NCBI GenBank assembly: GCA_016208485.1
Contig: JACQXY010000019.1
Location: 4,505 to 68,504 of the forward strand
From: Acidobacteriota bacterium
GTDB taxonomy: Bacteria; Actinomycetota; AC-67
DNA length: 64,000 nucleotides
Reading direction: 5' to 3'
Shown here: positions 1-64,000 of the stretch, in pieces
Position numbering within the stretch: the stretch's first letter is position 1
How the letters are laid out: each line of letters starts with the position of its first letter
The notes under the pieces: model-generated
What the model was told of the DNA's origin: nothing
Seen by the model: the letters and a program-made list of their open reading frames with translations, nothing else
Databases searched by the model: none
Made by a program: the position numbers and the translations under genes

Positions 1-183
1 GTCCGACGGAGGCACCGGCGCGTACTCGAGCACCGGCGAGGGGTCCTGCTGGGGCACGCGCAGGGCAGAGGGGAGGATGAGAGCGAGCAGAGCGAGCGTG
101 GTCGCCACGAGCGCGAGGGGCGGGAAGTCCCGGCTCCAGCGGGAGCCGCGTAGAGCGGGGAGGGTCGGTGCCGTGGTTGCCAT
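1..183 (-). CDS. N-terminal part of a membrane-anchored or secreted protein (cut by window edge)
   Basis: Reading leftward from ATG at 183-181 there is an open frame of 61 codons that runs off the window start. The translation begins MATTAPTLPALRGSRWSRDF and continues into a hydrophobic stretch rich in Leu/Ala/Val (about residues 22-41). A proline-rich segment follows. This fits a signal anchor or signal peptide with an exported C-terminus. The missing part prevents a family call. Seen directly: start codon, hydrophobic segment, no stop. Inference: export. Confidence 0.45.
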   Translation of the reverse strand, partial: MATTAPTLPALRGSRWSRDFPPLALVATTLALLALILPSALRVPQQDPSPVLEYAPVPPSD

Positions 184-394
184 GGGTTGTCTGCCAGTCT
201 ACCTTGCTGGGGAGATGGACCAATGTCGCGTTCCCGATGCATCGCACCCACTCCCCGGTCACGTCCACGGTGCGACAGAACCCATATATCGTACCGGTCT
301 CCCGATCCAGGCCGCAAGGAGCGAGGTCGCGCGGTTGTCGGCTATGGCGCAATGGTCCCAGCTCGAGGCGCGGGACCCGCCGATCGCCGGGCGG

Positions 395-766
395 TCAGGT
401 CAGGCGCCGGAGCGCGTCGTCCACGCCGATCTCGCCGCGCGCGAGGCCCTCCAGGATCTCCAGGCGCGCCGACGGGGCGCCCGGCTCGATCCCGATCCGC
501 GCGAGGATCGCGTCGAAGCGCGCGCGCGCCGTCGGGTAGCTGACCCCGAGGTGGCGCTCCAGCTCCTTCATGTTCCCGCGCGAGGCGAGGAAGACCCGCA
601 GGGTTTCCCGGTCGTCGGCGCCGAGCGCGCAGAACTCGCACGAGTCGAAAGACCCGGATAGCTCGGTGCCGCATCCCTCGCAGGAGAGGCGCGTGAGACG
701 GAGCCGCGTGCCGCAGACCGGGCAGTCGCGCGGAGGGCGACGGGTTGGGTCGGATGAGTCCATCAT
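395..766 (-). CDS. DUF2089 family protein (zinc ribbon plus helix-turn-helix)
   Basis: A 123-residue protein. The N-terminus carries a zinc ribbon (CPVCGTRL, then CEGC and a further CEFC pair). It is followed by a segment with the DUF2089 look (LASRGNMKELERHLGVSYPT), which reads as a DNA-binding helix-turn-helix. The start is one of two adjacent ATG codons at 766/763. It lies 8 bp downstream of the stop of the SHOCT/DUF4097-like gene, so the two are probably co-transcribed from the promoter at 1576-1604. DUF2089 proteins often sit beside such beta-repeat proteins. Their exact role is not established; a regulatory role is inferred. Confidence 0.8.
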   Translation of the reverse strand: MMDSSDPTRRPPRDCPVCGTRLRLTRLSCEGCGTELSGSFDSCEFCALGADDRETLRVFLASRGNMKELERHLGVSYPTARARFDAILARIGIEPGAPSARLEILEGLARGEIGVDDALRRLT

Positions 767-774
767 GGGCCCCC

Positions 775-1527
775 TCAGTCCGCGGTGACCTTCACCGCGC
801 CGGCGGACAGCTCGATGTCGAGCGAGCCCGCCCCGTCTCCGACGACGGCCTCGGAGGTGCCCCCAAGAGCCACGACCGCGCTCGCGTCCGGGCGCCCGGG
901 AAGCTTGATCGCTCCCCCTGAGCCCCTTGCTCTGATCCGAACGCTCGATCCGCGCTGTAGGTGAATCCGCACGACGCCCGCGCTGCAGCGGATGCGCGAC
1001 TCGCCGGTTGCGAGCGTGCCCTTGAGGTCGACTGCCCCCGCGTCCACCCGCAGGTCGATCGGCCCCCGGAAGCCTTCGATGCGCGCGCTGCCCGCATCGA
1101 CTTCGGCACGGATCGGTCCCCAGACGCCGGAAACCGCGAGATTGCCGGCGTCCAAATCCACCTCGAGGGGTAGCTGGGGGTTCACCCGCACCTCCAGTGA
1201 GGGCTTGCCGCGGTACACGACAAACCCGTGGCGAGGAAGGATGGTCCAGCCGAATCGCCGGCTGGTTCCGGCCTGCACGACGAGCGCATCGCCGTCGCGG
1301 ACGACGCTGTGCTCCCCTTCGGCCACCGCCTCCCGCACCTCCGGATCGCCGACGATCTTGAGCGAGTGGAACGAGCCCTCGACGCGGACGCGGCGCGCGG
1401 TCTCGGCCGGCTCCTCCCGCTGAGGCCCTTCCCCGGCGTCTTCCAGGAGCGCAGCCGCTTGCTCCGGGGTGGTCCGGCCCCCGGCGACGTCCTCCAGGAT
1501 CCGGCGCCGTTCGTTGTCGGTGATCAT
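775..1527 (-). CDS. SHOCT-like N-terminal helix with DUF4097-type beta-repeat domain
   Basis: A 250-residue protein. Residues 1-30 form a short charged helical segment (NERRRILEDVAGGRTTPEQA) of the type placed before bactofilin- or adhesin-like domains. The remainder has regularly spaced VDAG/DLDAG/VDLKG turns, consistent with a right-handed beta-helix as in DUF4097 'putative adhesin' proteins. No signal peptide or membrane segment is visible, so it is probably cytoplasmic. It is the first gene of a two-gene unit with the DUF2089 gene. A matching sigma70-type promoter lies about 50 bp upstream. Function unknown. Confidence 0.7.
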   Translation of the reverse strand: MITDNERRRILEDVAGGRTTPEQAAALLEDAGEGPQREEPAETARRVRVEGSFHSLKIVGDPEVREAVAEGEHSVVRDGDALVVQAGTSRRFGWTILPRHGFVVYRGKPSLEVRVNPQLPLEVDLDAGNLAVSGVWGPIRAEVDAGSARIEGFRGPIDLRVDAGAVDLKGTLATGESRIRCSAGVVRIHLQRGSSVRIRARGSGGAIKLPGRPDASAVVALGGTSEAVVGDGAGSLDIELSAGAVKVTAD

Positions 1528-1575
1528 CTCGCCCTCCCAACCGCCGGCCGAGTCGACCTGAGCATCGTCAAGAAA

Positions 1576-1604
1576 CCTATAACCCGCATCTGGCAGAACG
1601 TCAA
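1576..1604 (-). promoter_or_regulatory. sigma70-type promoter for the SHOCT/DUF2089 unit
   Basis: On the minus strand a -35 TTGACG (1604-1599) is separated by 17 bp from a -10 TATAGG (1581-1576). It lies about 50 bp upstream of the ATG at 1527 and points into that gene. Spacing is optimal and the hexamers match 5/6 and 4/6. Not tested experimentally. Confidence 0.55.
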
Positions 1605-1663
1605 GGAGGACTTTCTAGTTTGGTATGCCGCTCCACGGGGTGGACGTCGGGGGGCCAAGCTTC

Positions 1664-1692
1664 GGTAGTGGGTCGATCTCGTTCTGTAAACC
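1664..1692 (+). repeat. putative left terminal inverted repeat of a decayed IS-like element
   Basis: GGTAGTGGGTC at 1664-1674 is matched exactly, in inverted orientation, at about 3060-3050. Further partial matches follow inward (GTTnTGTA) and AAGCT flanks occur on both sides. The two copies bracket the pyrF-like gene and the transposase remnant. Only an 11-bp core is perfect, so chance is not excluded. Apart from this and the promoter, the 1528-1941 gap shows no gene. Confidence 0.35.
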
Positions 1693-1941
1693 AGGCGACC
1701 CCCACCGTTCACCTCCCGGTCCTGTAGTCTGCCCAGACCGGGAATGGCGAGATAAGGAACCGTGAAGCTGCTGTGGGAGGGGGAAATCGAGACCCTCGCG
1801 TCGGGCAGCACGAGAACTGCCGGGCGCGCCGCGCTGGATTTCACTTCATCGTGTGCTCACGGTAGGATGCCTCGACTGGGTTCCGGGCAACGGAGGGGCT
1901 CCTATGGCATACTTGCGAGCAGGAGGACAATGGAGGGGGTA

Positions 1942-2694
1942 ATGTTCGACTCCAGGAGGCGCCTCCGCCCCCATCCGGAGATCCCGTCCAATGAACGTTT
2001 GATATTTGCCCTCGATGTACCCTCCGAGGATCAAGCTCGGGATCTCGTGCAGAAACTTGGAGAAGCCGTCACGTTCTATAAGCTCGGCGCAGAACTGTCT
2101 ATGACAGGAGCCTACTTCAAGCTGGCGGAAGACCTGATCAAGCAGGGAAAGAAGGTCTTTGCCGACCTCAAGTTCTCCGAGACACCGCGAACCGTGGCGG
2201 CTTCTGTCAGTCAGTTGCGCGATATCCACTGCAACTTCACGTCCGTCATGTCTGACGACCCGGCACAGGTGAAGGCAGCCGTCGAGAAGAAGAACGGGAT
2301 CAAGATCCTTGCGGTCACCGTGCTGACCCATTTGGACGATAGTGATCTTCGGGAAATGGGCTTCGCAATCTCCGTTGATGAACTGACACGAAGACGGGCC
2401 AAGAAGGCGCTGGATATCGGATGCGACGGCTTGATCGCCTCCGGCCTTCAAGTGCCGCTGCTCCGTAGTGAGTTCGCCGAAGAAAACCCGCTCATCGTCT
2501 GCCCTGGCATCCGGCTCGGCGACCAGCGCCCGAAGGGCGACGACCAGAAGCGCGTTGTTACGCCGATGCAAGCCTTCGAGAGCGGCGCGGACTACATCGT
2601 GGTCGGACGACCGATACGCATGGCCTCTGACCCCAAGAAGGCTGCTGAGGCGATTCAGGCTCAGATTGAGCAGTTTCTCGCGGGCTCCCAATAA
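1942..2694 (+). CDS. pyrF: orotidine 5'-phosphate decarboxylase-like protein with altered catalytic motif
   Basis: A 250-residue TIM-barrel protein of the OMP decarboxylase family, which makes UMP from OMP in pyrimidine synthesis. Family motifs are present: FALDVPS near residue 22, the DLKF segment at 75-78, CPGIR, and GADYIVVGRPI near the C-terminus. The catalytic D-x-K-x-x-D signature reads D75-L-K77-F-S-E80, so the last Asp is Glu. Start: ATG 1942 has GGAGG 5 nt upstream; ATG 1930, preceded by AGGAGG at 3 nt, is an alternative. Base composition is visibly less GC-rich than the neighbours, and no other pyr genes adjoin. It sits between IS-like inverted repeats with a transposase remnant, suggesting horizontal acquisition. 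It may have reduced or altered activity. Confidence 0.75.
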   Translation: MFDSRRRLRPHPEIPSNERLIFALDVPSEDQARDLVQKLGEAVTFYKLGAELSMTGAYFKLAEDLIKQGKKVFADLKFSETPRTVAASVSQLRDIHCNFTSVMSDDPAQVKAAVEKKNGIKILAVTVLTHLDDSDLREMGFAISVDELTRRRAKKALDIGCDGLIASGLQVPLLRSEFAEENPLIVCPGIRLGDQRPKGDDQKRVVTPMQAFESGADYIVVGRPIRMASDPKKAAEAIQAQIEQFLAGSQ

Positions 2695-2703
2695 GCCGCC
2701 TGC

Positions 2704-3040
2704 TCACTGATCCAAGGGTCTCACGATCTCCTCAACCGTCCAGGGGCGATCCCTGCTGCCATCGCCGAGGTCGTTCGGGGGGCAAGCGAGGAGTGGGGGC
2801 GGGCGAAGTTGTAGCGCATGAAGTGCAGCGACACCGCCGCTTCCAGGTTCTCGACCTCCTTCGAGACGGCGTTGGTCAGCCGTGTGAATCGGCGCATAGA
2901 CATGCGCATGGTGAGGTTGTTGCGCTCCATGTAGGACGTGGAGATATGTGCAGGGCTGGGCTTCCCTTGACTCGGATATCGACGTCCGCCCCGAACTCAT
3001 CCTCGGCGGCCGCGAGGTGGGGGGACCAGTCGTCCATACA
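2704..3040 (-). pseudogene. IS1-type transposase remnant, 3' half with frameshifts
   Basis: Minus-strand pieces in more than one frame reassemble the C-terminal half of a transposase of the IS1-like group. These are DWSPHLAAAEDEFGADVD (about 3035-2980), then SYMERNNLTMRMSMRRFTRL and YNFARPHSSL (about 2940-2790), then DRPWTVEEIVRPLDQ (about 2750-2704). The joins need at least two frameshifts, and the N-terminal half is missing. It lies between the inverted-repeat candidates and directly downstream of the pyrF-like gene. Clearly non-functional. Confidence 0.7.
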
Positions 3041-3066
3041 ACAAACTGACCCACTACCCGAGCTTC
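3038..3066 (-). repeat. putative right terminal inverted repeat of the decayed IS-like element
   Basis: The reverse complement reads GGGTAGTGGGTCAGTTTGTT inward from about 3061. The GGTAGTGGGTC core is identical to the copy at 1664-1674. The transposase remnant begins only about 15 bp inside it, so the 5' half of the transposase has been deleted up to the end repeat. Confidence 0.35.
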
Positions 3067-3091
3067 GGGCGACACTACGCCGCCGGCGCGG

Positions 3092-4888
3092 TCAGGATGA
3101 CGCGCGGAGAAGCCTGGGGCGCCGGTCACGGGGTGCCGCGGGCACAAGGGAGGTCGCGGGCGCCGCAAGGGTCAACCGCAACACGGCTCCGCGCGCGGAG
3201 TCTTCCACGACGAGCCCGCCGCCCATCAGCTCGGCCAGGCTCCGGGCGATGTGCAGACCCACCCCCGCCCCACCGTGGGCCCGCGTGTGGTCGGCATCGA
3301 TCTGGTAGAAGCGTTCGAAGACGCGTTCTCGCAGCGCGGGCGGGATTCCGGGACCCTCGTCGGCCACGGTCAGACAGACGTTTGGGGAGGCCGGGTCGGA
3401 GTGGCCGACGGCGGGGGACCTCGCGGCGCGAGCGCCGCTCTCCAGCCGGACGTGGATCCTCGTTCCGGCCGGTGCGAACTTGTCGGCGTTCGACAGGAGC
3501 TGCTCGACGATCATGTCGAAGCGCTGCGGGTCGCCGGCGGCGAGGAGCACGTCCGGGATCACGGCCTCGAGGCGCTTGGATCTCGGCCGGAAGCCTGCGA
3601 GGCACCACCGGAGGCGCTCGGCCGCATCGAACACGACCCGGGGGTGCGCCGTGTGGTCCTCGATACCGGAAGCCGCGAGGAGGCTCTCGACCAGGTCAGA
3701 CATCCTGGTGGCGCTTCGCTCGGCGCGCTCCACGAACTCCCGGATTTCGCCGGAGAGCCCGAGTTCCGGACGCAGCAAAGTCCGCTCGGCCGCGATGATG
3801 GCGGCAAGGGGCGTCCGCAGCTCGTGGGATACGTTGGAGACGAACCGCTCTTGAAGGCGCGCCGCCTCCTCGAGGTCGCGGACGGCGGCGCCGAGTTCCG
3901 CGGTCCGAGCCTGGACCTTCGCTTCGAGGTTGCGCGTCAGCGCGTGATTCTCGAGCACCGTCAGGATCTGGCGGGCGAGCACGAGCACGACGATGGCGAC
4001 CGCGTTCCAGAACAGGAACGGCTCCAGGGCCCCGCTCCCGACCTCTTCCGCCGCCGCGGCTGCCACCGCTGCCAGCACGGCGGCCGCCGGCAGGGCCGCC
4101 CGCGCGCGCTCGGACGGCCGGGCGCCGGTCCCGGCGGATTGTCTCGAGGGCCGGAGCGCGGACACGACGAGCAGCAGGTACCCGGCCATCCATCCGGCAT
4201 CGATCAGGTTGCCCGAGGAGTACAAGCCCTTCAGGATGAGGTAGGTGTAGCCGCTGTCGGCGACGGCCATGCTCCCGAGCGCGAGCGCGACCAGCTCCAG
4301 CGGCGCGCGCGTTCCCCGCCGGGCGGTGGCGGCCACGAAGATCGCGAGCGAGATGAGGACGACGTCGCCGAGGGGATAGGCGAGCCCGATCACCTGACCG
4401 AGGAGGTCTCCGGAGCCGGCCCGGTAGAGCGGGCCGAGGACCAGCGCCCACCCGACGAAGAGCGTCGCGCCGGCGATCGTGAGCCCGTCGAGAAGGGCGC
4501 GAATCCGCGACGACCTGTTTTCCGGGGCCGCCGGGAAGGAGAGCATCGCCGCCGCGGCGAGCGGGATCGCGCCGAGGTAGGCGATGTCGGCAAGGGAGGG
4601 GAACGGAGCCTCGCGGCGGAGGACCAGCTCGTAGAACGACCACATTGCCTCCCCGGCGGCCCACGAGAGCGACGCCGCGGCGAGGAGTCCCCAGGCCCGG
4701 CGGGCGGCGCCGGTGTCTCGCCGGGCCGCGAGCGCGCACGCGACGGCCGCCGCGAGCGCGCCGACGAGGATCCCGAGGTCGCTCACGGCCTGGACCAGGG
4801 CGGGACCGCCGAGCCCGCTCGCGAGGGCGACGACGTAGGCGGCGAAGGCGGCGAAGGCGGCTCCGAAGAAGCGGCGCTTCGAACTCAT
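3092..4888 (-). CDS. membrane sensor histidine kinase with N-terminal multi-TM domain
   Basis: A 598-residue kinase from ATG 4888, chosen because GGGAGAG precedes it. The N-terminal ~310 residues contain many hydrophobic segments, a multi-pass sensor of unknown ligand. A coiled-coil linker (NLEAKVQARTAELGAAVRDL) leads to HisKA with phospho-acceptor His355 in VSNVSHELRTPL. A HATPase domain follows with N-box (EQLLSNADKF), G1 (DEGPGIP), F-box (FERFYQ) and G2 (GGAGVGLHIARSL). It should autophosphorylate and pass phosphate to a response regulator, but none is adjacent (orphan). Its membrane part resembles those of actinobacterial kinases and diguanylate cyclases. Confidence 0.85.
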   Translation of the reverse strand: MSSKRRFFGAAFAAFAAYVVALASGLGGPALVQAVSDLGILVGALAAAVACALAARRDTGAARRAWGLLAAASLSWAAGEAMWSFYELVLRREAPFPSLADIAYLGAIPLAAAAMLSFPAAPENRSSRIRALLDGLTIAGATLFVGWALVLGPLYRAGSGDLLGQVIGLAYPLGDVVLISLAIFVAATARRGTRAPLELVALALGSMAVADSGYTYLILKGLYSSGNLIDAGWMAGYLLLVVSALRPSRQSAGTGARPSERARAALPAAAVLAAVAAAAAEEVGSGALEPFLFWNAVAIVVLVLARQILTVLENHALTRNLEAKVQARTAELGAAVRDLEEAARLQERFVSNVSHELRTPLAAIIAAERTLLRPELGLSGEIREFVERAERSATRMSDLVESLLAASGIEDHTAHPRVVFDAAERLRWCLAGFRPRSKRLEAVIPDVLLAAGDPQRFDMIVEQLLSNADKFAPAGTRIHVRLESGARAARSPAVGHSDPASPNVCLTVADEGPGIPPALRERVFERFYQIDADHTRAHGGAGVGLHIARSLAELMGGGLVVEDSARGAVLRLTLAAPATSLVPAAPRDRRPRLLRASS

Positions 4889-5021
4889 TCTCTCTCCCAG
4901 ACCATGCCAACAGCGGCGGGGCGCCTTGATCATCCGCGAAGCAGGCGAAGGCCCGCAATCCCCAATCCGGGTGGTTTTCGGCGCGGCCAGAACTGGCTAC
5001 GCGCGTAGTCGCTTTTCCGCC

Positions 5022-5816
5022 TCAGGCCCCCCGGAAGGCGGGCGCCCGCTTCTCGAGGAATCCGCTCACGCCTTCCCGGTGATCGGCGGTGCGCACGGCG
5101 ATCTCCTGGAGATCCGCCTCGAAGTCCATCGCGGCCGTGAGGTCGTTGGTCGCCCCGAACTGGAGCGCGCGCTTGGTGAGGCCGATCGCGCGCGTGGGGT
5201 CGGCGGCGAGGCGCGCGGCCAGCGCGCGCGTCTCCTCCTCCAGGCGCGCCGCCGGGACGACTCGGGTGACGAGCCCCGCGCGCAGCGCCGTCTCCGCGTC
5301 GATGATGTCGCCGAGGAGCGTCAGCTCCATCGCTTTCGCGAGGCCGACGAGCCGGGGGAGGAGGTAGGTCGCGCCGCAGTCGGGCACGAGGCCGATCTTC
5401 ACGAACGCCTGGAAGAACTTCGCCTCCTCGCTCGCGATGCGGAAGTCGCAGGCGAGCGCGATGGAGGCGCCGGCCCCGGCGGCGATCCCGTTCACCATCG
5501 CGATGATCGGCTTCGGGGTCCCGACGATGGCCTCGACCATCGGGTTGTAGAGGGTGCGGAGGGCGTCGCCCACCGGCGGGGTCTCGCCGGCCCGGTGGAA
5601 GGGCTCGATCTGGGTGAGGTCGGCGCCGGAGCTGAAGGCCCGCCCGGCTCCGGTGATCACAAGGCAGCGCACGTCGGGATCCACGCCGGCTTCGCCGACC
5701 GCCGTGGCGATCTCCGCCGCGAGCGCCGCGTCGAGCGCGTTCAACAGCTTCGGGCGATTCATCGTGAGCCGCGCCACCCCGCCGGACACGTCGTAAAGGA
5801 TCGTCTCGTAGGCCAT
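5022..5816 (-). CDS. enoyl-CoA hydratase/isomerase family protein, PaaG-like
   Basis: A 264-residue crotonase-fold enzyme starting at MAYETILYDV; an upstream in-frame ATG would add 19 residues with no family match. Oxyanion-hole segments are visible (FSSGADL and NGIAAGAGASIAL). The catalytic region reads FVKIGLVPDCGATYLLPRL. An Asp in LVPD where hydratases have Glu is typical of PaaG-type isomerases acting on ring-epoxide or unsaturated acyl-CoAs. No other phenylacetate genes are nearby, so the substrate is not assigned. Cytosolic; monocistronic in appearance. Confidence 0.85.
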   Translation of the reverse strand: MAYETILYDVSGGVARLTMNRPKLLNALDAALAAEIATAVGEAGVDPDVRCLVITGAGRAFSSGADLTQIEPFHRAGETPPVGDALRTLYNPMVEAIVGTPKPIIAMVNGIAAGAGASIALACDFRIASEEAKFFQAFVKIGLVPDCGATYLLPRLVGLAKAMELTLLGDIIDAETALRAGLVTRVVPAARLEEETRALAARLAADPTRAIGLTKRALQFGATNDLTAAMDFEADLQEIAVRTADHREGVSGFLEKRAPAFRGA

Positions 5817-5969
5817 CCCGTCCTCCCTCGGTCGCTCCCCCGGACTCGGTCGCGCTCGCGGCGCGGCACCCATCCTCGCGCGCGAGGGAGGATGCTGTCA
5901 CGTGGAGCCCGGGCGGCTCGGTCGCGCATCGGGAATACTTCTGGGCGTGACGGCCGTTCGGAGAGGTTG

Positions 5970-6339
5970 ATGTCCCGCTCTTTCGCGCTGACCTTCGACT
6001 ACCGTTGCCCCTTCGCGCGCAACGCGCACGAGGCGGCCGTGGCCGGGTTGCGCGCGGGGCTCCGGCGTGCCGGCCCTCGAATGGGGGATCGCCGCGCGCG
6101 ACGCGTTCCCCCGGGCGATTCCTCGACGTGCACCTCGCGCTTTTCGCGGCGCGGCACGACGAGGGGCGGAAGATCGACGACGAGGCCGTGCTCCGCGACG
6201 TGGTCGCCTCGCGCGGGCTCGACCCGGGCGCGGTCGCCGCCGAGGTCGCATCCGGCTGGCCGAGGACCTCGATCGCGCGCTCGATCTGGCCGGCTGGACG
6301 GGGCTGAACGAGCTGAAGCGCACGCGCCTCCCGCGCTGA
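5970..6339 (+). pseudogene. broken DsbA/FrnE-like thioredoxin-fold gene
   Basis: An in-frame start gives MSRSFALTFDYRCPFARNAH, the N-terminus of a DsbA-family (FrnE / mycothiol-nitroreductase-like) protein. The frame then breaks. Pieces in other frames recover ALEWGIAARDAFPRA, RFLDVHLALFAARHDEGRK and DEAVLRDVVASRGLDPGA, which belong to the C-terminal part of the same family. The central helical domain is too short, so both frameshifts and an internal deletion have occurred. Not a functional gene. Confidence 0.6.
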
Positions 6340-6397
6340 GGGTGCCCCGGCATTGGGCCCGGCGTCCGCGCGAGCGGCTACGGACGCCTCCGGGGGT

Positions 6398-6433
6398 GTC
6401 AGTCACGTCAGTCACGTCAGTCGCGTCAGACGC
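6398..6433 (+). repeat. 9-bp tandem repeat (GTCAGTCAC-type)
   Basis: Four consecutive 9-mers: GTCAGTCAC at 6398 and 6407, GTCAGTCGC at 6416, GTCAGACGC at 6425. The first two are identical and the next two differ by one and two bases. It lies between the broken DsbA-like gene and the macrodomain gene. No function evident; possibly replication slippage. Confidence 0.6.
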
Positions 6434-6510
6434 TCCGGCCGCAAGAGAGGGACTCCGGGGCCAGACGAGTTGCGCGGCGCGCGGCAGAGTGCCGGCGACG
6501 GGTCCCGGGC

Positions 6511-7038
6511 CTACTTGGAGTCGAGGGCCGCGCGCAGCGCGCGTTCGAACGCCGAGTGGGCGCGCTCGTCGAAGAGCACGAAGCGCACCTCCTCGACGCG
6601 AGTCTCGGCGCCGAGCGTCGCGCGCACCGCGACCGTCGCGGCCTCATCGAGCGGGTACCCGTACACCCCCGTCGAGATCGCCGGGAACGCGACCGTGCGC
6701 GCGCCGAGGGCGTCGGCGACCCCGAGCGAGGAGGTGTGGCAGCGGGCGAGGAGCCCAGAGCGATCCGTCGAGCGCGAGTACACCGGGCCGACGGTGTGGA
6801 TGACCCAGCGCGCGGGAAGTCTCCCCGCGCTCGTGGCGACGGCCTCCCCGGTCGGGAGGCCGTCCGGGTAGCGCTCCGCGCGCAGGAGCCTGCACTCCTT
6901 CAGAATCTCCGGCCCGCCGGCGCGATGGATCGCCCCGTCCACGCCGCCCCCGCCCATCAGCGAGGAGTTGGCTGCGTTGACGATCGCGTCCACCCGTTGG
7001 ACGGTGATGTCGCCTCGCGCAAGCAGGATCCGCGGCAC
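6511..7038 (-). CDS. macrodomain protein, O-acetyl-ADP-ribose deacetylase type
   Basis: A 175-residue single macrodomain. The ADP-ribose binding motifs of the MacroD/YmdB group are all present: GDIT near residue 9, VNAANSSLMGGGGVDGAIHR around residues 20-40, HTVGPVY, and FPAISTGVYGYP around residue 118. These enzymes hydrolyse O-acetyl-ADP-ribose and can remove mono-ADP-ribose from proteins. Length is normal for a stand-alone enzyme. It is separated from neighbours and shows no operon partner such as a sirtuin or ART. Confidence 0.9.
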   Translation of the reverse strand: MPRILLARGDITVQRVDAIVNAANSSLMGGGGVDGAIHRAGGPEILKECRLLRAERYPDGLPTGEAVATSAGRLPARWVIHTVGPVYSRSTDRSGLLARCHTSSLGVADALGARTVAFPAISTGVYGYPLDEAATVAVRATLGAETRVEEVRFVLFDERAHSAFERALRAALDSK

Positions 7039-7099
7039 GGCCGGATGGTAGCGCGGGTGGTCCCGGTGAGCGCCGCGCGCGCCGGCCGGGGAAGCCGGA

Positions 7100-7612
7100 C
7101 TATCTGCGGTTCCGGGCGAGAAGGGCTCGCAGGTCCTTCATGAGAAGCAGCAGGTGGAGGGGATCCGTGGGCGATGGCTCGAAGTCGAAATGCTCGTAGA
7201 ACGCGCGAGCATCGGCGTCCTTTGCGTGAACGAGGACGGCTCGAGCCCCGATCTCGCCGGCCGCGGATGCGGCTCGTCGTAGGGCGTCCCCGAGGAGGAC
7301 TGCCCCGAGACCCTTCCCCTGCTCACGGCGGTCGACCGCGAGTCTTGCCAGGAGGATGACGGGGATGGCACGTCTTCCGAGCCCTTTCTTGACACGCGCG
7401 GGCGCATCGGCCGGCTCGACGCTCGCGGCGGCGAGCGCGTAGTAGCCGACGACGCGGTTCTCACGGCTGAGGACGTAGACGCGAGCGCTGCCGGCCTGAT
7501 GACTCGCGAAGGCGTGCCGGCGCAGCCAATCGTCGAGTTCGGGCTTGCCGCTCTCGAAGCCGCCGAACTCGTGGCTGGGCGAGAGCGGCTCGGCAGAGCG
7601 GTAAGCCGTCAC
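7100..7612 (-). CDS. GNAT-family toxin of a TacA/TacT-like module
   Basis: A 170-residue GNAT acetyltransferase starting at GTG 7612, which overlaps the antitoxin stop (GTGA). Features of the toxin subgroup are an N-terminal ELDDWLRRHAFASHQAGSA segment and the acetyl-CoA loop RREQGKGLGAVLLGDALRRA, with YEHFDFEPSP near the end. Family members acetylate charged aminoacyl-tRNAs and block translation. The partner immediately upstream is a DUF1778/TacA antitoxin. Assignment as a TA toxin rests on this pairing and the motif set. Confidence 0.88.
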   Translation of the reverse strand: MTAYRSAEPLSPSHEFGGFESGKPELDDWLRRHAFASHQAGSARVYVLSRENRVVGYYALAAASVEPADAPARVKKGLGRRAIPVILLARLAVDRREQGKGLGAVLLGDALRRAASAAGEIGARAVLVHAKDADARAFYEHFDFEPSPTDPLHLLLLMKDLRALLARNRR

Positions 7613-7893
7613 GCCGAGTCGCCGGCGCCCGGCCGCTCAATCAGCCTGCGCAGGCGAGGCTTCGGTTTGACGCGGCGATCGAGAGCCTCGACGAAACGGG
7701 CCCAGCGCTCGGCGTCCAACCGGAACGTGCGGCGGTCCGCCAGGGCTCGCTGAGCCTCCACGAACGCCGCGTCGAGCACGAAGGAAGTCACCGTCTTTCC
7801 GGTCGCCTCCGCGGCCTGCTTGATGATCGTGGTCTGCCGCGAGGTTGCCCGTAGCTCGACTCGCTCGATCTTTGCCTCGCGCCTCGCGTCCAT
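7609..7893 (-). CDS. DUF1778 (TacA-type) antitoxin
   Basis: A 94-residue ribbon-helix-helix antitoxin starting at ATG 7893, preceded by AAGGAGGAG. The RHH core is visible (RVELRATSRQTTIIKQAAEA, then GKTVTSFVLDAAF). The C-terminal tail (RTFRLDAERWARFVEALDR) is the usual toxin-neutralising extension. It overlaps the GNAT toxin by 4 bp, implying translational coupling. Two inverted-repeat operators just upstream suggest classic autorepression by the TA complex. Confidence 0.9.
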   Translation of the reverse strand: MDARREAKIERVELRATSRQTTIIKQAAEATGKTVTSFVLDAAFVEAQRALADRRTFRLDAERWARFVEALDRRVKPKPRLRRLIERPGAGDSA

Positions 7894-7905
7894 CGTCTCC
7901 TCCTT

Positions 7906-7950
7906 GTACGGACAACGGCCGTGCCTGGAGTGTACGGACATATGCCGTAC
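7906..7950 (-). promoter_or_regulatory. paired palindromic operators of the GNAT TA module
   Basis: Two copies of GTACGG-N7-CCGTnC: 7906-7924 (second arm CCGTGC) and 7932-7950 (perfect arm CCGTAC). Centres are 26 bp apart, lying 13-57 bp upstream of the antitoxin ATG. The layout suits cooperative binding by a ribbon-helix-helix antitoxin. Confidence 0.6.
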
Positions 7951-7953
7951 CCG

Positions 7954-9285
7954 TCAAGTGGTGGGCGGGCGCCGCGTTCGCCACCGGCCCCAGACCCCGG
8001 CCGCGAGCCCGACCGCCCCGAGCCCGGCGAGGATGAACGGCGCCGACGATCCGCGCTTGGGTCCCGAGGGACCCCCCGGCGCGTGGGCCTTGGGGGAGGG
8101 CCGTCCCGGAGAGGCCGTCCGCGGAGAGGGCTCGCCGGGCGGTGGCCCGGCCGGCGGCCCGGCCGGCGGCGGCGGGCTCGCGCTCGGCGCGACCCCGGGC
8201 GCAGACCCCGCGTGACCCGACCGCGCCGGGCGCGGCGAGGCCGAAGGGGACGGCGAGGCCGAGCGATCCGGCCGGGGCAAGCCGGCGACGGCGCGCGCGA
8301 GGTCGAGCCGCCCGTGGCCGTAGTCCGAGTCCGGGCCGGCCGCGCCGAGATCCTTCGCCGTCGCGAGCAGCCGGTCCACCGTCTGCCGGGGGGTGAGGCC
8401 GAGCGACAGGAGCACCGCGGCGGCGCCGGAGACCATCGGCGCCGCCATCGAGGTCCCGGCCAACGTCTCGTAGCCCACCTGATCCCCGCAGGAGTCCTCG
8501 CTCCGCAGGTAGGTCGACCAGATGTCGTCGTCGTCGCACCAGAGCGAGCCGACGCCTCCGGGCGCGGCGATTCCCCACATCGCCTCGCCGACGCCGCTCG
8601 AGTACCTAGCCGCGCGGTCGTCGCGGGTCGTGGCCGTGACGACGAGCGCGTGGTCGTCGGCGTAGCCCGAGGAGAGGATGTAGTCGTTGCCGGCCGCCAC
8701 CACGGGGATCGCCCCGCGCGCCCACGCCTCGTCGAGCGCCGCGCTGAACCCGGAATCGGCGCCGCCGAGGCCCTTCAGCAGATCTGCGAGCGAGAGGTTG
8801 ATCACGCGCGCCCCGTGGTCCACCGCCCACTCGATCCCCCGCACGACATCGGCGGTGTTGCCGGTGCACTCCCCGGTGGAGTCGGCTTTGAGCACGCGCA
8901 CCGGCATGATTCGCGCCCCCGGCGCCACCCCGGCAATCCCAACCCCGTTGCCGGCTACGGCGGCGGCGATCCCGGCGACGTGCGTGCCGTGGCCGCAGTC
9001 GTCCTGCGGCTCTCCGCCCTCGACGAAGTCGTGGCCGGAGGCGAGGTTCGCCTCGAGATCCTCGTGGCCGAGGTCCACGCCGCTATCGACGACCGCGATC
9101 GTCATTCCCCGGCCGGTGGCCTTCTCCCAGGCGCGCGGCGCACCGATCACGTCCAAGGCCCACTGCTTGGCGCGCAGGGGATCCACCGCGGCCCCCGCCG
9201 GGGCCGGCAGGAGCCCACCCACGGCGAGGAAGAGCCCGCAGGACGCGAGCGCTGCCCCGGCGCGGAATCCCTCGCGCGATCGCAC
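7954..9285 (-). CDS. secreted subtilisin-like serine protease, membrane-tethered (mycosin-like layout)
   Basis: A 443-residue S8 peptidase from GTG 9285; the frame stays open upstream, but a longer start would run into the divergent gene's promoter. A signal peptide covers residues 1-33 (ending PAPAGAA). The catalytic triad is visible: Asp67 (AVVDSGVD), His99 (GHGTHVAG) and Ser279 (GTSMAAP), with oxyanion Asn200 (AAGND). A long Pro/Ser-rich linker precedes a C-terminal transmembrane helix (PFILAGLGAVGLAAG) and basic tail, as in mycosins. No type VII secretion genes are nearby, so an ESX link is not supported. Substrate unknown. Confidence 0.85.
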   Translation of the reverse strand: MRSREGFRAGAALASCGLFLAVGGLLPAPAGAAVDPLRAKQWALDVIGAPRAWEKATGRGMTIAVVDSGVDLGHEDLEANLASGHDFVEGGEPQDDCGHGTHVAGIAAAVAGNGVGIAGVAPGARIMPVRVLKADSTGECTGNTADVVRGIEWAVDHGARVINLSLADLLKGLGGADSGFSAALDEAWARGAIPVVAAGNDYILSSGYADDHALVVTATTRDDRAARYSSGVGEAMWGIAAPGGVGSLWCDDDDIWSTYLRSEDSCGDQVGYETLAGTSMAAPMVSGAAAVLLSLGLTPRQTVDRLLATAKDLGAAGPDSDYGHGRLDLARAVAGLPRPDRSASPSPSASPRPARSGHAGSAPGVAPSASPPPPAGPPAGPPPGEPSPRTASPGRPSPKAHAPGGPSGPKRGSSAPFILAGLGAVGLAAGVWGRWRTRRPPTT

Positions 9286-9375
9286 CCGGTCATTGTGGCG
9301 GATCGCGAGCGGGGGCGCTCGGTGGGAGTCCGGACGGGTCTTCGATCCGGACCGCGACATCGGTAGTATTGGGCG

Positions 9376-12069
9376 GTGGCTTACCCCGCGCACCGGGTGG
9401 CGGATGTGGTGCTGCGCGACGGATCCACCGTTCGCGTCCGGCCGGTGCGCGCCTCAGACCAGGAGGCCCTCCACGGTTTCCTCGACGCGCTCTCGGAGGA
9501 GGCGCGCTGGCTCCGGTTCTTCTCCGGCGCGACCGACATGGGCAAGGCCGCGCGCTGGGCCGCCGACGTGGACTACCGGGACCGCTACGGACTGGTCGCG
9601 ACGACCGGCCCCGAGGACCGGATCGTCGCGCACGCCGCATACACGCGCGCCGGGGAGCGCGCGGAGATCTCCTTCGAGGTCGCCGATGACCACCGCGGCC
9701 GGGGAGTCGGCACGATCTTGCTGGCGCACCTCGCCGAGCACGCGGCCGCGAGCGGGATCGCCACCCTCGAGGCCTCCGTGCTGCCGGTGAACCACCGGAT
9801 GATCGAGGTCTTCCGCGAGAGCGGCTTCCCCGTGCAGATGCGCGCGGAGCCGGGGATGATCCACGTCGAGTTCCCCGCGTCGCTCACCCCGGAGGCGCTC
9901 GATCGCTTCGAAGGGCGCGATCGAGCGGCGGCGGTTGCCGCCGTCCGCGGCTTCCTCCACCCGCGCGCCGTCGCGGTGATCGGAGCGTCGCGCGCGCGAG
10001 GCACGATCGGGGGGGAGACCTTCCACAACCTCCTCGCCACGGGGTTCTCCGGGCCGGTGTACCCGGTGAACCCGAAAGCCGGCGTCGTCCAGTCGGTCCT
10101 CGCGTACCCGAGCGTGCGCGACATCCCCGGCCCGGTCGACCTCGCCGTGATCGTCGTGCCTGCGGCCGCGGTCGAGGACATGGCGAGGGAGTGCGCGGAG
10201 AAGGGAGTCCGCGCGCTCGTCGTCATCTCTTCCGGCTTCTCCGAGGTCGGCGGGGAGGGGGCGGCGCGGCAGCGGCGCCTGGTCGAGGTGTGCCGCGAGA
10301 ACGGGATGCGCTTGATCGGCCCGAACTGCTTGGGGATCCTGAACACCGACCCGGAGGTGCGGCTGAACGCCACTTTCGTCCCGGAGTTCCCGCCTCCCGG
10401 GCGGGTCGGGTTCCTGTCGCAGAGCGGCGCGCTCGGGATCGCCGTGATCAACAGCGCCACCGCGCTCGGCATGGGGCTCAGCCAGTTCGTCTCGGCCGGC
10501 AACAAGGCCGACCTGTCCGGCAACGACTTCATCCAGTACTGGGAGGCCGACGAGGGCACCGGCCTCATCCTGCTGTACCTCGAGTCCTTCGGGAACCCAC
10601 GCAAGTTCGCGCGCATCGCCCGGAGGGTGTCGCGGGCCAAGCCGATCGTCGCGGTGAAGAGCGGCCGCTCGGCGGCCGGCGCGCGCGCGACCTCCTCGCA
10701 CACAGGAGCGATGCTTGCGGCTTCCGACGTCACGGTGGACGCTCTGTTCCGCCAGACCGGCGCGATCCGCACAGACACTCTCGCGGAGATGTTCGATGTC
10801 GCCGCGCTGCTCGCCAACCAGCCGCTGCCCCCCGGCAACCGCGTGGCGATCGTGACCAACGCCGGCGGCCCCGCGATCCTGTGCGCGGACGCCTGCGAGT
10901 CGAACGGCCTCTCGGTGCCGCCCTTGCCGGAGGAGGCGCGCGCGCGGCTTCGCTCGTTCCTGCCGCCCGAGGCGTCGACCGGCAATCCGGTGGACATGAT
11001 CGCCTCCGCGCCGGCCGAGGGCTACCGCCGCGCGATCGCCGCGGTCGCCGCGTGCGAGGAGATCGACGCGATCATCGCGATCTTCATCCCGCCGCTCGTC
11101 ACCCGCGGCGAGGACGTCGCCCGCGAGATCCGCGCCGCCGCCGACGAGCTGCCGCGGGCGATCCCGGTGCTCGCGGTGATGATGTCGGCCGGCGGCGCCG
11201 GGGACGTCCTTCGGGCCGGGCGCTCCCCGATTCCCTCGTATTCCTTCCCCGAGGACGCCGCGAGGGCGCTCTCGCGGGCGGCGCGGCACGCCGACTGGCG
11301 CCGCAGGCCCGAGGGAGGCGTCCGGTCTTTCGCCGATGCGCGGCGGGGCGAGGCCGCGGCGGTGATCGCGGCCGGCGAGGGCACCCGCTGGCTCGGACCC
11401 GACGAGGTCGCGACCCTGCTCTCCTGCTACGGAGTGCCGCTCGTCGAGTGGCGCCTCGCGGCCTACGCCGCGGAGGCGGGGCGCGCCGCGCGCGCCCTCG
11501 GCGGGCCGGTGGCGCTCAAGGGGGTCGCGCCGTCGCTCGTGCACAAGACCGAGGCTGGGGGCGTTCGCCTGGGCCTGCGCGGCGCCGCCACCGTGTCGCG
11601 CGCGGCCGCCGAGATCGGCGAGCAGGTCGAGCGCGCGGGGCACCGGGTCGAGCGGTTCCTGGTCCAGCGGATGGCTCCTCCGGGGGTGGAAATGTTCGTC
11701 GGCATGGTGCACGACCCGGTATTCGGCCCCGTGGTCGCCTGCGGCGCGGGGGGCACCGCCGTCGAGCTGCTGCACGATGTGGCGGTGCGGATCACCCCTC
11801 TGACAGACCTCGACGCCTCCGAGATGATCCACTCGCTCGCGACCTTCCCGTTGCTCGACGGCTACCGCGGCGCGCCTCGGGCCGACGTCGCGGCCCTCGA
11901 GGAGATCCTGGCGCGGGTGAGCGCGCTTGTGGAGGAGCACGCCGAGATCGCCGAGATGGACCTCAACCCGGTGATCGTGCTTCCGGACGGCGCCTGCGTG
12001 GTGGACGCGCGCGTGCGCGTGGACCTCGCGCGCCGCGATTCCCCGGTGACCGCGCGCCTGCCCGGGTAG
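9376..12069 (+). CDS. GNAT acetyltransferase fused to ADP-forming acyl-CoA synthetase (Pat-like)
   Basis: An 897-residue fusion. Residues ~10-165 are a GNAT domain (DDHRGRGVGTILLAHLAEHA). From ~195 follow the CoA-binding, ligase and ATP-grasp domains of NDP-forming acyl-CoA synthetase, with GASRARGTIGG, IGPNCLGI, the phospho-His loop SSHTGAM, GGPAILCADACE and KTEAGGVRLGL. Such proteins are protein-lysine acetyltransferases that often control acetyl-CoA synthetase. If the ligase is active it would make acyl-CoA with ATP. The GNAT domain is N-terminal, the reverse of enterobacterial Pat. Start GTG 9376: TAGTAT at 9364-9369 ends 6 nt before it, so the mRNA may be leaderless. Confidence 0.9.
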   Translation: MAYPAHRVADVVLRDGSTVRVRPVRASDQEALHGFLDALSEEARWLRFFSGATDMGKAARWAADVDYRDRYGLVATTGPEDRIVAHAAYTRAGERAEISFEVADDHRGRGVGTILLAHLAEHAAASGIATLEASVLPVNHRMIEVFRESGFPVQMRAEPGMIHVEFPASLTPEALDRFEGRDRAAAVAAVRGFLHPRAVAVIGASRARGTIGGETFHNLLATGFSGPVYPVNPKAGVVQSVLAYPSVRDIPGPVDLAVIVVPAAAVEDMARECAEKGVRALVVISSGFSEVGGEGAARQRRLVEVCRENGMRLIGPNCLGILNTDPEVRLNATFVPEFPPPGRVGFLSQSGALGIAVINSATALGMGLSQFVSAGNKADLSGNDFIQYWEADEGTGLILLYLESFGNPRKFARIARRVSRAKPIVAVKSGRSAAGARATSSHTGAMLAASDVTVDALFRQTGAIRTDTLAEMFDVAALLANQPLPPGNRVAIVTNAGGPAILCADACESNGLSVPPLPEEARARLRSFLPPEASTGNPVDMIASAPAEGYRRAIAAVAACEEIDAIIAIFIPPLVTRGEDVAREIRAAADELPRAIPVLAVMMSAGGAGDVLRAGRSPIPSYSFPEDAARALSRAARHADWRRRPEGGVRSFADARRGEAAAVIAAGEGTRWLGPDEVATLLSCYGVPLVEWRLAAYAAEAGRAARALGGPVALKGVAPSLVHKTEAGGVRLGLRGAATVSRAAAEIGEQVERAGHRVERFLVQRMAPPGVEMFVGMVHDPVFGPVVACGAGGTAVELLHDVAVRITPLTDLDASEMIHSLATFPLLDGYRGAPRADVAALEEILARVSALVEEHAEIAEMDLNPVIVLPDGACVVDARVRVDLARRDSPVTARLPG

Positions 12070-12085
12070 CCGCCCGCTCGGGCGG
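12070..12085. terminator. GC hairpin between convergent genes
   Basis: CCGCCCG-CT-CGGGCGG begins right after the stop of the acyl-CoA synthetase gene and just before the end of the convergent PIN gene. There is no U-tract, so it may act as a bidirectional barrier rather than a textbook intrinsic terminator. Confidence 0.35.
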
Positions 12086-12092
12086 GCGCGAG

Positions 12093-12536
12093 TCAGCCGT
12101 CCGTGGCGGCGAGGGGGTTGCGCACGTCCAGCGACGGGAAGCGGCTGAAGTCCCGGTCGGCGGTCCACAGCTCCCGGACACCGTGTAGAGCGCAGAGCGC
12201 CGCGATGCGCGCATCGTGGACGCGCGGGCCGATGACCCTGGCCGAGAGCGCCAGCCGGCGCAGCGCCTCCCAGTATCCGGCGGTCTCGCTCAGCAGCGCG
12301 AGCGACGGCGATCCGAGCCAGGCGTCGATCTGGGCGATCGCGCGCTCGGGCTTCGTCGGCGGGTCGTAGACGCGCGGGTGGGTCACGATCGCGTGGAACT
12401 CGTGCAGGCACGGCCACGGGATCGCCCAGGTGCCGCTCCCTTCGGCGAGGCGGCGTACGGCGCTCTCGGCGACCTCGTGGAACTCCGCGTCGCGGCGGTG
12501 CGCGTACACCAGGATGTTCGTATCGACGGCGATCAA
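12093..12536 (-). CDS. PIN-domain toxin (VapC type)
   Basis: A 147-residue PIN ribonuclease. Acidic metal-binding residues are in place: VDTNILVY (Asp5), LHEFHAIV (Glu), HDARIAALC (Asp) and TADRDFSRFP (Asp). The start is TTG 12536, overlapping the antitoxin stop as TTGA, which also fixes the frame. VapC toxins cleave tRNA or rRNA. It is convergent with the acyl-CoA synthetase gene. Confidence 0.88.
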   Translation of the reverse strand: MIAVDTNILVYAHRRDAEFHEVAESAVRRLAEGSGTWAIPWPCLHEFHAIVTHPRVYDPPTKPERAIAQIDAWLGSPSLALLSETAGYWEALRRLALSARVIGPRVHDARIAALCALHGVRELWTADRDFSRFPSLDVRNPLAATDG

Positions 12537-12781
12537 CCGCCACGCCCCTCGTAGGCGGCGCGGCGGATCTCCGCCCAGTCGGCGTCCTGGTACTCGGGGC
12601 GAAGACCCTTGCCGCCGACGCTGCGGTCGGGCAGCACGAAGGCGCGCCCGCTTTCCCGGTGCTCGGCCAGCACGCGGCGCAGCCCGGTCTCGACGAGGGC
12701 GCGCAGCGTCGTGCCGGCGCGTGCGGCCAGCTCCTTCGCCGCTTCCAGGAGCGGCGCGGAGATCTCGACGGTCGTCTTCAT
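12533..12781 (-). CDS. VapB-type antitoxin (ribbon-helix-helix)
   Basis: An 82-residue antitoxin beginning MKTTVEISAPLLEAAKELAA, the typical RHH start (TTVEIS then ALVETGLRRVL). Its C-terminus (YQDADWAEIRRAAYEGRG) is the kind that inserts into a PIN active site. It overlaps the PIN gene by 4 bp. ATG 12781 follows an AT-rich stretch (AGAATATTGC on the minus strand) with little Shine-Dalgarno, so a short or absent leader is possible. Confidence 0.85.
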   Translation of the reverse strand: MKTTVEISAPLLEAAKELAARAGTTLRALVETGLRRVLAEHRESGRAFVLPDRSVGGKGLRPEYQDADWAEIRRAAYEGRGG

Positions 12782-12878
12782 AAGGGTAGCAATATTCTAG
12801 TACCTGGCTCCCCATAGAGCCAGCCGCGATCTCCGTTCCTCCCCGCCCGCTCCCCCCAGCCGACGGAGGGCGGCGGCC

Positions 12879-13358
12879 TCACTCCGCCGGGGAGCCGGCG
12901 ACCGCCGTGTCGAGCCCGAGCTCGTGGGCGACGCGGTCGAGGAGCCCCTTCACGCTCGCCTCGGCGAGGCGGTGCAGCAGCGTGCGGTCGACGGCGCGCC
13001 CGATCGCGCCGAGCGGCGGCCGGTAGGAGCCGCGGAGCGAGATCTGGGTGAGGTCGGGGCCGAGCGCGGCCACGACGAGGTCGGCCTCCATCCGGGGGAA
13101 CAGCCCGGGGGTCCCGGTCGCCTCCCACGTGAGGGGCACGGTCGTCTCGACGGTTCCGCGCCGAGGGGCACCGGCCTCCATCCGGATCGCCTTGGCGATC
13201 AGGCGGCGCTCGCCGCCGACGCCGATCCGCGCGCGGATCGCCTCGCCCTCGCGGTAGGCCGCCGCGGCCCAGCCATCGAGGCTGCCGAGGGCGTCGAGAA
13301 GCCCGCGCTCGACGGTCTCGAACGGTTGGCTCAGATGCACGTAGTAGTAGACGAACAT
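12879..13358 (-). CDS. hypothetical protein, possibly SRPBCC-like
   Basis: A 159-residue protein with no signal peptide or TM helix. It starts MFVYYYVHLSQPFETVERGL and contains a beta-rich middle (VPLTWEATGTPGLFPRMEAD, LTQISLRGSY) and a long C-terminal helix (RTLLHRLAEASVKGLLDRVA). That order, beta sheet then long helix, resembles START/SRPBCC hydrophobic-ligand binding folds. No catalytic residues can be named. Stand-alone gene. Confidence 0.65.
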   Translation of the reverse strand: MFVYYYVHLSQPFETVERGLLDALGSLDGWAAAAYREGEAIRARIGVGGERRLIAKAIRMEAGAPRRGTVETTVPLTWEATGTPGLFPRMEADLVVAALGPDLTQISLRGSYRPPLGAIGRAVDRTLLHRLAEASVKGLLDRVAHELGLDTAVAGSPAE

Positions 13359-13593
13359 GCGCGCCGTCCCCGGCTCACCGTGACCCCACGGGGGGATCCT
13401 CTCCCCGGCCGCCGCCCGCCGACAGGGCAGGAAGTCCCGGCAACCTGGGGCCGATCCGCTCCATCCAGATCGGAAGGCTCCCCAATCTCCGGGGGGGTCG
13501 AGAGACCTGCACGGGTGGAGGCGTTCGTCCGGGGCCGTCCGAAGGCGAAGGCTCTAGGGTGAGGCGAGCACGCTGTCGGAGGGGGTGGATGGA

Positions 13594-14106
13594 TTGGGCT
13601 TGACCGATCGCGAGTTCTGGACCGTGGTCCACGGCATGGGGCTCGGCACGCTCTTCCTGCTCGCCTTCGCCGGGGGGTTCGCCGGTCTGTGGAGCCTGAA
13701 ACCGGCGCTCGTGACCGGCGCCGGGGTCGCCGAGCGAATCCGCCGGCTGAGGGTCGGCGTCTGGACGATGACCGTGGTGGCTTGGGGCACCGTCATCACC
13801 GGGACCTACATCGTCTACCCGTGGTACCGGGACAAGGCTCCGACGAGCCCGAGGTCCCTGCTGCTCGCCAACCCGGACACCGCGCTGTGGCACGGATTCG
13901 GGATGGAGTGGAAGGAGCACGTGGCTTGGATCTCCCCGATGCTCGCCACGGCAGTGGCCGTGATCGTGGGCCGCTACGGGTCCCGGCTCGTGCGCGAGCA
14001 GCGAATGCGCAAGCTCGCGTTGGCGCTGTTCTGCGGCGCCTTCATTGCCGCGGCGGTCGCCGGGCTGTTCGGCGCGTTTCTGAACAAGGCCGCGCCGATC
14101 CGATAG
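13594..14106 (+). CDS. four-TM membrane protein, first gene of a small membrane cassette
   Basis: About 170 residues with four hydrophobic helices: residues ~12-36 (VVHGMGLGTLFLLAFAGGF), ~55-75, ~105-125 (HVAWISPMLATAVAVIVGRY) and ~138-160. Conserved-looking His residues occur in or near helices 1 and 3 (VVHGMG, KEHVAW), suggestive of heme or metal binding but unproven. Start choice: TTG 13594 lies 8 nt after GAGGGGG; the in-frame GTG 13585 is too close to that site. Followed by two more membrane genes with short gaps, so probably one operon. Family not recognised. Confidence 0.7.
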   Translation: MGLTDREFWTVVHGMGLGTLFLLAFAGGFAGLWSLKPALVTGAGVAERIRRLRVGVWTMTVVAWGTVITGTYIVYPWYRDKAPTSPRSLLLANPDTALWHGFGMEWKEHVAWISPMLATAVAVIVGRYGSRLVREQRMRKLALALFCGAFIAAAVAGLFGAFLNKAAPIR

Positions 14107-14115
14107 GGGGTGCAG

Positions 14116-14478
14116 ATGAGCGCAGAGATGAGGCCCGTCGCCGATCGTGAGCCCGCCCCCGAGCTGCCGAACGGCCCGGCGATGGCGGCCGTCGTCGCGG
14201 CGGCCGCCGGCACGTTCGTCCTGGGGCTTTTCACCACGCTCGCGGAGGCCTCGGAGTCCTTGGCGGAGTGGTTGAAGTGGAGCCGGCCCGTCGGCCCCCT
14301 CGCCGGCAAGATCGGCCTCGGCCTCGCCGCGTGGGCGGGAACCTGGATCGCGCTCGGCTTCGTTTGGCGGCGGCGTGAGATCGACTTTCGCAGGCCGGTG
14401 ATCCTGTCGGCGGTGCTGATCGGCCTGGGCGTGCTGGGGACGTTTCCCACGTTCTTCGAGCGGTTCGCAGCGGGATAA
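14116..14478 (+). CDS. three-TM membrane protein, second gene of the cassette
   Basis: A 120-residue protein with three hydrophobic segments (AAVVAAAAGTFVLGLFTTLA, IGLGLAAWAGTWIALGFVW, VILSAVLIGLGVLGTFPTFF). The start ATG 14116 has AGGGGG upstream. A GTG two codons earlier is also possible. It lies 9 bp after the first membrane gene, and GGGGGA plus the next small gene follow at once. Probably a subunit of the same membrane complex. No family recognised. Confidence 0.65.
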   Translation: MSAEMRPVADREPAPELPNGPAMAAVVAAAAGTFVLGLFTTLAEASESLAEWLKWSRPVGPLAGKIGLGLAAWAGTWIALGFVWRRREIDFRRPVILSAVLIGLGVLGTFPTFFERFAAG

Positions 14479-14490
14479 GGGGGACCGGCC

Positions 14491-14610
14491 GTGCTCGCGT
14501 TCGTCATAGCCAGGGAGATCCCGGCCTGGGTTCTGGCGCCCTTCGTGATCGTGCTGGCCGGCGTGCTCGGCTGGGCGGTGAGGTGGGTCCTGCGGGTCGA
14601 GGACCGCTGA
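14491..14610 (+). CDS. 39-residue single-TM protein, third gene of the cassette
   Basis: A short frame GTG 14491 to TGA 14610, preceded by AAGGGGGA at 6 nt spacing, encodes an N-terminal amphipathic piece and one long hydrophobic helix (AWVLAPFVIVLAGVLGWAV). It ends in a charged RWVLRVEDR tail. The good ribosome-binding site, 12-bp spacing after the preceding gene and membrane character support a real small subunit. Confidence 0.6.
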   Translation: MLAFVIAREIPAWVLAPFVIVLAGVLGWAVRWVLRVEDR

Positions 14611-14696
14611 CCGGTCCCGAGGGCCGCCGAAGATCGAGGGACCTCCGGCCCTGGACCGGGCCCGGGGATCCGGGCATAGTGGGGGCGGAGGCTTTC

Positions 14697-15134
14697 ATGA
14701 CGCCTGACCGGCGTGGCGCGCTGATCGTCGAGGCCGACCCGGTCGCCCGGAAGCGGATTGGGTCCTGGATCGGCCAGGCGTGCTCCGAGGTCCTGGAGTG
14801 CCCGGGACCGTGCGCGCCGGACTACGGTTGTATCGGAGTGCGGGAGGGGTCCTGCCCGCTTTCCGTCGGCGCCGATCTCGTGGTCCTCAGCCTCCGACTC
14901 GCGAGCGACGTGCTCCAGCGCGGCACGCCCGGGTGGCAGATCCTCCTTCACTACGTCTCGACCGGCAAGCGCGTCGTCGCCCTGCTCGGTGAGGACGACC
15001 CGGTCCGTCCTCTCCCGGACGAGCAGGTCGTGGTGATCGCGCGGCCTCCGGGGCGCCGCGCGCTCGTCGGCGCCGCGCGCGCGCTCCTCGGGGATCCCGT
15101 CCGGCGGGAAGGCTCGCGGCGCGCCGGGGATTGA
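14697..15134 (+). CDS. degenerate receiver-like cytosolic protein
   Basis: A 145-residue protein from ATG 14697 (GGAGG 5 nt upstream). It opens ALIVEADPVARKRIGSWIG, like a response-regulator receiver with the acidic pair changed (EADP). It has LVVLSLRLASD where the phospho-Asp strand would be, and VSTGKRVVALL where the conserved Thr/Ala strand falls. A Cys-rich insert (CPGPCAPDYGC) occupies residues ~38-48. No output domain. It looks like a non-phosphorylatable receiver fold that might bind metal or a partner. Confidence 0.6.
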   Translation: MTPDRRGALIVEADPVARKRIGSWIGQACSEVLECPGPCAPDYGCIGVREGSCPLSVGADLVVLSLRLASDVLQRGTPGWQILLHYVSTGKRVVALLGEDDPVRPLPDEQVVVIARPPGRRALVGAARALLGDPVRREGSRRAGD

Positions 15135-15229
15135 GGGGGCGCGCCGGTGTAGAGTGGCCTCGAGGGCTTCCGGCGGACGCGGCCGCGGCCGTGGACGCCG
15201 GGATCTCGATCACGGGGAGGAGGTGCCCG

Positions 15230-15715
15230 TTGTCCACAGTCACGGAGACCCTCGAGAAGCGCCGGGTCCCCTTCGAATGCCTCCGGCACGACCGCTCCTT
15301 CACGACCATCGAGGAGGCGCGGGCGCTCGGCATCACGGCCGACGAGGTCGTGAAGACCATCGTTCTCGACACGGCGTCGGGCCACGCGCTCGCGGTGGTT
15401 CCCGGATCGCGCCGGCTCGACATGAAGCGGATGCGCGAAGCCGTGGGGGACGCCCGCGCCCACCTCGCGTCCGAGGACGAGCTGCGCCGCGACTTCCCGG
15501 GCTACGAGCTGGGGGCGCTGCCGCCGCTCGGCTCGCTCTTGTCGGCGCCGGTGTACGTCGACCCGGCGGTGATGGGCCACGACACGGTGGTGTTCGCCTC
15601 GGGAAGCCAGCAGGAGTCGGTGCGGGTTCGAACGGCCGATCTCTTCCGCGACGAACCGGTGAAGCTCGCAGTGCTCACCCGGGCCCGCGGGGAGGAGCCT
15701 GAAGAGGCCGGGTAG
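15230..15715 (+). CDS. YbaK/EbsC-family aminoacyl-tRNA deacylase
   Basis: A 161-residue protein of the YbaK/ProRS-INS editing family, which hydrolyses mischarged aminoacyl-tRNA (Cys-tRNAPro or similar). Family signatures include FECLRHDRSFTTIEEARALG, DEVVKTIVLDT, RRLDMKRMREAVG, and GALPPLGSLLSAPVYVDPAV. The start TTG 15230 has GGGGAGGAGG 6 nt upstream; the frame stays open further upstream but lacks family similarity. Cytosolic, free-standing editor. Confidence 0.88.
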   Translation: MSTVTETLEKRRVPFECLRHDRSFTTIEEARALGITADEVVKTIVLDTASGHALAVVPGSRRLDMKRMREAVGDARAHLASEDELRRDFPGYELGALPPLGSLLSAPVYVDPAVMGHDTVVFASGSQQESVRVRTADLFRDEPVKLAVLTRARGEEPEEAG

Positions 15716-15741
15716 CGCCGCCGGCCACCGGTGACGGCGAG

Positions 15742-16194
15742 ATGGCTCGAAAGATGGCGGCGGCGGGCGCGAGCGAGACGAGCGGCCCCGGACTCCCGGG
15801 CGCGCGCGATCGCCGCCGGCTGGTGGTGCTCGTCGGCCAGGACGTCCCCGAGCGGGGCGAGGTGGCTCGCGAGCTGATCGGCCGGGGGCTTGCCGTCGTC
15901 ATCTGCGGGGGGCCGTCGTCGGACCCCGAGTCGTGCGCGATCCTCCGGGACGAGAGCTGCGCGATCGTCGACTCGGTGGACGCGGCGGTGATCCTGCCCT
16001 ACCCCGGCCACGCGCGAGGGACCGCCGCGGGGCTGGTGCTCTGCGCGCGGTCGGCCCGGGCGGTGGTCGTGGCGGGGCACGTGAGACTCGATCCGGCGCC
16101 GGCGACCGCTGTGCGCACCGAAACCACCGACCCCTATGCGGTCGGCGAGGCGGTCGAGCGAGTCCTGCGGGAGATCGAGCGCCGGGGACGTTGA
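15742..16194 (+). CDS. hypothetical Rossmann-like protein
   Basis: A 150-residue protein following the YbaK-like gene after 26 bp, so possibly co-transcribed. It contains alternating strands and turns (RRLVVLVGQDVPERGEVARE, LAVVICGGPSS, AAVILPYPGH, RAVVVAGH) consistent with a small alpha/beta nucleotide- or sugar-binding fold. Two Cys residues flank an ILRDES segment. No family can be named. Confidence 0.5.
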   Translation: MARKMAAAGASETSGPGLPGARDRRRLVVLVGQDVPERGEVARELIGRGLAVVICGGPSSDPESCAILRDESCAIVDSVDAAVILPYPGHARGTAAGLVLCARSARAVVVAGHVRLDPAPATAVRTETTDPYAVGEAVERVLREIERRGR

Positions 16195-16203
16195 GGCGCC
16201 TTC

Positions 16204-16869
16204 TCAGGTGCCCGGCGTCGCCGTGTGGCGCGCGAGGTAGGCGGCGGCCTCGGCGCGCCGGCTGACCTCGAGCTTCGTCAAGATGCTCGACACGTAGTTC
16301 TTGACGGTCTTCTCGGCGAGCCCGAGCGCCTCGCCGATCTCCTTGTTGGTCTTGCCGCCGGCCACGAGACCGAGGATCCTCTCCTCCTGCGGCGACAGGC
16401 GCGCGAGTTTCTCGTCCCGCATCAGGTGCTTTCCTTTCCGGAGCCGGTCGAGCACCGCGCCGGTCACGGCGGGGTCGAGGAGCGACTGGCCGGCGGCGAC
16501 CGCGCGGATGGAGCGGACCAGGTCGTTGCTGCGGATCTGCTTCAGGACGTAGCCGGCCGCGCCGGCCATGAGCGAGGCGAACAGGGCTTCGTCGTCGGCG
16601 AACGAGGTGAGCATGATCACCTTCGTGTCCGGACGGCGCGCGCGGATCTCCCGGCACGCCTCGATGCCGCTCCCGTCGATCAGGCGAACGTCCATCACCA
16701 CCACGTCCGGCCGCACGCGGTTCGCGACCTCAACGGCCTCGGCCACGCCTCCGGCCTCGCCGCGAACGGCGATGCCCCCCGCGGCCTCGAGCATCGCGCG
16801 GATCCCCTCGCGGACGACCTCGTGGTCGTCCACGATCATCACTTCGATCGGCCGGCCGGTCGTCTCCAT
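16204..16869 (-). CDS. NarL/DevR-type response regulator
   Basis: A 221-residue two-domain regulator. The receiver has VMIVDDHEVVREGIRAML, phospho-Asp in VVMDVRLIDGSG, conserved Thr in IMLTSFADD and Lys in GYVLKQ. The C-terminal LuxR helix-turn-helix is LSPQEERILGLVAGGKTNKE followed by EKTVKNYVSSILTKLEV. The spacing and C-terminal extension resemble mycobacterial DevR/DosR, the hypoxia/NO regulator. It lies 23 bp downstream of the GAF kinase gene on the same strand, its evident cognate. Confidence 0.9.
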   Translation of the reverse strand: METTGRPIEVMIVDDHEVVREGIRAMLEAAGGIAVRGEAGGVAEAVEVANRVRPDVVVMDVRLIDGSGIEACREIRARRPDTKVIMLTSFADDEALFASLMAGAAGYVLKQIRSNDLVRSIRAVAAGQSLLDPAVTGAVLDRLRKGKHLMRDEKLARLSPQEERILGLVAGGKTNKEIGEALGLAEKTVKNYVSSILTKLEVSRRAEAAAYLARHTATPGT

Positions 16870-16892
16870 CGCTCCCCCCCGGAATCTCCCCG

Positions 16893-18437
16893 CTACAGGG
16901 GGATGCGGATTCGCAGGCGACTTCCCCGGCCCGGCTCCGAGTCGATCGCGAGGTCTCCCCCCAAGGCCTCGGCTCGCGCGCGGAGGTTGAGCAAGCCCTG
17001 CCCCCGCTCGCCGATGATGGACGGGTCGAACCCCTTGCCGTTGTCCTCGATCTCGAGCACGGCGGCGCCGTCCTCGGTCCCGGCGAGGGTCACCGACACG
17101 TGTTCGCCGCCGGAGTGCCGGACGGCGTTCGAGATCGCCTCGCGCGCGGCCTGAAGCACGTCGCTCGCCCGGCCGGCGAGCCTCGACACCGCCTCTGGGT
17201 CGGCCTCGACCGTGATCGACGCGGCGCCGCCCTCGGCGAAGCCCTCGGCGAGCGCGCGGAGGGCCCCGTCCAGATGCCGATCGGCGAAGGCTCCCGGCCG
17301 GAGCCCGAAGATGTAGCTGCGCAGGTCCCGGATCACCCGGTCGATGTGGTCGACCGCGGAGGAGAGCCGGGCGGTCATCGCCTCCGGATCGTCCACCATC
17401 GCCTCGGCGGCCTGCAGGGCCATGCCTTCCGCGAACAGGGATTGGATCACGTCGTCGTGCAGCTCCTTCGCGATGCGCTCGCGTTCCTCGGCGAGCGCGA
17501 GCCGCTGCAGCTCCTCCTGGATGCGCGCGTACTCGAGGGCGACCGCGGCCTGACCGGCGAAGGTCTGCACGACCGTGACGTCATCGGTCGAGAAAGGGTT
17601 CTCCCCGATGCGGTTGGCCACAGTGATGGCTCCGAACACCCGCCCGCGCCCGGCGAGCGGCACGAAGAGCGTGGGGCCGATGTCCCCGATCCGGCCGGCC
17701 GGGAATCGGGTGCCGAGCAGCTCCTCGGCCCGGTCCCCATCCGCGACGCGCAGGACCAGCTCGTCGCCGTTTCGGTCCGGGGTCGCCACGGTCGCGATCG
17801 TCGCCCCGACCAGCTCGCGGGCCCGCCGCGCGATCATCCGGAGGACGTCGAGGGTGTCGCGGCCCTCCAGGATGGCTTCGGTCACCTCGTTCGCCGCCTC
17901 GAGGCGCCGGCGCGCGACCTGGGTTTCCCGGTAGCGAGTCGCGTTCTCGACGGCGACCCCCGCCTGCCTCGACAGGGTCGCCGCCGCCCACTCGTCGTCG
18001 TCGGTGAACTTCGGCGCTCCGACTTTGTCGGTGAGATAGAGGTTCCCGAACGCCCGCCCGCCCGTGGCGATCGGCACGCCGAGGAACGAGGTCATCGGCG
18101 GGTGGCCGGGCGGGAACCCGGTCGACCTGCGGTCTGCGGGAATGCTCGCGAGCCGGAGTGGCCGGCCGCCGAGGAGGAGCGCGCCGAGCAGCCCCTTGCC
18201 CTCCGGTGGCGCGCCGATCGCCTCCCGCTCCGCCGCTGTGACTCCGTGGGTGACGAACTCCTGGATCCGCCGGTCGGGGCCGTAGACGGCGAGGGCACCG
18301 TAGCGCGCCCGCGTGACCCGGCAGGCGAGGTCCACGATCTTCTGCAGGACCGCGGGAAGGGACAGCTCGGAGGCGAGCGCCAGCCCGGCACGCACCAGCA
18401 GTTCCCGGCGCTTCGCGGCGTCCAACTCGCTTGCCAC
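16893..18437 (-). CDS. DevS/DosT-like GAF-GAF histidine kinase
   Basis: A 514-residue soluble kinase from GTG 18437. GAF-A (~25-165) contains FPPGHPPMTSFLGVPI; His112 here aligns with the heme-ligating His I recall for DosS. GAF-B (~185-325) precedes a HisKA_3 dimerisation domain (ERERIAKELHDDVIQSLFAE) and HATPase (EAISNAVRHSGG, DNGKGFDP, GQGLLNLRARAEALGG). In DevS/DosT the first GAF senses O2/NO/CO through heme. That function is inferred here. Transcribed ahead of the DevR-like gene. Confidence 0.88.
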   Translation of the reverse strand: MASELDAAKRRELLVRAGLALASELSLPAVLQKIVDLACRVTRARYGALAVYGPDRRIQEFVTHGVTAAEREAIGAPPEGKGLLGALLLGGRPLRLASIPADRRSTGFPPGHPPMTSFLGVPIATGGRAFGNLYLTDKVGAPKFTDDDEWAAATLSRQAGVAVENATRYRETQVARRRLEAANEVTEAILEGRDTLDVLRMIARRARELVGATIATVATPDRNGDELVLRVADGDRAEELLGTRFPAGRIGDIGPTLFVPLAGRGRVFGAITVANRIGENPFSTDDVTVVQTFAGQAAVALEYARIQEELQRLALAEERERIAKELHDDVIQSLFAEGMALQAAEAMVDDPEAMTARLSSAVDHIDRVIRDLRSYIFGLRPGAFADRHLDGALRALAEGFAEGGAASITVEADPEAVSRLAGRASDVLQAAREAISNAVRHSGGEHVSVTLAGTEDGAAVLEIEDNGKGFDPSIIGERGQGLLNLRARAEALGGDLAIDSEPGRGSRLRIRIPL

Positions 18438-18681
18438 GAGCCTGAGTCTACAAGGGCCCAGAACCCAGGAGCCCCCCGACCCCCTCTGCCGGGCCTTCCG
18501 GCTGCTCCGCGCGATCTGCGCGAACGAGATTCTCGGAACGCAACTCGCGATGCCGTTTCGGGATCGGGGCGGTCGGGACGCTCATGGCTTTCCTCCCCTT
18601 GACCGCGGCACCCCCGCGCGCTGAATAGTGGTCTCGGGCCGGCGAGCGCCGGCTGCGGGACGAGGCGGAATGGAGGGGCAG

Positions 18682-19197
18682 ATGCGAGCGCATCTCTTCG
18701 CGGGACGGCGGGGCGCGGCCGGCGCTCCGAGGGGGAGTCGGGCGGCCCGGGTGGTGGCGACGGCGGTTCTGGCCGGGACGTTGATCGCGCCGGCGCGCCC
18801 GGCGAGCGCGGCGTCCCTCACCGTGACGTTCACGATGGACGGGTTCCCGAACGCGCTGCGTGCCTGCGCCACGGCGACGGCGTCGGGGTTCACCCCCGCT
18901 GTGATCACCATCCAACTGGACATGGACGGCGCGGAAGTTCATCCTTTCGGCATGCAGCCGATCAGCGCACGGATCAGCGAGAGCCGGCCCGGGGCCAACC
19001 AGGTGGACGGATGCACCGGCGCCTTCAACGTGAGCAGACCCACCGGGAGCGGCCTCGTGGTCGTGAGCGCGAGCGCCGTCGCGACGGCAGGGCTCGCGAC
19101 GTTCGCGGCCACGTGCGAAGGGGAGGCTCATTGGGTGGCGCGCGACCCCGCGACCGGGAAGTCGGTCGTTCCCTTCGGCGTCATCAAGCAGTGCTGA
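18682..19197 (+). CDS. secreted protein of unknown function
   Basis: A 171-residue protein beginning at ATG 18682 behind GGAGGGG. An N-terminal signal peptide includes AARVVATAVLAGTLIAPARP with an Ala-rich cleavage region (PASAA). The mature part is beta-rich with four Cys (ACATATASG, VDGCTG, AATCEGE, and the terminal Cys), suggesting disulfides. No family recognised. The next gene overlaps its stop codon, so the two are probably translated in tandem. The 244-bp gap upstream holds no gene. Confidence 0.6.
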   Translation: MRAHLFAGRRGAAGAPRGSRAARVVATAVLAGTLIAPARPASAASLTVTFTMDGFPNALRACATATASGFTPAVITIQLDMDGAEVHPFGMQPISARISESRPGANQVDGCTGAFNVSRPTGSGLVVVSASAVATAGLATFAATCEGEAHWVARDPATGKSVVPFGVIKQC

Positions 19198-20771
19198 GGG
19201 GCGGAAGCCGCGAGGTCGCGCCGGCTCGCACGGCGCGACCTCGCGCGGGACGTTCGCTCTCCCGGCGGGCGGCGGCGGCCGGCGCGCTCGCGTGCGCGCT
19301 CGCATCGGTCGCCGCGCCGGCAGGGGCCGCCTGCGGCTCCGAGAGCGCTCTTCCGCCCTTCGCCGCGCAGCCGGATCTCCTTCAGGCCGCGCGCCTGAGG
19401 TCCCCGGTCCTCGAGGACCTGGTCCTGGTCGGGTCCGATCTCCGGCAGGTGGCGGCGCTCGACGGGCGCACCGGCCGGACGTTGTGGCGGCGCGAGGTGG
19501 ATTCCCCGGACGGCCCCGCCCCTTCCTCGATCCTCGCGGCCTTCGCGGACCTCCGGCTGGATCGTCGTGCGGGCGCCGATGTCTTCGTCCTCTGGCGGGA
19601 GGGCGCCGGCGGTTGCGAGGTCGCTCGCGCGATCTCCCTTCGAGGCGCCGACGGGAGGGCACTTGCCCGCGCGACGGTGGGCTCGCTGCTCTTCTCCCGG
19701 GGCGCGGAGGTCGCCGGCGTCCATGCGTCGGGAGCGGGAGACCTCACCGGAGACGGGCTCGACGAGGTCGTGGTGGAAATGCTGGACCACCCCAAGGGGA
19801 GCGACGGCGCGCGCGCCGTCTACGGGCCCGACCACCGGGACGCGGCACCGGGGACCGCGAAGGCGAGCAGGATCGTCGTCGTGGAGGGCGCCTCGGGCCG
19901 CGCGGCGCTCACGGTCGCGCGGCGGCCGTCGCTCGGCCCCGGACCCATGGCGCTGGTCGCAAGCCCCGACCGCGGGCAGGCGACCCTCGTCACCGTCGAG
20001 GCCGGCGGGACGGCGGACGGGGGAGAGGCTTGGGCGGACGTGACCGCTCGGGAGGCCGGCGCCGTGGGCTGGCGCAGGGTCCTTCGATCGCTCCCGGTGT
20101 CCTATCTCCTGCGGGACGCGGGCGGCGCGGTCGTCGTTGGGACGGCCGAGATCGACGCCATGACCGGAGCCTACCGGCGCACGCGTTTCACCGTCCTCGA
20201 CCGTGAGACGGGCGCGCCGCGCTGGTCGCGCGATGAGCTCTTCGGTGCGGCGGTCCTGGTCCTGCGGGGCGGGGACCTGATCATCGCGGGTTTCCCGTCG
20301 TTCCTCGAGCGCGTGCGCGGGGCCGACGGGACTGGCGTGTGGAGGGCGGACTACGCGCAGGTGCCGGCGAGGCCGGGGGCCCTCCTCGACGAGGACGGGG
20401 ACGGCCTCACCGACGTGCTCGTCCGCGATACCCCCCGGGGCACGTCGGTCTTCTCCGGGGCGACCGGCGAGGAGCGCTCCCGGCCCCTGTACACGGCGGC
20501 CGCCGACCTCGCCGCGGTGCGCGACATCAACGCCGATGGGGCCGACGACGTCATCGGGATGCTCGACGGCGGCTCCGTGGTCGCCTACAGCGGCCGGACG
20601 GGGACCGTGCTCTGGATCTCCGAGCAGCCTCTGGGGAACGGACCGGGCGTCGCGATGAGCGCTCGTCTGCGCCGGGGCGCGCGCCAGGACGTCGTGCTCC
20701 TGTGGCCGGGGAGCGAGATCGCCGCGCTCGACGGCCGGACCGGCGCGGTGCTGTGGCGGCGCCCCGCGTAG
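19191..20771 (+). CDS. secreted beta-propeller (PQQ-like/VCBS-like repeats) protein
   Basis: A 526-residue exported protein. The start is assigned to GTG 19191, overlapping the upstream stop. A signal peptide (LSRRAAAAGALACALASVAA) precedes repeats that look like propeller blades: VAALDGRTGRTLWRREV, a Ca-binding-like GAGDLTGDGLDEVVVEM, DRETGAPRWSRDEL, LLDEDGDGLTDVLVRD, RDINADGADDVIGML, and a closing AALDGRTGAVLWRRPA. DxNxDGxxD loops are typical of VCBS/FG-GAP calcium sites. Extracellular; ligand unknown. No Shine-Dalgarno is obvious, consistent with coupling. Confidence 0.75.
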   Translation: MLRGGSREVAPARTARPRAGRSLSRRAAAAGALACALASVAAPAGAACGSESALPPFAAQPDLLQAARLRSPVLEDLVLVGSDLRQVAALDGRTGRTLWRREVDSPDGPAPSSILAAFADLRLDRRAGADVFVLWREGAGGCEVARAISLRGADGRALARATVGSLLFSRGAEVAGVHASGAGDLTGDGLDEVVVEMLDHPKGSDGARAVYGPDHRDAAPGTAKASRIVVVEGASGRAALTVARRPSLGPGPMALVASPDRGQATLVTVEAGGTADGGEAWADVTAREAGAVGWRRVLRSLPVSYLLRDAGGAVVVGTAEIDAMTGAYRRTRFTVLDRETGAPRWSRDELFGAAVLVLRGGDLIIAGFPSFLERVRGADGTGVWRADYAQVPARPGALLDEDGDGLTDVLVRDTPRGTSVFSGATGEERSRPLYTAAADLAAVRDINADGADDVIGMLDGGSVVAYSGRTGTVLWISEQPLGNGPGVAMSARLRRGARQDVVLLWPGSEIAALDGRTGAVLWRRPA

Positions 20772-20804
20772 CGGGAACCGAGTCACGCCGGCACACAGTA
20801 TGAG

Positions 20805-20839
20805 TTGAATAGTCATCACAAGATGACTATGATAGTCAT
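20805..20839 (+). promoter_or_regulatory. leaderless promoter with overlapping palindromic operator for the Phd/PIN module
   Basis: -35 TTGAAT (20805-20810), 17-bp spacer, -10 TATGAT (20828-20833), and the ATG at 20840 falls at the expected transcription start. A perfect inverted repeat ATAGTCATC-ACAA-GATGACTAT (20809-20830) fills the spacer. A third half-site ATAGTCAT (20832-20839) abuts the start codon. No Shine-Dalgarno is present. Confidence 0.65.
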
Positions 20840-21130
20840 ATGTTGGTGGCTGCGGTGGGCGAGCTGAAAGCCCGGTTGAGCGGGTTCCTGCGGCGCGTGA
20901 AGGCCGGTGAGGAAGTTCTCGTGACCGAGCGCGGGAGGCCGATCGCCCGCATCGTTCGGGTGGCGGGACCTGCGGAGGCCGAGTCGCGGGTGGCGGATCT
21001 CGCCGCCGGCGGGCTCGTCAGGCTCGGGACCGGGCGGCTCGGGCGCGGCTTCTGGGACGCGCCGAGGCCGGCCGACCCGGAGGGCCGCGCGCTCGCCGGT
21101 CTGCTCGCCGAGCGCGCCGAGGGGCGATGA
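20840..21130 (+). CDS. Phd/YefM-family antitoxin
   Basis: A 96-residue antitoxin whose first 40 residues match the Phd fold: VAAVGELKARLSGFLRRVKA then EEVLVTERGRPIARIVRV. The C-terminal half is a disordered-looking tail for toxin binding. It overlaps the PIN toxin gene by ATGA. Its ATG coincides with the predicted transcription start, so translation is probably leaderless. The palindrome over the promoter indicates autorepression. Confidence 0.88.
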   Translation: MLVAAVGELKARLSGFLRRVKAGEEVLVTERGRPIARIVRVAGPAEAESRVADLAAGGLVRLGTGRLGRGFWDAPRPADPEGRALAGLLAERAEGR

Positions 21131-21561
21131 GGTTCTGGGACTCCTCGGCGCTGCTGCCCCTCTGCCTGGCCGAGCCCGCCTCCTCCGCGATGCTCGCTCT
21201 CCTGCGAGAGGACCCCGGGCTCGTCGCTTGGTGGGGGAGCCCGGTCGAGTGCCGGTCGGCCCTCGCTCGCCTGAGGCGGGAGGGCCGTCTCACCGCGCCG
21301 GAGGTCGGCGTCGCCGGAGAGGTGCTCTCCCGTCTGCGGGCGGCGTGGGTCGAGGTGCTGCCGGTGGAGCTCGTGCGCGACCACGCCTCGCGCGTGCTCG
21401 ACATGCATCCCCTGCGCGCCGCCGACGCGCTGCAGCTCGCCTCGGCCCTGGTGTGGGCCGGGACGCCGCCGCGCGGAGCGAGCTTCGTGACCCTCGACGC
21501 GCGTCTTTGGGAGGCCGCGCGCCTGGAGGGTTTCGAGGTGCTTCCCCCGGCGTGCCCTTGA
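21127..21561 (+). CDS. PIN-domain toxin (VapC type)
   Basis: A 144-residue PIN protein. Metal-binding acids are in FWDSSALLPL (Asp4), SPVECRSAL (Glu), RAADALQLASAL (Asp) and VTLDARLWEAA (Asp). The gene starts ATGA over the antitoxin stop. It is convergent with the secreted hydrolase gene, with only 33 bp between them. Expected to cleave structured RNA; target unknown. Confidence 0.88.
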   Translation: MRFWDSSALLPLCLAEPASSAMLALLREDPGLVAWWGSPVECRSALARLRREGRLTAPEVGVAGEVLSRLRAAWVEVLPVELVRDHASRVLDMHPLRAADALQLASALVWAGTPPRGASFVTLDARLWEAARLEGFEVLPPACP

Positions 21562-21594
21562 CCGCCCGCCGGGGGGCCTTCCGCGCCGGTCCGG

Positions 21595-23118
21595 TCAGCC
21601 CGCGATCGGGATCGATAGCGTCACGTTCGTGAGCACCGCGGCGCCGGGTCGCCGGTTGCCGTTCGCGGCGTACTGTTCGTTCGCCCCGTCGATTCGCAGG
21701 TACAGGGTCTCGCCCGGCTTCAACGTGGTCGCGACCCCGCCGAGGTCCACCCGGAAGGTCCCCTCGATCGAGGCGAGCTGCGTGCGCGCGGCCATCACTT
21801 GGTCGTCCACGACGTGCAAGCCGTCTGAGCGCCCGAGCACGAGCGACAGGAAGAAGATGTCGTCGAGCTCGATCGGGGTTTCCGCGGAGAGCCGTGGGAT
21901 TCCGGCGACCGTGGTCTCGGTCTCTGCCGAGAAGAGCGGCAGGAGCAGAGAGCCGGCGCCCTGGGGCATCGCGAGCGCGGGGAAGGCGACTTCGCGGGCG
22001 CCGGTGTTCACCGGCCAATCGGGCGCGGTCACGCAGCCGCCTTGCTCGGTCGGGATCGCGACGCGCGGGAAGGCCTCGACGCGTGCCCGCGCGAGAGAGT
22101 CCTTCTTCAGGAACGCGTCGTAGAAGTCCCACGCGAGCCCGACGGTCGAGGTGCCGACCGCGGAGGGGCAGTCCTCCGTCTCCTCGCGCGCCGGGCCCCC
22201 GATTCCGGTGGGCTGGATCCCCGGCAGGATGTGGCCGGTGTTGATCCCGAGCAGCCACGCCGGCGCGCCGTTGGCCTGGATCCCGCGGTAGTTGTTCACG
22301 GCCTGGTTGAGGTTGAAGACCGTGTCGGGCACGCCCTGGATGAGGAGGGTCGGCACGTCGATGTTGTGCATCCAGTAGTAAGGGCTCGACTCGGAGAAGC
22401 TCGTCACGAGCTGGGGCGAGGGGCGATTCAGGGCCATCGACTCCGCGAGTCCCTGGTCGATGCGGGGGTCCATGTCCACGCTCATCTTGCCGGCCGCCCA
22501 CAGGAGCGAGACCCAGTCGGTGCGCAGCACGCCGTTCGGCGCGAGCGCCTGCGGCAGGTCGTTCCAGGTCGCGATGGGCACGAGCGCGTCCAGCCGGTCG
22601 TCGAAGGCCGCCGTCATGAGCTGGAAGCCGCCGCCGTAGGAGGCGCCGACCGCGCCCACCACGATGTCCTTGCCACGCGGCGGGCCCTCGCGCTTCACCC
22701 AGGGGAGCCGGTCGTGGACCCAGTCGATGACCGACCGGAAGTCGTTGATCTCCCGCGACGGGTGGTGCACGAGCGCGAGCCCGCCGGAGTCGCCGTGGCC
22801 GCGGGAGTCGATCCCGATCACTGCGTAGCCCTTGTCGAGCGCGTTTGTCACGGTGATTCCGCCCATGATTTCTTCGTCGAGATGCTTCAGGCGCGATCCC
22901 GACCAGCCGTGCAGCGTGAGGATGACCGGCACGGGAGACTCCTCGCAGGAGCCGGCCGGCCGGAAGACCGTGATGGCGATCTCGGTGCCGTCGGTCGAGA
23001 CGACCGTGGCGTCGGTCGCGGTGTGCCCGACCGGGCAGGGCCCGTCGGCGGCGCCGGGTGCCGGAGCTGCCACCGCCGCTGCGAGAACGAGGATCAGAAA
23101 GATCGTTGCGCGCCGCAT
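21595..23118 (-). CDS. secreted CocE/NonD-type alpha/beta hydrolase (X-Pro peptidase-like)
   Basis: A 507-residue exported protein. The signal peptide (ATIFLILVLAAAVAAPAPGA) is followed by an S15-like alpha/beta-hydrolase core: LTLHGWSGSR, the strand IGIDSRGHGDSGG, and nucleophile Ser160 in GAVGASYGGG. Later elements PTLLIQGVPDTVFNLNQA (probable catalytic Asp) and NTGHILPG (probable His) complete a triad. A C-terminal jelly-roll-like beta domain follows, as in CocE/S15 enzymes. Substrate could be a Xaa-Pro peptide, ester or amide. Start ATG 23118 has GGAGGAGGAGG upstream. Confidence 0.8.
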   Translation of the reverse strand: MRRATIFLILVLAAAVAAPAPGAADGPCPVGHTATDATVVSTDGTEIAITVFRPAGSCEESPVPVILTLHGWSGSRLKHLDEEIMGGITVTNALDKGYAVIGIDSRGHGDSGGLALVHHPSREINDFRSVIDWVHDRLPWVKREGPPRGKDIVVGAVGASYGGGFQLMTAAFDDRLDALVPIATWNDLPQALAPNGVLRTDWVSLLWAAGKMSVDMDPRIDQGLAESMALNRPSPQLVTSFSESSPYYWMHNIDVPTLLIQGVPDTVFNLNQAVNNYRGIQANGAPAWLLGINTGHILPGIQPTGIGGPAREETEDCPSAVGTSTVGLAWDFYDAFLKKDSLARARVEAFPRVAIPTEQGGCVTAPDWPVNTGAREVAFPALAMPQGAGSLLLPLFSAETETTVAGIPRLSAETPIELDDIFFLSLVLGRSDGLHVVDDQVMAARTQLASIEGTFRVDLGGVATTLKPGETLYLRIDGANEQYAANGNRRPGAAVLTNVTLSIPIAG

Positions 23119-23209
23119 GTCGAGCCTCCTCCTCCGGGGTCGGAGATGGTTTCGACGGCGGGCGCGCGGATTCCTCCCTGGGTTCCCGGGTGATCCGGGC
23201 GGTGCTCTC

Positions 23210-23617
23210 TCAGGCGACCCGGCGCGGCGGGTTCCAGGAGAGCAGGCGACCGAGCGCCCGAAGCAGCTCGTCGGGGTCGAAGGGCTTGGTCAGGTAGAAG
23301 TCGCAGCCGGCCTGCCACGCGCGCCATGCGCTCTCCTCGTCGCCGAGCGCGGTCACCGTGAGGACCGGGGTCTGCCTGGTCTCGGGGTCGGCGCGCATCG
23401 ACCGGAGCACGGAGAAGCCGTCCATCCGGGGGAGGCAGATGTCCAGCACGACGGCGTCGGGCGCCCGCCGGGCCATGACGCCCAGGGCCGACTCCCCGTC
23501 GAGCGCCCTCATCGCGTCGAACCCCTCGGCTTCGAGAACCTCGGCGATGAACTCGCTGGTGGCCGGGTCGTCCTCGACCACCAGGACTCGCGGGCGGGCC
23601 GTTCCTCGATCGCGCAT
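23210..23617 (-). CDS. single-domain response regulator (CheY-like)
   Basis: A 135-residue receiver from ATG 23617; an upstream in-frame ATG at 23656 with GAGGG is an alternative. The phosphorylation pocket is intact: VLVVEDDPATSEFIAEVL, phospho-Asp in AVVLDICLPRMDG, Thr in VLTVTALGDEES and Lys in FYLTKPFDPDE. No output domain, so it likely works through protein contact. It is divergently arranged with the GAF kinase at 23812, a plausible partner. Confidence 0.82.
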   Translation of the reverse strand: MRDRGTARPRVLVVEDDPATSEFIAEVLEAEGFDAMRALDGESALGVMARRAPDAVVLDICLPRMDGFSVLRSMRADPETRQTPVLTVTALGDEESAWRAWQAGCDFYLTKPFDPDELLRALGRLLSWNPPRRVA

Positions 23618-23811
23618 CGCATGGACATCGTCGAATCGTAGGGGGCCCTTCCCCATCGCCCTCGCGGGGCATCCTTCTAGCCCGATCGGGTGGTCTCGCG
23701 CGCCGGGTTCGGGTGGGTGGCCCCACGCTGCCGGAACGGGCATTGCGTGTCATGGACGCCGGATCAGGAGCGATATAGCGTCATCTCAGGCCACCTCGGG
23801 AGAGGACTGGG

Positions 23812-25641
23812 ATGAGCGCGCCACGCGCCGGAGGCGGCCGGGTCTTCGGCGGTCTCTCGCGTCGCTTCGCTTGGCCGGGGATCGAAGGCGGTCCCTGGCT
23901 CCGGCTCGCGCGCGCGACCGACCGGGCGCGCGTCCTGATCGGCGTCTCCGCTCTGGCGCTCGGGTTGCTCGCTCCAGCCGGTCTCGGCGAGCACCGGGTA
24001 GCGCTCGTCCTGCTCGTCGGCCTCGTCTACCTGCCGTACGGGGTTGTGGTTCTGCTTGCGTCCCGGCGCGCGCGCGGGCCGGCTCTTCGGATGGGGACGC
24101 TCGCCGGCGACGTGCTCGTCGTGTTCCTCATCCAGGCGCTGGTCCCGCAGGTGCGCCCGGTCGCCCTGTTCGGCTACCTGCTGATCGTGGCCTTCTACTC
24201 GCCCCTGTCCGGGCTCGCCGTCGGCGTGGTGGTCTCGGGATGCGCGTCCGGGCTCACCGTCCTCGCGCAGGTGGCGTGGCCGTACTCCGGCGACTTCGGC
24301 GGCTACACCCTCGGGATGTTCGCCGCGGCCGCGGTCACCCTCGTCCTCCTGCTCGACGCCGTCACCCGCGAGCAGAGGCAGGCGAACGCCCGCCTCCATC
24401 TCCTGCACCGGTCGCTGCGGACGGTCGCCTCCTCGCTCGATCTCCCCGAGGTCCTAGACCGGATCGCGGCCGCGGCGCGGGAGTCGCTCGGCGCCAAGCT
24501 CGCCGTGGTCTACCTCAAGGGAGAGGACGGCGTTCTCACCGCGGCGGCGCAGGGCATGGAATACGTGCCCGGCGTCTCGCACGGGAAGGAGGCCTTCGAC
24601 CCGGCGACGACCGGGGGGTCGGGCATCGCGCTCGAGACCGGCCGGCCGGTCGTCGTCGAGAACGTCCTCGTCGATCCCCGGTTCGCGGGGCACTGGGCGG
24701 ACATCGCGCGCACGGTGGGGCTGTTCTCGATGATCGCCGTGCCGGTGTCGGTCGCGGGAGCCGCGGCCGGTACGCTCAGCGTCTACTTCGGCCGGCCGGG
24801 CCCCCACCCGGCTCCGGAGGTCGAGCTCGTGGAGGCATACGCCGAGCAGGCGTCGCTCGCGTCCGCGCGCGCCCTAACCTATGAGCGCGAGAAGACGGCG
24901 GCCGCGCGCCTGCGCGACCTCGACCACATGAGGTCGGAGTTCCTCTCGACGATCTCCCACGAGGTGCGCACGCCTCTCACCGCGATCGAGGGCTTCGCCG
25001 AGACCCTGCTTCGGCGGTGGGCCGACATCGCGGAGGCCGACCGGCTGGACGCGGTGCGGCGGATCGCTCGCAACGCGGTGGATCTGCGCGCGTTGATCGA
25101 GCAGATCCTCGATTTCTCCCGGCTCGAGGCGGGGTGGGCCGACGTCCGTCCGCGGCCTATCGATCTCCGCGAGGCGGTCGCGAGGGCCCTGGAGGCGCAC
25201 GAAGCCGCGCTGGCGCCGCACCCGGTCTCGGTCGCAGTCGGCGAGGGCCTCGATGTGGAGGCCGATCCCGACGGAGTTCAGCGCATTCTCGGGAACCTGG
25301 TCGCGAACGCGGCCAAGCACTCCGGTCCGGGGACCCCGATTCGCGTCGCCGCGCGCGCTGGTGGCCTCGAGATCGTCGTGTCGGTGTCGGACGATGGCCC
25401 CGGGATCTCGCCGGAGGCCCGCGACAAGGTCTTCGAGCCGTTCTACCAGGGCCCGCGTCCTCCCGGCGGCCGGGCCGGCACCGGGATCGGGCTCAGCATC
25501 GCCCGCCGCTACGTCGAGATGCACGGCGGCCGGATCTGGGTCGAGAGCGAGCCGGGGGTCGGCGCGACGTTCTCCTTCACGCTGCCGCGCGCGCACGTCA
25601 CCCGGCGCCCGCCGGCCGTCCGGCCGGGCGGGGCCCCGTAG
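23812..25641 (+). CDS. membrane GAF-domain sensor histidine kinase
   Basis: A 609-residue kinase. Residues ~38-185 form five or six TM helices. A GAF domain (~205-355) contains LDLPEVLDRIAAAARESLGA and ENVLVDPRFAGHWADIAR. HisKA has phospho-His in MRSEFLSTISHEVRTPLTAI, followed by HATPase motifs (GNLVANAAKHSG, DDGPGISPEA, FEPFYQG, GTGIGLSIARRYVEMHGG). Start ATG 23812. The divergent single-domain receiver is the likely partner. The signal sensed by the GAF domain is unknown. Confidence 0.88.
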   Translation: MSAPRAGGGRVFGGLSRRFAWPGIEGGPWLRLARATDRARVLIGVSALALGLLAPAGLGEHRVALVLLVGLVYLPYGVVVLLASRRARGPALRMGTLAGDVLVVFLIQALVPQVRPVALFGYLLIVAFYSPLSGLAVGVVVSGCASGLTVLAQVAWPYSGDFGGYTLGMFAAAAVTLVLLLDAVTREQRQANARLHLLHRSLRTVASSLDLPEVLDRIAAAARESLGAKLAVVYLKGEDGVLTAAAQGMEYVPGVSHGKEAFDPATTGGSGIALETGRPVVVENVLVDPRFAGHWADIARTVGLFSMIAVPVSVAGAAAGTLSVYFGRPGPHPAPEVELVEAYAEQASLASARALTYEREKTAAARLRDLDHMRSEFLSTISHEVRTPLTAIEGFAETLLRRWADIAEADRLDAVRRIARNAVDLRALIEQILDFSRLEAGWADVRPRPIDLREAVARALEAHEAALAPHPVSVAVGEGLDVEADPDGVQRILGNLVANAAKHSGPGTPIRVAARAGGLEIVVSVSDDGPGISPEARDKVFEPFYQGPRPPGGRAGTGIGLSIARRYVEMHGGRIWVESEPGVGATFSFTLPRAHVTRRPPAVRPGGAP

Positions 25642-25647
25642 CGCCGT

Positions 25648-25756
25648 TCAGCCGGGCTCCAGGCGCCCCGCGAGGAAGACGAGCGGGTGCTCGGCGCGCC
25701 GCGGCGCGAGGTCGGCGATCTGGGAGCGACAAGACGTCCCGGTCGCCATGACCATC
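25648..25756 (-). pseudogene. C-terminal remnant of an FAD-linked oxidase / Fe-S (CCG) protein
   Basis: Minus-strand translation MVMATGTSCRSQIADLAPRR followed by AEHPLVFLAGRLEPG and a stop matches the C-terminal signature I know from large FAD-linked oxidases with a cysteine-rich Fe-S domain. In those the motif is GxSCRxQI followed by RRAxHPxEVLA. Only the last ~35 codons remain. The sequence upstream shows unrelated remains, so this is a gene tail left by deletion. Confidence 0.5.
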
Positions 25757-25849
25757 GAACCCTCTCTCGGGACCCCGGGAGACCCCGGCGGGAACATGGT
25801 ATCGGGCCGCGGAAGGATTCCCGGCCTCGCGAAGACCGGGCCGATCGAG

Positions 25850-26040
25850 CTGGCGGCGAACCCCGGCGCCGTCATGGCACTCCTCGGCGCGCTACCGCTG
25901 GGACGTGGGGCTTGCGAACGACATGGTCGGCTACGAGATCCCGGCGTGGGGTTGGGGCGACGATCCGATGGTGCATCTCGGATCCACTCGATCCGTGCTC
26001 GACCGGCGACCGGCCGGGGGGGTGACCACGCGCGCGGGCT
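25850..26040 (+). pseudogene. decayed gene fragment, ceramidase-like C-terminal motif
   Basis: In the plus strand one frame gives RYRWDVGLANDMVGYEIPAW followed by GWGDDPMVHLGSTRSVLDRR. The GLANDxxGYxIP pattern occurs near the end of bacterial neutral-ceramidase-like proteins. There is no in-frame start or proper end and the surrounding frames are broken. Identification is tentative. The rest of the 25757-26114 stretch shows no intact gene. Confidence 0.35.
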
Positions 26041-26114
26041 GGAGAGCGAGTCGCCCGGCCCCTTCCGTCCGAATCTAGATCTGGCCGAACAGAACGCAGT
26101 GATAAACTGAGCAA

Positions 26115-26330
26115 ATGAAGATCGTCACCGCGAAGGTTGCCGGCGGCCGAGTTGAGTTGCCACCGGATGCTGCTGCGGATGGCACCACCGTGACGGTGCT
26201 CGTTCCAGAAGAGGAATCGTCTTTCCTGCTCACTCCCGGCGAGGTACGCGAGCTGCAGGCTTCCATCGACGAGGCGTCGCGCGGTGAGGTCGTGGATGGA
26301 TGGCAGCTTCTCACCGAGCTACGAAGCTAG
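26115..26330 (+). CDS. antitoxin of a ParE-type module
   Basis: A 71-residue protein: an N-terminal beta-rich part (KIVTAKVAGGRVELPPDAAA, TVTVLVPEEE) and a C-terminal helix (PGEVRELQASIDEASRGEVV DGWQLL). The TPGEVRELQxSIxEAxRGEVVDG tail is common in antitoxins paired with ParE/RelE toxins. It lies 3 bp upstream of the toxin. TAAACT sits 6 nt before the ATG, compatible with a leaderless -10 element. Confidence 0.75.
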   Translation: MKIVTAKVAGGRVELPPDAAADGTTVTVLVPEEESSFLLTPGEVRELQASIDEASRGEVVDGWQLLTELRS

Positions 26331-26333
26331 CCC

Positions 26334-26636
26334 GTGCGGCTCCTGATCACGGCCACGGCCGCGCGTCAGATTCGCGACGCCGACGATTGGTGGGCTGAGC
26401 ATCGTACGGCTGCGCCGAGACTGTTGCGCGCTGAACTCAACCGTGCGTTTCACCTTATCACTTCGCAGCCCCAGGCAGGCTCGTGTGCGGAGAACGTAGA
26501 GTTGCCCGACGTCCGCCGCGTGTTGCTGCGTCGGACTCGCTATCACGTCTACTACCGCGCGTCGCAAGGCGTCGTCCGAATCATCGGGTTCTGGCACGCG
26601 AGCAGGGGCAGCACACCAGACCTTCCTGGTGGGTAG
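26334..26636 (+). CDS. ParE/RelE-family toxin
   Basis: A 100-residue toxin from GTG 26334. The fold markers are present: ITATAARQIRDADDWWAEHR at the N-terminus, then LLRAELNRAFHLITSQPQAG, LPDVRRVLLRRTRYHVYYRA and VVRIIGFWHASRGSTPDL. ParE toxins inhibit gyrase and RelE toxins cleave mRNA; which applies is not clear. Immediately downstream of its antitoxin. The ~260-bp stretch after it to the hicB promoter holds no gene I can support. Confidence 0.87.
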   Translation: MRLLITATAARQIRDADDWWAEHRTAAPRLLRAELNRAFHLITSQPQAGSCAENVELPDVRRVLLRRTRYHVYYRASQGVVRIIGFWHASRGSTPDLPGG

Positions 26637-26897
26637 TTGCCCAACGCGGAGATCCTCCTCGACGTCTGCTCCGCGATGCCCTGAGAGGGGTGGTCGTCGG
26701 CTCGGGACCGTCAGACGTGTCTGACGGTCCGGCGCGGCTGCGACGTGGGTCGGCGACGCCCGCCGCGCGGACTCCCTACTTGGGCTCATTGCCCCGATGA
26801 CTTCGTCCTGGGCAGCCAGGCCTGCGGGGGTGGCTCCCCGGACCGCTGCTCGACCACGTCAGTACCTGGTGGCCGGCGGTAGGCGATAATGGCTGGC

Positions 26898-27125
26898 ATG
26901 GAACGGGTGCAGCGGGTGACCGCGGTTATCGAGCGGCAGGGTGACGGATATGTCGCCCTGTGCCCCGAGCTGGACATCGCAAGCCAAGGGGACACGATCG
27001 AGGAGGCACGCAACAACCTCCAGGAGGCACTCGCTTTATTCATGGAGACCGCTTCTCCCGAGGAGATCACGGAGCGTTTTCACTCCGAGGTCTACGTTAC
27101 CCGTCTCGACGTCGCCTTTGGGTAG
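26898..27125 (+). CDS. hicB: HicB-family antitoxin (partner destroyed)
   Basis: A 75-residue single-domain HicB: VTAVIERQGDGYVALCPELD then IASQGDTIEEARNNLQEALALF is the partial RNase H-like antitoxin fold. ATG 26898 is preceded by GATAAT (26885-26890) with a 7-nt gap and no Shine-Dalgarno, suggesting leaderless transcription. An ATG 9 nt upstream overlaps that -10. The hicA that should follow is present only as a collapsed remnant. Confidence 0.82.
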   Translation: MERVQRVTAVIERQGDGYVALCPELDIASQGDTIEEARNNLQEALALFMETASPEEITERFHSEVYVTRLDVAFG

Positions 27126-27224
27126 GCTCCGGCGCGTCTCCGGGCGTGAGGCATGCCGCTCGGAACCCTTCTGTCGATCATCCGGCAGTCAGAGCTTCCG
27201 CGCACCGTGTTCGAGACCGACTGA
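27118..27224 (+). pseudogene. hicA: hicA toxin remnant with internal deletion and frameshift
   Basis: Directly overlapping the hicB end, TTG 27118 gives LGRLRRVSGREACR, the start of a HicA. In another frame, 27153-27224 gives PLGTLLSIIRQSELPRTVFE and a stop, the C-terminus of HicA. The central ~40 residues, including the catalytic His, are gone. The toxin has been inactivated while hicB is intact. Confidence 0.75.
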
Positions 27225-27379
27225 GATACCTCGGGGTCATGGGCCGCTCTGGGCGAGTGGCGATCTGGTGGAAAGCGTGCGAGCGGAGCGAGCGCCCGAG
27301 GGACCGGGCCGCACGGATTCGCCCGGCGAGGCGGCGTGCTGCGAGAATCATGTCTCACAGCGAGGCGGGGAGGTAGGGC

Positions 27380-28915
27380 ATGAGCAGTCAACTCTGTCCT
27401 TCGTGTGGATCGGTGCTCGCGCCGGGAACCCCTGTCTGCGGTTCCTGCGGAGCGCGCCTTGCACAGGGACCACCCGCTTCCCCCGGAGCGCCCGGCGCAC
27501 CATCCGGTCCTCCCGCAGGAACCCGATACCCGCCGCCCCCGCCGCTCGTAAGGCCGCCGGCTGGCCCTCCTGGCGGGCCCCCTCCGGTGTCAGGTTCTCC
27601 TCCCACGGTTTCGAGCGCCCCGGGAGGGGCCGGAAGGAATCGCAAGCTTCTCGCCGGGCTGGCGGCGCTCGCTCTCCTCGTCGCCGGCGGCGTGATCGTG
27701 GCCATCGTCGGCGGCGGGGACTCGGACTCCTCGGGTGAAGGGGAGATCCTGATGGAACCGGTCGGCGCGGCGGTTCCCGACCCGTTCACCGAGTCGGTTG
27801 CCCTGGCCGAAGCCGCCGTGGAGCCGGTTCCGCTTTCATCCGACGCCGCCACGAGCGCGCCTCCAGCCACCGCGACCGGGGTTCCCACGACCGCGACCGG
27901 GGCTCCGGCGGCGCAGGTCGGCCTTCACCAGGTGAGGGGGTCTCAGCCGGGCCTCTACGGCGGCACGCGCAGGAGAGCTTCATGTGACCGCGAGCAGATC
28001 ATTCGCTTCCTCGAGTCCCATCCGGACAAGGCCGCCGTGTGGGCCGGGGTGCAGGGCATCTCGACGTCGGAGATACCCTCGTTCGTGCGCGGGTTGACGC
28101 CGGTGGTGCTCCGTCAGGACACGCGCGTCACGAACTACGGCTATCGGAGTGGCCGGGCGACGCCGAGGCAGGCGGTGCTGCAGGCAGGCCACGCTGTGCT
28201 CGTCGACGAGCTCGGCGTTCCGCGCGCGAAGTGCTCTTGCGGCAACCCGCTCTCTCCCCCGAGGCCGGTGAAGAGGAAGGCGCACTATGCCGGCAACCGG
28301 TGGCCGAAGTTCTCTCCCACCACGCTGGTCGTGGTGATCGTCCACGTGCCGGTCAAGGAGTTCGTTCTGGTCGACGTCTCGACCGGGGTTCCGTTCGTGC
28401 GCAAGCCCGCGACGGAAGGCGCCGACGACGCCGACGTGCCCGAGGACCTGAGGTGCGGGCTCGTCCCCGATGCCCCCGCCTGCCAGACAGGAACACCGGA
28501 CGGCGGAGAGCAAACGCCTGCCGGCGAAGGGCCGCCCGCCGTGGGCGAGCCTCAGGCGATCTTCAAGATCGACTCGATCCAGGGGACCATGAACGGCCCC
28601 TCGAACCCCAGCGCGTTCAGCATCTCGAGCACCGCACGGATCGTGAAGATCATGACCTACCACTGGAACGGCGCGAAGGGGAAGACCCCCGGGACGATCG
28701 GGCTGCGCGCCTCCGACGGCACCATGTTCGGACCGTGGAATGCAACCGGTAGGCCCGGCCAGGGCGGTGTGCCCAACGCCTACTGGTGGGTGGAGATGGA
28801 CGTCCTCATACCGCCCGGCACCTATCAGGTGATCGATTCGGATCCCGCGAGCTGGGCGTGGGCGTCCGACACCGGCGGGAGGGGCATCACGAACGTCTTC
28901 GGGTATCTGAGCTAG
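27380..28915 (+). CDS. zinc-ribbon, membrane-anchored DUF6777 protein
   Basis: A 511-residue protein. An N-terminal zinc ribbon (CPSCGSVLAPGTPVCGSCGA) is followed by a Pro/Gly-rich stretch (~30-85). A TM helix comes next (LLAGLAALALLVAGGVIVAI), then an extracellular domain with the DUF6777 signature: GLYGGTRRRASCDREQIIRF, SFVRGLTPVVLRQDTRVTNY, and CSCGNPLSPP. A C-terminal beta-sandwich-like region (~390-510: FKIDSIQGTMNGPSNPSAFS) adds a possible binding module. ATG 27380 has GGGGAGG upstream. DUF6777 function is unknown. Confidence 0.78.
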   Translation: MSSQLCPSCGSVLAPGTPVCGSCGARLAQGPPASPGAPGAPSGPPAGTRYPPPPPLVRPPAGPPGGPPPVSGSPPTVSSAPGGAGRNRKLLAGLAALALLVAGGVIVAIVGGGDSDSSGEGEILMEPVGAAVPDPFTESVALAEAAVEPVPLSSDAATSAPPATATGVPTTATGAPAAQVGLHQVRGSQPGLYGGTRRRASCDREQIIRFLESHPDKAAVWAGVQGISTSEIPSFVRGLTPVVLRQDTRVTNYGYRSGRATPRQAVLQAGHAVLVDELGVPRAKCSCGNPLSPPRPVKRKAHYAGNRWPKFSPTTLVVVIVHVPVKEFVLVDVSTGVPFVRKPATEGADDADVPEDLRCGLVPDAPACQTGTPDGGEQTPAGEGPPAVGEPQAIFKIDSIQGTMNGPSNPSAFSISSTARIVKIMTYHWNGAKGKTPGTIGLRASDGTMFGPWNATGRPGQGGVPNAYWWVEMDVLIPPGTYQVIDSDPASWAWASDTGGRGITNVFGYLS

Positions 28916-28992
28916 ATCCAGGCGCTTCCCGTTCGCGGTGCGCTCCCCGTGCGCCAGGCGGTCGGCCTGCCCGGACCACGAGACCTGGCGGT

Positions 28993-29028
28993 TTGTGCAG
29001 CGCACAACAAGATTCTCGTTCTGCACAA
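28993..29028 (+). promoter_or_regulatory. inverted-repeat site upstream of the first tandem secreted gene
   Basis: TTGTGCAG (28993-29000) and CTGCACAA (29021-29028) are perfect inverted arms 20 nt apart. TTGTGC-AGC-GCACAA forms an additional small palindrome inside. TACAAT further downstream could be a -10. The whole stretch (about 28978-29150) recurs almost unchanged before the second paralogue at 31860-32040. Confidence 0.5.
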
Positions 29029-29114
29029 TAGATTCGTGGGGGCGCTGTCCGTACAATCCTCCGAATCCCCTGCGTGGTGTGGGGACGCGATCGAGCAGGC
29101 AGGGGGGAGTGGGT

Positions 29115-31670
29115 ATGCGGCTGTGGAGGCGTACAGGCGTGGCTGACGGCTTGGAGCCCCGGGTGCGAGGGAGAACCGCAGGAGCACCCCGCCGGGGTGG
29201 GCGCTTCGGCCGGGCGCTGCTCTCGGTGGCGGTGCTGGCGAGCGCGACCGTGGTCTGGCTTCCGGGTCCGGCGGCCCAGGCCGCGCCGTCCACGACCTTC
29301 CACACCCACACGGAGTACAAGACCCCGACCGGGGCCATCATCACCACCGACGTCGACGCGCTCGTGGGCTCGCCCGCCTTCATCGACGTGGACCACAACC
29401 CGGCCACCGGATCGCTCGGCAAGGACATCAAGGTCCAACTCAGCTTCGGGGACGGGGTGTGGGCCGGCGTGGGTGTGCCCAATCTCGTGGTGGCCAGGAC
29501 GAGCGGCGTCGAGGCGGTGTTCCCGTTGCTCGTCAAGGTGTCCTTGGACGCCAACACGACCACCTACAAGACCGTCACCCTCGGCTACGACTCGCTCGCC
29601 GACACCGCCCCCGCGCAGTGGTCGGCCTTTCTCCGCTCGTGCAACGTCGTGCAGGGGACGTGCGCAACGCCGATGGTCCTCGAGTTCTTCACCACCTCGT
29701 GGGCCCACCAAAGCCCCGTCAAGACCCTCGGCGTCATCGGCGAGGTCCTGAGGACGGACGGATCCCGGCTCCAGGCCCGGGTCGACCTCACGCCACCGCC
29801 CGACCGGGTCCAGATCAGCTCCAGCCCGACGGACGTGAGCTACACGGCCTGGGATGACAACGGGCAGTACTGGGCTGCCCAGGTGGTTCCCGAAGTCAAG
29901 GTCGACATCTACGACTCGGCGGGCCTCTTCGGCCGGGCGAAGTACCTGAGCGCCGTGCTCCAGCAGGTTCCGGCCGACCTCGCCCTGGCATACGATGCCT
30001 CCACCGGAGCCGCCACCCTCGACGCCAAGGGCGGCACGCTCGGGCTCGGTCAGGTCCTGCTCTCGAGCCTGCCCCCGAGCCAGGTTGGGTCCGCCGACCG
30101 GCTGGACGAGGTCTGTGCCCCGGCGACCTGCGACGGTGTGCTGCTGCGCGACATGTCGGACCGCTACGTGCTGGAGGCCCGGGTGGCCGGCCTGCGCAAG
30201 GCCATCTACAACCCCCAGGGCCCGAGCGCCACGCTCGACACCACAGACGGCCGGGCCTTCAAGCTCGACACCCTCTCCTCGACCACCTCCACCACAACCG
30301 GCGCCTACACCCGGGCCGCAGTCGACAAGCTCCCGACGAGCGTCTCGGTGGCCCTCGGGTCGGGGACTCTCACCTACTCCGCCTCCTCAGTCGTCGGCCA
30401 GATCACCTTCGACGCCTACAACCCCAGAGGGCTCTTTGGCCAGGCGAAGTACCTGAGCGTCGATCTCCGGCAGGTCCCGACCGCGCTTGCCTTCTCGTTC
30501 AACAGCTCCACCGGAGCGGTGAGCGGCGACGCGAAGGGCGGCACGCTGGGGTACGTGAAGGCCACCGCGACGAGCGTCGATCCGTCGCAAGTCAAGTGGC
30601 CGGACTGGGTGAATGGGCACCGGGTGCGCGACGCCGAAAAGACGTGCACGTGGGTGGAGCCGTGGCCGGGGCTCCCGGGATACTGGCGGTGCCGGTACGA
30701 GTACCACTGGGAGAACTGGACCGAGAGCCAGAGCGTCGGGGGCGTCGTCCGCTGGGACAACCCCCAGACCTACGCGATCTTCGCCCGGTTCCACGACCTG
30801 CGGGGGTTCGCCTACAACCCGAGCGGGCCGAGCGGCACCCTGAAGGAGGACGGGTCGCCGTTCACGTACTTCGACGTCAACTCCGGGGGGGAGTACCTCC
30901 AGGCGTCGCTGGACCGGCGTCCCGTCGGGAGCAGCTGCGACCCGTACGCGGTCCACGTCCCCTCCTGCGTCGGGCCGAAGGACATCAGCCTCAGTGTCAG
31001 CAAGCCGAGCGGGAGCGCGTTCGTGGTGGACTACTCGGCCTCGGGCGCCGGCACCGGGCTCTACGCGAACACCAACGCAGCCGGATCCCCGATGCAGGTC
31101 AGCCTCACCAACCCGCTCCCGGCCACCTTCAGCGTGTGCAAGGCCTCGGACGCGTCCTGCAGCAACCACGTGGGTTCCTACTACGGCGACGACTCTCTGG
31201 GCTCCATCAAGTTCAGCGCGAGCCAGCACACCAACCTCAGCTACGCCGAATCCGGGGTGACCAAAGCGAACCTGTGGCTCCGCTACCTGGAGTTGGACAT
31301 GGCGTACACAGTGGACATCCCGGAGTGCACCGCGTCGGATGCCCGGGACGGCAATCGCTGTGCGCACGGTGCGATCTGGATGGACACCACCCCGCCCGGC
31401 TACGGATCGAGCTACGGCGCCTTGACGGGGACCGCCAACCTGGCCGGCTACAGCCAGAGGTTCCCCTCGGGGTTCTGGGCGCACGACCGTTTCGGCTGGT
31501 TCGAGGTCTACGCGAACTTCTCGGACGACAACATCGACTTCCGGACGGGCGGCTCCGGCTCGGCCTCCTGCCCGGCAGGCACCACCCTCGGGGAGCCCCA
31601 GAAAGTCGAGGGGTACAACTACCGGTTCATGACGAGCGCCCTATGCGGGAGCCTGGGCTCGTGGAACTGA
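29115..31670 (+). CDS. large secreted repeat protein, paralogue A of a tandem pair
   Basis: An 851-residue exported protein. ATG 29115 lies 5 nt after AGGGGGGAG. An arginine-rich n-region and signal peptide (LLSVAVLASATVVWLPGPAA) end near residue 56. The N-terminal domain (~57-265) and C-terminal domain (~657-851, with IWMDTTPPGYG and SCPAGTTLGEPQ) are shared with paralogue B at 32000. The ~390-residue middle is unique to A and holds two related units: GLFGRAKYLSAVLQQVPADL near 267 and GLFGQAKYLSVDLRQVPTAL near 435, each followed by DAKGGTLG. Cys pairs suggest disulfides. No known family or catalytic motif; a surface or extracellular structural/binding role is inferred. Confidence 0.7.
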   Translation: MRLWRRTGVADGLEPRVRGRTAGAPRRGGRFGRALLSVAVLASATVVWLPGPAAQAAPSTTFHTHTEYKTPTGAIITTDVDALVGSPAFIDVDHNPATGSLGKDIKVQLSFGDGVWAGVGVPNLVVARTSGVEAVFPLLVKVSLDANTTTYKTVTLGYDSLADTAPAQWSAFLRSCNVVQGTCATPMVLEFFTTSWAHQSPVKTLGVIGEVLRTDGSRLQARVDLTPPPDRVQISSSPTDVSYTAWDDNGQYWAAQVVPEVKVDIYDSAGLFGRAKYLSAVLQQVPADLALAYDASTGAATLDAKGGTLGLGQVLLSSLPPSQVGSADRLDEVCAPATCDGVLLRDMSDRYVLEARVAGLRKAIYNPQGPSATLDTTDGRAFKLDTLSSTTSTTTGAYTRAAVDKLPTSVSVALGSGTLTYSASSVVGQITFDAYNPRGLFGQAKYLSVDLRQVPTALAFSFNSSTGAVSGDAKGGTLGYVKATATSVDPSQVKWPDWVNGHRVRDAEKTCTWVEPWPGLPGYWRCRYEYHWENWTESQSVGGVVRWDNPQTYAIFARFHDLRGFAYNPSGPSGTLKEDGSPFTYFDVNSGGEYLQASLDRRPVGSSCDPYAVHVPSCVGPKDISLSVSKPSGSAFVVDYSASGAGTGLYANTNAAGSPMQVSLTNPLPATFSVCKASDASCSNHVGSYYGDDSLGSIKFSASQHTNLSYAESGVTKANLWLRYLELDMAYTVDIPECTASDARDGNRCAHGAIWMDTTPPGYGSSYGALTGTANLAGYSQRFPSGFWAHDRFGWFEVYANFSDDNIDFRTGGSGSASCPAGTTLGEPQKVEGYNYRFMTSALCGSLGSWN

Positions 31671-31730
31671 CCCGACGGGACGCGTAGCGCCTCGGAGCGT
31701 GCGCACGGCGGCGAGAGCGAAGCGAACACG

Positions 31731-31752
31731 GGCCTCCCGAGAAAGGGGGGCC
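31731..31752 (+). terminator. possible intrinsic hairpin after paralogue A
   Basis: GGCCTCCC-GAGAAA-GGGGGGCC: an 8-bp stem with one U-G wobble about 60 bp past the stop of paralogue A, followed by a moderately T-rich TGTGTCTGTG. Plausible transcription terminator. Confidence 0.35.
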
Positions 31753-31774
31753 TGTGTCTGTGAGGACCGTCAAG

Positions 31775-31850
31775 CACGCCGTTCGCGACGGCGAGCGCCT
31801 TGCGCGGGTCGCGCTCGGCCGCCACGGCGCCTTCCTGAGTTCTACAGCGG
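31775..31850 (-). pseudogene. trapped duplicate of the 3' end of the ABC ATPase gene
   Basis: The minus strand reads EGAVAAERDPRKALAVAN, closely matching the C-terminal EGTVAAERDPREALAIAR of the complete ATPase gene at 33490-34278. It sits at a similar distance from paralogue A as the real ATPase end sits from paralogue B. The tandem duplication therefore appears to have copied the flanking ATPase tail along with the secreted gene. Confidence 0.65.
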
Positions 31851-31877
31851 CCGGCCCGAATCATGAGACCTGGGGGT

Positions 31878-31913
31878 TTGTGCAGCGGACAACAAAGTTC
31901 TCGTTCTGCACAA
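31878..31913 (+). promoter_or_regulatory. inverted-repeat site upstream of the second tandem secreted gene
   Basis: TTGTGCAG (31878-31885) and CTGCACAA (31906-31913) with the same 20-nt spacing as at 28993-29028. The inner palindrome half GCACAA is changed to GGACAA, but the outer arms are perfectly kept. Confidence 0.5.
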
Positions 31914-31999
31914 TAGATTTGTGGGGGCGCCGTCCGTACAATCCTCCGAATCCCCTGCGTGGTGTGGGGGCGCGATTGAGCAGGTGGGGGGGAGTGGGC

Positions 32000-33397
32000 A
32001 TGCGGCTGTGGAGGCGTACAGGCGTGGCCGGCCGCGCGGAGCCCCGGGTGCGAGGGGGAACCGCAGGAGCACCCCGCTGGCAACGCCTCGGCCGGGCGCG
32101 GCTCTCGGTGGCGGCGTTGGCGAGCGCGAGCGTAGTCGGGCTCCCGGGTCCGGCCGCCCAAGCTGCGCCGTCCACGACCTTCCACCTCCACACCGAGTAC
32201 AAGAGCCCGACCGGGGCCATCGTCACCGACGACGCAGACTGGTATGCGAACGCGCCGCTCTACCGCGATGTGGACCACAACCCAGCCACCGGGGATTATC
32301 TCGGAGCGGACATCCGTGTGACGCTCTTGCTCTACCAGGAGGGCGTGCCCCATCTCGTGGTGGAGAGGCTGAGGGACGCCCCGGCGGTGTTCCCGTTGCT
32401 CGTCAAGGTGTCCATCGACGCCAACACGGACACGATGAAGAGCGCGGCGCTCGGGTACGACGCCCTCGCCGACACCGCTCCCAAGGCCTGGCAAGCCCTG
32501 CTTCCCGCATGCAGCGTTCTCATGAGCGGGTGGTGCCCGAGTACGCCGATGTACTTGGATCTCTACACCTATCCACCTGTCGGCAGCCTCGGTGTGATCG
32601 GCGAGATCCTGAGGACCGACGGCTCCAGGTTCGACGCCCGGATCGACTTCACGCCGGCCCCCTACTTCGCGCGGATCACCTACGACGCCAACGGCAGCCA
32701 GAAGAGCTTGACGTACGCGGCCCAGGACACGTCCGGCAACCCCCAGACGATCTCCGGATTCAAGGCCGACGTTCGGGACTCAGCCGGGCCCCCGATGCAG
32801 ATCAGCCTCTCCAACCCTGCGCCTGCGACTTTCGGCGTGTGCAAGGACTCGGGCCGGTACTGCAGCAACCACACGGGATCCGGCGGGGAGACTAGTGGTT
32901 CCGTCCTGTTCGACGCGAGCGAGCACACCAACCTCACCTATAGCGAATCCGGCGTGACGAAAGTGAACCTGCGGCTCCGCCACCTCCAGCTGGACTACTT
33001 CTGGACGGACACCGGAGCCTGCGCCGACATCTGGGATTCCATGTACGACACCTGGGATGCTTACTGGGCTGGGTCCCGCCACGAGACGTGCGGGTTTGGC
33101 GAGATCTGGATGGACACGACCCCGCCCGGCCTCGGTCCGGAGAGCGGCGCCCTTACTGGGACCGCCAGCCTGGGCGGCTACAGCCAGGGGTTCCGCTCGG
33201 GGTTCTGGGCCCACGACCGCTATGCCACGTTCCAGGTGGACGCTCGGCTGGAAGGCGACCACATCGCCTTCCACACGAGCAGCTCCGGCACCGTCTCCTG
33301 TCCGGCGGGCACGACCCTCGGGGAACCGCAGAGGACAGGGAACCACTATCGGTTCATGACCAGCGCCCTGTGCGGGAGCTTGGGCGTGTGGGACTGA
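32000..33397 (+). CDS. secreted protein, paralogue B of a tandem pair
   Basis: A 465-residue exported protein; ATG 32000 follows GGGGGGGAG by 5 nt. The first ~170 residues parallel paralogue A (RLWRRTGVA, signal peptide, APSTTFHLHTEYKSPTGAIV, DVDHNPATG). The last ~195 residues are also shared (PPMQISLSNPAPATFGVC, EIWMDTTPPGLG, SCPAGTTLGEPQ). The long repeat-containing middle of A is absent: DSAG at about residue 259 runs straight into the C-terminal domain. This suggests an in-frame deletion in B, or gain in A, at short similar stretches. Both proteins end about six codons after MTSALCGSLG. Function unknown. Confidence 0.7.
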   Translation: MRLWRRTGVAGRAEPRVRGGTAGAPRWQRLGRARLSVAALASASVVGLPGPAAQAAPSTTFHLHTEYKSPTGAIVTDDADWYANAPLYRDVDHNPATGDYLGADIRVTLLLYQEGVPHLVVERLRDAPAVFPLLVKVSIDANTDTMKSAALGYDALADTAPKAWQALLPACSVLMSGWCPSTPMYLDLYTYPPVGSLGVIGEILRTDGSRFDARIDFTPAPYFARITYDANGSQKSLTYAAQDTSGNPQTISGFKADVRDSAGPPMQISLSNPAPATFGVCKDSGRYCSNHTGSGGETSGSVLFDASEHTNLTYSESGVTKVNLRLRHLQLDYFWTDTGACADIWDSMYDTWDAYWAGSRHETCGFGEIWMDTTPPGLGPESGALTGTASLGGYSQGFRSGFWAHDRYATFQVDARLEGDHIAFHTSSSGTVSCPAGTTLGEPQRTGNHYRFMTSALCGSLGVWD

Positions 33398-33489
33398 CCC
33401 GACGGGACGCATAGCGCCGCGGAGCCCGCGTGCCCGCAGACGGTGGGTGGTAGTCGGCTGCAATGTCGGTCCCGACGGGGGCGCGCGGA

Positions 33490-34278
33490 TCAACCCCCGG
33501 GAGCGCGCGGCGCGCCGGCCTTTCGTAGGCTCGCGGCGACCGCCGCGCGCGCGATCGCGAGCGCCTCGCGCGGGTCGCGCTCGGCCGCGACGGTGCCCTC
33601 CTCGAGCACGATCACGCGGTCGGCCACCCCTGCGAGGAAGGCGAGGTCGTGCTCGACGATGACCAGTGAGCAGCCGCTCCGCTCGCGCCATGCGCGAAAG
33701 ACCTCGAGCAAGGCGGTGCGCTCGCCGTGCGCGAGGCCGTCGGCCGGCTCGTCGAGCAGCAGGAGACCGGTGTTCCCCCGGGGGCCAAGTTCACCGCTGC
33801 GCGCCGCGGCCACGGCGAGGTCGAGGATCCGTCGCAGGCCGGTCGACAGCTCGGACACGAAGGCGTTGTCGTGCGCGGTCAGGCCGAACGCCTCGGCGAT
33901 CTCGACTCGGTGGCGGGTATCGGCGCGCCGCGCGCCGGCGCTTTCGCACCCAACGGCGATCACCTCGCCGGTGGTGAGCGACGGGTAGAGCCGCCCGTGC
34001 TGGAATCCCCGGGTCATCCCGAGCCGCGCGCGCCGGTGTGGGGGGACGCCCGTCACGTCGCGCCCGCCGAGCAGCACGCGGCCGCGCGACGGCTCGACGA
34101 GTCCGGAGATCACGTCGAGGAGCGTCGTCTTGCCCGAGCCGTTCGGACCGATCACCCCGAGCGCCTCGCCGGCCCCGACCGAAAGGGAGACGTCCCGGAG
34201 GATCGGGGCACGCCCGATCGCCACCGACACGCCTTGCACCTCGAGGACCGCGGGGGCGGTCGTGGCGGTCTCTCTCAT
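33490..34278 (-). CDS. branched-chain amino acid-type ABC transporter ATPase (LivG-like)
   Basis: A 262-residue ATP-binding subunit. Walker A GPNGSGKTTLLDVISGL, Q-loop region TRGFQHGRLYPSL, a divergent signature ELSTGLRRILDLAVA (LSGG replaced by STGL), Walker B LLLLDEPADGL and H-loop IVEHDLAFL are visible. It overlaps the upstream fusion gene by ATGA, so translation is coupled. Together with the fused permease/ATPase and the lipoprotein it completes a HAAT/Liv-type importer. A copy of its 3' end is fossilised at 31775-31850. Confidence 0.85.
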   Translation of the reverse strand: MRETATTAPAVLEVQGVSVAIGRAPILRDVSLSVGAGEALGVIGPNGSGKTTLLDVISGLVEPSRGRVLLGGRDVTGVPPHRRARLGMTRGFQHGRLYPSLTTGEVIAVGCESAGARRADTRHRVEIAEAFGLTAHDNAFVSELSTGLRRILDLAVAAARSGELGPRGNTGLLLLDEPADGLAHGERTALLEVFRAWRERSGCSLVIVEHDLAFLAGVADRVIVLEEGTVAAERDPREALAIARAAVAASLRKAGAPRAPGG

Positions 34279-37073
34279 CGCGCGGCCTCCAAGGCGGAAG
34301 CGGCGTCCGCGTCGAGGAGCACCGGCGCGAGCAGGTCTTCGCGCGCGGCGAACTCGGCCGGCGTGCCCTCGAACCGGGTCGTGCCGCCGTCCATGAAGAT
34401 CACGCGGTCGGCGAGCGCGAGCGTCTCGGTCAGCCGGTGCTCGACCACGACGACCCCCGCGCCGCCGGCCGCGACTCCGCGGATCATCTCCCAGAGCCGC
34501 CCGGCCGCCTCCGGGCTCAGCCCGAAGCTCAGCTCGTCGACGAGCAGGACGCGCGGCTCGAGCAAGAGCGTCTGGGCGATCGCGAGCATCCGTTGCTCGC
34601 CTCCGGACAGGGTGCCGGCGAGCGCGCCGGAGCGGGAGGCGATCGCGGGGAGATCCACGGCCGCGCCGGAGCGGGAAGCGATCGCGGGGAGATCCAGGGT
34701 CGCGCCGCGGCGCCGGCCCGCCGCGAACGCGGCCATGCGCAGGTTCTCGGCCACCGTCATCCCGGGGAACACCGGGCGGCTGCCGTCCACGAACAGGAGC
34801 CCGCGGCGCGCGCGGCGCTCGGGCGGCAGCGCCGTCAGGTCCCGGCCGGCGAGGGACACCGACCCGCGCGCCGGTCGAACGATCCCGGCGAGGGCGCGCA
34901 GCAGCGTGGTCTTGCCGGCCCCGTTCGTGCCGAGCACGGCGAGGACCTCGCCGGGCCGCACGAAGAGACCGACGCCGGCGACCGCCTCCTGCGCGCCGAA
35001 CCGCACGGTGATGTCGCTCGCGACGAGGGCGGCGTCGGAAGGTGGCGCGGCGCTCGTGGCCGCGCTCGGAGCGGCGGGCTCGGTGGCCGGACCCGCCCGA
35101 TGCCGCCCGCGAGGGGGCCCCGCTTCGCCCGGCGCGCGCTCCACGACGCTGATCATCCGGTCTCGGGCTCGCCGCAGCAGGTCTCCGATCCCGGCGGGGA
35201 CGATCAGCAGGACGAGCAGCAACCCGAGCCCCGAGCCGATCAGCCCCCAGGGCCCGGAGAGGAACAGGGTCGCGGCCTGCACCCCGGCGGCCGCGAGCGC
35301 GGCCGAGGCCGGCGATCCGAGGCCGCCGATCGCCGCGGCGGCGAGCAGGGAGAGCGAGCGCTCCGGAGCAAAGGCCCCGGGATGGGCGAGGTGCTGGCTG
35401 AACGGGTAGAGGAACCCCGCGGCTCCGGCCATCGCCCCGGAGATCGCGAAGGCGGCGACGCGCATTCGCGTGACGGCGATGCCGTTCGCCTCCGCCGCCG
35501 TGGCGTTGTCGCGCGCGGCGAGCATCGCGCGCCCGAGGCGGCTCGCGCGGAGCGCGCGGGCGCCCGCGAGCGCGAGGACGAGCGCGGATATCACCACGAT
35601 GTCGTGCGACGCGTCGGTCGCAAGTCTCAGGCCGAGCAGCCGCGGGGTTTGCAGCGGCTGGAGGCTCCGCAGGGCCGGCGCGAGGAGCACGACCGAGCCC
35701 CATCCGAGCGCGAACGCGAGCGACGCGACCGGGTAGGCGAACCCGCCGCGCCGCACGAACGGGAGCGCGAGCGCCACCGAGGCGGCGGCCGTCGCGGCCA
35801 TGGCGAGCGCGAGGCCGCCGAGGTAGTCGAGGTGCGGGCCGGCGAGCAGCGCCACCGCAGTCCCGACGCCGGCGATCGCCCAGTGCCCGAACGAGAGCCG
35901 GCCGGTGAAGGTCGCGGCCACCGCGAGCGCCGCGGCCGCGAGGGCGAAGATCGCGATCGAGCCGATCCTCTGGGCCGCGCTCGGGGACGACGAGCCGGCC
36001 GCGACGAGCATGCCGGCCACGGCAGCCGCCGCCGCGGCGGGACGCCCGAAACGAACGAGCCGGCGCGCGCGCGCGCCTCGCGGCAGGGGTCGCCACGGCG
36101 CGGCGAGCACCCAGGAGGACGCCGCGAGCGCCTCCTCCTCGCGGCGGCTCTTCGGCCGGCGCGCCGCGGCGGCGCCGAGCGCGATCGCGAACAGCAGCAG
36201 GTCGGCCACGGCCGCCCGGTCGGTCTTCCAGAGCGCGCCCTGGTAGAGGACTCCGATCGCGAGCGATGCCCCGAGCGTCTTCGGGAGGCTGCGCATCCCT
36301 GCGACGGCGGCCGGGGCGAGCGCGAGAAGCAGCGGGCCGACCGAGGCTCCGGCCTCGAGCGAGATGCCGGCGATCGGGACGGTGAGGATCCCGCCGGCCG
36401 CCGCGAGCGCTCCGGCGACCGCCCACACCTGTCTGGAGACCGAGCGCACCGGCACCCCCAGCGCGCGGGCGCGCTCCTCGTTCTCGGCGAGCGCGCGCGA
36501 GGCGACGCCGGCCCGCGTGCGACGCAGGAACAGGGCGAGTGCGGCCAGCCCCAATGGAGCCGCGAGCGCCGCGAGCACGTGCGCGCCCCCGAACCGGATC
36601 GGGAAGACGTCGAACGAGGCTCGAAGCGGAATGCTGTAGAAGGGGAGCGTCCCGAACGCGAACGCGAGGGCAGCCCGCCCGCCGGCGAAGGCCTGGGCGA
36701 GGCCGAGGCTCGCGACGAGCGGGAGTGCGCGCGGCGCGCGGCCGAGCCGCCCGACGAGCACGGCTTCGGCCGCAAGTCCGAGCGCGATCCCCGTTGCGAT
36801 GCCGGCCGGCGCCGCGACCCAGAAGCTCCAGCCCCCGGCCGACACGAGCTGCGCGACGGCCGCCCCGGCGACCAGTCCCGACGCCGAGTGCGCGAGGTTC
36901 AGGAACCGGTGAGTGCGGTAGATGAGGACCAGGCCGAGCGCGGTGAGCGATGAGAGCGCGCCGAGGAGCAGTCCGAGCGCGACGATCCCGGCGGGGATCC
37001 GAAGCACCGCCGCGCCGGCCGCCAGCGCGAGCGCGGTCGCGAGGGGGCCGAGCGCGCCTCTAGCGGTACGCAT
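34275..37073 (-). CDS. fused LivH-LivM-LivF: two permeases plus ATPase in one polypeptide
   Basis: A 932-residue protein from ATG 37073. Residues ~1-290 form a LivH-type permease (YRTHRFLNLAHSASGLVAGA). A second permease of LivM type spans ~330-650 (FTGRLSFGHWAIAGVGTAVA, FLYPFSQHLAHPGAFAPERS). A ~35-residue Ala/Pro linker leads to an ATPase from ~690: Walker A GTNGAGKTTLLRALAG, signature LSGGEQRMLAIAQTL, Walker B VLLVDELSFGL, H-loop VVVEHRLTETLAL. It starts inside the 3' end of the binding-protein gene and overlaps the LivG-like gene. The import substrate (amino acid or other small organic) is unknown. A 13-residue duplication sits just before the signature motif. Confidence 0.85.
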   Translation of the reverse strand: MRTARGALGPLATALALAAGAAVLRIPAGIVALGLLLGALSSLTALGLVLIYRTHRFLNLAHSASGLVAGAAVAQLVSAGGWSFWVAAPAGIATGIALGLAAEAVLVGRLGRAPRALPLVASLGLAQAFAGGRAALAFAFGTLPFYSIPLRASFDVFPIRFGGAHVLAALAAPLGLAALALFLRRTRAGVASRALAENEERARALGVPVRSVSRQVWAVAGALAAAGGILTVPIAGISLEAGASVGPLLLALAPAAVAGMRSLPKTLGASLAIGVLYQGALWKTDRAAVADLLLFAIALGAAAARRPKSRREEEALAASSWVLAAPWRPLPRGARARRLVRFGRPAAAAAAVAGMLVAAGSSSPSAAQRIGSIAIFALAAAALAVAATFTGRLSFGHWAIAGVGTAVALLAGPHLDYLGGLALAMAATAAASVALALPFVRRGGFAYPVASLAFALGWGSVVLLAPALRSLQPLQTPRLLGLRLATDASHDIVVISALVLALAGARALRASRLGRAMLAARDNATAAEANGIAVTRMRVAAFAISGAMAGAAGFLYPFSQHLAHPGAFAPERSLSLLAAAAIGGLGSPASAALAAAGVQAATLFLSGPWGLIGSGLGLLLVLLIVPAGIGDLLRRARDRMISVVERAPGEAGPPRGRHRAGPATEPAAPSAATSAAPPSDAALVASDITVRFGAQEAVAGVGLFVRPGEVLAVLGTNGAGKTTLLRALAGIVRPARGSVSLAGRDLTALPPERRARRGLLFVDGSRPVFPGMTVAENLRMAAFAAGRRRGATLDLPAIASRSGAAVDLPAIASRSGALAGTLSGGEQRMLAIAQTLLLEPRVLLVDELSFGLSPEAAGRLWEMIRGVAAGGAGVVVVEHRLTETLALADRVIFMDGGTTRFEGTPAEFAAREDLLAPVLLDADAASALEAAR
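34624..34701 (-). repeat. 39-bp tandem duplication inside the LivF-like domain
   Basis: Two adjacent 39-bp units (34624-34662 and 34663-34701) encode DLPAIASRSGA twice in frame, immediately upstream of the LSGGEQ signature. The copies differ at only a few positions, so the duplication appears recent. Confidence 0.75.
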
Positions 37074-38631
37074 CGCGCCGCCCGTAGCGGCGGCCGTCCT
37101 CAGGGAAGACGTAGGTGCCGGTGAACGAGCTGCCCTTTCGCTGGGCGGTGCCCGACCAGCGGAGGATCGTGAAGTCGCCGAGCGTGGCGTGCTCGTCGCC
37201 CTCGATCGACAGCAGCATGCCGCGCCCGTCCGAGGTGCGCCCGACGTTCGCGCCGTACCGGTAGGGGGCGAAGCCGGAGAGGCCGGCCCGGAAGCTCGCG
37301 GGACTGAGGTCGCGGCCGGCGCCGGTGACTCCCACGAGAAGCGGGAGGATCGCCGAGTAGATGAGCGGCGTCTGGGCCGGCGGCTCGTCGCTCGAGACGC
37401 TCTTGAACCTGGCATACCACTCGGTCTCGCGGGCCTCCTGGTCGAGCGTGAGGTCGAGCATGAACTCGCGGTTGTAGCAGGTGAGCCCCGTGGCTCGCGC
37501 CCACTGGGAGGCGTTGTACAGGCGGACCTGGGCCGGCTGGTCCTGCCCCGAGCACGGCCAGACGACGTAGTCGGGGGTGTAGGCCTGGGACTGCGCGGTG
37601 GGGGTGAAGCTCATCGGCGAGCCGGCGTCGGGGATGACGACCGTGTTCACTCCCGCGTTGCGGAAGCGCCCGACGACGTTGCCCGCCTGCTGCGCGGCCG
37701 TCGCGAGGTCGGCCGACACCGAGGCCTTCGCGGCGAAGCGCACCCCCGCGCGCTCGAACCGGCGCACGACGGTGCGCATCGCGTCGGCGAGCCCCGGGTA
37801 CTCGGCGTAGAGAAGGCCGAAGCGGCGGGGCGCCGGTCCGGAGGTCCCCTGGTACCGCGATGGGGCGACGCGGTGGGAGAGGTAGCGCTCCATCGCGTCC
37901 ACCTGTGCGTTGAACGACGCGTAGGCGGGGAGGCACCACCCAGAGGTCTTCCGGTACAGGTCGAAGTCCAGATCGTAGGTGGCGATGTTGAAGATCCCTT
38001 TGGAGGCGAGGGTCGGGCAGAAATAGGTCGAGATCGAGCCGTGCGCCGCGATCGCCGCGAACGGCTTCACCTCCGTCGCGATCCGGTTGAGGGCGGCCGA
38101 CTGGGTGTCCGCGGAACTCCCGACGTCGACGACGACCGGCTTGAGCCTACGCCCGTGGAGGTTGAACGGGAAGCCCATGAAAGTGGCCCCGCCCTTCCGG
38201 TGCCGGTTGATGTACTCGATCCAGGCTCGGAAGGCTTGATCCTCGTCGAGGTTCGCCCCCGCGGCCCCGGCGCCGTGCAGGTACGGGCTGGAGCGCGTGC
38301 GGTCGTTCCAGTAGTAGGCGACCGTGATCTCCTCTGCCGTGACCCCCTGGACCTTGCCGCCGGGGGCGAGCGCCCCGCCTCCGCCCGGGTTCTGGGTTTC
38401 CCCGGATCCCGACGGGCCCGCGGACGCGCCCTGGGCGGGCGTCACGCTCGGGGTGGTCTCAGTCCCCGGCGAGGCGGAGGACGACGGCGGGGCCGGGCCC
38501 GACGGCACAACGCCGCCGGCGTCCTCCCTCGCGTCCTTTCGAGGGCCGGAGGAGCAGGACGAGAGCAGTAGGGCCACGATCACGGCGGCGGCGGCGGCCC
38601 GTCCCCGGCCCTGACTCGCGCGTGGTGTCAT
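37060..38631 (-). CDS. periplasmic-binding-protein-like lipoprotein of the Liv-type transporter
   Basis: A 523-residue lipoprotein. The signal sequence ends in the lipobox LLLSSCSS, so the mature Cys would be lipidated. A Pro/Ser/Thr-rich spacer follows, then a type-I solute-binding fold (ITVAYYWNDRT, PVVVDVGSSADTQSAALNRI, IAAHGSISTYFCPTLASKGI, NVVGRFRNAGVNTVVIPDAG). Members of this group bind amino acids, amides or aromatic acids. It overlaps the fused permease gene by 14 bp. ATG 38631 has no ordinary Shine-Dalgarno; AAGGAGGAA lies upstream of a strong hairpin. Confidence 0.83.
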   Translation of the reverse strand: MTPRASQGRGRAAAAAVIVALLLSSCSSGPRKDAREDAGGVVPSGPAPPSSSASPGTETTPSVTPAQGASAGPSGSGETQNPGGGGALAPGGKVQGVTAEEITVAYYWNDRTRSSPYLHGAGAAGANLDEDQAFRAWIEYINRHRKGGATFMGFPFNLHGRRLKPVVVDVGSSADTQSAALNRIATEVKPFAAIAAHGSISTYFCPTLASKGIFNIATYDLDFDLYRKTSGWCLPAYASFNAQVDAMERYLSHRVAPSRYQGTSGPAPRRFGLLYAEYPGLADAMRTVVRRFERAGVRFAAKASVSADLATAAQQAGNVVGRFRNAGVNTVVIPDAGSPMSFTPTAQSQAYTPDYVVWPCSGQDQPAQVRLYNASQWARATGLTCYNREFMLDLTLDQEARETEWYARFKSVSSDEPPAQTPLIYSAILPLLVGVTGAGRDLSPASFRAGLSGFAPYRYGANVGRTSDGRGMLLSIEGDEHATLGDFTILRWSGTAQRKGSSFTGTYVFPEDGRRYGRRDAYR

Positions 38632-38670
38632 GCCCGTTTCGGCGGGCGTCGAACGCCCGCCTTCCTCCTT
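38632..38670 (-). promoter_or_regulatory. structured ribosome-binding region of the lipoprotein gene
   Basis: On the minus strand AAGGAGGAA (38670-38662) is followed directly by a perfect 9-bp hairpin GGCGGGCGT-TCG-ACGCCCGCC (38661-38641), then 9 nt and the ATG. Unfolded, the Shine-Dalgarno is about 30 nt from the start. Folding the hairpin reduces the gap to about 9-11 nt, so it may bring the site into position. Confidence 0.5.
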
Positions 38671-38671
38671 G

Positions 38672-39018
38672 GAAACGAGGGTCGCGCCCGTTCGCGCAGC
38701 GACGTCTGCGCGACCCCCATTGCACCCGGCGTCGGGCCCGCGCGCAAATCGAACGTGTGAGCCTCTCGGAGGCCCCGCGGGGAGGGGCGCGGCGCGCCAG
38801 GGAGACCCTAGGGTCGGCGAAGGATCCTGGTTCGGTCGCCGCGAGCGCCGGAGCCCATCGCGCCCGGTGGCGGCATCGGTTGCCCCCGGCCCCGAAATGG
38901 GTCGCGGCTGGGACAGGAAGAGGCGGGCGCCCAATACCGAAGGCGACCGGCGGAGAACTAGGTTTGGGGTGCTAGGGCCGAGTCATCACAACAGGGAAGC
39001 AGAAAGGAGGAGAGGGCA
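38672..39018. other. intergenic region without a recognised gene
   Basis: About 350 bp between divergent transcription units (the lipoprotein leftward, the respiratory genes rightward). No convincing coding frame, repeat or known riboswitch was seen. GGAGGAGAG just before 39019 serves the next gene. Promoters for both sides probably lie here, but no strong -35/-10 pair stands out. Confidence 0.5.
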
Positions 39019-39372
39019 ATGGCCCAGAAGCTCACCGCCCCTCCGCTCACCTTCTCGCGACCCGCTCTTTGGGGACTGTCTCTGACCGGGGTGGCGCTTG
39101 CCGCCGCCGCCGTCGCGATCGTGGTGTGGCAGCCGAGGGCTCTGATCCTGTCGCTCGCGCTCGGGCTTCTCGCCCTGGTGAGCCGGGGCCTGTTCGGAAG
39201 AGTGAAGGAGATGTCGCATGCGCGTGCCGAGGGAAGCTCCGCGGTCGCGAACGCCGGGCTGGTGGTGGCCGCCGTCGTCGTGACGCCTCTGCTCGCCTTC
39301 GCCGTGCTGTGGCTGAGCCTGATGTTGATCCTCGGGGGGATCTGGATCCTGCACATGGTCGGGCTTTCCTGA
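39019..39372 (+). CDS. small membrane protein preceding the cytochrome genes
   Basis: A 117-residue protein with three hydrophobic helices (WGLSLTGVALAAAAVAIVVW, a second at ~42-58, and LLAFAVLWLSLMLILGGIWI near the C-terminus). ATG 39019 follows GGAGGAGAG. It lies 22 bp upstream of the multiheme cytochrome gene and is probably in the same operon. No family recognised; perhaps a membrane subunit or assembly factor. Confidence 0.65.
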   Translation: MAQKLTAPPLTFSRPALWGLSLTGVALAAAAVAIVVWQPRALILSLALGLLALVSRGLFGRVKEMSHARAEGSSAVANAGLVVAAVVVTPLLAFAVLWLSLMLILGGIWILHMVGLS

Positions 39373-39394
39373 CCTGGGTTCCCGAGGACGCGTG

Positions 39395-40330
39395 ATGGGG
39401 TCTCCTCGATGGGCGGCCCTGGCCGGGCTCGTCCCGGCGGGGGTGCTCGCGATATCGGCGACGGTCGGCGCGGCCGAGCGGCCGAGCCGGCCGTCCGCGG
39501 TCGAGCGGGTGACGCAGGAGGGCTGTCCCTCCTGCCACGGCTCCTCCGACATCGTCACGGCCGGTCCGGGCGGCGACAACCCGGGGTTGTACATTCCCGC
39601 GGATGCGCTGATCGGGTCGGTCCACGCTGATCTCACCTGCACCGCATGTCACGCGCCGCTCGGCGCGATCGTGCACCCGGATCCCTGGGGGGAGCGGATC
39701 GCGGCGCGTGAGTCCTGCGCCGGATGCCACTCCGAGCCGGCGCGGGAATACTCCGCCGGGGCTCACGGACCTTTCGGAGGCAAGCGGGCGGTCGCGCGCC
39801 TTAAGGAGCCCTCGACGATGCCGGATGCGCGGAGCGGGTCGAAGGCGGTGCGCCCATCCTGCGTGACCTGCCACGGCGCGCACGCCGTCGCGCCGGCGCG
39901 CTCGCGCGCGTTCGCGGCCACCACGGCCGAGCGCTGCTCGAAGTGCCATGCCGACCAGGGGGAGTCCTTCTTCCTTCGGAGCTTCCACGGCAAGGAGACG
40001 CGACTCGGGCGCCGCGACGTGGCTCAGTGCGTCGATTGCCACGGGGCGCACCTCGTCCTCGGCGCCGGGAATCCTCGGTCGCCGGTGGCGCCGGGACGCC
40101 TGCTCGGGACGTGCCGGCAGTGCCACCGCTCGGCGCCGCCGAACTTCGCCGGCATCCAGATCCACATCGCCGGCAAGCCGTTCCCGGCCGACCCGAAGCT
40201 GCGCGCGGCGACTCTGTGCATGGTGCTCCTGCTCGTCGGGACCTTCGGTTTCTTCGGCACCCACACGGCGCTTGCCATCCGGCACGCGTGGAGGGAGCGG
40301 CGCCGGGCGGACCTAGGGGAGCGCGGGTGA
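39395..40330 (+). CDS. membrane-tethered heptaheme cytochrome c
   Basis: A 311-residue exported protein. The N-terminal signal (WAALAGLVPAGVLAISATVG) is followed by seven CxxCH heme c sites: CPSCH, CTACH, CAGCH, CVTCH, CSKCH, CVDCH and CRQCH. A C-terminal TM helix (LCMVLLLVGTFGFFGTHTAL) anchors it. Non-CxxCH His residues between the sites may be distal ligands. The arrangement suits electron exchange with the quinol-linked cytochrome b encoded next, which overlaps by GTGA. ATG 39395 is preferred over GTG 39392 for spacing from GAGG. Confidence 0.85.
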   Translation: MGSPRWAALAGLVPAGVLAISATVGAAERPSRPSAVERVTQEGCPSCHGSSDIVTAGPGGDNPGLYIPADALIGSVHADLTCTACHAPLGAIVHPDPWGERIAARESCAGCHSEPAREYSAGAHGPFGGKRAVARLKEPSTMPDARSGSKAVRPSCVTCHGAHAVAPARSRAFAATTAERCSKCHADQGESFFLRSFHGKETRLGRRDVAQCVDCHGAHLVLGAGNPRSPVAPGRLLGTCRQCHRSAPPNFAGIQIHIAGKPFPADPKLRAATLCMVLLLVGTFGFFGTHTALAIRHAWRERRRADLGERG

Positions 40331-41211
40331 GGGTCGTGGAGCGCCCGTCCGAGGTGCGCGCCGCGCCGCCGGCGCCGGAGCGCCGCACGCACGTCCTGCG
40401 GTTCACCCTCTGGAGCCGGATCACCCACGCGGTGCTCGGGGTGAGCGTGTTCGGCCTGGTGCTGACCGGGATGCCGCTCAAGTACTCGGACGCGTTCTGG
40501 GCCTGGCCGCTGGTCCGGATGTGGGGAGGTCCTCACCTCGCCGGGCGGTTCCACCGCGGCTTCGCGCTCGGGCTCTTCGCCTCGGTCGTCATGCACCTCG
40601 GAGGGCTCGGCGTCGCGGCCGTGCGGCGGCGGCTCCCGCCGCTCTTCGGCCCGGACTCGATCCTTCCGCGAGTCGAGGACGCGCGTCACATCGCGCGGAA
40701 CCTCCGGTATCTGCGAGGAAAGGGACCGCCGCCGAAGTTCGGCAAGTTCACCTACTGGGAGAAGTTCGACTACTTCGGCGTGTTCTGGGGGCTGCTCATC
40801 ATCGGCCTGTCCGGCCTCGTGATGTGGTTCCCGATGATCGCGGCGCGCTTCTTCCCCGGCTGGGTGGTGACCGCCTCGCTCATCTTCCATTCCGACGAGG
40901 CGCTACTCGCGACCGGGTTCCTCTTCGCGATCCACTTCTTCAACACCCATCTCCGTCCCGAGGTCTTCCCACTCGACCCGTCCATCTTCACGGGGCGGGT
41001 CGATCTGGCGAGCGTGGCTCACGAACGCCCGGGCTGGTATGAGCGGCTGGTCGCCTCCGGGCGCGCGGCTCGACCGGAGCGTCCGGTGCCGGCCGTCGTT
41101 CGCGCCGGAGGGATCGCCTTCCTCGTCCTCGGGACGATCATCCTCATGCTCGTGATGCTCACGGCCGTCGCGGAGGTCGCCGGATACATCCTCCAACTGG
41201 TGTCGCCGTGA
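40327..41211 (+). CDS. cytochrome b-type membrane subunit
   Basis: A 294-residue membrane protein from GTG 40327, overlapping the cytochrome c stop. Four TM regions carry probable heme-ligating His: RFTLWSRITHAVLGVSVFGL, GRFHRGFALGLFASVVMHLG, FHSDEALLATGFLFAIHFFN. This is the layout of formate-dehydrogenase-gamma/NrfD-like or DUF4405-type cytochrome b proteins that take electrons from menaquinol. With the heptaheme cytochrome it would form a membrane quinol-cytochrome c electron-transfer module. No terminal reductase is encoded alongside. Confidence 0.82.
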   Translation: MRVVERPSEVRAAPPAPERRTHVLRFTLWSRITHAVLGVSVFGLVLTGMPLKYSDAFWAWPLVRMWGGPHLAGRFHRGFALGLFASVVMHLGGLGVAAVRRRLPPLFGPDSILPRVEDARHIARNLRYLRGKGPPPKFGKFTYWEKFDYFGVFWGLLIIGLSGLVMWFPMIAARFFPGWVVTASLIFHSDEALLATGFLFAIHFFNTHLRPEVFPLDPSIFTGRVDLASVAHERPGWYERLVASGRAARPERPVPAVVRAGGIAFLVLGTIILMLVMLTAVAEVAGYILQLVSP

Positions 41212-41320
41212 CCGCGACCCGAGGATGCCGACCCCTCAAGGGCCTGCGTCCTGGGGGTCCTCCGGCCCCCCGATGGCCCACGAAGGGAACGAAGCTCCCG
41301 CTTCCGCGAGCGTCCGGCGT

Positions 41321-41348
41321 TTGACAACACCAGGACCCGCCGTACAGT
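41321..41348 (+). promoter_or_regulatory. sigma70-type promoter for the heme-sensor two-component genes
   Basis: TTGACA (41321-41326), a 16-bp spacer, TACAGT (41343-41348), about 70 bp upstream of the GTG at 41416. The -35 is a perfect consensus. Confidence 0.6.
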
Positions 41349-41415
41349 TCGGATCAGAAGGGGAGTGGCCTGATGCGCCGCTCCCCGGATTGTGGCGCGT
41401 GAGGAGTGATGCCGT

Positions 41416-42537
41416 GTGCGGCTAGAGGCGCGCGTGACTCTCTGGCTGCTCGGCCTGATCGGCGCCGGCGCGGCCGTCACGGGATTTGGGATCACCCACT
41501 TCCAGCGCCAGAGCCTCGAGCGGCAGTTCGGGGACACCGGAAGGGTGCTCGCGCTCGCCGTCAAGAACAGCCTCGAGGTGAGCATGCTGAACAACGCTCC
41601 CGAGGACGTCCGCAAGACGGTGCGCAACGTCCAGCGGGGAGGGCTCATCAAGTCGGTTGCCGTCTACCGCCGCAGCGGCTCGCCCTGGGTCGCGTCCGCC
41701 GGCCTGACCCAGCCGTCGGCCGGCGAGCGGAGGGCGCTCTACGGGTCCATGGCGGGGGAGGAGCCGCGGAGCGCTTCGTCGGGCAGCTCGCTCACGATGT
41801 TCGTGCCGGTGACCAAGCATCCCGAGTGCGCCTCGTGCCATCCCGGGACGCAGCGCGTCCTCGGCGCGGTCGGGGTCGTGCTCGACGAGCTGCCGCTTCA
41901 GCGGGAACTCACCAACAGCACGCGGCACTCCCTCTACATGGCCGCCGCGCCGCTCGCGCTCGGCCTGCTCGCTTCCCTCTGGGCCGTGCGACGGGGCGTC
42001 CTGCGACCGCTCTCGATGGTCGGCGCGGCGGCGAAGCGGGTCGCAGCCGGCGACCTCGACGTGCGCCTGCCGGCCTTCCCTTCGGGCGAGCTGGGCTCGC
42101 TCTCCAAGACCTTCAACGAGATGGCGAGCCGCCTGCAGCTCCAGACCGCGGACATGCGCCGGACGCTCGAGCAGCTCCACTCCGACCTCGAGGGGATGGA
42201 GGAGGTCCAGTCGCTCCTCGCTTCCGGAGCCGGCCTCGGCGAGATGCTCGCCCGGGGCGCGGATCGCATGGCACCCGCACCGCACACTCGAGCCGTCCGA
42301 GCGGGATCTGGTCCGTTCGCTTTCGGGAGTCGTAGCGGTGACGGTCGAGAACGCCGAGCTGCTCGAGCGGCTGAACGAGAAGGAGCAGAGCCTCGAGGGG
42401 CTGCTGAAGAAGACCCTCGCGGCCCAGGAGGAGGAGCGGCGGCGGCTCGCGCGAGAGTTGCACGACGAGACGAGCCAGATCCTCGCGGCGATCATGATGA
42501 ACATCGACGTGGTAGACCGGCAGCTCCAGTCGCGTAA
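41416..42537 (+). CDS. sensor half of a split histidine kinase (CxxCH periplasmic domain, HAMP)
   Basis: From GTG 41416 (GAGGAG upstream) the protein has TM1 (VTLWLLGLIGAGAAVTGFGI) and a periplasmic domain with a heme c-type motif, C138-A-S-C141-H142. TM2 (~175-195), HAMP (LSMVGAAAKRVAAGDLDVRL) and a coiled coil follow. After MLARGADRM (about 42270) the frame leaves the family and encodes meaningless sequence to 42537. A GAF domain should start here; only its last part (TLEPSERDLVRSLSGVVAVT) survives, in the next frame. So a deletion plus frameshift separates sensor from kinase. Whether it is an assembly error is unknown, but the missing GAF core argues for a real deletion. Confidence 0.7.
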   Translation: MRLEARVTLWLLGLIGAGAAVTGFGITHFQRQSLERQFGDTGRVLALAVKNSLEVSMLNNAPEDVRKTVRNVQRGGLIKSVAVYRRSGSPWVASAGLTQPSAGERRALYGSMAGEEPRSASSGSSLTMFVPVTKHPECASCHPGTQRVLGAVGVVLDELPLQRELTNSTRHSLYMAAAPLALGLLASLWAVRRGVLRPLSMVGAAAKRVAAGDLDVRLPAFPSGELGSLSKTFNEMASRLQLQTADMRRTLEQLHSDLEGMEEVQSLLASGAGLGEMLARGADRMAPAPHTRAVRAGSGPFAFGSRSGDGRERRAARAAEREGAEPRGAAEEDPRGPGGGAAAARARVARRDEPDPRGDHDEHRRGRPAAPVA

Positions 42538-43045
42538 GCCGTACCGCGCGCGGCTGAAGGCCGTGAAGGCTCTCGCGGAGGAGGCGGCGCGGAACCTGAA
42601 CAAGGTGCTGCTCGACCTTCGGCCGGCGCTCCTCGACGAACTCGGTCTGGTCGAGGCGCTGCGATGGTACGTGTCTCAGATGCAGGAGGTGTGGGGCCTG
42701 CCGGTCACCATCCAGGCGAAGAAGATGCCGAGGCTGCCGGAGCACGTGGAGATGGCCGCGTTTCGGATCGCGCAGGAGGCGGTGGCGAACGCGGTTCGCC
42801 ACGGAGCGCCGCGCTCGATCCGGATGAAGGTCGCCGCGCCGGACGGCACGGTGCGCGTGGAGGTGGAGGACGACGGTTCCGGGTTCGACGTCGCCGGCGC
42901 GATGGCGAAGGCCCGGACGGGCGAAGCGGTCGGCCTGCTCGGGATGATCGAGCGGGCCGAGTTGCTCGGCGGGCGGCTCGAGGTCCAGTCGCAGCCCGGC
43001 AAGGGCACGAGGATCTCGGCCGAGATCCCGATCGGAGGAGGCTAG
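42338..43045 (+). CDS. kinase half of the split sensor (HisKA_3 plus HATPase)
   Basis: From GTG 42338 a 235-residue frame holds the NarX/LiaS-type kinase core: EEERRRLARELHDETSQILA with the phospho-His, the conserved LDLRPALLDELGLVEALRWY, and HATPase motifs (QEAVANAVRHGAP, EDDGSGFDVAG, GLLGMIERAELLGG). The upstream codons in this frame continue the end of a GAF domain, so this is the C-terminal part of the gene that starts at 41416. Expressed alone it would lack its sensor. The response regulator follows after 4 bp. Confidence 0.75.
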   Translation: MTVENAELLERLNEKEQSLEGLLKKTLAAQEEERRRLARELHDETSQILAAIMMNIDVVDRQLQSRKPYRARLKAVKALAEEAARNLNKVLLDLRPALLDELGLVEALRWYVSQMQEVWGLPVTIQAKKMPRLPEHVEMAAFRIAQEAVANAVRHGAPRSIRMKVAAPDGTVRVEVEDDGSGFDVAGAMAKARTGEAVGLLGMIERAELLGGRLEVQSQPGKGTRISAEIPIGGG

Positions 43046-43049
43046 GGCG

Positions 43050-43715
43050 ATGGACAAGACGATTCGTGTTCTCATTGCCGACGATCATGCCGTCGTCCGG
43101 CAGGGCATCCGGATGGTTCTCGAGACCGATCCGCAGCTCAAGGTGGTGGCCGATGTGGCTTCCGGAGAGGAGGCGATCGAGAAGGTGCACGAGCTGCGCC
43201 CGGACGTCGTGGTGATGGACGTCGCCATGCCGGGCCTGAGCGGGTTCGAGGCCACCCAGCGCATCCACGAGGCTCACGCCGACGTGAAGATCCTCGCGCT
43301 CACCGTCCACGACAGCGAGGCCTACATCTTCCAGATGCTGCGCGCCGGCGCCGTCGGGTACGTCCTGAAGCGCGCCCCAGCCGCTGAAGTCATCGAGGCG
43401 GTCAAGGCCGCTTTCCGGGGCGAGGCGATCCTGCACCCGAGCGTCGCGAAGCTTCTCATCCGCGATTACCTCACGCGGGTCGAGAAGGGTCAGGAATCGA
43501 CGTCCTTCGACCAGCTCTCCAAGCGGGAGCGGGAGATCGTCAAGCTCATCGCCGAGGGGCGAACGAACCGCGACATCGCCGAGATGCTCTGCCTGTCGAT
43601 CAAGACCGTGCAGGCGCATCGCGCGAACTTCATGCGCAAGCTCGGCTTGCACGACCGCACCGAGCTGGTGAAGTACGCGATCCGGCGCGGCATCATCGAC
43701 CTCGAGGAAGCCTGA
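43050..43715 (+). CDS. NarL/FixJ-type response regulator
   Basis: A 221-residue regulator. The receiver has VLIADDHAVVRQGIRMVLE, phospho-Asp in VVMDVAMPGLSG, Thr in LALTVHDSEAYI and Lys in GYVLKRAP. The LuxR HTH is LSKREREIVKLIAEGRTNRD followed by SIKTVQAHRANFMRKLG. It is positioned 4 bp after the kinase half, as the cognate regulator. A natural target would be the cytochrome operon upstream. The regulator itself appears intact. Confidence 0.9.
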   Translation: MDKTIRVLIADDHAVVRQGIRMVLETDPQLKVVADVASGEEAIEKVHELRPDVVVMDVAMPGLSGFEATQRIHEAHADVKILALTVHDSEAYIFQMLRAGAVGYVLKRAPAAEVIEAVKAAFRGEAILHPSVAKLLIRDYLTRVEKGQESTSFDQLSKREREIVKLIAEGRTNRDIAEMLCLSIKTVQAHRANFMRKLGLHDRTELVKYAIRRGIIDLEEA

Positions 43716-43739
43716 GCGCGCGCGGCGCTTCCCCGGGCG

Positions 43740-45077
43740 TTAGGCCGGGCGGACGAGCACGGTCGAGCCTCCGGTCACGCGCAACTCGCCGGTCGAGCGG
43801 TCCCAGGTCCACTGTCCGTCGGTTCCCACGTCGGGGCCGTTCGGGTACCTGATCTCGGGGGCGGCGAAGATCGCGGTCCCGCCGCCCGACCAGGTCGCCG
43901 TCAGCTCGCTCGTCGCGGCGTCGAAATGGAACGCCGTCAGCCCCGGGACGGCCGCGGGGTACGCGCGGGCGATGTCGTCCAGGATTCCCCGGGGCGTGCC
44001 GTTCTTCTCGATGGGCGAGTAGCCGGTGCCGGGCTCGTACACCCAGTAGGAGGCGCCGGCGCGCGCCTCATCGGCGAGGTCGTACACGCGGCGCAGGAAC
44101 CCCTCGGCGTCCGGGGCGTCGTAGACCATGCCGAACTCCCCGAGCCATAGCGGCAGCCCCGCGACCCCCGCCTCGGCGACCGAGTAGCGGAAGTTCGTCT
44201 CCGCGAGCGGCGGCCGCGCCTCCGCGCCGGTGTAGGGGGCCCAGTCCCATAACCCGTACAGGTGCGGCGCGTAGACCGCATTCTCCGGCGGTTCGAGCGG
44301 AGGGACGGTCGGCATGTGCACGTTCTTGTAGTTGGGAGGCTCGAGGAACCCGACGTGCCCGTCGCCCGTGCCGCGGATCGCGTCGAGCCAGCGCGCTTGG
44401 GACGGGTAGAGGTACTGAGTCTCGAAGACCCCCGGCGGGATGAAGCCCTGGTACGGCTCGTTCATGAGGTCGTAGCCCGCCACCATCGGGTTGTCTTTGA
44501 GCCGCGCCGCGACCGCGACCCACGCGCCGGCGTAGTGCGCTTGCAGATCCGCGGAGGTCCAGAAGCTCGTGAAGGCGCACATGACCGCGGGAGACAGGTA
44601 GTTCGCCGCCCACGCGCCGGTCGCCCCCGCGAGGTCGGCGTGGGGGCAGGTCGTCTCGGCGGCCCACGCGGGCGCGCCGTTGTCCCACGGCGTGCCGTAC
44701 ACGTCCTGGTGCATGTCCACCACGACGTAGAGCCCCGCGCCGGTGGCCTCGCTCACGAGCGCGGTGAACTTGCTCAGGTACTCCTGGTCGTACGTCCCTT
44801 TCTCGGGCTCGATCGCGGCCCACGAGGTGCCGAGCCGGATCGAGTTCATCCCCCAGGACCGGATGCGCGCGAAGTCCGAGGAAGCGACCGGCGGGAGGAA
44901 GGGCGGGTACTTGTTGATCACCGCGATGCCCCGGAGCAACACGTCTCGCCCGTCTCCGTCGAGGAGCTTCCCCCCTTCCGCGCGCAGGAGCGGCGAGCCG
45001 GCTTCCGCGCGCAGGGGCATGGTCGCCACGGAGGACGCGAGGAGCAGGAGCGATACGAGGAGGCGTGCGCGGCGCAT
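43740..45077 (-). CDS. secreted GH5 glycosidase, endoglycoceramidase-like
   Basis: A 445-residue exported enzyme from ATG 45077 (AGGGAG upstream). The signal peptide (LLVSLLLLASSVATMPLRAE) is followed by a (beta/alpha)8 GH5 barrel. The acid/base is Glu207 in GYDLMNEPYQG and the nucleophile Glu314 in LPLWLGEFGMVYD. MHQDVYGTPWDNGAPAW and YAPHLYGLWDWAPYTG are typical of the endoglycosylceramidase/endo-beta-galactoside branch. A C-terminal beta domain (~380-445) is also typical. It lies 95 bp downstream of a GH27 gene in the same direction. Activity on glycolipids is inferred from subfamily resemblance only. Confidence 0.83.
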   Translation of the reverse strand: MRRARLLVSLLLLASSVATMPLRAEAGSPLLRAEGGKLLDGDGRDVLLRGIAVINKYPPFLPPVASSDFARIRSWGMNSIRLGTSWAAIEPEKGTYDQEYLSKFTALVSEATGAGLYVVVDMHQDVYGTPWDNGAPAWAAETTCPHADLAGATGAWAANYLSPAVMCAFTSFWTSADLQAHYAGAWVAVAARLKDNPMVAGYDLMNEPYQGFIPPGVFETQYLYPSQARWLDAIRGTGDGHVGFLEPPNYKNVHMPTVPPLEPPENAVYAPHLYGLWDWAPYTGAEARPPLAETNFRYSVAEAGVAGLPLWLGEFGMVYDAPDAEGFLRRVYDLADEARAGASYWVYEPGTGYSPIEKNGTPRGILDDIARAYPAAVPGLTAFHFDAATSELTATWSGGGTAIFAAPEIRYPNGPDVGTDGQWTWDRSTGELRVTGGSTVLVRPA

Positions 45078-45172
45078 GAGGTGACTCCCTTCCCGTCTTG
45101 GGCCTGCCGCTCGGGCGCGGCGGCTTTCAGGAGAGTTCGCCGCGCGCGGGTCCGTTTCCTGCCGCGCGCGGC

Positions 45173-46456
45173 TCACGGGGGGCTCACGCGGAACAGGGCG
45201 ATCCCGTGCGCGGGTACCGTCGCGGCGATTTCCGCCTCGACCGTCGCGTCGGTGTGGGCCCAGAGGTCCCGCGCGCGGTAGGTCGCGGCGGGCGGCAGGC
45301 CGGCCTCGGCGGCGCTCACTGAAATCCGTGCCGGCGCGCCGTCTCGGTTGAAGAGCCCGATCGTGCGGCTTCCATCGGCGAGCGGCTTGACCCAGACCTC
45401 CTGGTCCCCGTCGTCGCGGATGCGCACGCCCTGCGCGCCGAGCGGATCCTGATCCACCGCGATCACCTCGGCGTTCGTGAGGATCCCGAGGGTCTCGGGC
45501 GTCATCGCGCCCAGGTCGTTGCCGGCCATCAGAGGCGCGGCCATGATCGCCCACAGGCTGAAGTGCGCGCGGTACTCGGTGTCGGTCATGCCCCCGTTGC
45601 CGACCTCGAGCATGTCGGGATCGTTCCAGCCGCCGGGGCCGGCGTAGCGCGCGAGGCCGGCGTTCTGGTCGAGGATTGTCATCACGCTCTCCCAGGAGTC
45701 CTCGATGTCGGGCGTCGTTCGCCAGAGGTTGCCGGTCTCGCGTCCCCAGAGCCACGGCTTGCCGGCGCCCCACGTGCAGATGCTGAACGCGATCGGGCGC
45801 CCGGTCGCCGCGAGCGCGTCGCGCATGCGCGCGTAGGCGTCGGGATGGCTCAGGCCCGCGCTCATGTCGGCCGGCCAGAGACGGTCCCGGCACTCCTCGG
45901 GGGAGAGCCCGGCCTCGCGCGGGCAGGCGTAGGGGAGGTTGTCGACGTTGGCGAAGCACCAGTCGAACTTCAGGTAGTCGATCCCCCAGGAGGCGAACAG
46001 CGCCGCGTCCTCTTGGTAGTGACCGTAGCTCCCCGGGAACTGCTGGCAGGTGAGCAGCCCCGCGTCCTCGTAGATGCCGATCTCCAGGCCACGGGCGTGG
46101 ACGTCGTCGGCAAGCGCGCGGATGCCGCTCGGGAAGCGGACCGGATCCGCCATGAGGTTCCCGTCCGCGCCCCGCACGCGGGCCATCCAGCAGTCGTCGA
46201 GCACGAGGGAGCGGTAGCCGGCGTCCTTGAGGCCGGAGGACACGAGCAGGTCGGCGGTAGCCCTCATGGTCCGCTCGTCGATGTCGCAACCGAAGACGTT
46301 CCAGGGATTCCAGCCCATCGGGGGCGTGCGAGCCAGGCCGTTCTCGAGGGCCGTCGCTCGGGAGGGAGCAAGGGTCGGAAGGAGGCCGAGCGCGACCGTG
46401 GCGAGGAGGGCGATGATCCGGGTCGGAATCCCGTTCGTGCGACGCTTGCTCCGCAT
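45173..46456 (-). CDS. secreted GH27 alpha-galactosidase
   Basis: A 427-residue exported glycosidase. The signal peptide (RIIALLATVALGLLPTLAPS) leads to the GH27 barrel: TPPMGWNPWNVFGCDIDERT, VLDDCWMARVR, nucleophile Asp165 in YLKFDWCFAN and acid/base Asp250 in NLWRTTPDIEDSW. Also visible are GGWNDPDMLEVGNGGMTDTE and a C-terminal beta-sandwich. Paired with the GH5 gene it could trim terminal alpha-galactose (or N-acetylgalactosamine) from the same glycan. ATG 46456 has GGGAGG upstream. Confidence 0.88.
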   Translation of the reverse strand: MRSKRRTNGIPTRIIALLATVALGLLPTLAPSRATALENGLARTPPMGWNPWNVFGCDIDERTMRATADLLVSSGLKDAGYRSLVLDDCWMARVRGADGNLMADPVRFPSGIRALADDVHARGLEIGIYEDAGLLTCQQFPGSYGHYQEDAALFASWGIDYLKFDWCFANVDNLPYACPREAGLSPEECRDRLWPADMSAGLSHPDAYARMRDALAATGRPIAFSICTWGAGKPWLWGRETGNLWRTTPDIEDSWESVMTILDQNAGLARYAGPGGWNDPDMLEVGNGGMTDTEYRAHFSLWAIMAAPLMAGNDLGAMTPETLGILTNAEVIAVDQDPLGAQGVRIRDDGDQEVWVKPLADGSRTIGLFNRDGAPARISVSAAEAGLPPAATYRARDLWAHTDATVEAEIAATVPAHGIALFRVSPP

Positions 46457-46638
46457 GGCGCGGCCTCCCTGGTCCCGCGCGCCTCGTGGCGCGCCGTCGC
46501 CGGAGCGTTCGACGCGTCGGCGCGATTCCCCTTCTCGAAGACCCGAACCGGGTTGCGCCCGTGGACGGACCGGCCCGGCCTGCGCGATGATGGGGAAGTC
46601 CCGGCTCCGGGGGGAGCGGGCGAGGGGGGGAGGCGGCC

Positions 46639-47370
46639 ATGGGGAACCCGGTCGTGCATTTCGAGATCAACGGCGCCGACGGACCGGCGCTGGAGCGCTT
46701 CTATTCCGGCCTGTTCGGCTGGCACGTCCAGCCCATGCCGGAGATGCGCTACGGGCTGGTGGACACCCACGCCGGAGAGGGGATCAACGGCGGGATCGGC
46801 CAGACCGAGGACGGCCGCGGCGTGGTTCAGTTCTACGTCGAGGGACCCGACATCCAGGTCCTGCTCGACCGGGCGGAATCGCTCGGGGGCAAGCCGGTTA
46901 CCCCGGTCACGGAGGTCCCCGGCGTTGTGACCTTCGCGCACCTCGCCGACCCGTTCGGCAACGTGATCGGGCTCGTCAAGGCAGACGGCTCGGAGGAGGG
47001 CGGGGTCTCCCCCGGCGCGAACCCGCCGGTGGCCTGGTTCGAGATCCAGGCGCCCGACACGATCGGCGCGCGCCGGTTCTACTCCGACCTGTTCGGCTGG
47101 AAGATCAACGTCCACGAGGAGTGGGACTACGGCGAGGTGGACACGGGGGCGGGCCGCGGGATCTCCGGGGGAATCGGCCCGACGCCGGACGGCGCCCCCC
47201 ACGCGAGCGTGTGGGCGAAGGTGGACGACCTCCAGCGGTACCTCGATCGCGCGGAGTCGCTCGGCGCCAAGGTGGTCATGGCGCCGATGAAGATGGGGGA
47301 GGGACTCGCGATCGCCGGATTCACCGATCCGCAGGGGAACTTCTTCGGGCTGTTCCGCATGGGCGCGTAG
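46639..47370 (+). CDS. two-domain VOC (glyoxalase-fold) protein
   Basis: A 243-residue protein with two tandem vicinal-oxygen-chelate modules. Module 1 contains VVHFEINGADGPALERFYSG, GINGGIGQTED and LADPFGNVIGLV. Module 2 repeats the pattern with VAWFEIQAPDTIGARRFYSD, GISGGIGPTPDG and FTDPQGNFFGLF. The PxGNxxGL ends are typical of the CFP32/27-kDa antigen-like group. Metal ligands are not obvious in either half, so an enzymatic role is uncertain. Divergent from the GH27 gene. Confidence 0.82.
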   Translation: MGNPVVHFEINGADGPALERFYSGLFGWHVQPMPEMRYGLVDTHAGEGINGGIGQTEDGRGVVQFYVEGPDIQVLLDRAESLGGKPVTPVTEVPGVVTFAHLADPFGNVIGLVKADGSEEGGVSPGANPPVAWFEIQAPDTIGARRFYSDLFGWKINVHEEWDYGEVDTGAGRGISGGIGPTPDGAPHASVWAKVDDLQRYLDRAESLGAKVVMAPMKMGEGLAIAGFTDPQGNFFGLFRMGA

Positions 47371-47416
47371 CCGGGGGACCCGAGGCGGCGGGTCTCCGGC
47401 GCGATGAGGCGCGCCG

Positions 47417-49237
47417 CTATCCCGCCGGGAGGAACACGCGCGCGGAGGTCCCGCCGCCGGGCCGGTCCTCGATCCACGCCCGGCCGCCGTGCAGCTCGGC
47501 GAGGCGCGCGACGAGCGCGAGCCCGATGCCCATGCCGGGGTGGTGGGGGTGGATGGTGGGCCCCTGCTCGAGCGGAGCGAACGCGGCGTCCCGCAGGCCG
47601 GGCGGGACTCCGGGACCGTCGTCGGCCACGCCGATCTCCGCGCCGCCGGGCGCGGATCGGACCGTGAGCCAGATCCGGGTGCCCTCAGGGGTGTGGCGCA
47701 CCGCGTTCGCGAGGAGGTTCTCGACGATCCGCTCGACCTGGGGGGCATCCACCGAGAGGACGGCCCTCTCCGCCTCGATGGTCAGATCGTGCCCCTCGGG
47801 GGCGGTCGCCGCGGCGACCCGCCGGACGAGCTCGCCGAGGTCCGTCTCGGACTCGTGGAGGATCAGGACGCCGCGCGCAAGGCGATCGACGTCCAGCAGG
47901 TCGGCGATCAGGCGGTCGAGCCGCCGCGCGCTGCTCGCCAGGCGCGACAGCAGGTCCATCCTTGCCCCCCCGGTGATCTCGGCGTCGTGGGAGACCAGGG
48001 TCTCGGCGGTCCCCACCAGGGTGGTGAGCGGCGTGCGAAGCTCGTGCGAGGTGTGGGTGAGGAACGCGCTCTTCATCGCCTCCAGCGCCCTGAGGCGCTC
48101 GGCCGCCGCCTGCTCCCGTTCGAAGGCGCGCCCAATCAGCTCCGCGGCCGCCTTCTCCTCCGCATTGCGCCGCTCGATCTCCTCGGCCATCGCGTCGAAG
48201 GCGCTCGAGAGGCGGCCGAGCTCGCCGCCCCGGTCCCGGATCGAGGCTCGCGCGCTGAGGTCTCCCTGACGGAGGCGCTCGGCCGCGCCGATGACCGCCC
48301 GAAGACGCCGGAGGAGGAAGACCTCGCCGAACCCCCGGGCCGCTCCCAGGGCGAGCAGTGTGACGAACGCCAGCCCGATGAGGTTGCGCGCGAGGAGGCG
48401 GTTGGCCTCCGCAAGGACGGCGTTTCTCGGAGTGCCGACGATCACGCGCATGACGCTTCCGCCCGTCCGGGCTTCGATCGAGGCGAATCCGTACAGCCGG
48501 CGGACGCCGTCGGGACCGGTGAGCTCCGCCGTCCCCTCCGCGGCGGGGCCAATGAGGGGAGAGAGCGGCGTCTCGCGGAGCGACCGGCCCACCCAACCCC
48601 CCGGGTCCGGCCGTTGGGCGAGGACCGTGCCGGAGGTGTCCACGACGAAGAGTTCGGCCTCCGGGCCGAGCCGGGTTTCCGCGGCGAACTCCCCGAGCCA
48701 GCCGAGATCCAGGGCCGCGACGATCACCGCCACGACGTTTCCGCGATCGTCCGTCGCGGGGTGGGCGAAGTTGATCCCGGGCACGCCGGTGATCCTCCCG
48801 AGCTGGTAGTCGCCGGCGGCGAAGTCGCGGGTTTGCACCGCGCGCTGGAAGTACGCGCGGTCCACGATGTTGACCGGCCTGCTGAGCTGGAGCGCGCTGC
48901 AGACGACCTCCCCGTTCGGGGCGGCCACGCCGAGATTCGAGTAGCGAGGGAAGCTCCGCATCACGCCGGCGAGGATGGCTCTGCACCCGGGCCGGTGCTC
49001 TCGGAGGTCGGGGACGCTCGCGAGGCTCTCCACGAGTTGGTGCACTCCTTCGACGGTGCGGGAGTAGTCCGCCAGCACGAAGCGGGCGGTCGTCTGTGTC
49101 GTCAGCAGAGCCTCCCGCGCGCGGTGCCGGCGGTCGGCGACGCCGGTCGTCAGGATGAGGATGAGGGCCGGAAGGATGGCGAACGAAACGACGACAGCAA
49201 TGCGACTCCGAAGCCCCGTGGCTCCCCGCGCGGGCAT
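47417..49237 (-). CDS. Cache-domain membrane sensor histidine kinase
   Basis: A 606-residue kinase. TM1 (IAVVVSFAILPALILILTTG) and TM2 (~285-305) flank an extracellular double-Cache domain (RAYFQRAVQTRDFAAGDYQL, HPATDDRGNVVAVIVAALDL), which usually binds small ligands. HAMP (AERLRQGDLSARASI), coiled coil, HisKA (MKSAFLTHTSHELRTPLTTL) and HATPase (ENLLANAVRHTPEG, DDGPGVPPGL, GMGIGLALVARLAELHGG) follow. No regulator is adjacent. Confidence 0.88.
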   Translation of the reverse strand: MPARGATGLRSRIAVVVSFAILPALILILTTGVADRRHRAREALLTTQTTARFVLADYSRTVEGVHQLVESLASVPDLREHRPGCRAILAGVMRSFPRYSNLGVAAPNGEVVCSALQLSRPVNIVDRAYFQRAVQTRDFAAGDYQLGRITGVPGINFAHPATDDRGNVVAVIVAALDLGWLGEFAAETRLGPEAELFVVDTSGTVLAQRPDPGGWVGRSLRETPLSPLIGPAAEGTAELTGPDGVRRLYGFASIEARTGGSVMRVIVGTPRNAVLAEANRLLARNLIGLAFVTLLALGAARGFGEVFLLRRLRAVIGAAERLRQGDLSARASIRDRGGELGRLSSAFDAMAEEIERRNAEEKAAAELIGRAFEREQAAAERLRALEAMKSAFLTHTSHELRTPLTTLVGTAETLVSHDAEITGGARMDLLSRLASSARRLDRLIADLLDVDRLARGVLILHESETDLGELVRRVAAATAPEGHDLTIEAERAVLSVDAPQVERIVENLLANAVRHTPEGTRIWLTVRSAPGGAEIGVADDGPGVPPGLRDAAFAPLEQGPTIHPHHPGMGIGLALVARLAELHGGRAWIEDRPGGGTSARVFLPAG

Positions 49238-49354
49238 CCACTCAGGATACCCGGCGCCCGGCGGGCCGGGAAGGGGATGCCCGGCCCGCCGGGTCGCCGC
49301 CCCGGTCGCGCGCGCCGGGCGCCTCCGGCGCCCCGCCCTGCGCAGCGCCCCGCC

Positions 49355-50026
49355 CTACGCGGCGGCCCGCACCATCATCAGGATCGCGGCGTAGTGACAG
49401 GCGCTCGCGCCGATCACCATGGAGTGCCAGATCTCGTGGTAGCCGAACACGCGCGGGTTGGGATCCGGGCGCCTGCGCAGCAGCACGACCGCGCCGGCGG
49501 TGTAGAGGACGCCTCCGGCGACGATGAGGGCGCCCGGGACCGCCCTCAGGCCGCGCACCATCTGGGGGAGCGCGATGACGGCGATCCATCCGAGCGCGAT
49601 GTAGAGGGTTCCCCCGAGCGCACGGAGCCCGTCGATCTTGACGAGCTTCAGCACGATGCCGGCGATCGCGCCGGCCCACACGCCGGCGAGGACCGCGATC
49701 CTCCACGCGCCGTGCAGCGCGAGCATGCTGAACGGAGTGTAGGTTCCGGCGATGAGCAGGAAGATCATCGAGTGATCGAGCCTGCGCATCCGCCGGAGCG
49801 CGCGCGCCGACCAGTCCAGTCGGTGGTAGGCCGCGCTCGACCCGAAGAGCCCCGCGAGGCTGAGCGCGTAGACCGCGACCGCGAAGCGCACGGTGCCGCG
49901 GCGCGCGGCGAGCACGAGCGCGGCCCCGGCCGGCACGGCGAGGAAGAAGGCGATCTCGTGGAAGCGCCCGCGGAGTCGCGGCTTGGGGAGGGCGGGGGCG
50001 CGGATCGGCCCGGACATGGATGCCAT
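49355..50026 (-). CDS. hemolysin III / PAQR-family membrane protein
   Basis: About 223 residues with seven predicted TM helices. The PAQR metal site is intact: SSAAYHRLDWS near the N-terminus, LDHSMIFLLIAGTYTPF, and the C-terminal YHEIWHSMVIGASACHY with His ligands. Members are channel- or hydrolase-like, possibly acting in lipid homeostasis. The hemolysin name is historical. ATG 50026 is taken as start; ATG 50017 is equally possible since no strong ribosome site is seen. Confidence 0.87.
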   Translation of the reverse strand: MASMSGPIRAPALPKPRLRGRFHEIAFFLAVPAGAALVLAARRGTVRFAVAVYALSLAGLFGSSAAYHRLDWSARALRRMRRLDHSMIFLLIAGTYTPFSMLALHGAWRIAVLAGVWAGAIAGIVLKLVKIDGLRALGGTLYIALGWIAVIALPQMVRGLRAVPGALIVAGGVLYTAGAVVLLRRRPDPNPRVFGYHEIWHSMVIGASACHYAAILMMVRAAA

Positions 50027-50070
50027 GATACCGGCCGGCCGAGGCGAGGAGGAGGGCAGTCCCGAGCCGT

Positions 50071-50940
50071 TCATTTCGTTCCGTCTTCGCGGAACCCCGC
50101 CAAGAACTCCCGAATGGTGGCGACGGCTTGCCGGCGGAGCCGTGCCCGCTCTTCCTCATCCCCTGGTGTCGCAAGGAACGCGGCGTACGCGCTCGGGCCA
50201 TCCTGTGCGGCGTCGCGAAACCGTTCCTCGACGAGGATGAACGCTTCCTCCGCCTGAGGGTGCCCCGACACCGGGCTTGAGCGGGCCGCTCTCCCCGCGG
50301 CGCGCGGGCCGCCCGGATGGTTCAGGAGCGTGAAGGCGAGGTCGTACGCGTCCTTGTTCTCGTGCCGATCCTGGAAGGCGAAGATCTTCAGCACGCAGTA
50401 GGGCAGGACGTTGGCGATCCTGACGCTCGCTCGGGAACGACCGCCGTGATCGAGGCGCTCTGCCTCGATCTCGCGCTCGATGAAGTCGTCGGGGACCAGG
50501 TGCGCGCCTCGGACGTTGAACGCGCCGAGGCCCGATCCGGTGAACTCACCCTTGGGCCGGAAGATGCGACCCGGAGCTACTTGCTCGGTCTCGCACAAGA
50601 ACTCCACAAAGACGGTCACACCCTCGACTTCGCGCGCCCAGCGGAAGCTCGGTTCCCCCTGATCAAAGCCGGCCTTCTCCAGGTTATTCTGCAAGGTACG
50701 GTACGTCTCGGGCGTCTCGTCACCGAGAGCTACCCCAATCACCAGATCGACGTCGGTCGTGCCCACGTGGGCGCGAGCGCCCTCGGGTAGCTGCCCGACC
50801 AGGTACCGCGGTGCGAGACCACCCGCAAGGTAGATGCGCTCGCGCCACGGGCCGAGGTCGCCGAGGAGCGTGACCAGGACGCGCTCGCAGCGGGCGGTCG
50901 TCTCCTCGTCGTAGTCGGAGTGATGCGCGCGGCGGCTCAG
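50071..50940 (-). CDS. AbiEii-like nucleotidyltransferase toxin (pair 1)
   Basis: A ~289-residue protein with DNA-polymerase-beta-type nucleotidyltransferase motifs: IYLAGGLAPRYLVG (GG motif) and HVGTTDVDLVIGV (DxD), and the AbiEii helix NKDAYDLAFTLLNH. AbiEii/MenT-type toxins add nucleotides to tRNA. No ATG/GTG/TTG lies in frame near the upstream gene's stop. CTG 50940 overlaps that stop (CTGA) and has GGAGGTGATC upstream, so a CTG start with coupling is proposed. Its paralogue at 58888-59748 uses GTGA in the same position. Confidence 0.78.
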   Translation of the reverse strand: MSRRAHHSDYDEETTARCERVLVTLLGDLGPWRERIYLAGGLAPRYLVGQLPEGARAHVGTTDVDLVIGVALGDETPETYRTLQNNLEKAGFDQGEPSFRWAREVEGVTVFVEFLCETEQVAPGRIFRPKGEFTGSGLGAFNVRGAHLVPDDFIEREIEAERLDHGGRSRASVRIANVLPYCVLKIFAFQDRHENKDAYDLAFTLLNHPGGPRAAGRAARSSPVSGHPQAEEAFILVEERFRDAAQDGPSAYAAFLATPGDEEERARLRRQAVATIREFLAGFREDGTK

Positions 50941-51980
50941 AACCCGATCACCTCCCGGCGGAAATGCTCCGCCTGCTCGCGACCGCGCCGCGGATCTCCT
51001 CGCAGATCGGCGTAGAGCCGGAAGCGGTTCACGATCCATAGGCGCTTCGCCCTCTCGCGAAAGGCGAGTGGCGTATCGTCCTTGGCCTGGAGGAACACGA
51101 CATTGTGCCCGTCGGGCACGCGATCGACTCTTGCTCCGTCATAGAGCTCCTCGGGGCCGGCCGCCGCAGCCACCCACGCCTCGACGACGGGGACCGCGGT
51201 CACGAATGGCGCAAGGACGCTCGCTGCCGCGGCACCAGTGAGGGCGTGATCGATCCCGCTGCGTTCCAGATTCGCGCCGAGCGCATCGATCAGTTGCCTC
51301 GGCGTCTGGGCGAGCAGATACCCAAGCGTACGCGTTGGCCGGTCATCGTTCTCTTCAGCCCACAGGTCGAGCAAGGCTGCCGGATTGGCGACGCGGCGCA
51401 CGCGGCCCGGTCCCATCCCTTCGGTTGCCACGACACCCTCCTTCTCGAGGCGCGCGAGCACGCGGTGCGCCAGACCCGCCGACACGCCCGCCTCCCCGGC
51501 GAGATCGTTGACCTTCCAGGCTCGCTCACGCCGCAGGATCAGCGCTTGGGCCGCCACGCCCGCCTTGCCGCGGAGCCGCGTGGGCGGATGGTCGGCCCGG
51601 GCGCGCCGGCGACCTTCCCGGTGGAGCATGAGGCCCGGCAGTTCGACGTGGGCGTTGCCCAATCCGTCGATGACCCCGATCCCGTGCCCGCTCAGAATCT
51701 CCCGAGCCTCGGTCGTGGTCTGGTCCGCGATTAGCACCAGCCGCGTTCTCGGCCGGGTGGCCGCGTAGGCGACGAGCTGCCAGGCGGTGGCTGCGTTCGC
51801 GCGCCGCTTGAATTCCACTGCGATGCGTGCCCGCCTCCCGGCGAAGTGGAGGATGGCGTCGGGTCGGCGATCGCCGGCCCGCTGCTGAGGGACCACGGTC
51901 ACGCCCGGTATCTGGCGTAGGATGCGCAGAGGCTCAGCCCCGAGGGGAGCCTGTATCTTCATCACCTCGGCCTTCTTCAC
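50937..51980 (-). CDS. AbiEi-like antitoxin with N-terminal PD-(D/E)xK-like motif (pair 1)
   Basis: A 347-residue protein. Residues ~15-120 contain R39-P40-D41-A-I-L, then VEFKRR (Glu56, Lys58) and Gln68, the spacing of a PD-(D/E)xK nuclease fold. A winged helix follows (~138-200: WKVNDLAGEAGVSAGLAHRV). The C-terminal ~140 residues (LTGAAAASVLAPFVTAVPVV, NRFRLYADLRGDPRRGREQA) resemble the AbiEi C-terminal domain. It overlaps the nucleotidyltransferase by 4 bp. GTG 51980 or ATG 51962 is the start. A TTCACA/TGTGAA operator covers the GTG. Confidence 0.75.
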   Translation of the reverse strand: MKKAEVMKIQAPLGAEPLRILRQIPGVTVVPQQRAGDRRPDAILHFAGRRARIAVEFKRRANAATAWQLVAYAATRPRTRLVLIADQTTTEAREILSGHGIGVIDGLGNAHVELPGLMLHREGRRRARADHPPTRLRGKAGVAAQALILRRERAWKVNDLAGEAGVSAGLAHRVLARLEKEGVVATEGMGPGRVRRVANPAALLDLWAEENDDRPTRTLGYLLAQTPRQLIDALGANLERSGIDHALTGAAAASVLAPFVTAVPVVEAWVAAAAGPEELYDGARVDRVPDGHNVVFLQAKDDTPLAFRERAKRLWIVNRFRLYADLRGDPRRGREQAEHFRREVIGF

Positions 51981-52010
51981 AGTGTTTGTGAATATAGCAG
52001 ATTCTGTGAA
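51976..52010 (-). promoter_or_regulatory. operator and -10 region of AbiE-like pair 1
   Basis: TTCACA-GTGTT-TGTGAA (51976-51992) is a perfect 6-bp inverted repeat overlapping the GTG start. A third half-site TGTGAA lies at 52005-52010. On the minus strand TATATT (51996-51991) sits between them as a likely -10. Autoregulation by the winged-helix AbiEi-like protein is inferred. Confidence 0.5.
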
Positions 52011-52101
52011 TTAGCGCCGGGTGCCGTCCAAGGGTCCCGCCGGCCGCGCGCGCTGCGGACCCTCCGCGCTAGGCTTTCGGCGTCGACCGAGGAGGAAAGC
52101 C

Positions 52102-53166
52102 ATGGGACGCAAGGTGTTCGTGGTCGGAGTCGGGATGACCAAGTTCGAGAAGCCGGGCGGGCGCGAGTGGGACTACCCCGACATGGCGCTCGAGTCCTCG
52201 ACGAAGGCGCTGTCGGACGCGAGGATCTCCTACCGGGAGATCGAGCAGGCGTGCGTGGGATACGTCTACGGCGAGTCCACCTCGGGGCAGCGCTCGGTGT
52301 ATCAGCTCGGCCTCACCGGCATTCCCGTCTACAACGTGAACAACAACTGCTCGACCGGGTCCACCGCCCTGTTCATGGCCAAGCAGCTCGTCGAGGGCGG
52401 CGTGGCCGAGTGCGTGCTCGCGCTCGGCTTCGAGAAGATGGAGAAGGGCTCGCTCGGCGCGAAATACACCGACCGCACTCAGCCCATGGATCGCCATTTC
52501 ATGCTGATGGGCGACCTCCGGGGCTTCGAGACCTCCCCTCCGGCGCCGCAGCTCTTCGGGAACGCCGGGCGCGAGCACATGGAGCGCTACGGCTCCACGC
52601 CCGAGCAGTTCGCCAGGATCGGCGTGAAGAACCACCGCCACTCGGTCAACAACCCCTACGCCGCCCGCGGCCTCGAGGCGCAGGCGGTCGAGATCATCGC
52701 GCAGACGATGGTGACCGACACGCCGGCCACCTTCGAGGACCGGAGCGTCATATCGCTCATCGGGGCCGACATGACCCGCCTCGCGGCGCGCAAGGCCTAC
52801 GAGCAGTCCGGCCTGGGGCCCGAGGACGTGGACGTGATCGAGCTGCACGACTGCTTTTCCTCGAACGAGCTGATCACCTACGAGGCGCTCGGGCTCTGCC
52901 CGGAGGGGCAGGGCGGAAAGCTGATCGACGAGGGGGCCGTCACCTACGGCGGCACCTGGGTCGTCAACCCGTCGGGCGGGCTGATCTCCAAGGGACACCC
53001 GCTCGGGGCGACAGGGCTCGCGCAGTGCTCGGAGCTGAGCTGGCAGATCCGCGGGCTCGCGGAGCGCCGGCAGGTCCCCGGCGCGAAGGTCGGCCTGCAA
53101 CAGAACATCGGCCTCGGCGGCGCGGTGGTCGTCACGATGTACCGCAAGGCGGATCTCGCGGCGTAG
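52102..53166 (+). CDS. SCP-2/SCPx-type thiolase (acetyl-CoA acyltransferase-like)
   Basis: A 354-residue thiolase-fold enzyme; ATG 52102 has GAGGAGGAAAG upstream. Catalytic elements are visible: the nucleophile Cys in [38 protein letters not shown] and [17 protein letters not shown]. It belongs to the SCPx/lipid-transfer thiolase group. These enzymes act on sterol side chains or branched acyl-CoAs, or serve as inactive partners. No sterol cluster is nearby. Confidence 0.87.
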
Positions 53167-53196
53167 CGCGCGCGGCGGAGACGTCCGGCCGGTCTC

Positions 53197-53301
53197 CTAC
53201 CCGCAGGAGCCGCCGTCCAGCGCGCGCGTCTCGAAGCTCCAGGTGAAGTCGCGCCGGAGCCCCGCGCCGGCGTGGTCCTTCAGCGCCCCGGTCCCCCCCA
53301 T
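53197..53301 (-). pseudogene. short remnant of an Ig-like (Big_5-type) domain end
   Basis: A 34-codon minus-strand frame contains GALKDHAGAGLRRDFTWSFE followed by TRALDGGSCG and a stop. The pattern KDxAGxxLxxDxTWSFxT is the usual end of bacterial Ig-like domain 5. It is much too short for a gene and probably the tail of a lost surface protein. Confidence 0.4.
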
Positions 53302-53321
53302 CCTCTAGCATTGCCGGCGAG

Positions 53322-54266
53322 ATGAGCCCGACCCGGACGCCGGTTCGCAGGAGGTGGCGCCGCGCGCTGCTCGTCCTCGTCGTGGTCCAGGCACTCGTCG
53401 GCGGCCTCGCGCTCGGCTACCGGTGGTTCACGACCTCGACGGAGGTCTCGACGGAGGATGCCCTCGCGCGCTTCAGGAGCGAGACCGCCGGGGGCGGCTC
53501 GTCGTCCCCGGCACTCGCCTCCCCGACGGGTTCGGCCGGCGCGGAGGCCACGCCGACCGGCGCCGCTCCGACGGATGGGACTCCGACCGGCGCGACTCCG
53601 ACCGGCACCCTCGTCTCGCCGGGGCCCCAGCCCACCGTGGACGCGTCGCCGTCGAACCCCGCGATGGAGTCCCGTCCGCCGGACGAGGGCGTCTACCGGT
53701 TCGCCACGCAGGGTACCGAGCAGGTGGACCGTCTGCCCCCGCGCGACCTGCCGCCCAAGTCGCAGCGCGTCGTCACCGGCACGGGCGACGGGCGCACGTG
53801 GACCAACCACCACCTCTTCTCCGACCAGCACGAGGAGTGGTTCGACCTCACGATTGCCCCCGACGGCGTCTTCTGCCCCTCCTTCCGCGCGCGGATCACG
53901 TTCGGGCCCTTCACCGAGGACGAGACTCTCCGCTTCGATCCCCCGCTCCGGTTCTCGACGTTCCCGTTCCGGCTCGGCGAGCAGTGGCAGGGGACCTTCT
54001 CCGGGGAGACTTCGGGGAGCTACACCGGCAAGACCTTCGAGCACACGAGCATGACCATCGGCGGCGAGACGCTCGAGGCCTGGGCGGTCCAGATCGACAT
54101 GACCTTCGAGGGCAAGGTGAGCGGCGAGGCCAGGTTTCGGCTGTGGCTGTCCCCGAAGTACCGCCTCAGCTTGAAGGAGCAGTACCGGGAGGTTGAGCGC
54201 ACGAGCGGGCACACCTACCGGAACGACATCACGATCACGCTGCTCTCAACCAAGCCCCAGCAGTGA
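53322..54266 (+). CDS. membrane-anchored extracytoplasmic protein of unknown function
   Basis: A 314-residue protein with an Arg-rich N-terminus and one TM helix (LLVLVVVQALVGGLALGYRW). A low-complexity Thr/Pro/Gly/Ala linker (~60-110, repeats like GATPTG) precedes a beta-rich C-terminal domain (WFDLTIAPDGVFCPSFRARI, FRLGEQWQGTFSGETSGSYT). The stop overlaps the galT start by 4 bp, so the two are translationally coupled although no functional link is obvious. Confidence 0.7.
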   Translation: MSPTRTPVRRRWRRALLVLVVVQALVGGLALGYRWFTTSTEVSTEDALARFRSETAGGGSSSPALASPTGSAGAEATPTGAAPTDGTPTGATPTGTLVSPGPQPTVDASPSNPAMESRPPDEGVYRFATQGTEQVDRLPPRDLPPKSQRVVTGTGDGRTWTNHHLFSDQHEEWFDLTIAPDGVFCPSFRARITFGPFTEDETLRFDPPLRFSTFPFRLGEQWQGTFSGETSGSYTGKTFEHTSMTIGGETLEAWAVQIDMTFEGKVSGEARFRLWLSPKYRLSLKEQYREVERTSGHTYRNDITITLLSTKPQQ

Positions 54267-55282
54267 GCGAGCTCCGTCAGGACCCGCTGGCCGGCGACTG
54301 GGTGATCGTCGCACCCGGCCGCGTCCGGCGCCCGAACGGCTCAACTGCTGCGGGCCGAGCCGAGCGGCCGGGGGACTTGCCGGCGCCGGAGTGCCCGTTC
54401 TGCCGGGGGCGGGAGTCTCGGACGCCCCCCGAGGTCTGGCGGCTCGGGGAGCCCGGCGGGGACTGGCGGGTCCGGGTCGTCCCGAACATGTTCCCGGCGC
54501 TTCACCCCGAGCGGACCCCGCGCTCGCTCCGCGACGGCGGGCTCGTCGCGCTCGACGGGGCCGGTTGCCACGAAGTCGTCGTCGAGCACCCCGACCACGA
54601 CTGGGACCTGCAGACCGGCGCCGAGCGTGAGGTGCGCGACGTGCTCGAGGCGTATCGCGCTCGCTACCGGGCCGCGCGGGAGGCCGGCGCGGCGGCGATC
54701 ATCGTGTTTCGGAACCACGGGGCCGCGTCGGGGAACTCCCTCGATCACCCGCACTCGCAGATCGTCGGGATGCCCGTCGTGCCAGCGCGCATCGCGCGGT
54801 TGGCAGAGGCGGCGCGCCGGCACCACGAGGAGTTCGGGACGTCGCTTCTCGCCGACGTGCTCGCGCGCGAGACGGCCGACGGCCGCCGGGTGGTCGCGCG
54901 CGCGGGAGGTCTCGTCGCCTTCCAACCCTTCGCGTCCTCCTCGCCCTTCGAGACCTGGATCGCCCCGGAGGATCGCGCGCCCCGCGGTGCGGGAGCCGGC
55001 TCCTTCGGCGATGCGCCGGACGGCGCGCTCGACGAGCTGGCGGTGATCCTTCGCGCGGTGCTCCGCGCGCTCGGGCGCGCGCTGGACGATCCCCCCTACA
55101 ACCTGCTCCTGAGCGGCGCTCCCCGTCTGGAGGAGGGCGGACGTCTCCCGTGGCACGTGCGCATCGTGCCGCGCCTTTCGCCCCTCGCGGGGTTCGAGCT
55201 CGCGACCGGCACCACGATCAATCCGTCGCTTCCCGAGGAGACCGCCGTCATCCTCCGCGAGGCCGTCGCGCACGACTCCTGA
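54263..55282 (+). CDS. galT: galactose-1-phosphate uridylyltransferase
   Basis: A 339-residue HIT-superfamily enzyme of the Leloir pathway. The zinc-type motif CPFCRGRE, NMFPALHP, and the active-site LDHPHSQIVGMP (HPH with the nucleophilic His) are clear. LPWHVRIVPRLSPLAGFELA near the end fits the family. GTG 54263 overlaps the preceding stop. It transfers UMP from UDP-glucose to galactose-1-phosphate. It could use galactose released by the GH27 enzyme ~8 kb upstream, though no galK or galE is present here. Confidence 0.9.
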   Translation: MSELRQDPLAGDWVIVAPGRVRRPNGSTAAGRAERPGDLPAPECPFCRGRESRTPPEVWRLGEPGGDWRVRVVPNMFPALHPERTPRSLRDGGLVALDGAGCHEVVVEHPDHDWDLQTGAEREVRDVLEAYRARYRAAREAGAAAIIVFRNHGAASGNSLDHPHSQIVGMPVVPARIARLAEAARRHHEEFGTSLLADVLARETADGRRVVARAGGLVAFQPFASSSPFETWIAPEDRAPRGAGAGSFGDAPDGALDELAVILRAVLRALGRALDDPPYNLLLSGAPRLEEGGRLPWHVRIVPRLSPLAGFELATGTTINPSLPEETAVILREAVAHDS

Positions 55283-55309
55283 CCGAGCCGCTCCCCGGGC
55301 CCGCCGGGG

Positions 55310-55810
55310 TCAGCCGCGGGGAGGCCCCGATCCCTCGGGTGCTCGCACGAGCGCGTGGATCTCGAGCGTGAGCCGGTGGACCTCGCGTGTGAGGTCCGTG
55401 TTCGCTTGCAGGAGTCCCTGCATCTTCTCGCCCTCGTCGTAGTGGTGGGCGGCGAGCGCCTCGTCGCGCGCGGCGGCGCGGTTCTGGCTCATCATGATGA
55501 TCGGCGCCTGAAGGCCGGCGAGTCCGGAGAGCATCAGGTTGAGCGCGATGTAGGGGAAGGGATCGAACTGCCGGTGGTGGAGCGCCTTGCCGAGGAAGAC
55601 CGTGTTCAGCACCATCCAGCTCGCGATGAGCCCGAGGAAGAGGAAGATGAAGGGCCACGAGCCCCCGAAGCTCGCGATCTCGTCGGCGACCCTCTCCCCG
55701 AGCGTGCGCTCGTCGTGGGCGGCCTTGATGACCGGGTGGCCGTGATGGTGCCGGTCCCACGGCCTTCCCTTGCGGCGATCCTTCGTCCCGGTGGCGCTGA
55801 TCGCCCCCAT
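55310..55810 (-). CDS. DUF1003 family membrane protein
   Basis: A 166-residue protein with two TM helices: FIFLFLGLIASWMVLNTVFL, and the DUF1003 signature FDPFPYIALNLMLSGLAGLQ followed by APIIMMSQNR. A C-terminal coiled coil starts near DEGEKMQGLLQANTDLTREV. The N-terminus is His-rich (DRHHHGHPV). Function unknown; homologues are often linked to cell-envelope or Mg/CorA-like contexts. ATG 55810 has GAGGAGGG. The 268-bp gap to 56079 shows no gene. Confidence 0.88.
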   Translation of the reverse strand: MGAISATGTKDRRKGRPWDRHHHGHPVIKAAHDERTLGERVADEIASFGGSWPFIFLFLGLIASWMVLNTVFLGKALHHRQFDPFPYIALNLMLSGLAGLQAPIIMMSQNRAAARDEALAAHHYDEGEKMQGLLQANTDLTREVHRLTLEIHALVRAPEGSGPPRG

Positions 55811-56078
55811 GACGCCCTCCTCGTCGGCCTGGGTGGACAGCCTAGTCCGCCGCCGCGCGCGCCGCCCGTCCTTGCCCGGCCCGGTCGGGGAGGCGGCCGG
55901 GCCGGAGGCCGCACGCGCAGTTGATGGCGCGCGGCGGCGCTGAGCTGTTCTCGCTCCGGGCCCTCGGATGGAGAAACCGATGCGACTACCTGTGACAGGG
56001 GCCGTTCAGCACTTGTGCGCGATCGGGCGACTCAGGTTCAACAACGTCGAGGCCTCTGAACTGCTGCGGCACCTGCTG

Positions 56079-58868
56079 TCAGGAATCATGGTCTTCCTGC
56101 GGCGGAGGGGCGTCCGTGAAATGGGCCCGCGTGCTCGGATCAAGCTTCTGGAGGAAGGCGTCGGAGTACTTGCCATCCCGGGTGTCCGCGTCCGACTTCC
56201 AGTAGCGGAACTTGACCTGGTAGTCGCTGTGGTTGCGATCGGCCAACTCGTCCTTCCGAGAGTCGTCGTGATAGTAGAGGCAGAGCACGTGCTCGAGGTT
56301 TCGGCCGAGGAGTTCGGCGTTGACCTTCGCGCGGTGGAAGCCATGGTGAAGGATCTCGTTCCGAGCGATCTCGATGAGCCGACCCTTGTCTTCGGAGAAG
56401 AACAGGTACTTGCCCATGAGTTCATACGGTGGTCGCCCGCGCGCGGATAGGTGGAGCCAGTATCCGTCGAACTCGATCTGGCAATCCTCGCCGGCCATGT
56501 CAGCGCCGTCGGGGGTGGTGACATCGGGCACGGGTTGCTCCTCGAAACCCAGGGATCGATAGATACGGAGCCGCTTGATGAACATCGCCTTGAGGACGGG
56601 CACGCCTGAATCGACGTAGTCGTAGACGACTGCGTTGGGCTTGTTCACGTGGGTTCGCAGGATCCGGCCCGTGTACTGGACCAACTTGCCCCTAAACGAG
56701 GCCGGGAACGCGAGGAACAGCGAGTCGAGCTGAGGGCAGTCGAACCCCTCCCCGATATACTGTCCGGTCGAGACGATGACGAGGTCCTCGTCGGGCCCGA
56801 CTTCGACGATCCGTTTCAGGAGGCTCTCGCGCCGCTTCTTGCCCATGCCTCCCTCCAGCACGATCGGCTCGACTCCTTCGGAGCGCAGGAGGTCGGCGAG
56901 CACCCCAACGTGCTCCTTCCATTCGCTGAGAACCAGGCAGCGGCGCCGGTCTGCCAGGGCGCGGAGCACATCTCGCTCGATCAACCGGTTTCGTTGCTCG
57001 CTATCGACAACGCCACGGAAGATGTCCTGGATCGGCAGCTCTTCGGATCGTTCCAGCGCCAGGCGGGTGTGCTGTGCGTGCAGCACAAGTTGCATGCCGG
57101 CGCCTTGATTGTTCCCCCCATCCACCTCGTGTCGGATCGGGCCGCAGTGCATCGTGATGAGCTCCTCGAGCCCGTCTCGTCGGTAGGGGGTGGCGGTGAG
57201 GCCGAGGATGAAGCGAAGGGGCGCGCGCTTCACGCACGCTTCGAACGAAACCGCCGGAACGTGGTGGCACTCATCGATCACCAGGAACCCGTATCGACTG
57301 AAGAACCCCTCGAGGTCCTCCACGGGGCGAAGGCTCTGGATCATGGCCACGTCGATCACGCCGGTGCGCTTGTCCTTCCCCCGACCCAACACACCGATCC
57401 CCTCCCCAGGGAGGCCGAGACCCTCCGCGAGCCGGGCGTGCCATTGGTCCAGCAGCGGCTCGCGATGCACAAGGACGAGGGTCGGTAGCTTGCGGGCTGC
57501 GACCATCGCGCACGCCATCACCGTCTTGCCTGTCCCCGGAGGTGCGACGAGAATCCCCTGATCGTGAGCGAGCACTTCCGCGACGGCCTTCTTCTGGGTG
57601 GGATCCAGCTTTCCCGTGAACTCCAGCGGTATCGCCGGCGGCACCGAACGCCGATCCGCGAGCGAGAGGCCGCTGCCGAACCTTCCCGCGACGGCGCGGA
57701 GTTCCTCCAGGATCCCACGGGGGAGATGCACATGCGTGAGGTCTTCGTCGTAGCAGCGGATAAAGCGAGGTGTCTGAAACGTGGAGAAGCGAAGCTTCTG
57801 CCGCTTGTAGAACTCCGGGTTGTGCAGTGTTGCCAGGTGCTTGATCGCCGAAACGAGTGCCGGCGGAAGACCCGACCGCTCGACGCTGACCATCGCACCC
57901 ACGACACAGTCGATCGCGGCCGGCGCGGGAGGTTGACCTTGGACGGGACCGTGCGCAACCGGGGCTGACCTCGGCCCCACGTCGACCGGGCGGACCGCGT
58001 TGGCCGCGTCGTGGACCTCGGCCGGCGTCAGTCGTTGCACCTGGCTCAAGAACGCCCACTGGTCGGGGAACGGCTCCAACGAGGAGGGGTCGAGGAACTC
58101 GGTGCAGCCGGCCGCCCGGCTCTGGCCTTGTAGCGGAAGCGCGATCAGATTGCCGAAGCTCCCTTTGGGGACGAAGTCCTGGCTCGGGAACAGCCGATCG
58201 AAGCTTTCGAGATCCACCTCCGCGCGTTCGATCATCGTCTCCCCGAGCAGGCCTGCCCCCAATCGGCGGGCAACCGATGCCTTGACGGGCTCGGTGAAGA
58301 CGACCCAGATGTGCGCGCCTTCTCCGGAGCGGGAGCGCTCGAGGTAGGCGGGGACGCTGTGGCGCCGGCACACGGCAAGGAAGGCCAGCGCGTCCAGCGC
58401 CCAGCCCTTGCCGTCGAAGTCGCATGCCAGGAAGCAGCTCGTGTCCTCGTCCAGCAGCGGGTAGATCCCGATCGTCTGGCGTCCGCAGAGATGCTCCTCG
58501 ATCACGTTGTCGGAGAGGGCGAGATAGTCCTTGGGGGACTTCTTCGACCCATGCCAGCCGCCGGCGACGGCAGGGGCGTATCCCGTCTTGCCGGTGCGGG
58601 CGTTCGTCCACCGGATCGCGTGGACGTCCTCGCGTGCCCGGAAGAGCGCGCGCATGAGGCGAACCTTCTCCTGCAGAGGGGACGAATCATCGAGCGCTGG
58701 CAACGGGGCAGCGAGCGAGAACAGGGCATAGGCGGACGCCGGCTCGGCGACCTGAGAGGGATCGGGCATGCCGAGCAGCGCGCGGAGCCGCTCGTTCTCC
58801 GCGCGCAGGCGGTCGGCCTCTTTGCGTGCGGCCTGGAGTTCCCCGCGCGAAGCGTTGTCCCTGGCCAT
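56079..58868 (-). CDS. AEP-type primase fused to SF2 helicase (TOTE-like conflict protein)
   Basis: A 929-residue protein; ATG 58868 follows AGGAGG. Residues ~8-33 form a leucine-zipper-like coiled coil. An archaeo-eukaryotic primase-like domain (~65-265) has the metal-binding D150-F-D152 in CFLACDFDGKGW, SGEGAHIW (181-188) with His186, and FDRLFPSQDFVPKGSFGNLI. The SF2 helicase (~420-770) has Walker A APPGTGKT (442-449), DECH (532-535), LTATPYRRD and QYTGRILR (731-738). A ~140-residue C-terminal domain of unknown type follows (EFDGYWLHLSARGRPPYELM). It is the last gene of an operon with an AbiEi/AbiEii-like pair. Role in defence is inferred from family and context. Confidence 0.82.
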   Translation of the reverse strand: MARDNASRGELQAARKEADRLRAENERLRALLGMPDPSQVAEPASAYALFSLAAPLPALDDSSPLQEKVRLMRALFRAREDVHAIRWTNARTGKTGYAPAVAGGWHGSKKSPKDYLALSDNVIEEHLCGRQTIGIYPLLDEDTSCFLACDFDGKGWALDALAFLAVCRRHSVPAYLERSRSGEGAHIWVVFTEPVKASVARRLGAGLLGETMIERAEVDLESFDRLFPSQDFVPKGSFGNLIALPLQGQSRAAGCTEFLDPSSLEPFPDQWAFLSQVQRLTPAEVHDAANAVRPVDVGPRSAPVAHGPVQGQPPAPAAIDCVVGAMVSVERSGLPPALVSAIKHLATLHNPEFYKRQKLRFSTFQTPRFIRCYDEDLTHVHLPRGILEELRAVAGRFGSGLSLADRRSVPPAIPLEFTGKLDPTQKKAVAEVLAHDQGILVAPPGTGKTVMACAMVAARKLPTLVLVHREPLLDQWHARLAEGLGLPGEGIGVLGRGKDKRTGVIDVAMIQSLRPVEDLEGFFSRYGFLVIDECHHVPAVSFEACVKRAPLRFILGLTATPYRRDGLEELITMHCGPIRHEVDGGNNQGAGMQLVLHAQHTRLALERSEELPIQDIFRGVVDSEQRNRLIERDVLRALADRRRCLVLSEWKEHVGVLADLLRSEGVEPIVLEGGMGKKRRESLLKRIVEVGPDEDLVIVSTGQYIGEGFDCPQLDSLFLAFPASFRGKLVQYTGRILRTHVNKPNAVVYDYVDSGVPVLKAMFIKRLRIYRSLGFEEQPVPDVTTPDGADMAGEDCQIEFDGYWLHLSARGRPPYELMGKYLFFSEDKGRLIEIARNEILHHGFHRAKVNAELLGRNLEHVLCLYYHDDSRKDELADRNHSDYQVKFRYWKSDADTRDGKYSDAFLQKLDPSTRAHFTDAPPPQEDHDS

Positions 58869-58887
58869 CTGCCTCCTGAGATCTGGT

Positions 58888-59748
58888 TCAGCGGTCTTGT
58901 TCTACCGCATCGAGGAACTCGAGAACGAGCCCGCATGCGTACCGGCGATGCTGTTCGAGCTGAACCGGCGCACCGCCAATCAACCGCGCGTACCCCACTG
59001 GGCCGGGCGATGTCGGTGATTCGAAGAGCGTGTGCAGCACGTGAAAGGACTCGACGACGAAGGGGTCGTTGCGCACCGCCGAGGACCTGGCGATCTCGGC
59101 CAGCGCGGCAGCGCCGTGGGGTTCATCCGTTGCGTGCGGCCAGGCGTCGCACAGCCACACGATGTCGTAGGCATGCTTGGGCTTGTCCACATCGGCGAGC
59201 GCCTGTGCCTTCAGCGCGAGCAGGGTCGTCGGACCCACGACCCTCAAGCTGATGGGCCCGCGGTCACCGAGATCGGCGATCTCCTCGTTCAATTCGACCG
59301 TCACGAAGTCGCGAGCCGTTAGCTCGACACCTCGCACTTGAAGCGCGGCGAGTTCGCTTCCGCCGTCGACCTCGACCTTGCGACGGATGCGATTCTGGAT
59401 CTCCTCATCCTGCGGGCAGAGGGTCTCCAGGACGACGTCCACACCGCCTTCGAGGGTGAACCACCGGAAGGAAGGGTGCTCAGGCTGCCGCTGCCGGAAG
59501 CCACACTCCTTCAAGGCCCTGACCAACGAAACGTAGGCGTCCTCCTCGGCTGCGAACACCCCGACCGCGAGGTCGATGTCGGACGTCCCCACGTGAGCCG
59601 GAACGCCGCGAGCAGGTTCGGGGGCCAGGAAGGGCGGTGCCAAACCGCCGACGAGCACGACCCGGTCCCCCCAAGCACGCCCGAGCTTCCACCGCAGGCG
59701 GTAGAGGGAGCGGCGGACGGCGAGCGTGAGCTCGGTGCTGTATGTCAC
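58888..59748 (-). CDS. AbiEii-like nucleotidyltransferase toxin (pair 2)
   Basis: A 286-residue nucleotidyltransferase from GTG 59748, overlapping the upstream stop (GTGA). Motifs: VVLVGGLAPPFLAPEP, HVGTSDIDLAVGVFAA (DxD), a central VRGVELTARDFVTVELN, and KHAYDIVWLCDAWPH, the AbiEii-type helix. It matches pair 1 in motif order and spacing but is divergent elsewhere. The helicase gene starts 19 bp downstream, so toxin and helicase are in one transcript. Probable activity: nucleotide transfer to tRNA. Confidence 0.78.
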   Translation of the reverse strand: MTYSTELTLAVRRSLYRLRWKLGRAWGDRVVLVGGLAPPFLAPEPARGVPAHVGTSDIDLAVGVFAAEEDAYVSLVRALKECGFRQRQPEHPSFRWFTLEGGVDVVLETLCPQDEEIQNRIRRKVEVDGGSELAALQVRGVELTARDFVTVELNEEIADLGDRGPISLRVVGPTTLLALKAQALADVDKPKHAYDIVWLCDAWPHATDEPHGAAALAEIARSSAVRNDPFVVESFHVLHTLFESPTSPGPVGYARLIGGAPVQLEQHRRYACGLVLEFLDAVEQDR

Positions 59749-60761
59749 GCGATGGACTCCAGCAGCGCATCCGCCAGCTCCTCCAGTCGCGGACCTCCCC
59801 GCAGGGCCGTCTCCACGAACGCGCGCGCGGGGGAGACCAGGGGGAGACCGTTCTGCACAGCGTGATGAGCGAACCACAGCGGCGCGCGGCCGCCGGCCAA
59901 TCGCCGGATCGTCAGGTTCGCGGCGTCTTCATCGACGGGCGCTCCGAGCGCGGTCGCGTCGTCCCACGCTCTGTCATCAACCCAGAGTTCCACGCCGGGG
60001 CTCCGCGACAGCGTGGGTCGCCACATCTGAGCCGCGGCCGGTCCCCCCACAGCCCAGCGGCCACGCAGGCGCGCCCGCCTGAGGGCGGACAGCGCCGCCT
60101 CAGGGTCGCGGGCCGTCACGTAGACCGACAGGGAACGAGAGACCGGCGTCACGTGCTCCCGCGCCCACAGGCGCAGAAGATCGCCTTTCCGCACGTCGAA
60201 GTACCTCGTGAATCGTGGGCCTCGGCTTCGATCCACGCTGAGGATCCCCTCGTCCTCCAACCGAGAGAGGACCTTCTGAATCTGCGCGATCGATGGGCCG
60301 TCTCTCAGCGCTCCCGAGCAGACCTCCTTCAGCTTCGTGAGCGGGGGAAGCTCCTCCAACGAATGGGCGACGAGGGCCTCTGCCACCAACTCGGAGAGCC
60401 CCTGAAGCTTGGGTCCTCGGCGTCGGGGCTGGACGAACTCGATGGGTCGCTCAACATCGACCATCAGGCCGGGAAGGCGAAGACTCAGCAAGCCAGTAGA
60501 CGTCGCCAACGCCTTGGTGCGTCGGTGCGCGTCGCGCAGCGCGCCGGTCAGCCGCGGACCCGCATTGATGAACAGGTTGAAGGAGCCGGGGGACGCCTGG
60601 CGTCTCACGTCTGGGCCCCGGCCGCGGATGATCTTGAGGGGCAGGCTCGTTGCCTTGCCCGCCTTGGGGTGCACCGTGATCTTCCCGTCCCCGAGCCGGA
60701 GACTGAGGTCCGGGGACGAGAGCCGGCGCACTATTTCTCGTACTCGCTCACTTTCTCGCAT
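59745..60761 (-). CDS. AbiEi-like antitoxin/regulator (pair 2)
   Basis: A 338-residue protein. The N-terminal ~110 residues parallel the nuclease-like domain of pair 1 but lack the E-x-K element. A winged helix (~115-190: IAQIQKVLSRLEDEGILSVD) and an AbiEi-like C-terminal part (GRWAVGGPAAAQMWRPTLSR, LPLVSPARAFVETALRGGPR) follow. It is the first gene of the three-gene operon. An inverted repeat overlaps its ATG, and TTGCTA/GATATT hexamers place the transcription start at or next to the ATG, implying a leaderless, self-repressed operon. Confidence 0.72.
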   Translation of the reverse strand: MRESERVREIVRRLSSPDLSLRLGDGKITVHPKAGKATSLPLKIIRGRGPDVRRQASPGSFNLFINAGPRLTGALRDAHRRTKALATSTGLLSLRLPGLMVDVERPIEFVQPRRRGPKLQGLSELVAEALVAHSLEELPPLTKLKEVCSGALRDGPSIAQIQKVLSRLEDEGILSVDRSRGPRFTRYFDVRKGDLLRLWAREHVTPVSRSLSVYVTARDPEAALSALRRARLRGRWAVGGPAAAQMWRPTLSRSPGVELWVDDRAWDDATALGAPVDEDAANLTIRRLAGGRAPLWFAHHAVQNGLPLVSPARAFVETALRGGPRLEELADALLESIA

Positions 60762-60771
60762 GAAGCGAGAA
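60753..60771 (-). promoter_or_regulatory. operator overlapping the start of the AbiE/primase-helicase operon
   Basis: TTCTCGC-ATGAA-GCGAGAA is a perfect 7-bp inverted repeat containing the start codon region (ATG 60761-60759). On the minus strand GATATT ends 8 nt before the ATG, with TTGCTA 16 bp upstream of it. No Shine-Dalgarno is present. Confidence 0.55.
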
Positions 60772-60782
60772 TATCAGCCCTC

Positions 60783-61075
60783 AGGAGAAGATAGCAAGGG
60801 CTGATGACCCAGTGGAGGCGGTTCTCGATCTCCCGCCCCGCACGAGGTGAAGGAGTCGAGCAGGGTCCGCCTGCTCGGGGCCCAGGCTCGTGATCACGTA
60901 GGCGGTCTCGGATCGCTCCTGCCCGGTCTTCTGGACGCGGACGCGGGCGGTGGATCCGGGCGACCTGGGCGACGTGGGGGAAGTGCCCGGGGGCGTCGGG
61001 GTCGGCAAGGTAGGCTCGTAGCTTCGTCGTCACCTGGATGCTCCGCCGCTCGATGCGCCCGTGTCCCTTGTCCAC
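60783..61075 (-). pseudogene. ISAs1-type transposase C-terminal remnant
   Basis: Minus-strand pieces in different frames spell DKGHGRIERRSIQVTTKLRA, HFPHVAQVARI, SETAYVITSLGPEQADPARL and EIENRLHWV. This is the order and wording of the C-terminal half of ISAs1-family transposases (ITSLxPExA..LLxLVRGHWxIENRLHWV). Two or more frameshifts are needed, and the N-terminal half is missing. Confidence 0.65.
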
Positions 61076-61084
61076 GGTTGCGAC

Positions 61085-61275
61085 CGCGGGGCCGAAGTGG
61101 CTGTTTCGTGTCCTCGGGATGCCATGGCGGGCGGCGCTCGTAGATCGTGATGGCTCGACCGCGCGTCGCGACGACCCACACCAACTGGTTACGGACGTGC
61201 GCGGGGAATCTTCTGATCGCAGAACCGCTGGACCTTCGCGACCGCAAGCTCGGGCAGCACGCCGGATTTCGCCAC
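61085..61275 (-). pseudogene. DUF3024-like gene remnant
   Basis: The minus strand gives VAKVQRFCDQKIP and, after a 1-nt shift, RFPAHVRNQLVWVVATRGRA followed by ITIYERRPPWHPED. KVxRFC...VPxHxRxxxxxxxxxRGxxxTIxERRPPWxPE is the DUF3024 pattern. The frame is broken and the 3' end runs straight into the ISAs1 remnant. Confidence 0.55.
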
Positions 61276-61277
61276 GA

Positions 61278-61706
61278 TCACGAACCCCCTGAGCTCAGGT
61301 ACCTCTGCCATCGAGCGATCGCTTCCTCTTTCGTCATGCGCGCGAGCTCGGACTGGGGGATCCCGACCCTGGTGAGCAGGTTCCGAGCGAGGTCGAACAG
61401 GATCGACTCCCTCGGGGCGGGCTCGGGCGCGACGCCGGGTCGCTCGGGCTTCGTGCCGTGGTCGACTGCCGCCCAGAACTGTTCGGCGGTCACACTCAGT
61501 TGAGTCCGAAGGATGTGCGCGAACAGGTCTGGATCACCGATCGCCTTGCGTCCGTGGGAGACCTTGGTCATCAGAATGGAACCGTCGGGGAGGACCTTCC
61601 GGTAGCGTGTGTGGTCGCCTGCCTTCTTGCCGCGAGCGGTCTTGCGGACCTCCCACCCGTCCACCTCGCAGAACCGGTGGAGGTCTCGAGTGGTGGGGAG
61701 TCTCAA
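61278..61706 (-). CDS. HicA-like toxin paired with a Phd-type antitoxin
   Basis: A 142-residue protein from TTG 61706, which overlaps the antitoxin stop (TTGA). The N-terminal ~85 residues have the short dsRBD-like HicA layout: DLHRFCEVDGWEVRKTARGK, DHTRYRKVLPDGSILMTKVS, and HILRTQLSVTAEQFWAAV. The ~60-residue C-terminal extension is not in HicA proper. HicA toxins cleave mRNA. Here the predicted catalytic His would be in GDHTRY. Assignment as toxin depends on gene order and size. Confidence 0.65.
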   Translation of the reverse strand: MRLPTTRDLHRFCEVDGWEVRKTARGKKAGDHTRYRKVLPDGSILMTKVSHGRKAIGDPDLFAHILRTQLSVTAEQFWAAVDHGTKPERPGVAPEPAPRESILFDLARNLLTRVGIPQSELARMTKEEAIARWQRYLSSGGS

Positions 61707-62146
61707 CTCGCGGAGGCTGTAGCCGAGGCGTTCTCAGCGTCGGCAACGAGCATGTCGATCACAGCCTGTTCGCTGCCGGCGAGTTCGATGCGGCGCACGA
61801 AGCCCCAGGCGTCCTTGTGGTTGGGGGCGAACCGGAGTTCCCGCTCCCACTCCTCGGCGTACTCGATGAGCTCGGCCGCGAGGGCGCGGGTCGCGGACTC
61901 GAAGTCATCGGCTTGCGCGTGGACGGGAAGGGGGCCGGGCCACATCGCGACGGTGTCCTTGCCGACTCTCACCTGGACGTCGAAGGGGAAGTGGAGCGCG
62001 AGGAGGCGTTCCAGCTCCTCCGCGTCCACGACCGCGACAGGCTTTGAGCCGCGTCGCTGAACGACCGCCGCCGATCCCTGCTCGACCCGGTCGTAGAGCG
62101 CGCTGAACTCCTTGCGCGCGACGCTGAAGGGAAAGTGCGTGTCCAT
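61703..62146 (-). CDS. Phd/YefM-like antitoxin
   Basis: A 147-residue protein; ATG 62146 has GAGGAGG upstream. Residues ~5-45 carry a Phd-like fold (FSVARKEFSALYDRVEQGSA, SKPVAVVDAEELERLL). The C-terminal ~90 residues (ESATRALAAELIEYAEEWER, AWGFVRRIELAGSEQAVIDM) are longer than in classical Phd. It overlaps the HicA-like gene by 4 bp. A strong palindrome lies ~40 bp upstream of the start. Confidence 0.7.
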   Translation of the reverse strand: MDTHFPFSVARKEFSALYDRVEQGSAAVVQRRGSKPVAVVDAEELERLLALHFPFDVQVRVGKDTVAMWPGPLPVHAQADDFESATRALAAELIEYAEEWERELRFAPNHKDAWGFVRRIELAGSEQAVIDMLVADAENASATASAS

Positions 62147-62183
62147 GGGGCCTCCTCGATCCGCATGATACCTGGTCTGTGCA

Positions 62184-62204
62184 AGTTGTGCGAGTAGCAC
62201 AACT
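62184..62204 (-). promoter_or_regulatory. palindromic operator of the Phd/HicA-like module
   Basis: AGTTGTGC-GAGTA-GCACAACT: perfect 8-bp arms, 5-nt spacer, 38 bp upstream of the antitoxin ATG. TATCAT on the minus strand (about 62170-62165) may be the -10. Confidence 0.5.
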
Positions 62205-62400
62205 GCTGACACGTGACGGGCCCGGGTGGGTATCCTCCCTCGTGCCCATCCTGCCGCTTCGGCGGCAGGGCGCGAGGCCGCCCTCGGGCGGCCTCTGCCT
62301 TGGGGGCTGGCTCCGCCCCTCGCCGACGCAGGGAGGGCAGTTCACCCAGGTCGGCGCAAGGTCGGCAGATCGAGGAGGGGGGACAGTGGGAGGATCGGCC

Positions 62401-62613
62401 GTGCATCTGGTTTGCGAATGCTGCGGGTACCCCCGGGAGTTCCGCGACGCGGACGAGGCCTTCGAAGCCGGTTGGGACTGCCGGCCCTACTTCTCCGGCC
62501 CCATCATCTGTGAACTCTGCCCGAGCACGCTCGTCACTCTCCGGATGACGGATCGGCACGAGCGAGCGCACAGCGAGTGGATGGCGTCCGGGCGGCCGAC
62601 GCTCGACGCGTAG
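62401..62613 (+). CDS. small zinc-ribbon-like protein
   Basis: A 70-residue protein from GTG 62401 with GGAGG 8 nt upstream. Two Cys pairs (CECCGYPREF, then ICELCPSTL) ~33 residues apart suggest one zinc site. The rest is acidic and aromatic (DADEAFEAGWDCRPYFSG). No family recognised. Located between the Phd/HicA-like module and the IS630-type element. Confidence 0.55.
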   Translation: MHLVCECCGYPREFRDADEAFEAGWDCRPYFSGPIICELCPSTLVTLRMTDRHERAHSEWMASGRPTLDA

Positions 62614-62681
62614 GCCATCGGGGTCAGGCAGCACGCGCGACCCGCGCACCTGCATGACACTCTGCATGACAACTACGGGGG

Positions 62682-62767
62682 ACTGAGGGGGACGGGCGCG
62701 ACTCAACGGACCTCAACAGAACCTCGCGACGTGCACCTTCGCGCAACGAGTCCCCATACGACGCATG
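62682..62767 (+). repeat. 86-bp direct repeat, copy 1 (left region of the IS630-type element)
   Basis: The sequence from 62682 (ACTGAGGGGGACGGGC) to 62767 is identical to 63912-63997. Copy 1 lies just upstream of the transposase coding region. The repeat distance is 1230 bp, about one element length. Confidence 0.8.
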
Positions 62768-63864
62768 CTCGCGGAAGTATACGTCGGCGTATCGAGATGT
62801 GATCCGCGCGCGGACCGTGCTCATGGCCGCCAAGGGGATGGACAACGACGAGATCGCCCTGCGTCTGAACACCAGCCGCGACGTGGTCTCCATGTGGCGG
62901 AAACGCTTCTTCGAGGAGGGCCTTGCGGGCCTGGAAGAGCGCCCCCGCCGCGGCCGACCCGCGGTTTTCCCCCCCAGGGGTCGTGGTTGAGGTCAAGGCG
63001 ATCGCCTGCGAGCTTCCCGCCACCCTTGAGGTTCCGCTGTCCCGTCTGTTCGTCCCCGACATCCGGGCCGAGGTGATCCGCCGCGGGATCGTCGCCAGGA
63101 TCTCCGACTCCACGATCTGGCGCTGGCTCTGCGAAGACGCCATCCGGCCCTGGACCTTCCGGTCCTGGATCTTCCCCCGCGACCCCGACTTCGAGCCGAA
63201 GGCGGCCCGCGTGCTCGACCTGTACGCCCGCGAGTTCGAGGGAACCCCGCTTCAGGACGACGAGTACGTGGTGTCGGCGGACGAGAAGACCTCGATCCAG
63301 GCCCGCTGCCGCTGCCATCCGAGCCTTCCGGCCGCGGCGTCCCGCGCCATGCGCGTTGAGCACGAGTACCGCCGCGGCGGGGCCCTTCAGTACCTGGCCA
63401 CCTGGGACTGCGGCCGGGCCAAGATCTTCGGACGCTGCGAGCCCAAGACCGGGAACGTCCCCTTCGACCGGCTCGTGGCCCAGGTCATGTGCACCGAGCC
63501 CTACGCCTCCGCCCGGCGCGTGTTCTGGGTGGTGGACAACGGCTCCTCTCACCGGGGGCAGGCCTCCATCGACCGGCTGGAGGGCCGCTACACCCGACGA
63601 GGGCACCGGCGCCTGCGGCTCGTCCACACGCCCATCCACTCCTCCTGGCTCAACCAGGTCGAGATCTACTTCTCCATCATCGATCGGAAGGTGCTAACCC
63701 CCAGCGACTTTCTCGATCTGGGCGAGGTGGAGGCGCGCCTGCTCGCCTTCGAGCGGCGCTACGAGGCCGCCGCCAAGCCGTTCGAGTGGAAGTTCACCCG
63801 CACGGACCTCCGCAACCTCATGAAACGACTCGAAGAGAAGCAGGTCCTTCCCCCAGCGGCATGA
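62760..63864 (+). mobile_element. IS630-family transposase, frameshifted in a C7 tract
   Basis: Frame 1 (to 62990) carries the helix-turn-helix half: YTSAYRDVIRARTVLMAAKG, DEIALRLNTSRDVVSMWRKR, LEERPRRGRPAVFPP. From about 62975 a second frame (to 63864) carries the rest: VVVEVKAIACELPATL and the DDE catalytic part, with VVSADEKTSIQ, VVDNGSSHRG and HTPIHSSWLNQVEIYFSIID. The frames join at TTTTCCCCCCC (about 62963-62973), where one extra C breaks the gene. The junction could be a slippage mutation, sequencing error or a recoding site. No clear start codon is in frame at the N-terminus. Confidence 0.78.
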
Positions 63865-63911
63865 GCCAGACGAGGGGGCCAGAATACGTTGGCGAACTTA
63901 CGGGCCAGAGC

Positions 63912-63997
63912 ACTGAGGGGGACGGGCGCGACTCAACGGACCTCAACAGAACCTCGCGACGTGCACCTTCGCGCAACGAGTCCCCATACGACGCATG
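63912..63997 (+). repeat. 86-bp direct repeat, copy 2 at the window end
   Basis: Identical to 62682-62767. After ACGCATG the two copies diverge (CTCG versus TCG), just where the window stops. It may be the left part of a second tandem copy of the element, or a product of how the contig end was assembled. Confidence 0.75.
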
Positions 63998-64000
63998 TCG

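Follow-up and report, generated by a model that had tools for sequence, protein, structure and literature searches.

A tandem pair of large actinobacterial proteins from an uncatalogued family, with probable loss of repeats in one of them

Two adjacent genes of an uncultured actinobacterium (a 2.66-Mb genome assembled in 86 contigs), here called A and B, encode large and apparently exported paralogues with related terminal domains. The two repeats that separate these domains in A are missing from B, a difference for which, judged from sequence comparison, loss of the central block is the best explanation. Both proteins belong to a family that is absent from Pfam, NCBIfam and the PDB and that combines conserved ends with repeat numbers from 0 to 12. 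The pair offers what appears to be a well-marked case of duplication and repeat loss in such genes, and a single solved structure of the confidently predicted repeat would suffice to annotate large proteins, apparently exported, from 13 genomes or more. In the following, the window denotes the whole 64,000-nt stretch of DNA that was analysed, and coordinates refer to it unless another locus is named.

Two paralogues with common ends

The genes and their parts are located as follows.

29115..31670, plus strand: paralogue A, 851 aa, with a hydrophobic N-terminal leader, an N-domain (residues ~59-230), two repeats and a C-domain (residues ~646-851)
29925..30404, plus strand: first repeat of A (residues 271-430), carrying CAPATC as an inserted loop with a Cys pair; profile E 2.3e-27
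30432..30989, plus strand: second repeat of A, from residue 440 to approximately residue 625; residues 440-494 at E 2e-11, residues 543-601 at E 4e-4
31050..31667, plus strand: C-terminal domain of A, from the alignment of homologues
32000..33397, plus strand: paralogue B, 465 aa, with the N-domain joined at DSAG to the C-domain, without a repeat
32778..32792, plus strand: putative repeat-loss junction region in B (approximate), matching A residues 270 and 656

An earlier note on this DNA had described tandem paralogues with common ends, and this description is borne out, coordinates included: residues 1-270 of A align with residues 1-263 of B at 57% identity, and residues 654-851 of A with residues 260-465 of B at 59%. 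Between the aligned ends lies a block of about 386 residues that is present in A only. Both frames are taken to be coding because of their GC content by codon position (60/54/92% in A, 60/56/87% in B). The proteins had also been called exported, a claim that stands by the appearance of the N-terminus as read by eye; a hydrophobic segment there, ending ...PAAQA-APSTT in A, suggests export. Homologues of the C-domain possess a W...R motif (FWAHDR in A) and two conserved Cys, and the residues P, T, G, W, R, C and C are invariant in their alignment. The product of the gene upstream of A (27380-28915) is a zinc-ribbon protein that contains DUF6777 (E 8e-59).

The central block of A was likewise correctly described as holding two repeats that B lacks; what had been seen as short motifs in a unique domain, however, proves to be two units of ~150 residues, the second of which is split by an insertion of ~45 residues, a loop rich in Trp and Tyr that contains a Cys pair (CTWVEPWPGLPGYWRC). 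The two repeats are 48% identical in protein, and the DNA of 29902-30044 is 74% identical to that of 30409-30551. This makes an assembly collapse of repeats unlikely for A, while such a collapse is possible for other members of the family. Chance resemblance can be set aside, since a profile built solely from the repeats of a 2041-aa protein of another genome recovers both repeats of A (E 2.3e-27 and 1e-10). The Cys-pair insertions of A (residues ~330-340 and ~510-526) occupy the same hairpin of both repeats, and repeat 3 of a 1137-aa relative (D96b) also has a Cys-paired insertion at that hairpin, which suggests loops varying on a fixed scaffold.

That B joins DSAG directly to the C-terminal domain is confirmed by profile and alignment, neither of which finds a repeat in it. 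One side of the junction corresponds to the position at which repeat 1 of A begins, the other to the equivalent point ahead of the C-domain; the break in B does fall at a repeat boundary. The ungapped DNA blocks that align between A and B have offsets of 2885, 2882, 2870 and 2861, and then of 1703, 1697, 1730 and 1727, and as these differ only by multiples of 3 the reading frame has been kept. To the earlier note B had looked like a product of recombination between short matches. Of this proposal the loss of A's block is upheld as the best explanation, but short DNA matches are not established: around A's two breakpoints about 7/10 bases agree, A and B being too diverged to place the exact break.

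An uncatalogued family with variable repeat number

Genomes were sampled at one per species and surveyed with repeat and N-domain profiles, which matched in 4 of 397 genomes of the phylum, 6 of 201 of one order and 9 of 399 of one class, while the N-domain profile alone matched in 9 of the 146 genomes of one family. The N-domain was found in 13 distinct Actinomycetota genomes by these repeat and N-domain profile searches. Members from other genera are also recovered by the N-domain model, the top ones with an E of 1e-30 or lower, and repeats follow the N-domain in all of them. In the members that could be followed the N-domain precedes 1 to 12 repeats, the largest protein reaching 2806 aa. Repeat counts are about 10 in D204, 4 in C53, 5 in D96a, 4 in D96b, 12 in G121, 2 in A and 0 in B; at several loci, which are cut by the end of the fetched stretch or of the contig, the counts are minima. 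B is the only repeat-free member seen. The pair has no described family, as had been claimed; A and B are nevertheless no orphans, having relatives in at least 13 Actinomycetota genomes, and a survey of homologues for each form finds the repeat-bearing one in all followed members and the repeat-free one in B alone.

The genome of A and B itself contains a four-repeat paralogue on another contig (C53) and a C-terminal fragment on a third (C29). Genome G002 (JAIVGO, Actinomycetota), from the same family as the A/B genome, has members of 2041, 1279 and 1137 aa, and six copies of the N-domain are present in genome G493. When genome contigs were searched with the family alignment, G002 alone matched, and the same search with A alone gave no match; nor did searches of plasmids (with A and a repeat segment) and of phages (with a repeat segment). 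A comparison of gene neighbourhoods across family members showed NHL-repeat proteins next to C53, D204 and D96b and nothing in common elsewhere. At C53 (locus L021, 345-9710) the four-repeat paralogue lies in a cluster of exported proteins, namely an Ig-like protein, a subtilase with Ig domains and the NHL-repeat protein, a type of neighbour that the G002 members have as well.

These proteins follow one plan, in which an N-domain, a variable number of repeats of 145-155 residues, predicted to be all-beta, and a C-domain make up an uncatalogued actinobacterial family of apparently exported proteins. In a tree of the repeats, computed without support values, the degenerate first repeats of different proteins group together, as do most last repeats, while middle repeats cluster mostly by protein, which fits arrays growing and shrinking in the middle. 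The two repeats of A belong with the C-terminal class in this tree, and by the alignment A has no counterpart of the family's degenerate first repeat. Because A's repeats group by position with the C-terminal class of other proteins, the absence of repeats in B is taken as a loss, which is the simplest reading of these relationships.

Database searches and predicted structure

Profile searches of A and B against Pfam, NCBIfam and PHROGs gave nothing above the curated cut-offs, and the same holds for longer members (Pfam), four members (NCBIfam) and a two-repeat segment (PHROGs). RCC_reductase, the sole hit with an E below 0.01 (0.0023, in one member), was judged to be a chance match, as was Invasin_D3 (E 0.088). 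Searches of the PDB by sequence, with full-length, repeat, N-domain and C-domain profiles, gave nothing significant. Similarly, Foldseek searches by fold gave no significant match (best E 0.066 in the PDB and 0.085 in BFVD, a viral library; TM about 0.1). The claim that the pair has no known family is in agreement with these profile, sequence and fold searches of the domains. The repeat fold is predicted to be all-beta: a model of two repeats of the 2041-aa member forms an all-beta array (pLDDT 88.5, pTM 0.82). The full-length AlphaFold model of A is poor (pLDDT 51). It is doubtful that the 145-155-residue repeat represents a new all-beta architecture without solved relatives, which in Actinomycetota would build extracellular arrays of adjustable length with Cys-stapled variable loops, or a hydrophobic groove.

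Leaders, traces of duplication and selection

The surroundings of A and B contain the following elements.

28935..28973, plus strand: remnant of the 3' part of the downstream livG-like gene, before A; its 39 nt match 33713-33751 at 87% identity (E 1.6e-7)
28963..29114, plus strand: leader of A, which has 90% identity with that of B and contains an inverted repeat and a TACAAT hexamer
31671..31698, plus strand: 3' flank of A, 93% identical to the 3' flank of B (33398-33425)
31784..31856, plus strand: remnant between A and B, from the 3' end of the downstream livG-like gene; identity is 89% with 33550-33602 (E 3.7e-15) and 83% with 33550-33625
31848..31999, plus strand: leader of B, in which the inverted repeat lies at 31878-31913
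33493..34257, minus strand: intact livG-like ABC ATPase gene, convergent and downstream of B, from which the 3' remnants derive (Pfam ABC_tran, 6.9e-22)

Nearly identical 5' regions, another feature that had been noted, are indeed present: 137 of the 152 non-coding leader bases are identical, followed by 74 of the first 81 coding bases. A and B diverge by 9% in this 233-nt tract and by 22% in the blocks that come after it (Fisher p = 3e-5). Each leader contains the inverted repeat TTGTGCAG-N20-CTGCACAA, at 28993-29028 in that of A, and the whole 2.66-Mb genome holds only these two copies, both preceding A/B. The inverted repeat looks operator-like, and the TACAAT hexamer, read by eye, lies at 29052-29057. 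From the near-identical leaders we infer a common regulation of A and B. An Rfam search of the window gave no match.

The C-terminal fragment on C29 (locus L022, 6562-7113, with flank from about 6100) is a truncated third copy that comprises the C-domain only and has an internal deletion. Behind it come two stretches derived from the livG-like gene and its flank (90% and 95%), and then folP. Since 3' pieces of the livG-like gene precede A, separate A from B and trail the C29 fragment, the duplicated unit is taken to be the gene together with the tail of its neighbour. The two remnants in the window end at different points of the livG-like gene, which means either two events or later trimming. 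These traces point to repeated duplication of such a unit, after which B lost its array by in-frame deletion.

A simple count yields a dN/dS of 0.93 between the two N-domains and of 0.58 between the two C-domains; the corresponding pN/pS values are 0.94 and 0.65. Because a GC-biased neutral simulation gives a pN/pS of 1.1-1.5, these values indicate weak purifying selection on the N-domain and moderate purifying selection on the C-domain. The same simulation rules out positive selection as a reading of the simple-count dN/dS of about 0.9. The two N-domains show hardly any constraint at the amino-acid level, as would also be expected under relaxed selection, and A and B look like genes that are kept but evolve fast.

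Proposed history and working

The ancestral state may have been one family member lying tail to tail with the livG-like ABC gene. Tandem duplication of a segment made up of the member's gene and the 3' end of its livG-like neighbour would have produced A and B, and one more copy of the segment would have become the truncated remnant on another contig. Before or around the duplication the lineage would have lost the degenerate first and the middle repeats and kept two repeats of the C-terminal type, as in A. Later, an in-frame deletion would have removed both from B, beginning at one repeat boundary and ending at the corresponding one ahead of the C-domain. The exported proteins may fold into disulphide-stabilised extracellular rods or spacers, whose repeat loops and end domains could contact the cell envelope, matrix or a substrate. 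If repeat number sets length, A and B would be the longer and the shortest version of one tool under near-identical leaders. An extracellular spacer or binding role is most likely by domain plan and by analogy with fibrillar adhesins and Periscope proteins. In eight members there is neither a sortase-type motif in the last 50 residues nor a hydrophobic stretch of transmembrane strength beyond residue 90, and because no binding domain, anchor or partner was identified, we infer the binding role rather than observe it. The scenario as a whole, i.e. duplication and repeat loss in disulphide-stabilised extracellular spacer or binding proteins whose length is set by repeat number, appears to us evenly balanced between right and wrong.

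The direction of change could be reversed, with B as the ancestral short form and the repeat block gained by A. Parsimony within the pair speaks for this and nothing more, whereas repeats are present in the outgroup paralogues and in every other member that could be followed, with relatives of A's own repeats at the corresponding positions, so that we regard a gain in A as very improbable. Somewhat unlikely, too, is that A and B are the decaying residue of a larger member, which lost repeats and now drifts with little function like the truncated C29 copy. The pN/pS near 1 of the N-domain would fit such decay, as would the reduction of C29 to a C-domain with scraps of the neighbouring gene and the fact that B has the fewest parts of any member. 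Yet the frames remain open over 851 and 465 codons with a GC3 of 87-92%, the offsets between the A and B blocks differ only by multiples of 3, the C-domain is constrained (0.65 versus the neutral 1.1-1.5), and the leaders are better conserved than the coding sequence.

A different working of the repeats is also conceivable, namely that they form a continuous beta sheet with a hydrophobic face, a groove or belt like that of AsmA/TamB, chorein and apolipoprotein B, which would hold lipid or other hydrophobic cargo outside the cell and whose length would be given by repeat number. Predicted strands in the repeats are amphipathic, with strong hydrophobic/polar alternation, and among the weak Foldseek neighbours, none of them significant, are proteins with a chorein domain or a single-layer sheet. 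Ordinary two-layer folds would be just as likely to have amphipathic strands, however, loops with Cys pairs are more in keeping with a compact domain, the A/B genome has no AsmA family member, and no structural match reached significance (PDB best E 0.066, BFVD 0.085, TM about 0.1). We consider such a groove distinctly unlikely.

Comparison with known systems

The family resembles the AsmA/TamB beta-groove proteins in its repeated amphipathic beta strands, as predicted, and differs from them in that its members have no Pfam match and no significant Foldseek match. Fibrillar adhesin-like proteins are large, repetitive, uncatalogued and exported, and many actinobacterial ones are without a known adhesive domain (PMC9210967). 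The A/B family is similarly large, repetitive and, by appearance, exported, but has no known stalk, adhesive or anchor domain in Pfam or NCBIfam, although it may contain an adhesive domain of a new type. Periscope proteins (e.g. Sgo_0707 with its SHIRT repeats) are attached to the cell surface and contain near-identical tandem repeats whose number changes at the population level (PMC8201768, PMC9704523). By contrast, the eight members inspected here are without a sortase-type motif or a stretch of transmembrane strength, and adjacent repeats in the family are 21-67% identical in protein (48% for the two of A), too diverged for the Periscope class. Both groups nevertheless appear to be exported and to carry, between end domains, a variable number of tandem domains (~50-165 residues in Periscope proteins), with recombination as the suspected cause of the variation.

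Follow-up and report, generated by a model that had tools for sequence, protein, structure and literature searches.

A severed ABC transporter ATPase end between two diverged secreted-protein genes as the probable scar of a tandem duplication

In the 64,000-nucleotide stretch analysed here (the window), the gap between two adjacent paralogues, A and B, holds a minus-strand homologue of the C-terminal end of the ABC transporter ATPase gene that follows B. We consider this scrap to be, very probably, a non-functional scar of a tandem duplication whose right breakpoint lay inside the ATPase gene and which was trimmed by later deletions. The window has 71% G+C and lies on contig C73 of a genome of 2.66 Mb in 86 contigs (G000). 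The features on which the argument turns are:

29115 to 31670, plus strand: 851-aa paralogue A, which looks secreted from a signal peptide read by eye
31784 to 31856, minus strand: ATPase C-terminal fossil (gap scrap), matching 33550-33625; looser limits 31765-31856
32000 to 33397, plus strand: paralogue B, 465 aa
33490 to 34278, minus strand: intact LivG-like ABC transporter ATPase gene, convergent to B, source of the scrap

A central region of roughly 380 aa is missing from B, which accounts for its shorter length; neither A nor B had a match in Pfam or NCBIfam. The product of 33490-34278 matched Pfam ABC_tran with 78.9 bits against a cut-off of 25 (E 7.4e-22) and is by Pfam an intact member of the branched-chain amino-acid type ABC transporter ATPases (LivG-like), although its 116.1 bits to the NCBIfam LivG equivalog NF008449 lie below the cut-off of 362. 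Beyond it follow the permease, second ATPase and binding-protein genes of a branched-chain-type transporter.

We compared the gap with the ATPase gene at the nucleotide level. Aligned plus/plus, 31784-31856 and 33550-33625 share 63 identities with 10 mismatches and 3 one-base gaps, a score of 81 that was reached by none of 1000 dinucleotide shuffles (maximum 37), none of 728 control windows (maximum 48) and none of 7046 unselected windows of the same genome, which were denser and overlapping (maximum 48). When the windows included loci picked for ATPase matching, this score was reached in 2 of 5492 and that of a shorter scrap upstream of A, described below, in 22 of 5504, all within such loci. 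The gap might merely resemble the ATPase tail by chance, as GC-rich coding DNA can, and the G+C content of the window lends this some colour, as do three places in the genome (L032, L035 and L036) that have no tblastn link to the ATPase and yet match it with scores of 57-58, above that of the upstream scrap. The gap scrap, however, exceeds those three places as well as every unselected window, and it lies at the place and in the order that a duplication predicts, leaving chance similarity with a negligible probability. A genome-wide DNA search with 31690-32060 returned only the query itself, the region upstream of A and the neighbouring ATPase, despite 49 ATPase-like matches at the protein level in the same genome; the scrap therefore derives from the neighbour specifically.

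The similarity is not confined to the scrap. Self-alignment of 31600-31900 with 33300-33800 gave a single colinear match, 31611-31856 to 33338-33625 (193 identities, 53 mismatches and 42 gap columns), which forms part of a larger match between 31075-31856 and 32778-33625 that runs colinearly through the 3' ends of A and B, the spacer and the ATPase coding end. The segments that follow the two stop codons are as follows:

31671 to 31696: post-stop segment common to A and B, 24 of 26 bases identical to 33398-33423
31727 to 31758: hairpin with a 13-bp stem in the A-side spacer (120 nt folded, z -2.45)
33398 to 33489: live spacer between B and the ATPase gene, corresponding to 31671-31783 on the A side

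Nothing after B corresponds to the middle of the A-side spacer, and ATPase-derived sequence was rejected for 31690-31760, where 642 of 1000 shuffles aligned equally well. The hairpin could form the end of A's transcript; it lacks a T run, and a terminator search by the T-run rule found none at this position. The preliminary description of this DNA had recognized the scrap from a short minus-strand peptide, EGAVAAERDPRKALAVAN, which is present in the A-B gap and whose counterpart in the ATPase is EEGTVAAERDPREALAIAR. Its observation holds, since nucleotide identity extends well beyond that peptide, and its interpretation is supported in essence. It had placed the scrap at 31741-31860, which gives the right location with a left limit about 43 bases too generous, and its statement that the homologous stretches lie at a comparable distance from the two stops is fair: the distances are 113 nt after A and 152 nt after B, and differ because of indels in the spacers.

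The arrangement of these elements points to the event that produced them. Reading from left to right, the window presents A, a spacer, the ATPase scrap, a 5' element, B, a spacer and the whole ATPase gene, the order expected if a block was duplicated head to tail and its right breakpoint fell within the ATPase gene. A and B are adjacent paralogues on the same strand with homologous flanks, and the fragment at their internal junction derives from the outer neighbour and lies in the orientation of the intact gene. We propose that a block starting just upstream of the secreted gene and ending within the convergent ATPase gene was copied head to tail, whereby the left copy, A, would have retained the severed ATPase end and the right copy, B, would have continued to adjoin the whole ATPase gene. 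A and B would then have diverged into proteins of 851 and 465 residues. The scrap would meanwhile have decayed and become shorter, probably when 120 bp were lost between two occurrences of GTCGGCC in the ATPase sequence (33619-33625 and 33739-33745). At random point pairs, 7 or more matching bases occurred in 0.21% of 50,000 draws, for comparison with the 7-nt repeat at this putative deletion. Insertion of B into the ATPase gene was rejected, the ATPase gene after B being whole, and a search for tRNA genes as integration sites at the junctions found none within the window.

Bacterial tandem duplications that leave a truncated neighbouring gene where the copies join form a known general class. 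The locus resembles this class in its head-to-tail order, the severed neighbour at the internal junction, the intact outer neighbour and the later decay and deletion, and differs from it in the strong divergence of the copies and in a second, decayed copy of the block on contig C29. The kind of event is known and ordinary, the scar is unusually readable, and general understanding is unchanged by it.

The gap scrap shows the pattern of decay of dead DNA: mismatches at ATPase codon positions 1, 2 and 3 number 3 of 22, 2 of 25 and 5 of 26, small numbers that nevertheless reach beyond third positions, and three single-base indels accompany them. Retention of the scrap or its strand for a function, for example as a regulatory or antisense element for B, would suit its position next to the well conserved 5' element of B. 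This is very unlikely, given the spread of mismatches across codon positions together with the indels. The 5' elements, moreover, folded as RNA no better than shuffles (z 0.52 and 0.02), and the two scraps in the window derive from separate regions of the ATPase, so that no single element has been kept. The second of these scraps came to light upstream of A, next to one of a pair of 5' elements:

28935 to 28973, minus strand: probable second ATPase scrap, shorter than the first and adjoining the 5' element of A on its upstream side
28968 to 29114, plus strand: 5' element of A, untranslated, probable promoter or leader
31853 to 31999, plus strand: 5' element of B, starting at the presumptive duplication junction

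The two 5' elements are identical at 133 of 147 positions, with 14 mismatches and no gaps. Both contain an inverted repeat, TTGTGCAG...CTGCACAA (28990-29040 and 31875-31925), which was read by eye and is a possible operator. The upstream scrap is identical to 33713-33751 at 34 of 39 positions and represents a more internal part of the ATPase than the gap scrap. Its score of 53 was reached by none of 1000 shuffles and none of 7054 unselected windows; it is less secure than the gap scrap because the three unlinked places described above outscore it. A similar sequence, CGGCC[G/T]GCCCG, marks the left edge of each 5' element; it fits the ATPase near 33741-33751 and suggests that the two edges may share one ancestral junction. 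For the upstream scrap to exist, either a third unit, since lost, or a copied junction is needed. Directly upstream of A lies a gene for a protein with a zinc ribbon and DUF6777 (27380-28915; the zinc-ribbon match is below the curated cut-off), which ends about 20 bases before the upstream scrap.

Divergence between the copies is uneven. A and B differ by a dS of 0.45-0.50 across the gene bodies and of 0.18 across their first 75 codons. Synonymous changes affect about 10 of 65 N-terminal sites and about 86 of 245 body sites (Fisher p 0.002). The 5' element is less diverged still than the N-terminal codons. A dN/dS of 0.66 (bootstrap 0.49-0.87) indicates a high protein rate. With divergence so uneven, a single event without later exchange or strong constraint does not explain everything. 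Purifying selection on a promoter could account for the element and less easily for the synonymous sites, so that the copies are likely to have exchanged their 5' block at a later time.

These data can be accommodated by a richer form of the duplication history, in which at least three tandem units existed. Loss of the leftmost would have left only its ATPase scrap ahead of A, and unequal crossing-over would have kept the 5' blocks similar. The upstream scrap, the alike junctions before A and B and the low 5'-block divergence would all follow from such an array, and a spacer-like match between 26653-26771 and contig C29 speaks for it as well. On the other side, the upstream scrap is only 39 bases long, a gene-conversion tract from B to A would look identical, and no third gene body is left in the window; we regard an array as a serious possibility, somewhat short of even. 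One simple duplication is in any case not the whole history, as the 5' element, the probable upstream scrap and the younger-looking 5' block together indicate. The preliminary description, which had defined the duplication unit as the secreted gene plus the adjoining ATPase 3' end, is borne out by the order and orientation at this locus and by the pairing on contig C29; its unit was incomplete in omitting the 5' element, and it had also missed the probable scrap before A and the younger-looking block.

The tandem duplication is not the only trace of the block in this genome. On contig C29 (L037 6179-7115, minus strand), a decayed block comprises a 3' fragment of the secreted gene, a spacer and pieces of the ATPase, so that the pairing of gene and ATPase has been copied elsewhere too. 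The secreted-gene fragment is 78-85% identical to A and 79% to B, and the ATPase pieces correspond to 33455-33583 (90%), 33647-33697 (83%) and 33794-33904 (95%). The ATPase remnant keeps an open frame of 119 aa (L004 960-1319). The first deletion in this ATPase copy removed 72 bp at a 5-base repeat, and the second showed no exact microhomology at the endpoint pair set. Across 138 codons common to the three copies, dS is 0.53 between A and B, 0.36 between A and the C29 copy and 0.41 between B and the C29 copy. The gene directly adjoining the C29 block is one that we take to be folP (dihydropteroate synthase).

Taken further, the block of secreted gene and ATPase 3' end might be duplication-prone: copied at least twice (in tandem and to C29) and recombining via its conserved 5' element, it would serve to diversify a lineage-specific secreted protein and would have shed ATPase scraps again and again. 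We offer this as a speculative and rather unlikely generalization.

We also surveyed the distribution of the proteins and of the locus. Matches to B occurred in 2 of the 60 genomes searched as relatives, namely its own and G002 of the same family. Across the phylum, 4 of 396 genomes, its own included, had matches to A. In G002, open frames of 1137 to over 2000 aa match A, which belongs to a large repeat-bearing secreted family. In the 16 kb taken around the related transporter locus of G002 there was no secreted homologue, and no unduplicated arrangement was seen among the genomes searched, which included no other genome of the genus. A search among genome contigs for named relatives with protein A gave 11 pattern-matching stretches and no relatives, and a binding-protein alignment search for named relatives gave 69 pattern-matching stretches and one relative, a MAG labelled Actinomycetota bacterium; judged by its relatives, the genome is that of an uncultured actinobacterium. 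Literature searches gave no mention of this locus in titles and abstract openings. Beyond the preliminary description, the analysis adds where the unit ends on its 5' side, a probable second scrap, a fossil copy elsewhere in the genome and divergence that is uneven along the copies. For two diverging secreted-protein genes of a little-known actinobacterial lineage, the extent and direction of the duplication that made them are fixed, and the dead scraps offer a neutral yardstick beside genes with a high protein rate.

Upstream of these genes, the 119-bp intergenic stretch at 26653-26771 matches the C29 spacer with 97 identities, 19 mismatches and 6 gaps. The palindrome GTCAGACGTGTCTGAC lies within this match and occurs at three places in the genome, including contig C54 (L075). 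Close by, the small ORF at 26334-26636 presumably encodes a putative ParE/RelE-type toxin of a toxin-antitoxin pair, which it resembles.

Follow-up and report, generated by a model that had tools for sequence, protein, structure and literature searches.

An AbiE-type gene pair precedes a primase-helicase gene in an operon-like arrangement that recurs across bacteria

A gene for a fused primase and helicase that directly follows an AbiE-type toxin-antitoxin pair raises the question of whether the two belong to one system and, if so, which of them does the work. We addressed this question for one such locus in the window, by which we mean the whole 64,000-nucleotide stretch of DNA that was analysed; the source assembly comprises 2.66 Mb in 86 contigs. 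Translation and family scans placed three genes on the minus strand, in the order AbiEi-like regulator, AbiEii-like nucleotidyltransferase and AEP primase-SF2 helicase (PH; Table 1). The first two genes overlap by 4 bp (GTGA), and the 19-bp gap that follows contains a Shine-Dalgarno-like AGGAGG before the PH start codon. A first-pass annotation of this DNA had described three genes running in one direction with this overlap and this gap, and a recheck of coordinates and junctions found the description correct. The candidate AbiEi operator, an inverted repeat with 9-bp arms, lies 12-44 bp upstream of the AbiEi gene; it is weak evidence for an operator, because a repeat as long occurs in ~6% of random 120-bp tiles. 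The source genome contains one PH and ten AbiEii-like matches, so AbiE is common in it.

Table 1. Features of the three-gene locus and of a second AbiE-like pair (pair B), in window positions.
Feature	Position	Strand	Evidence
AbiEi-like regulator/antitoxin, 338 aa	59745..60761	-	independent profile E 3.9e-18, hhalign 98.5%
AbiEii-like nucleotidyltransferase, 286 aa	58888..59748	-	Pfam PF08843 34.8 bits; motif alignment
PH, whole gene, 929 aa	56079..58868	-	
PH core, residues 1-786	56511..58868	-	Pfam AEP-TOTE 260 bits, ResIII, Helicase_C; invariant catalytic columns
PH C-terminal extension, residues 787-929, Bles03-like	56079..56510	-	hhalign, plasmid relatives, GC3
Perfect inverted repeat ATCAGCCCT-N15-AGGGCTGAT, candidate AbiEi operator	60773..60805	.	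just upstream of AbiEi start
Pair B AbiEii-like nucleotidyltransferase	50071..51039	-	close relative of PH-adjoining gene in L031; motifs
Pair B AbiEi-like regulator	50937..51980	-	Pfam AbiEi_2 21.8 bits (cut-off 21); L031 relative

AbiE type IV systems, relatives of MenAT, are mobile and abundant and, like the trio, consist of two overlapping genes, a wHTH regulator and then a DUF1814-like nucleotidyltransferase; the trio differs in its third gene and in the divergent N-terminus of its AbiEi. The regulator has a divergent N-terminal stretch of ~85 residues, a winged-helix region around residues 130-180 and then an AbiEi C-terminal domain. None of the Pfam families matched it above cut-off, and its wHTH alone gave a weak match only (GMT-wHTH, E 0.023). 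A profile of other AbiEi-like proteins, built without the trio regulator, matched its residues 89-336 with the scores given in Table 1. We found no close relatives of this protein in IMG/VR.

The AbiEii-like protein exceeded the Pfam PF08843 cut-off of 22.5 bits, and alignment with relatives showed GG, DID and the lysine of motif III in place. AbiEii motifs I-IV were defined by Dy et al. (2014; PMC3985639), with motifs I/II of the form hG[G/S]..DhD and an arginine in motif II. In the trio AbiEii the motif II arginine is absent and 21 residues, rather than 9-15, separate GG and DID; in addition, valine replaces the motif III arginine, and KHAYD replaces the motif IV +DxxD, the first aspartate having become histidine. 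The 21-residue spacing and the missing motif II arginine are also found in pair B and at another PH locus, L031, and the motif II arginine is missing from a third copy, L080; all three keep both the motif III arginine and the motif IV aspartate. The S. agalactiae AbiEii is no longer toxic with K173A or R180A in motif III or with D192A in motif IV (PMC3985639); D192 could be either aspartate of the motif IV pentad, of which the trio AbiEii lacks the first. Since alanine substitutions in these two motifs remove toxicity, the trio AbiEii, which has lost residues in both, is probably a weak toxin or a non-toxic one. Judged from its sequence, then, the trio is AbiE by anatomy, with a nucleotidyltransferase that departs from catalytic motifs III and IV. 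The GG and DxD reported in the first-pass annotation are both present, but with the motif-III arginine and the first motif-IV aspartate missing, the effector role that it assigned to the nucleotidyltransferase is doubtful for this copy.

The PH, by comparison, has its catalytic residues intact. It consists of a coiled-coil-like N-terminus, an AEP primase (residues 67-286; PF22548, AEP-TOTE, 260 bits) and an XPB/RadD-like SF2 helicase (about 420-753; ResIII 74 bits, Helicase_C 25.6 bits), and it is up to 57% identical to its relatives. All four of the motifs already recognised at first reading, DFD (150-152), SGEGAHIW (at 181), Walker A (at 442) and DECH (at 532), were found, and they occupy invariant or near-invariant columns in an alignment of 11 PHs. 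With the AbiEii of this copy lacking residues on which a related toxin depends, the PH is probably the part that works here. As to its kinship, a PF22548 primase fused to an SF2 helicase is the layout of AEP-TOTE proteins, and RefSeq names the E. coli PH "TOTE conflict system archaeo-eukaryotic primase domain-containing protein". TOTE stands for TPR, OB, TBP, Effector (PMC12458937), and no TPR, OB or TBP gene was found among the window proteins scanned (47417 to 63864); the PH is tied instead to a toxin-antitoxin pair and has a C-terminus of its own. The TOTE label therefore suits the primase domain, but not its companions. The AEP domain of CRISPR-associated PrimPol (CAPP/MpCAPP; PDB 7nqd, 7nqf) is homologous to that of the PH (E 1e-27); the PH differs in its fused helicase and scores 67.5 against a cut-off of 200 for NCBIfam PrimPol_Msp, and no cas family was found in the PH neighbours scanned.

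We found that the pairing is not confined to this window. With locally built profiles, an AbiEii gene was seen to end <200 bp upstream of the PH, on the same strand, in 14 of 102 PH loci from many phyla, a count that takes in a contig-edge fragment (L083), two broken or partial copies (L065 and L037) and one weak match (L104). About 0.1 such cases would be expected from the density of AbiEii in the rest of these flanks, and on these positional statistics we rejected the trio as a chance neighbour in a defence island. HsdR loci taken as controls in the same set of 50 genomes had AbiE within 1.5 kb in 0/30 cases, against 14/96 for the PH (Fisher p 0.022; this count omits L083 and includes L055, where an NTP_transf_8 nucleotidyltransferase follows an AbiEi-like gene). 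Of 75 upstream neighbours of PHs, Pfam alone recognised 9 as AbiEii and 8 as AbiEi_4. Four loci (L036, L078, L086 and L080) have the order Ei-Eii-PH with operon-like spacing; the pairs in the first two are textbook AbiEi_4-AbiEii, and L080, from another lineage, has the same 4-bp overlap as the window. The motifs are intact in most PH-linked AbiEii copies, for example in L036, L072, L080 and L095. A tree of 101 PHs requires 9 changes of state for an upstream AbiEii, 8 of them forced by starred branches; the tree is a quick one on which gains and losses are indistinguishable, and most cases come from one clade. Together, these results indicate that PH-AbiE pairing arose repeatedly across bacteria, with toxins that are mostly intact, and the recurrence that the first-pass annotation had put forward as a check is borne out in several phyla, far above chance. 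No description of the coupling was found: searches for TOTE with primase and for AbiE with primase-polymerase returned nothing, and a search for PH function found no paper, in literature that took in few subscription papers.

In five more loci (L031, L059, L070, L097 and L101) an AbiE pair lies just downstream of the PH on the same strand. In L031 the PH is followed by a pair, its regulator directly downstream of the PH, that is closely related to the window's own pair B (50071-51980): the nucleotidyltransferases match at E 3e-158 and the regulators at E 2e-150, and the pair B nucleotidyltransferase alone scores 15.8 bits, under the Pfam cut-off.

The association has limits. AbiE is missing beside some 80% of the PHs sampled, and since the four PHs nearest to the window's (L032, L033, L049 and L092, of which L033 lies at a contig edge) have none, a trio of this exact kind was seen once. 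Other PHs lie beside genes for PIN proteins (L046, L111 and L032), ParE (L105 and L113), Fic (L064, L089 and L118), a DUF4258/DUF2283 pair (L108) or Schlafen-type proteins (L079), the non-AbiE toxin-antitoxin partners being named examples rather than a systematic tally. HigB-type toxins and Uma2-type genes also occur among the neighbours, and some PHs lie within mobile elements. Because most PHs lack AbiE and others have PIN, ParE, HigB-type or Fic genes or are situated in mobile elements, the toxin-antitoxin partner looks interchangeable and the PH self-sufficient. The composite AbiE-PH system first proposed for this locus survives as a real and recurrent association in which AbiE is not a fixed component. 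That annotation would have given the composite up had PHs nearly always lacked AbiE; the ~80% found weakens an obligate composite and leaves the association standing.

The C-terminus of the PH varies as well. Residues 787-929, some 140 residues that had been left unassigned, aligned to the Bles03 alignment in hhalign at 96.0% (E 4.2e-9), with 95.7% (E 1e-8) in a second comparison, and share the motifs GKxLxF, VLCLY and K(S/T)D..T..G.Y with Bles03 (PF08939; human C11orf68, PDB 1ZTP). Unlike Bles03, the domain is fused to a helicase and falls under Pfam detection, a Pfam hmmscan of the domain alone giving no match. A scan of 246 genomes for Pfam Bles03 gave no match, and no control gave one either. 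By profile comparison, it is a divergent Bles03-like domain at the superfamily level. Bles03 has an eIF4E-like fold, and we know of no role for human C11orf68. Models of the domain reached a pLDDT of 40.7 from a single sequence and 49.5 from three; with the latter, Foldseek returned nothing at E < 0.001, and generic ferredoxin-like folds (E above 0.02, from this low-pLDDT model) were set aside. Plasmids of Paenibacillus, Halobaculum and Haloterrigena carry relatives of the domain (E 2e-14 and 2e-6 reported), the Paenibacillus one at 51% over 87 aa (E 2e-14) with an in-frame stop in that copy, and two IMG/VR contigs hold further relatives. The extension is absent from all other sampled PHs; where these extend beyond the core, the added domain is nuclease-like, namely NOV_C (L066) or, as read from their sequences, PLD-like (L037, L038 and L041) or DUF559-like (L105, L114 and L121). 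GC3 falls from 0.83 in the core to 0.65 in the extension, in line with a recent acquisition of the domain. Another genome, G399, encodes Bles03 as a separate gene (92.7 bits) on the same strand as its PH, with 238 bp between the end of that gene and the downstream PH; a search of 297 genomes of the phylum with this Bles03 protein found a relative in just 1. The fusion here and the adjacency there, one case of each, suggest a functional link between Bles03 and the PH.

How might such an operon work? We tentatively favour, at a little short of an even chance, the capture of a mobile, defence-type PH gene into the last position of an AbiE-type operon, with the PH as the likely working part. In S. 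agalactiae, AbiEi represses its own operon, and AbiE can protect against phage or make mobile elements more stable (PMC3985639, PMC11062541). By analogy, AbiEi would repress a single promoter for all three genes, and disturbance of this repression by host or invader would allow the PH to be made and to act on foreign nucleic acid by unwinding, copying or priming. The C-terminal slot, which in some other PHs holds a nuclease-like domain, is occupied here by the Bles03-like domain, whose probable role is nucleic-acid binding. AbiE would make the operon respond to stress, like a switch; a copy with an intact toxin would also arrest growth or keep the mobile gene in the cell, and for the PH of this copy AbiE would be a switch, back-up or addiction partner. 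Counting against capture, the PH has its own ribosome-binding site, most PHs, including the four nearest to the window's, lack AbiE, repeats of operator length are not rare, AbiE is common in the source genome, and the PH may help to replicate or repair mobile elements instead of acting in defence.

Alternatively, AbiE may be a mere addiction or stabilisation module that was co-inherited with a mobile PH and has no mechanistic coupling to it. Different toxin-antitoxin families fill the same slot, plasmid PH copies often adjoin integrases or transposases, and AbiE stabilises plasmids and ICEs (PMC3985639, PMC11062541), yet a passenger would not be expected so often <200 bp upstream on the same strand, and the HsdR loci show no AbiE nearby; we regard this reading as rather unlikely. 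Less likely still is a role of the PH in helping mobile elements with replication, priming or repair rather than in defence, with the toxin-antitoxin pair keeping the element in the cell. The AEPs that mobile elements carry commonly serve to prime replication (PMC5862659), close PH copies occur in 90 plasmid records (38 conjugative), and two E. coli PH loci that we read lie in a mobile island with AlpA, YfjI and Gp2-like genes, with recombinases nearby and no AbiE. However, of 5426 complete E. coli genomes, 683 have the PH, nearly always on the chromosome; nuclease fusions at the C-terminus, and neighbours of the Uma2 or Schlafen type, are also in keeping with defence. Least probable is the model first offered, which makes the PH a sensor or processor of foreign nucleic acid and has the infected cell arrested by the nucleotidyltransferase: the pairing does recur, mostly with intact motifs, but the trio AbiEii lacks the motif III arginine and a motif IV aspartate, most PHs lack AbiE, and toxins of unrelated types occupy the slot.

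The capture reading remains our preferred one, and the defence function that it gives the PH operon is inferred. PHs occur in 24 of 397 genomes of the phylum, and across GTDB at least 535 relatives were detected, of which the best 80 are spread over many phyla. No PH was found in INPHARED phages at E 1e-30, and about ten near full-length PHs were found in IMG/VR, none with AbiE. More speculatively, and with no great likelihood, PHs may form a modular immune class, in which the core is wired downstream of exchangeable toxin-antitoxin modules (AbiE, PIN, ParE or Fic) that guard or time it and carries an exchangeable C-terminus (PLD, PD-(D/E)XK or Bles03-like), so that a phage disabling the core or repressor would cause the toxin to fire.

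The repeated coupling to toxin-antitoxin genes offers a testable lead on the function of a common, unstudied gene, and homologues exist in E. coli and on many plasmids. The Bles03-like fusion, together with the free-standing Bles03 gene beside another PH, likewise provides a functional lead for the family that includes human C11orf68.

Upstream of the operon that ends in the AEP primase-SF2 helicase (PH), we found a PHD_like antitoxin gene that overlaps a 142-aa gene. These two genes probably constitute a further toxin-antitoxin pair, which would bring the number of toxin-antitoxin-like modules to three within 12 kb. The stretch separating this module from the operon is decayed: it contains a DUF3024 gene fragment (20.1 bits, under the cut-off), and visual inspection suggests the remains of an ISAs1-type transposase.

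Features around the operon (window coordinates)
Feature	Position	Strand	Remarks
Second AbiEi/AbiEii-like pair	50071-51980	-	Motifs III and IV intact
Decayed stretch between operon and PHD_like module	60762-61277	-	
PHD_like antitoxin gene and overlapping 142-aa gene	61278-62212	-	PF12910; 142-aa gene with no family assigned
IS630-like transposase, adjoining the island	62923-63864	+	NCBIfam 93.6 bits, cut-off 100

The second AbiE-like pair lies 4 kb from PH, with housekeeping genes in between; in L031, a PH locus from another genome, its close relative sits directly 3' of a PH. The AbiEi-like proteins of both (window 50937-51980; L031 1689-2723), and that of another PH locus, L080 (2-1132), carry a D...ExK pattern in their N-terminal part, and the L080 protein matches Mrr_cat weakly (E 0.024). 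These sequence features suggest that a nuclease-like domain may be fused to an AbiEi antitoxin.

PH partners differ between sister loci: L080 has the order AbiEi-AbiEii-PH, whereas L082 has AbiEi immediately 5' of PH and lacks AbiEii, possibly reflecting loss of the toxin and retention of the regulator. In L060, L077 and L108, PH is followed 3' by a recurrent pair, a small CcbP-like protein and then a ~380-aa protein, the scanned copies of which had no Pfam or NCBIfam match. Bles03-like genes (L163, L164, L166 and L170) are located on archaeal and Streptomyces plasmids and one viral contig; 3'-5' exonuclease or RNase H-like genes repeatedly adjoin them, and L170 additionally has an RlaP-type nucleotidyltransferase close by.

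Across the whole 2.66-Mb genome to which the window belongs, we found ten AbiEii-like matches, apparently a high load.
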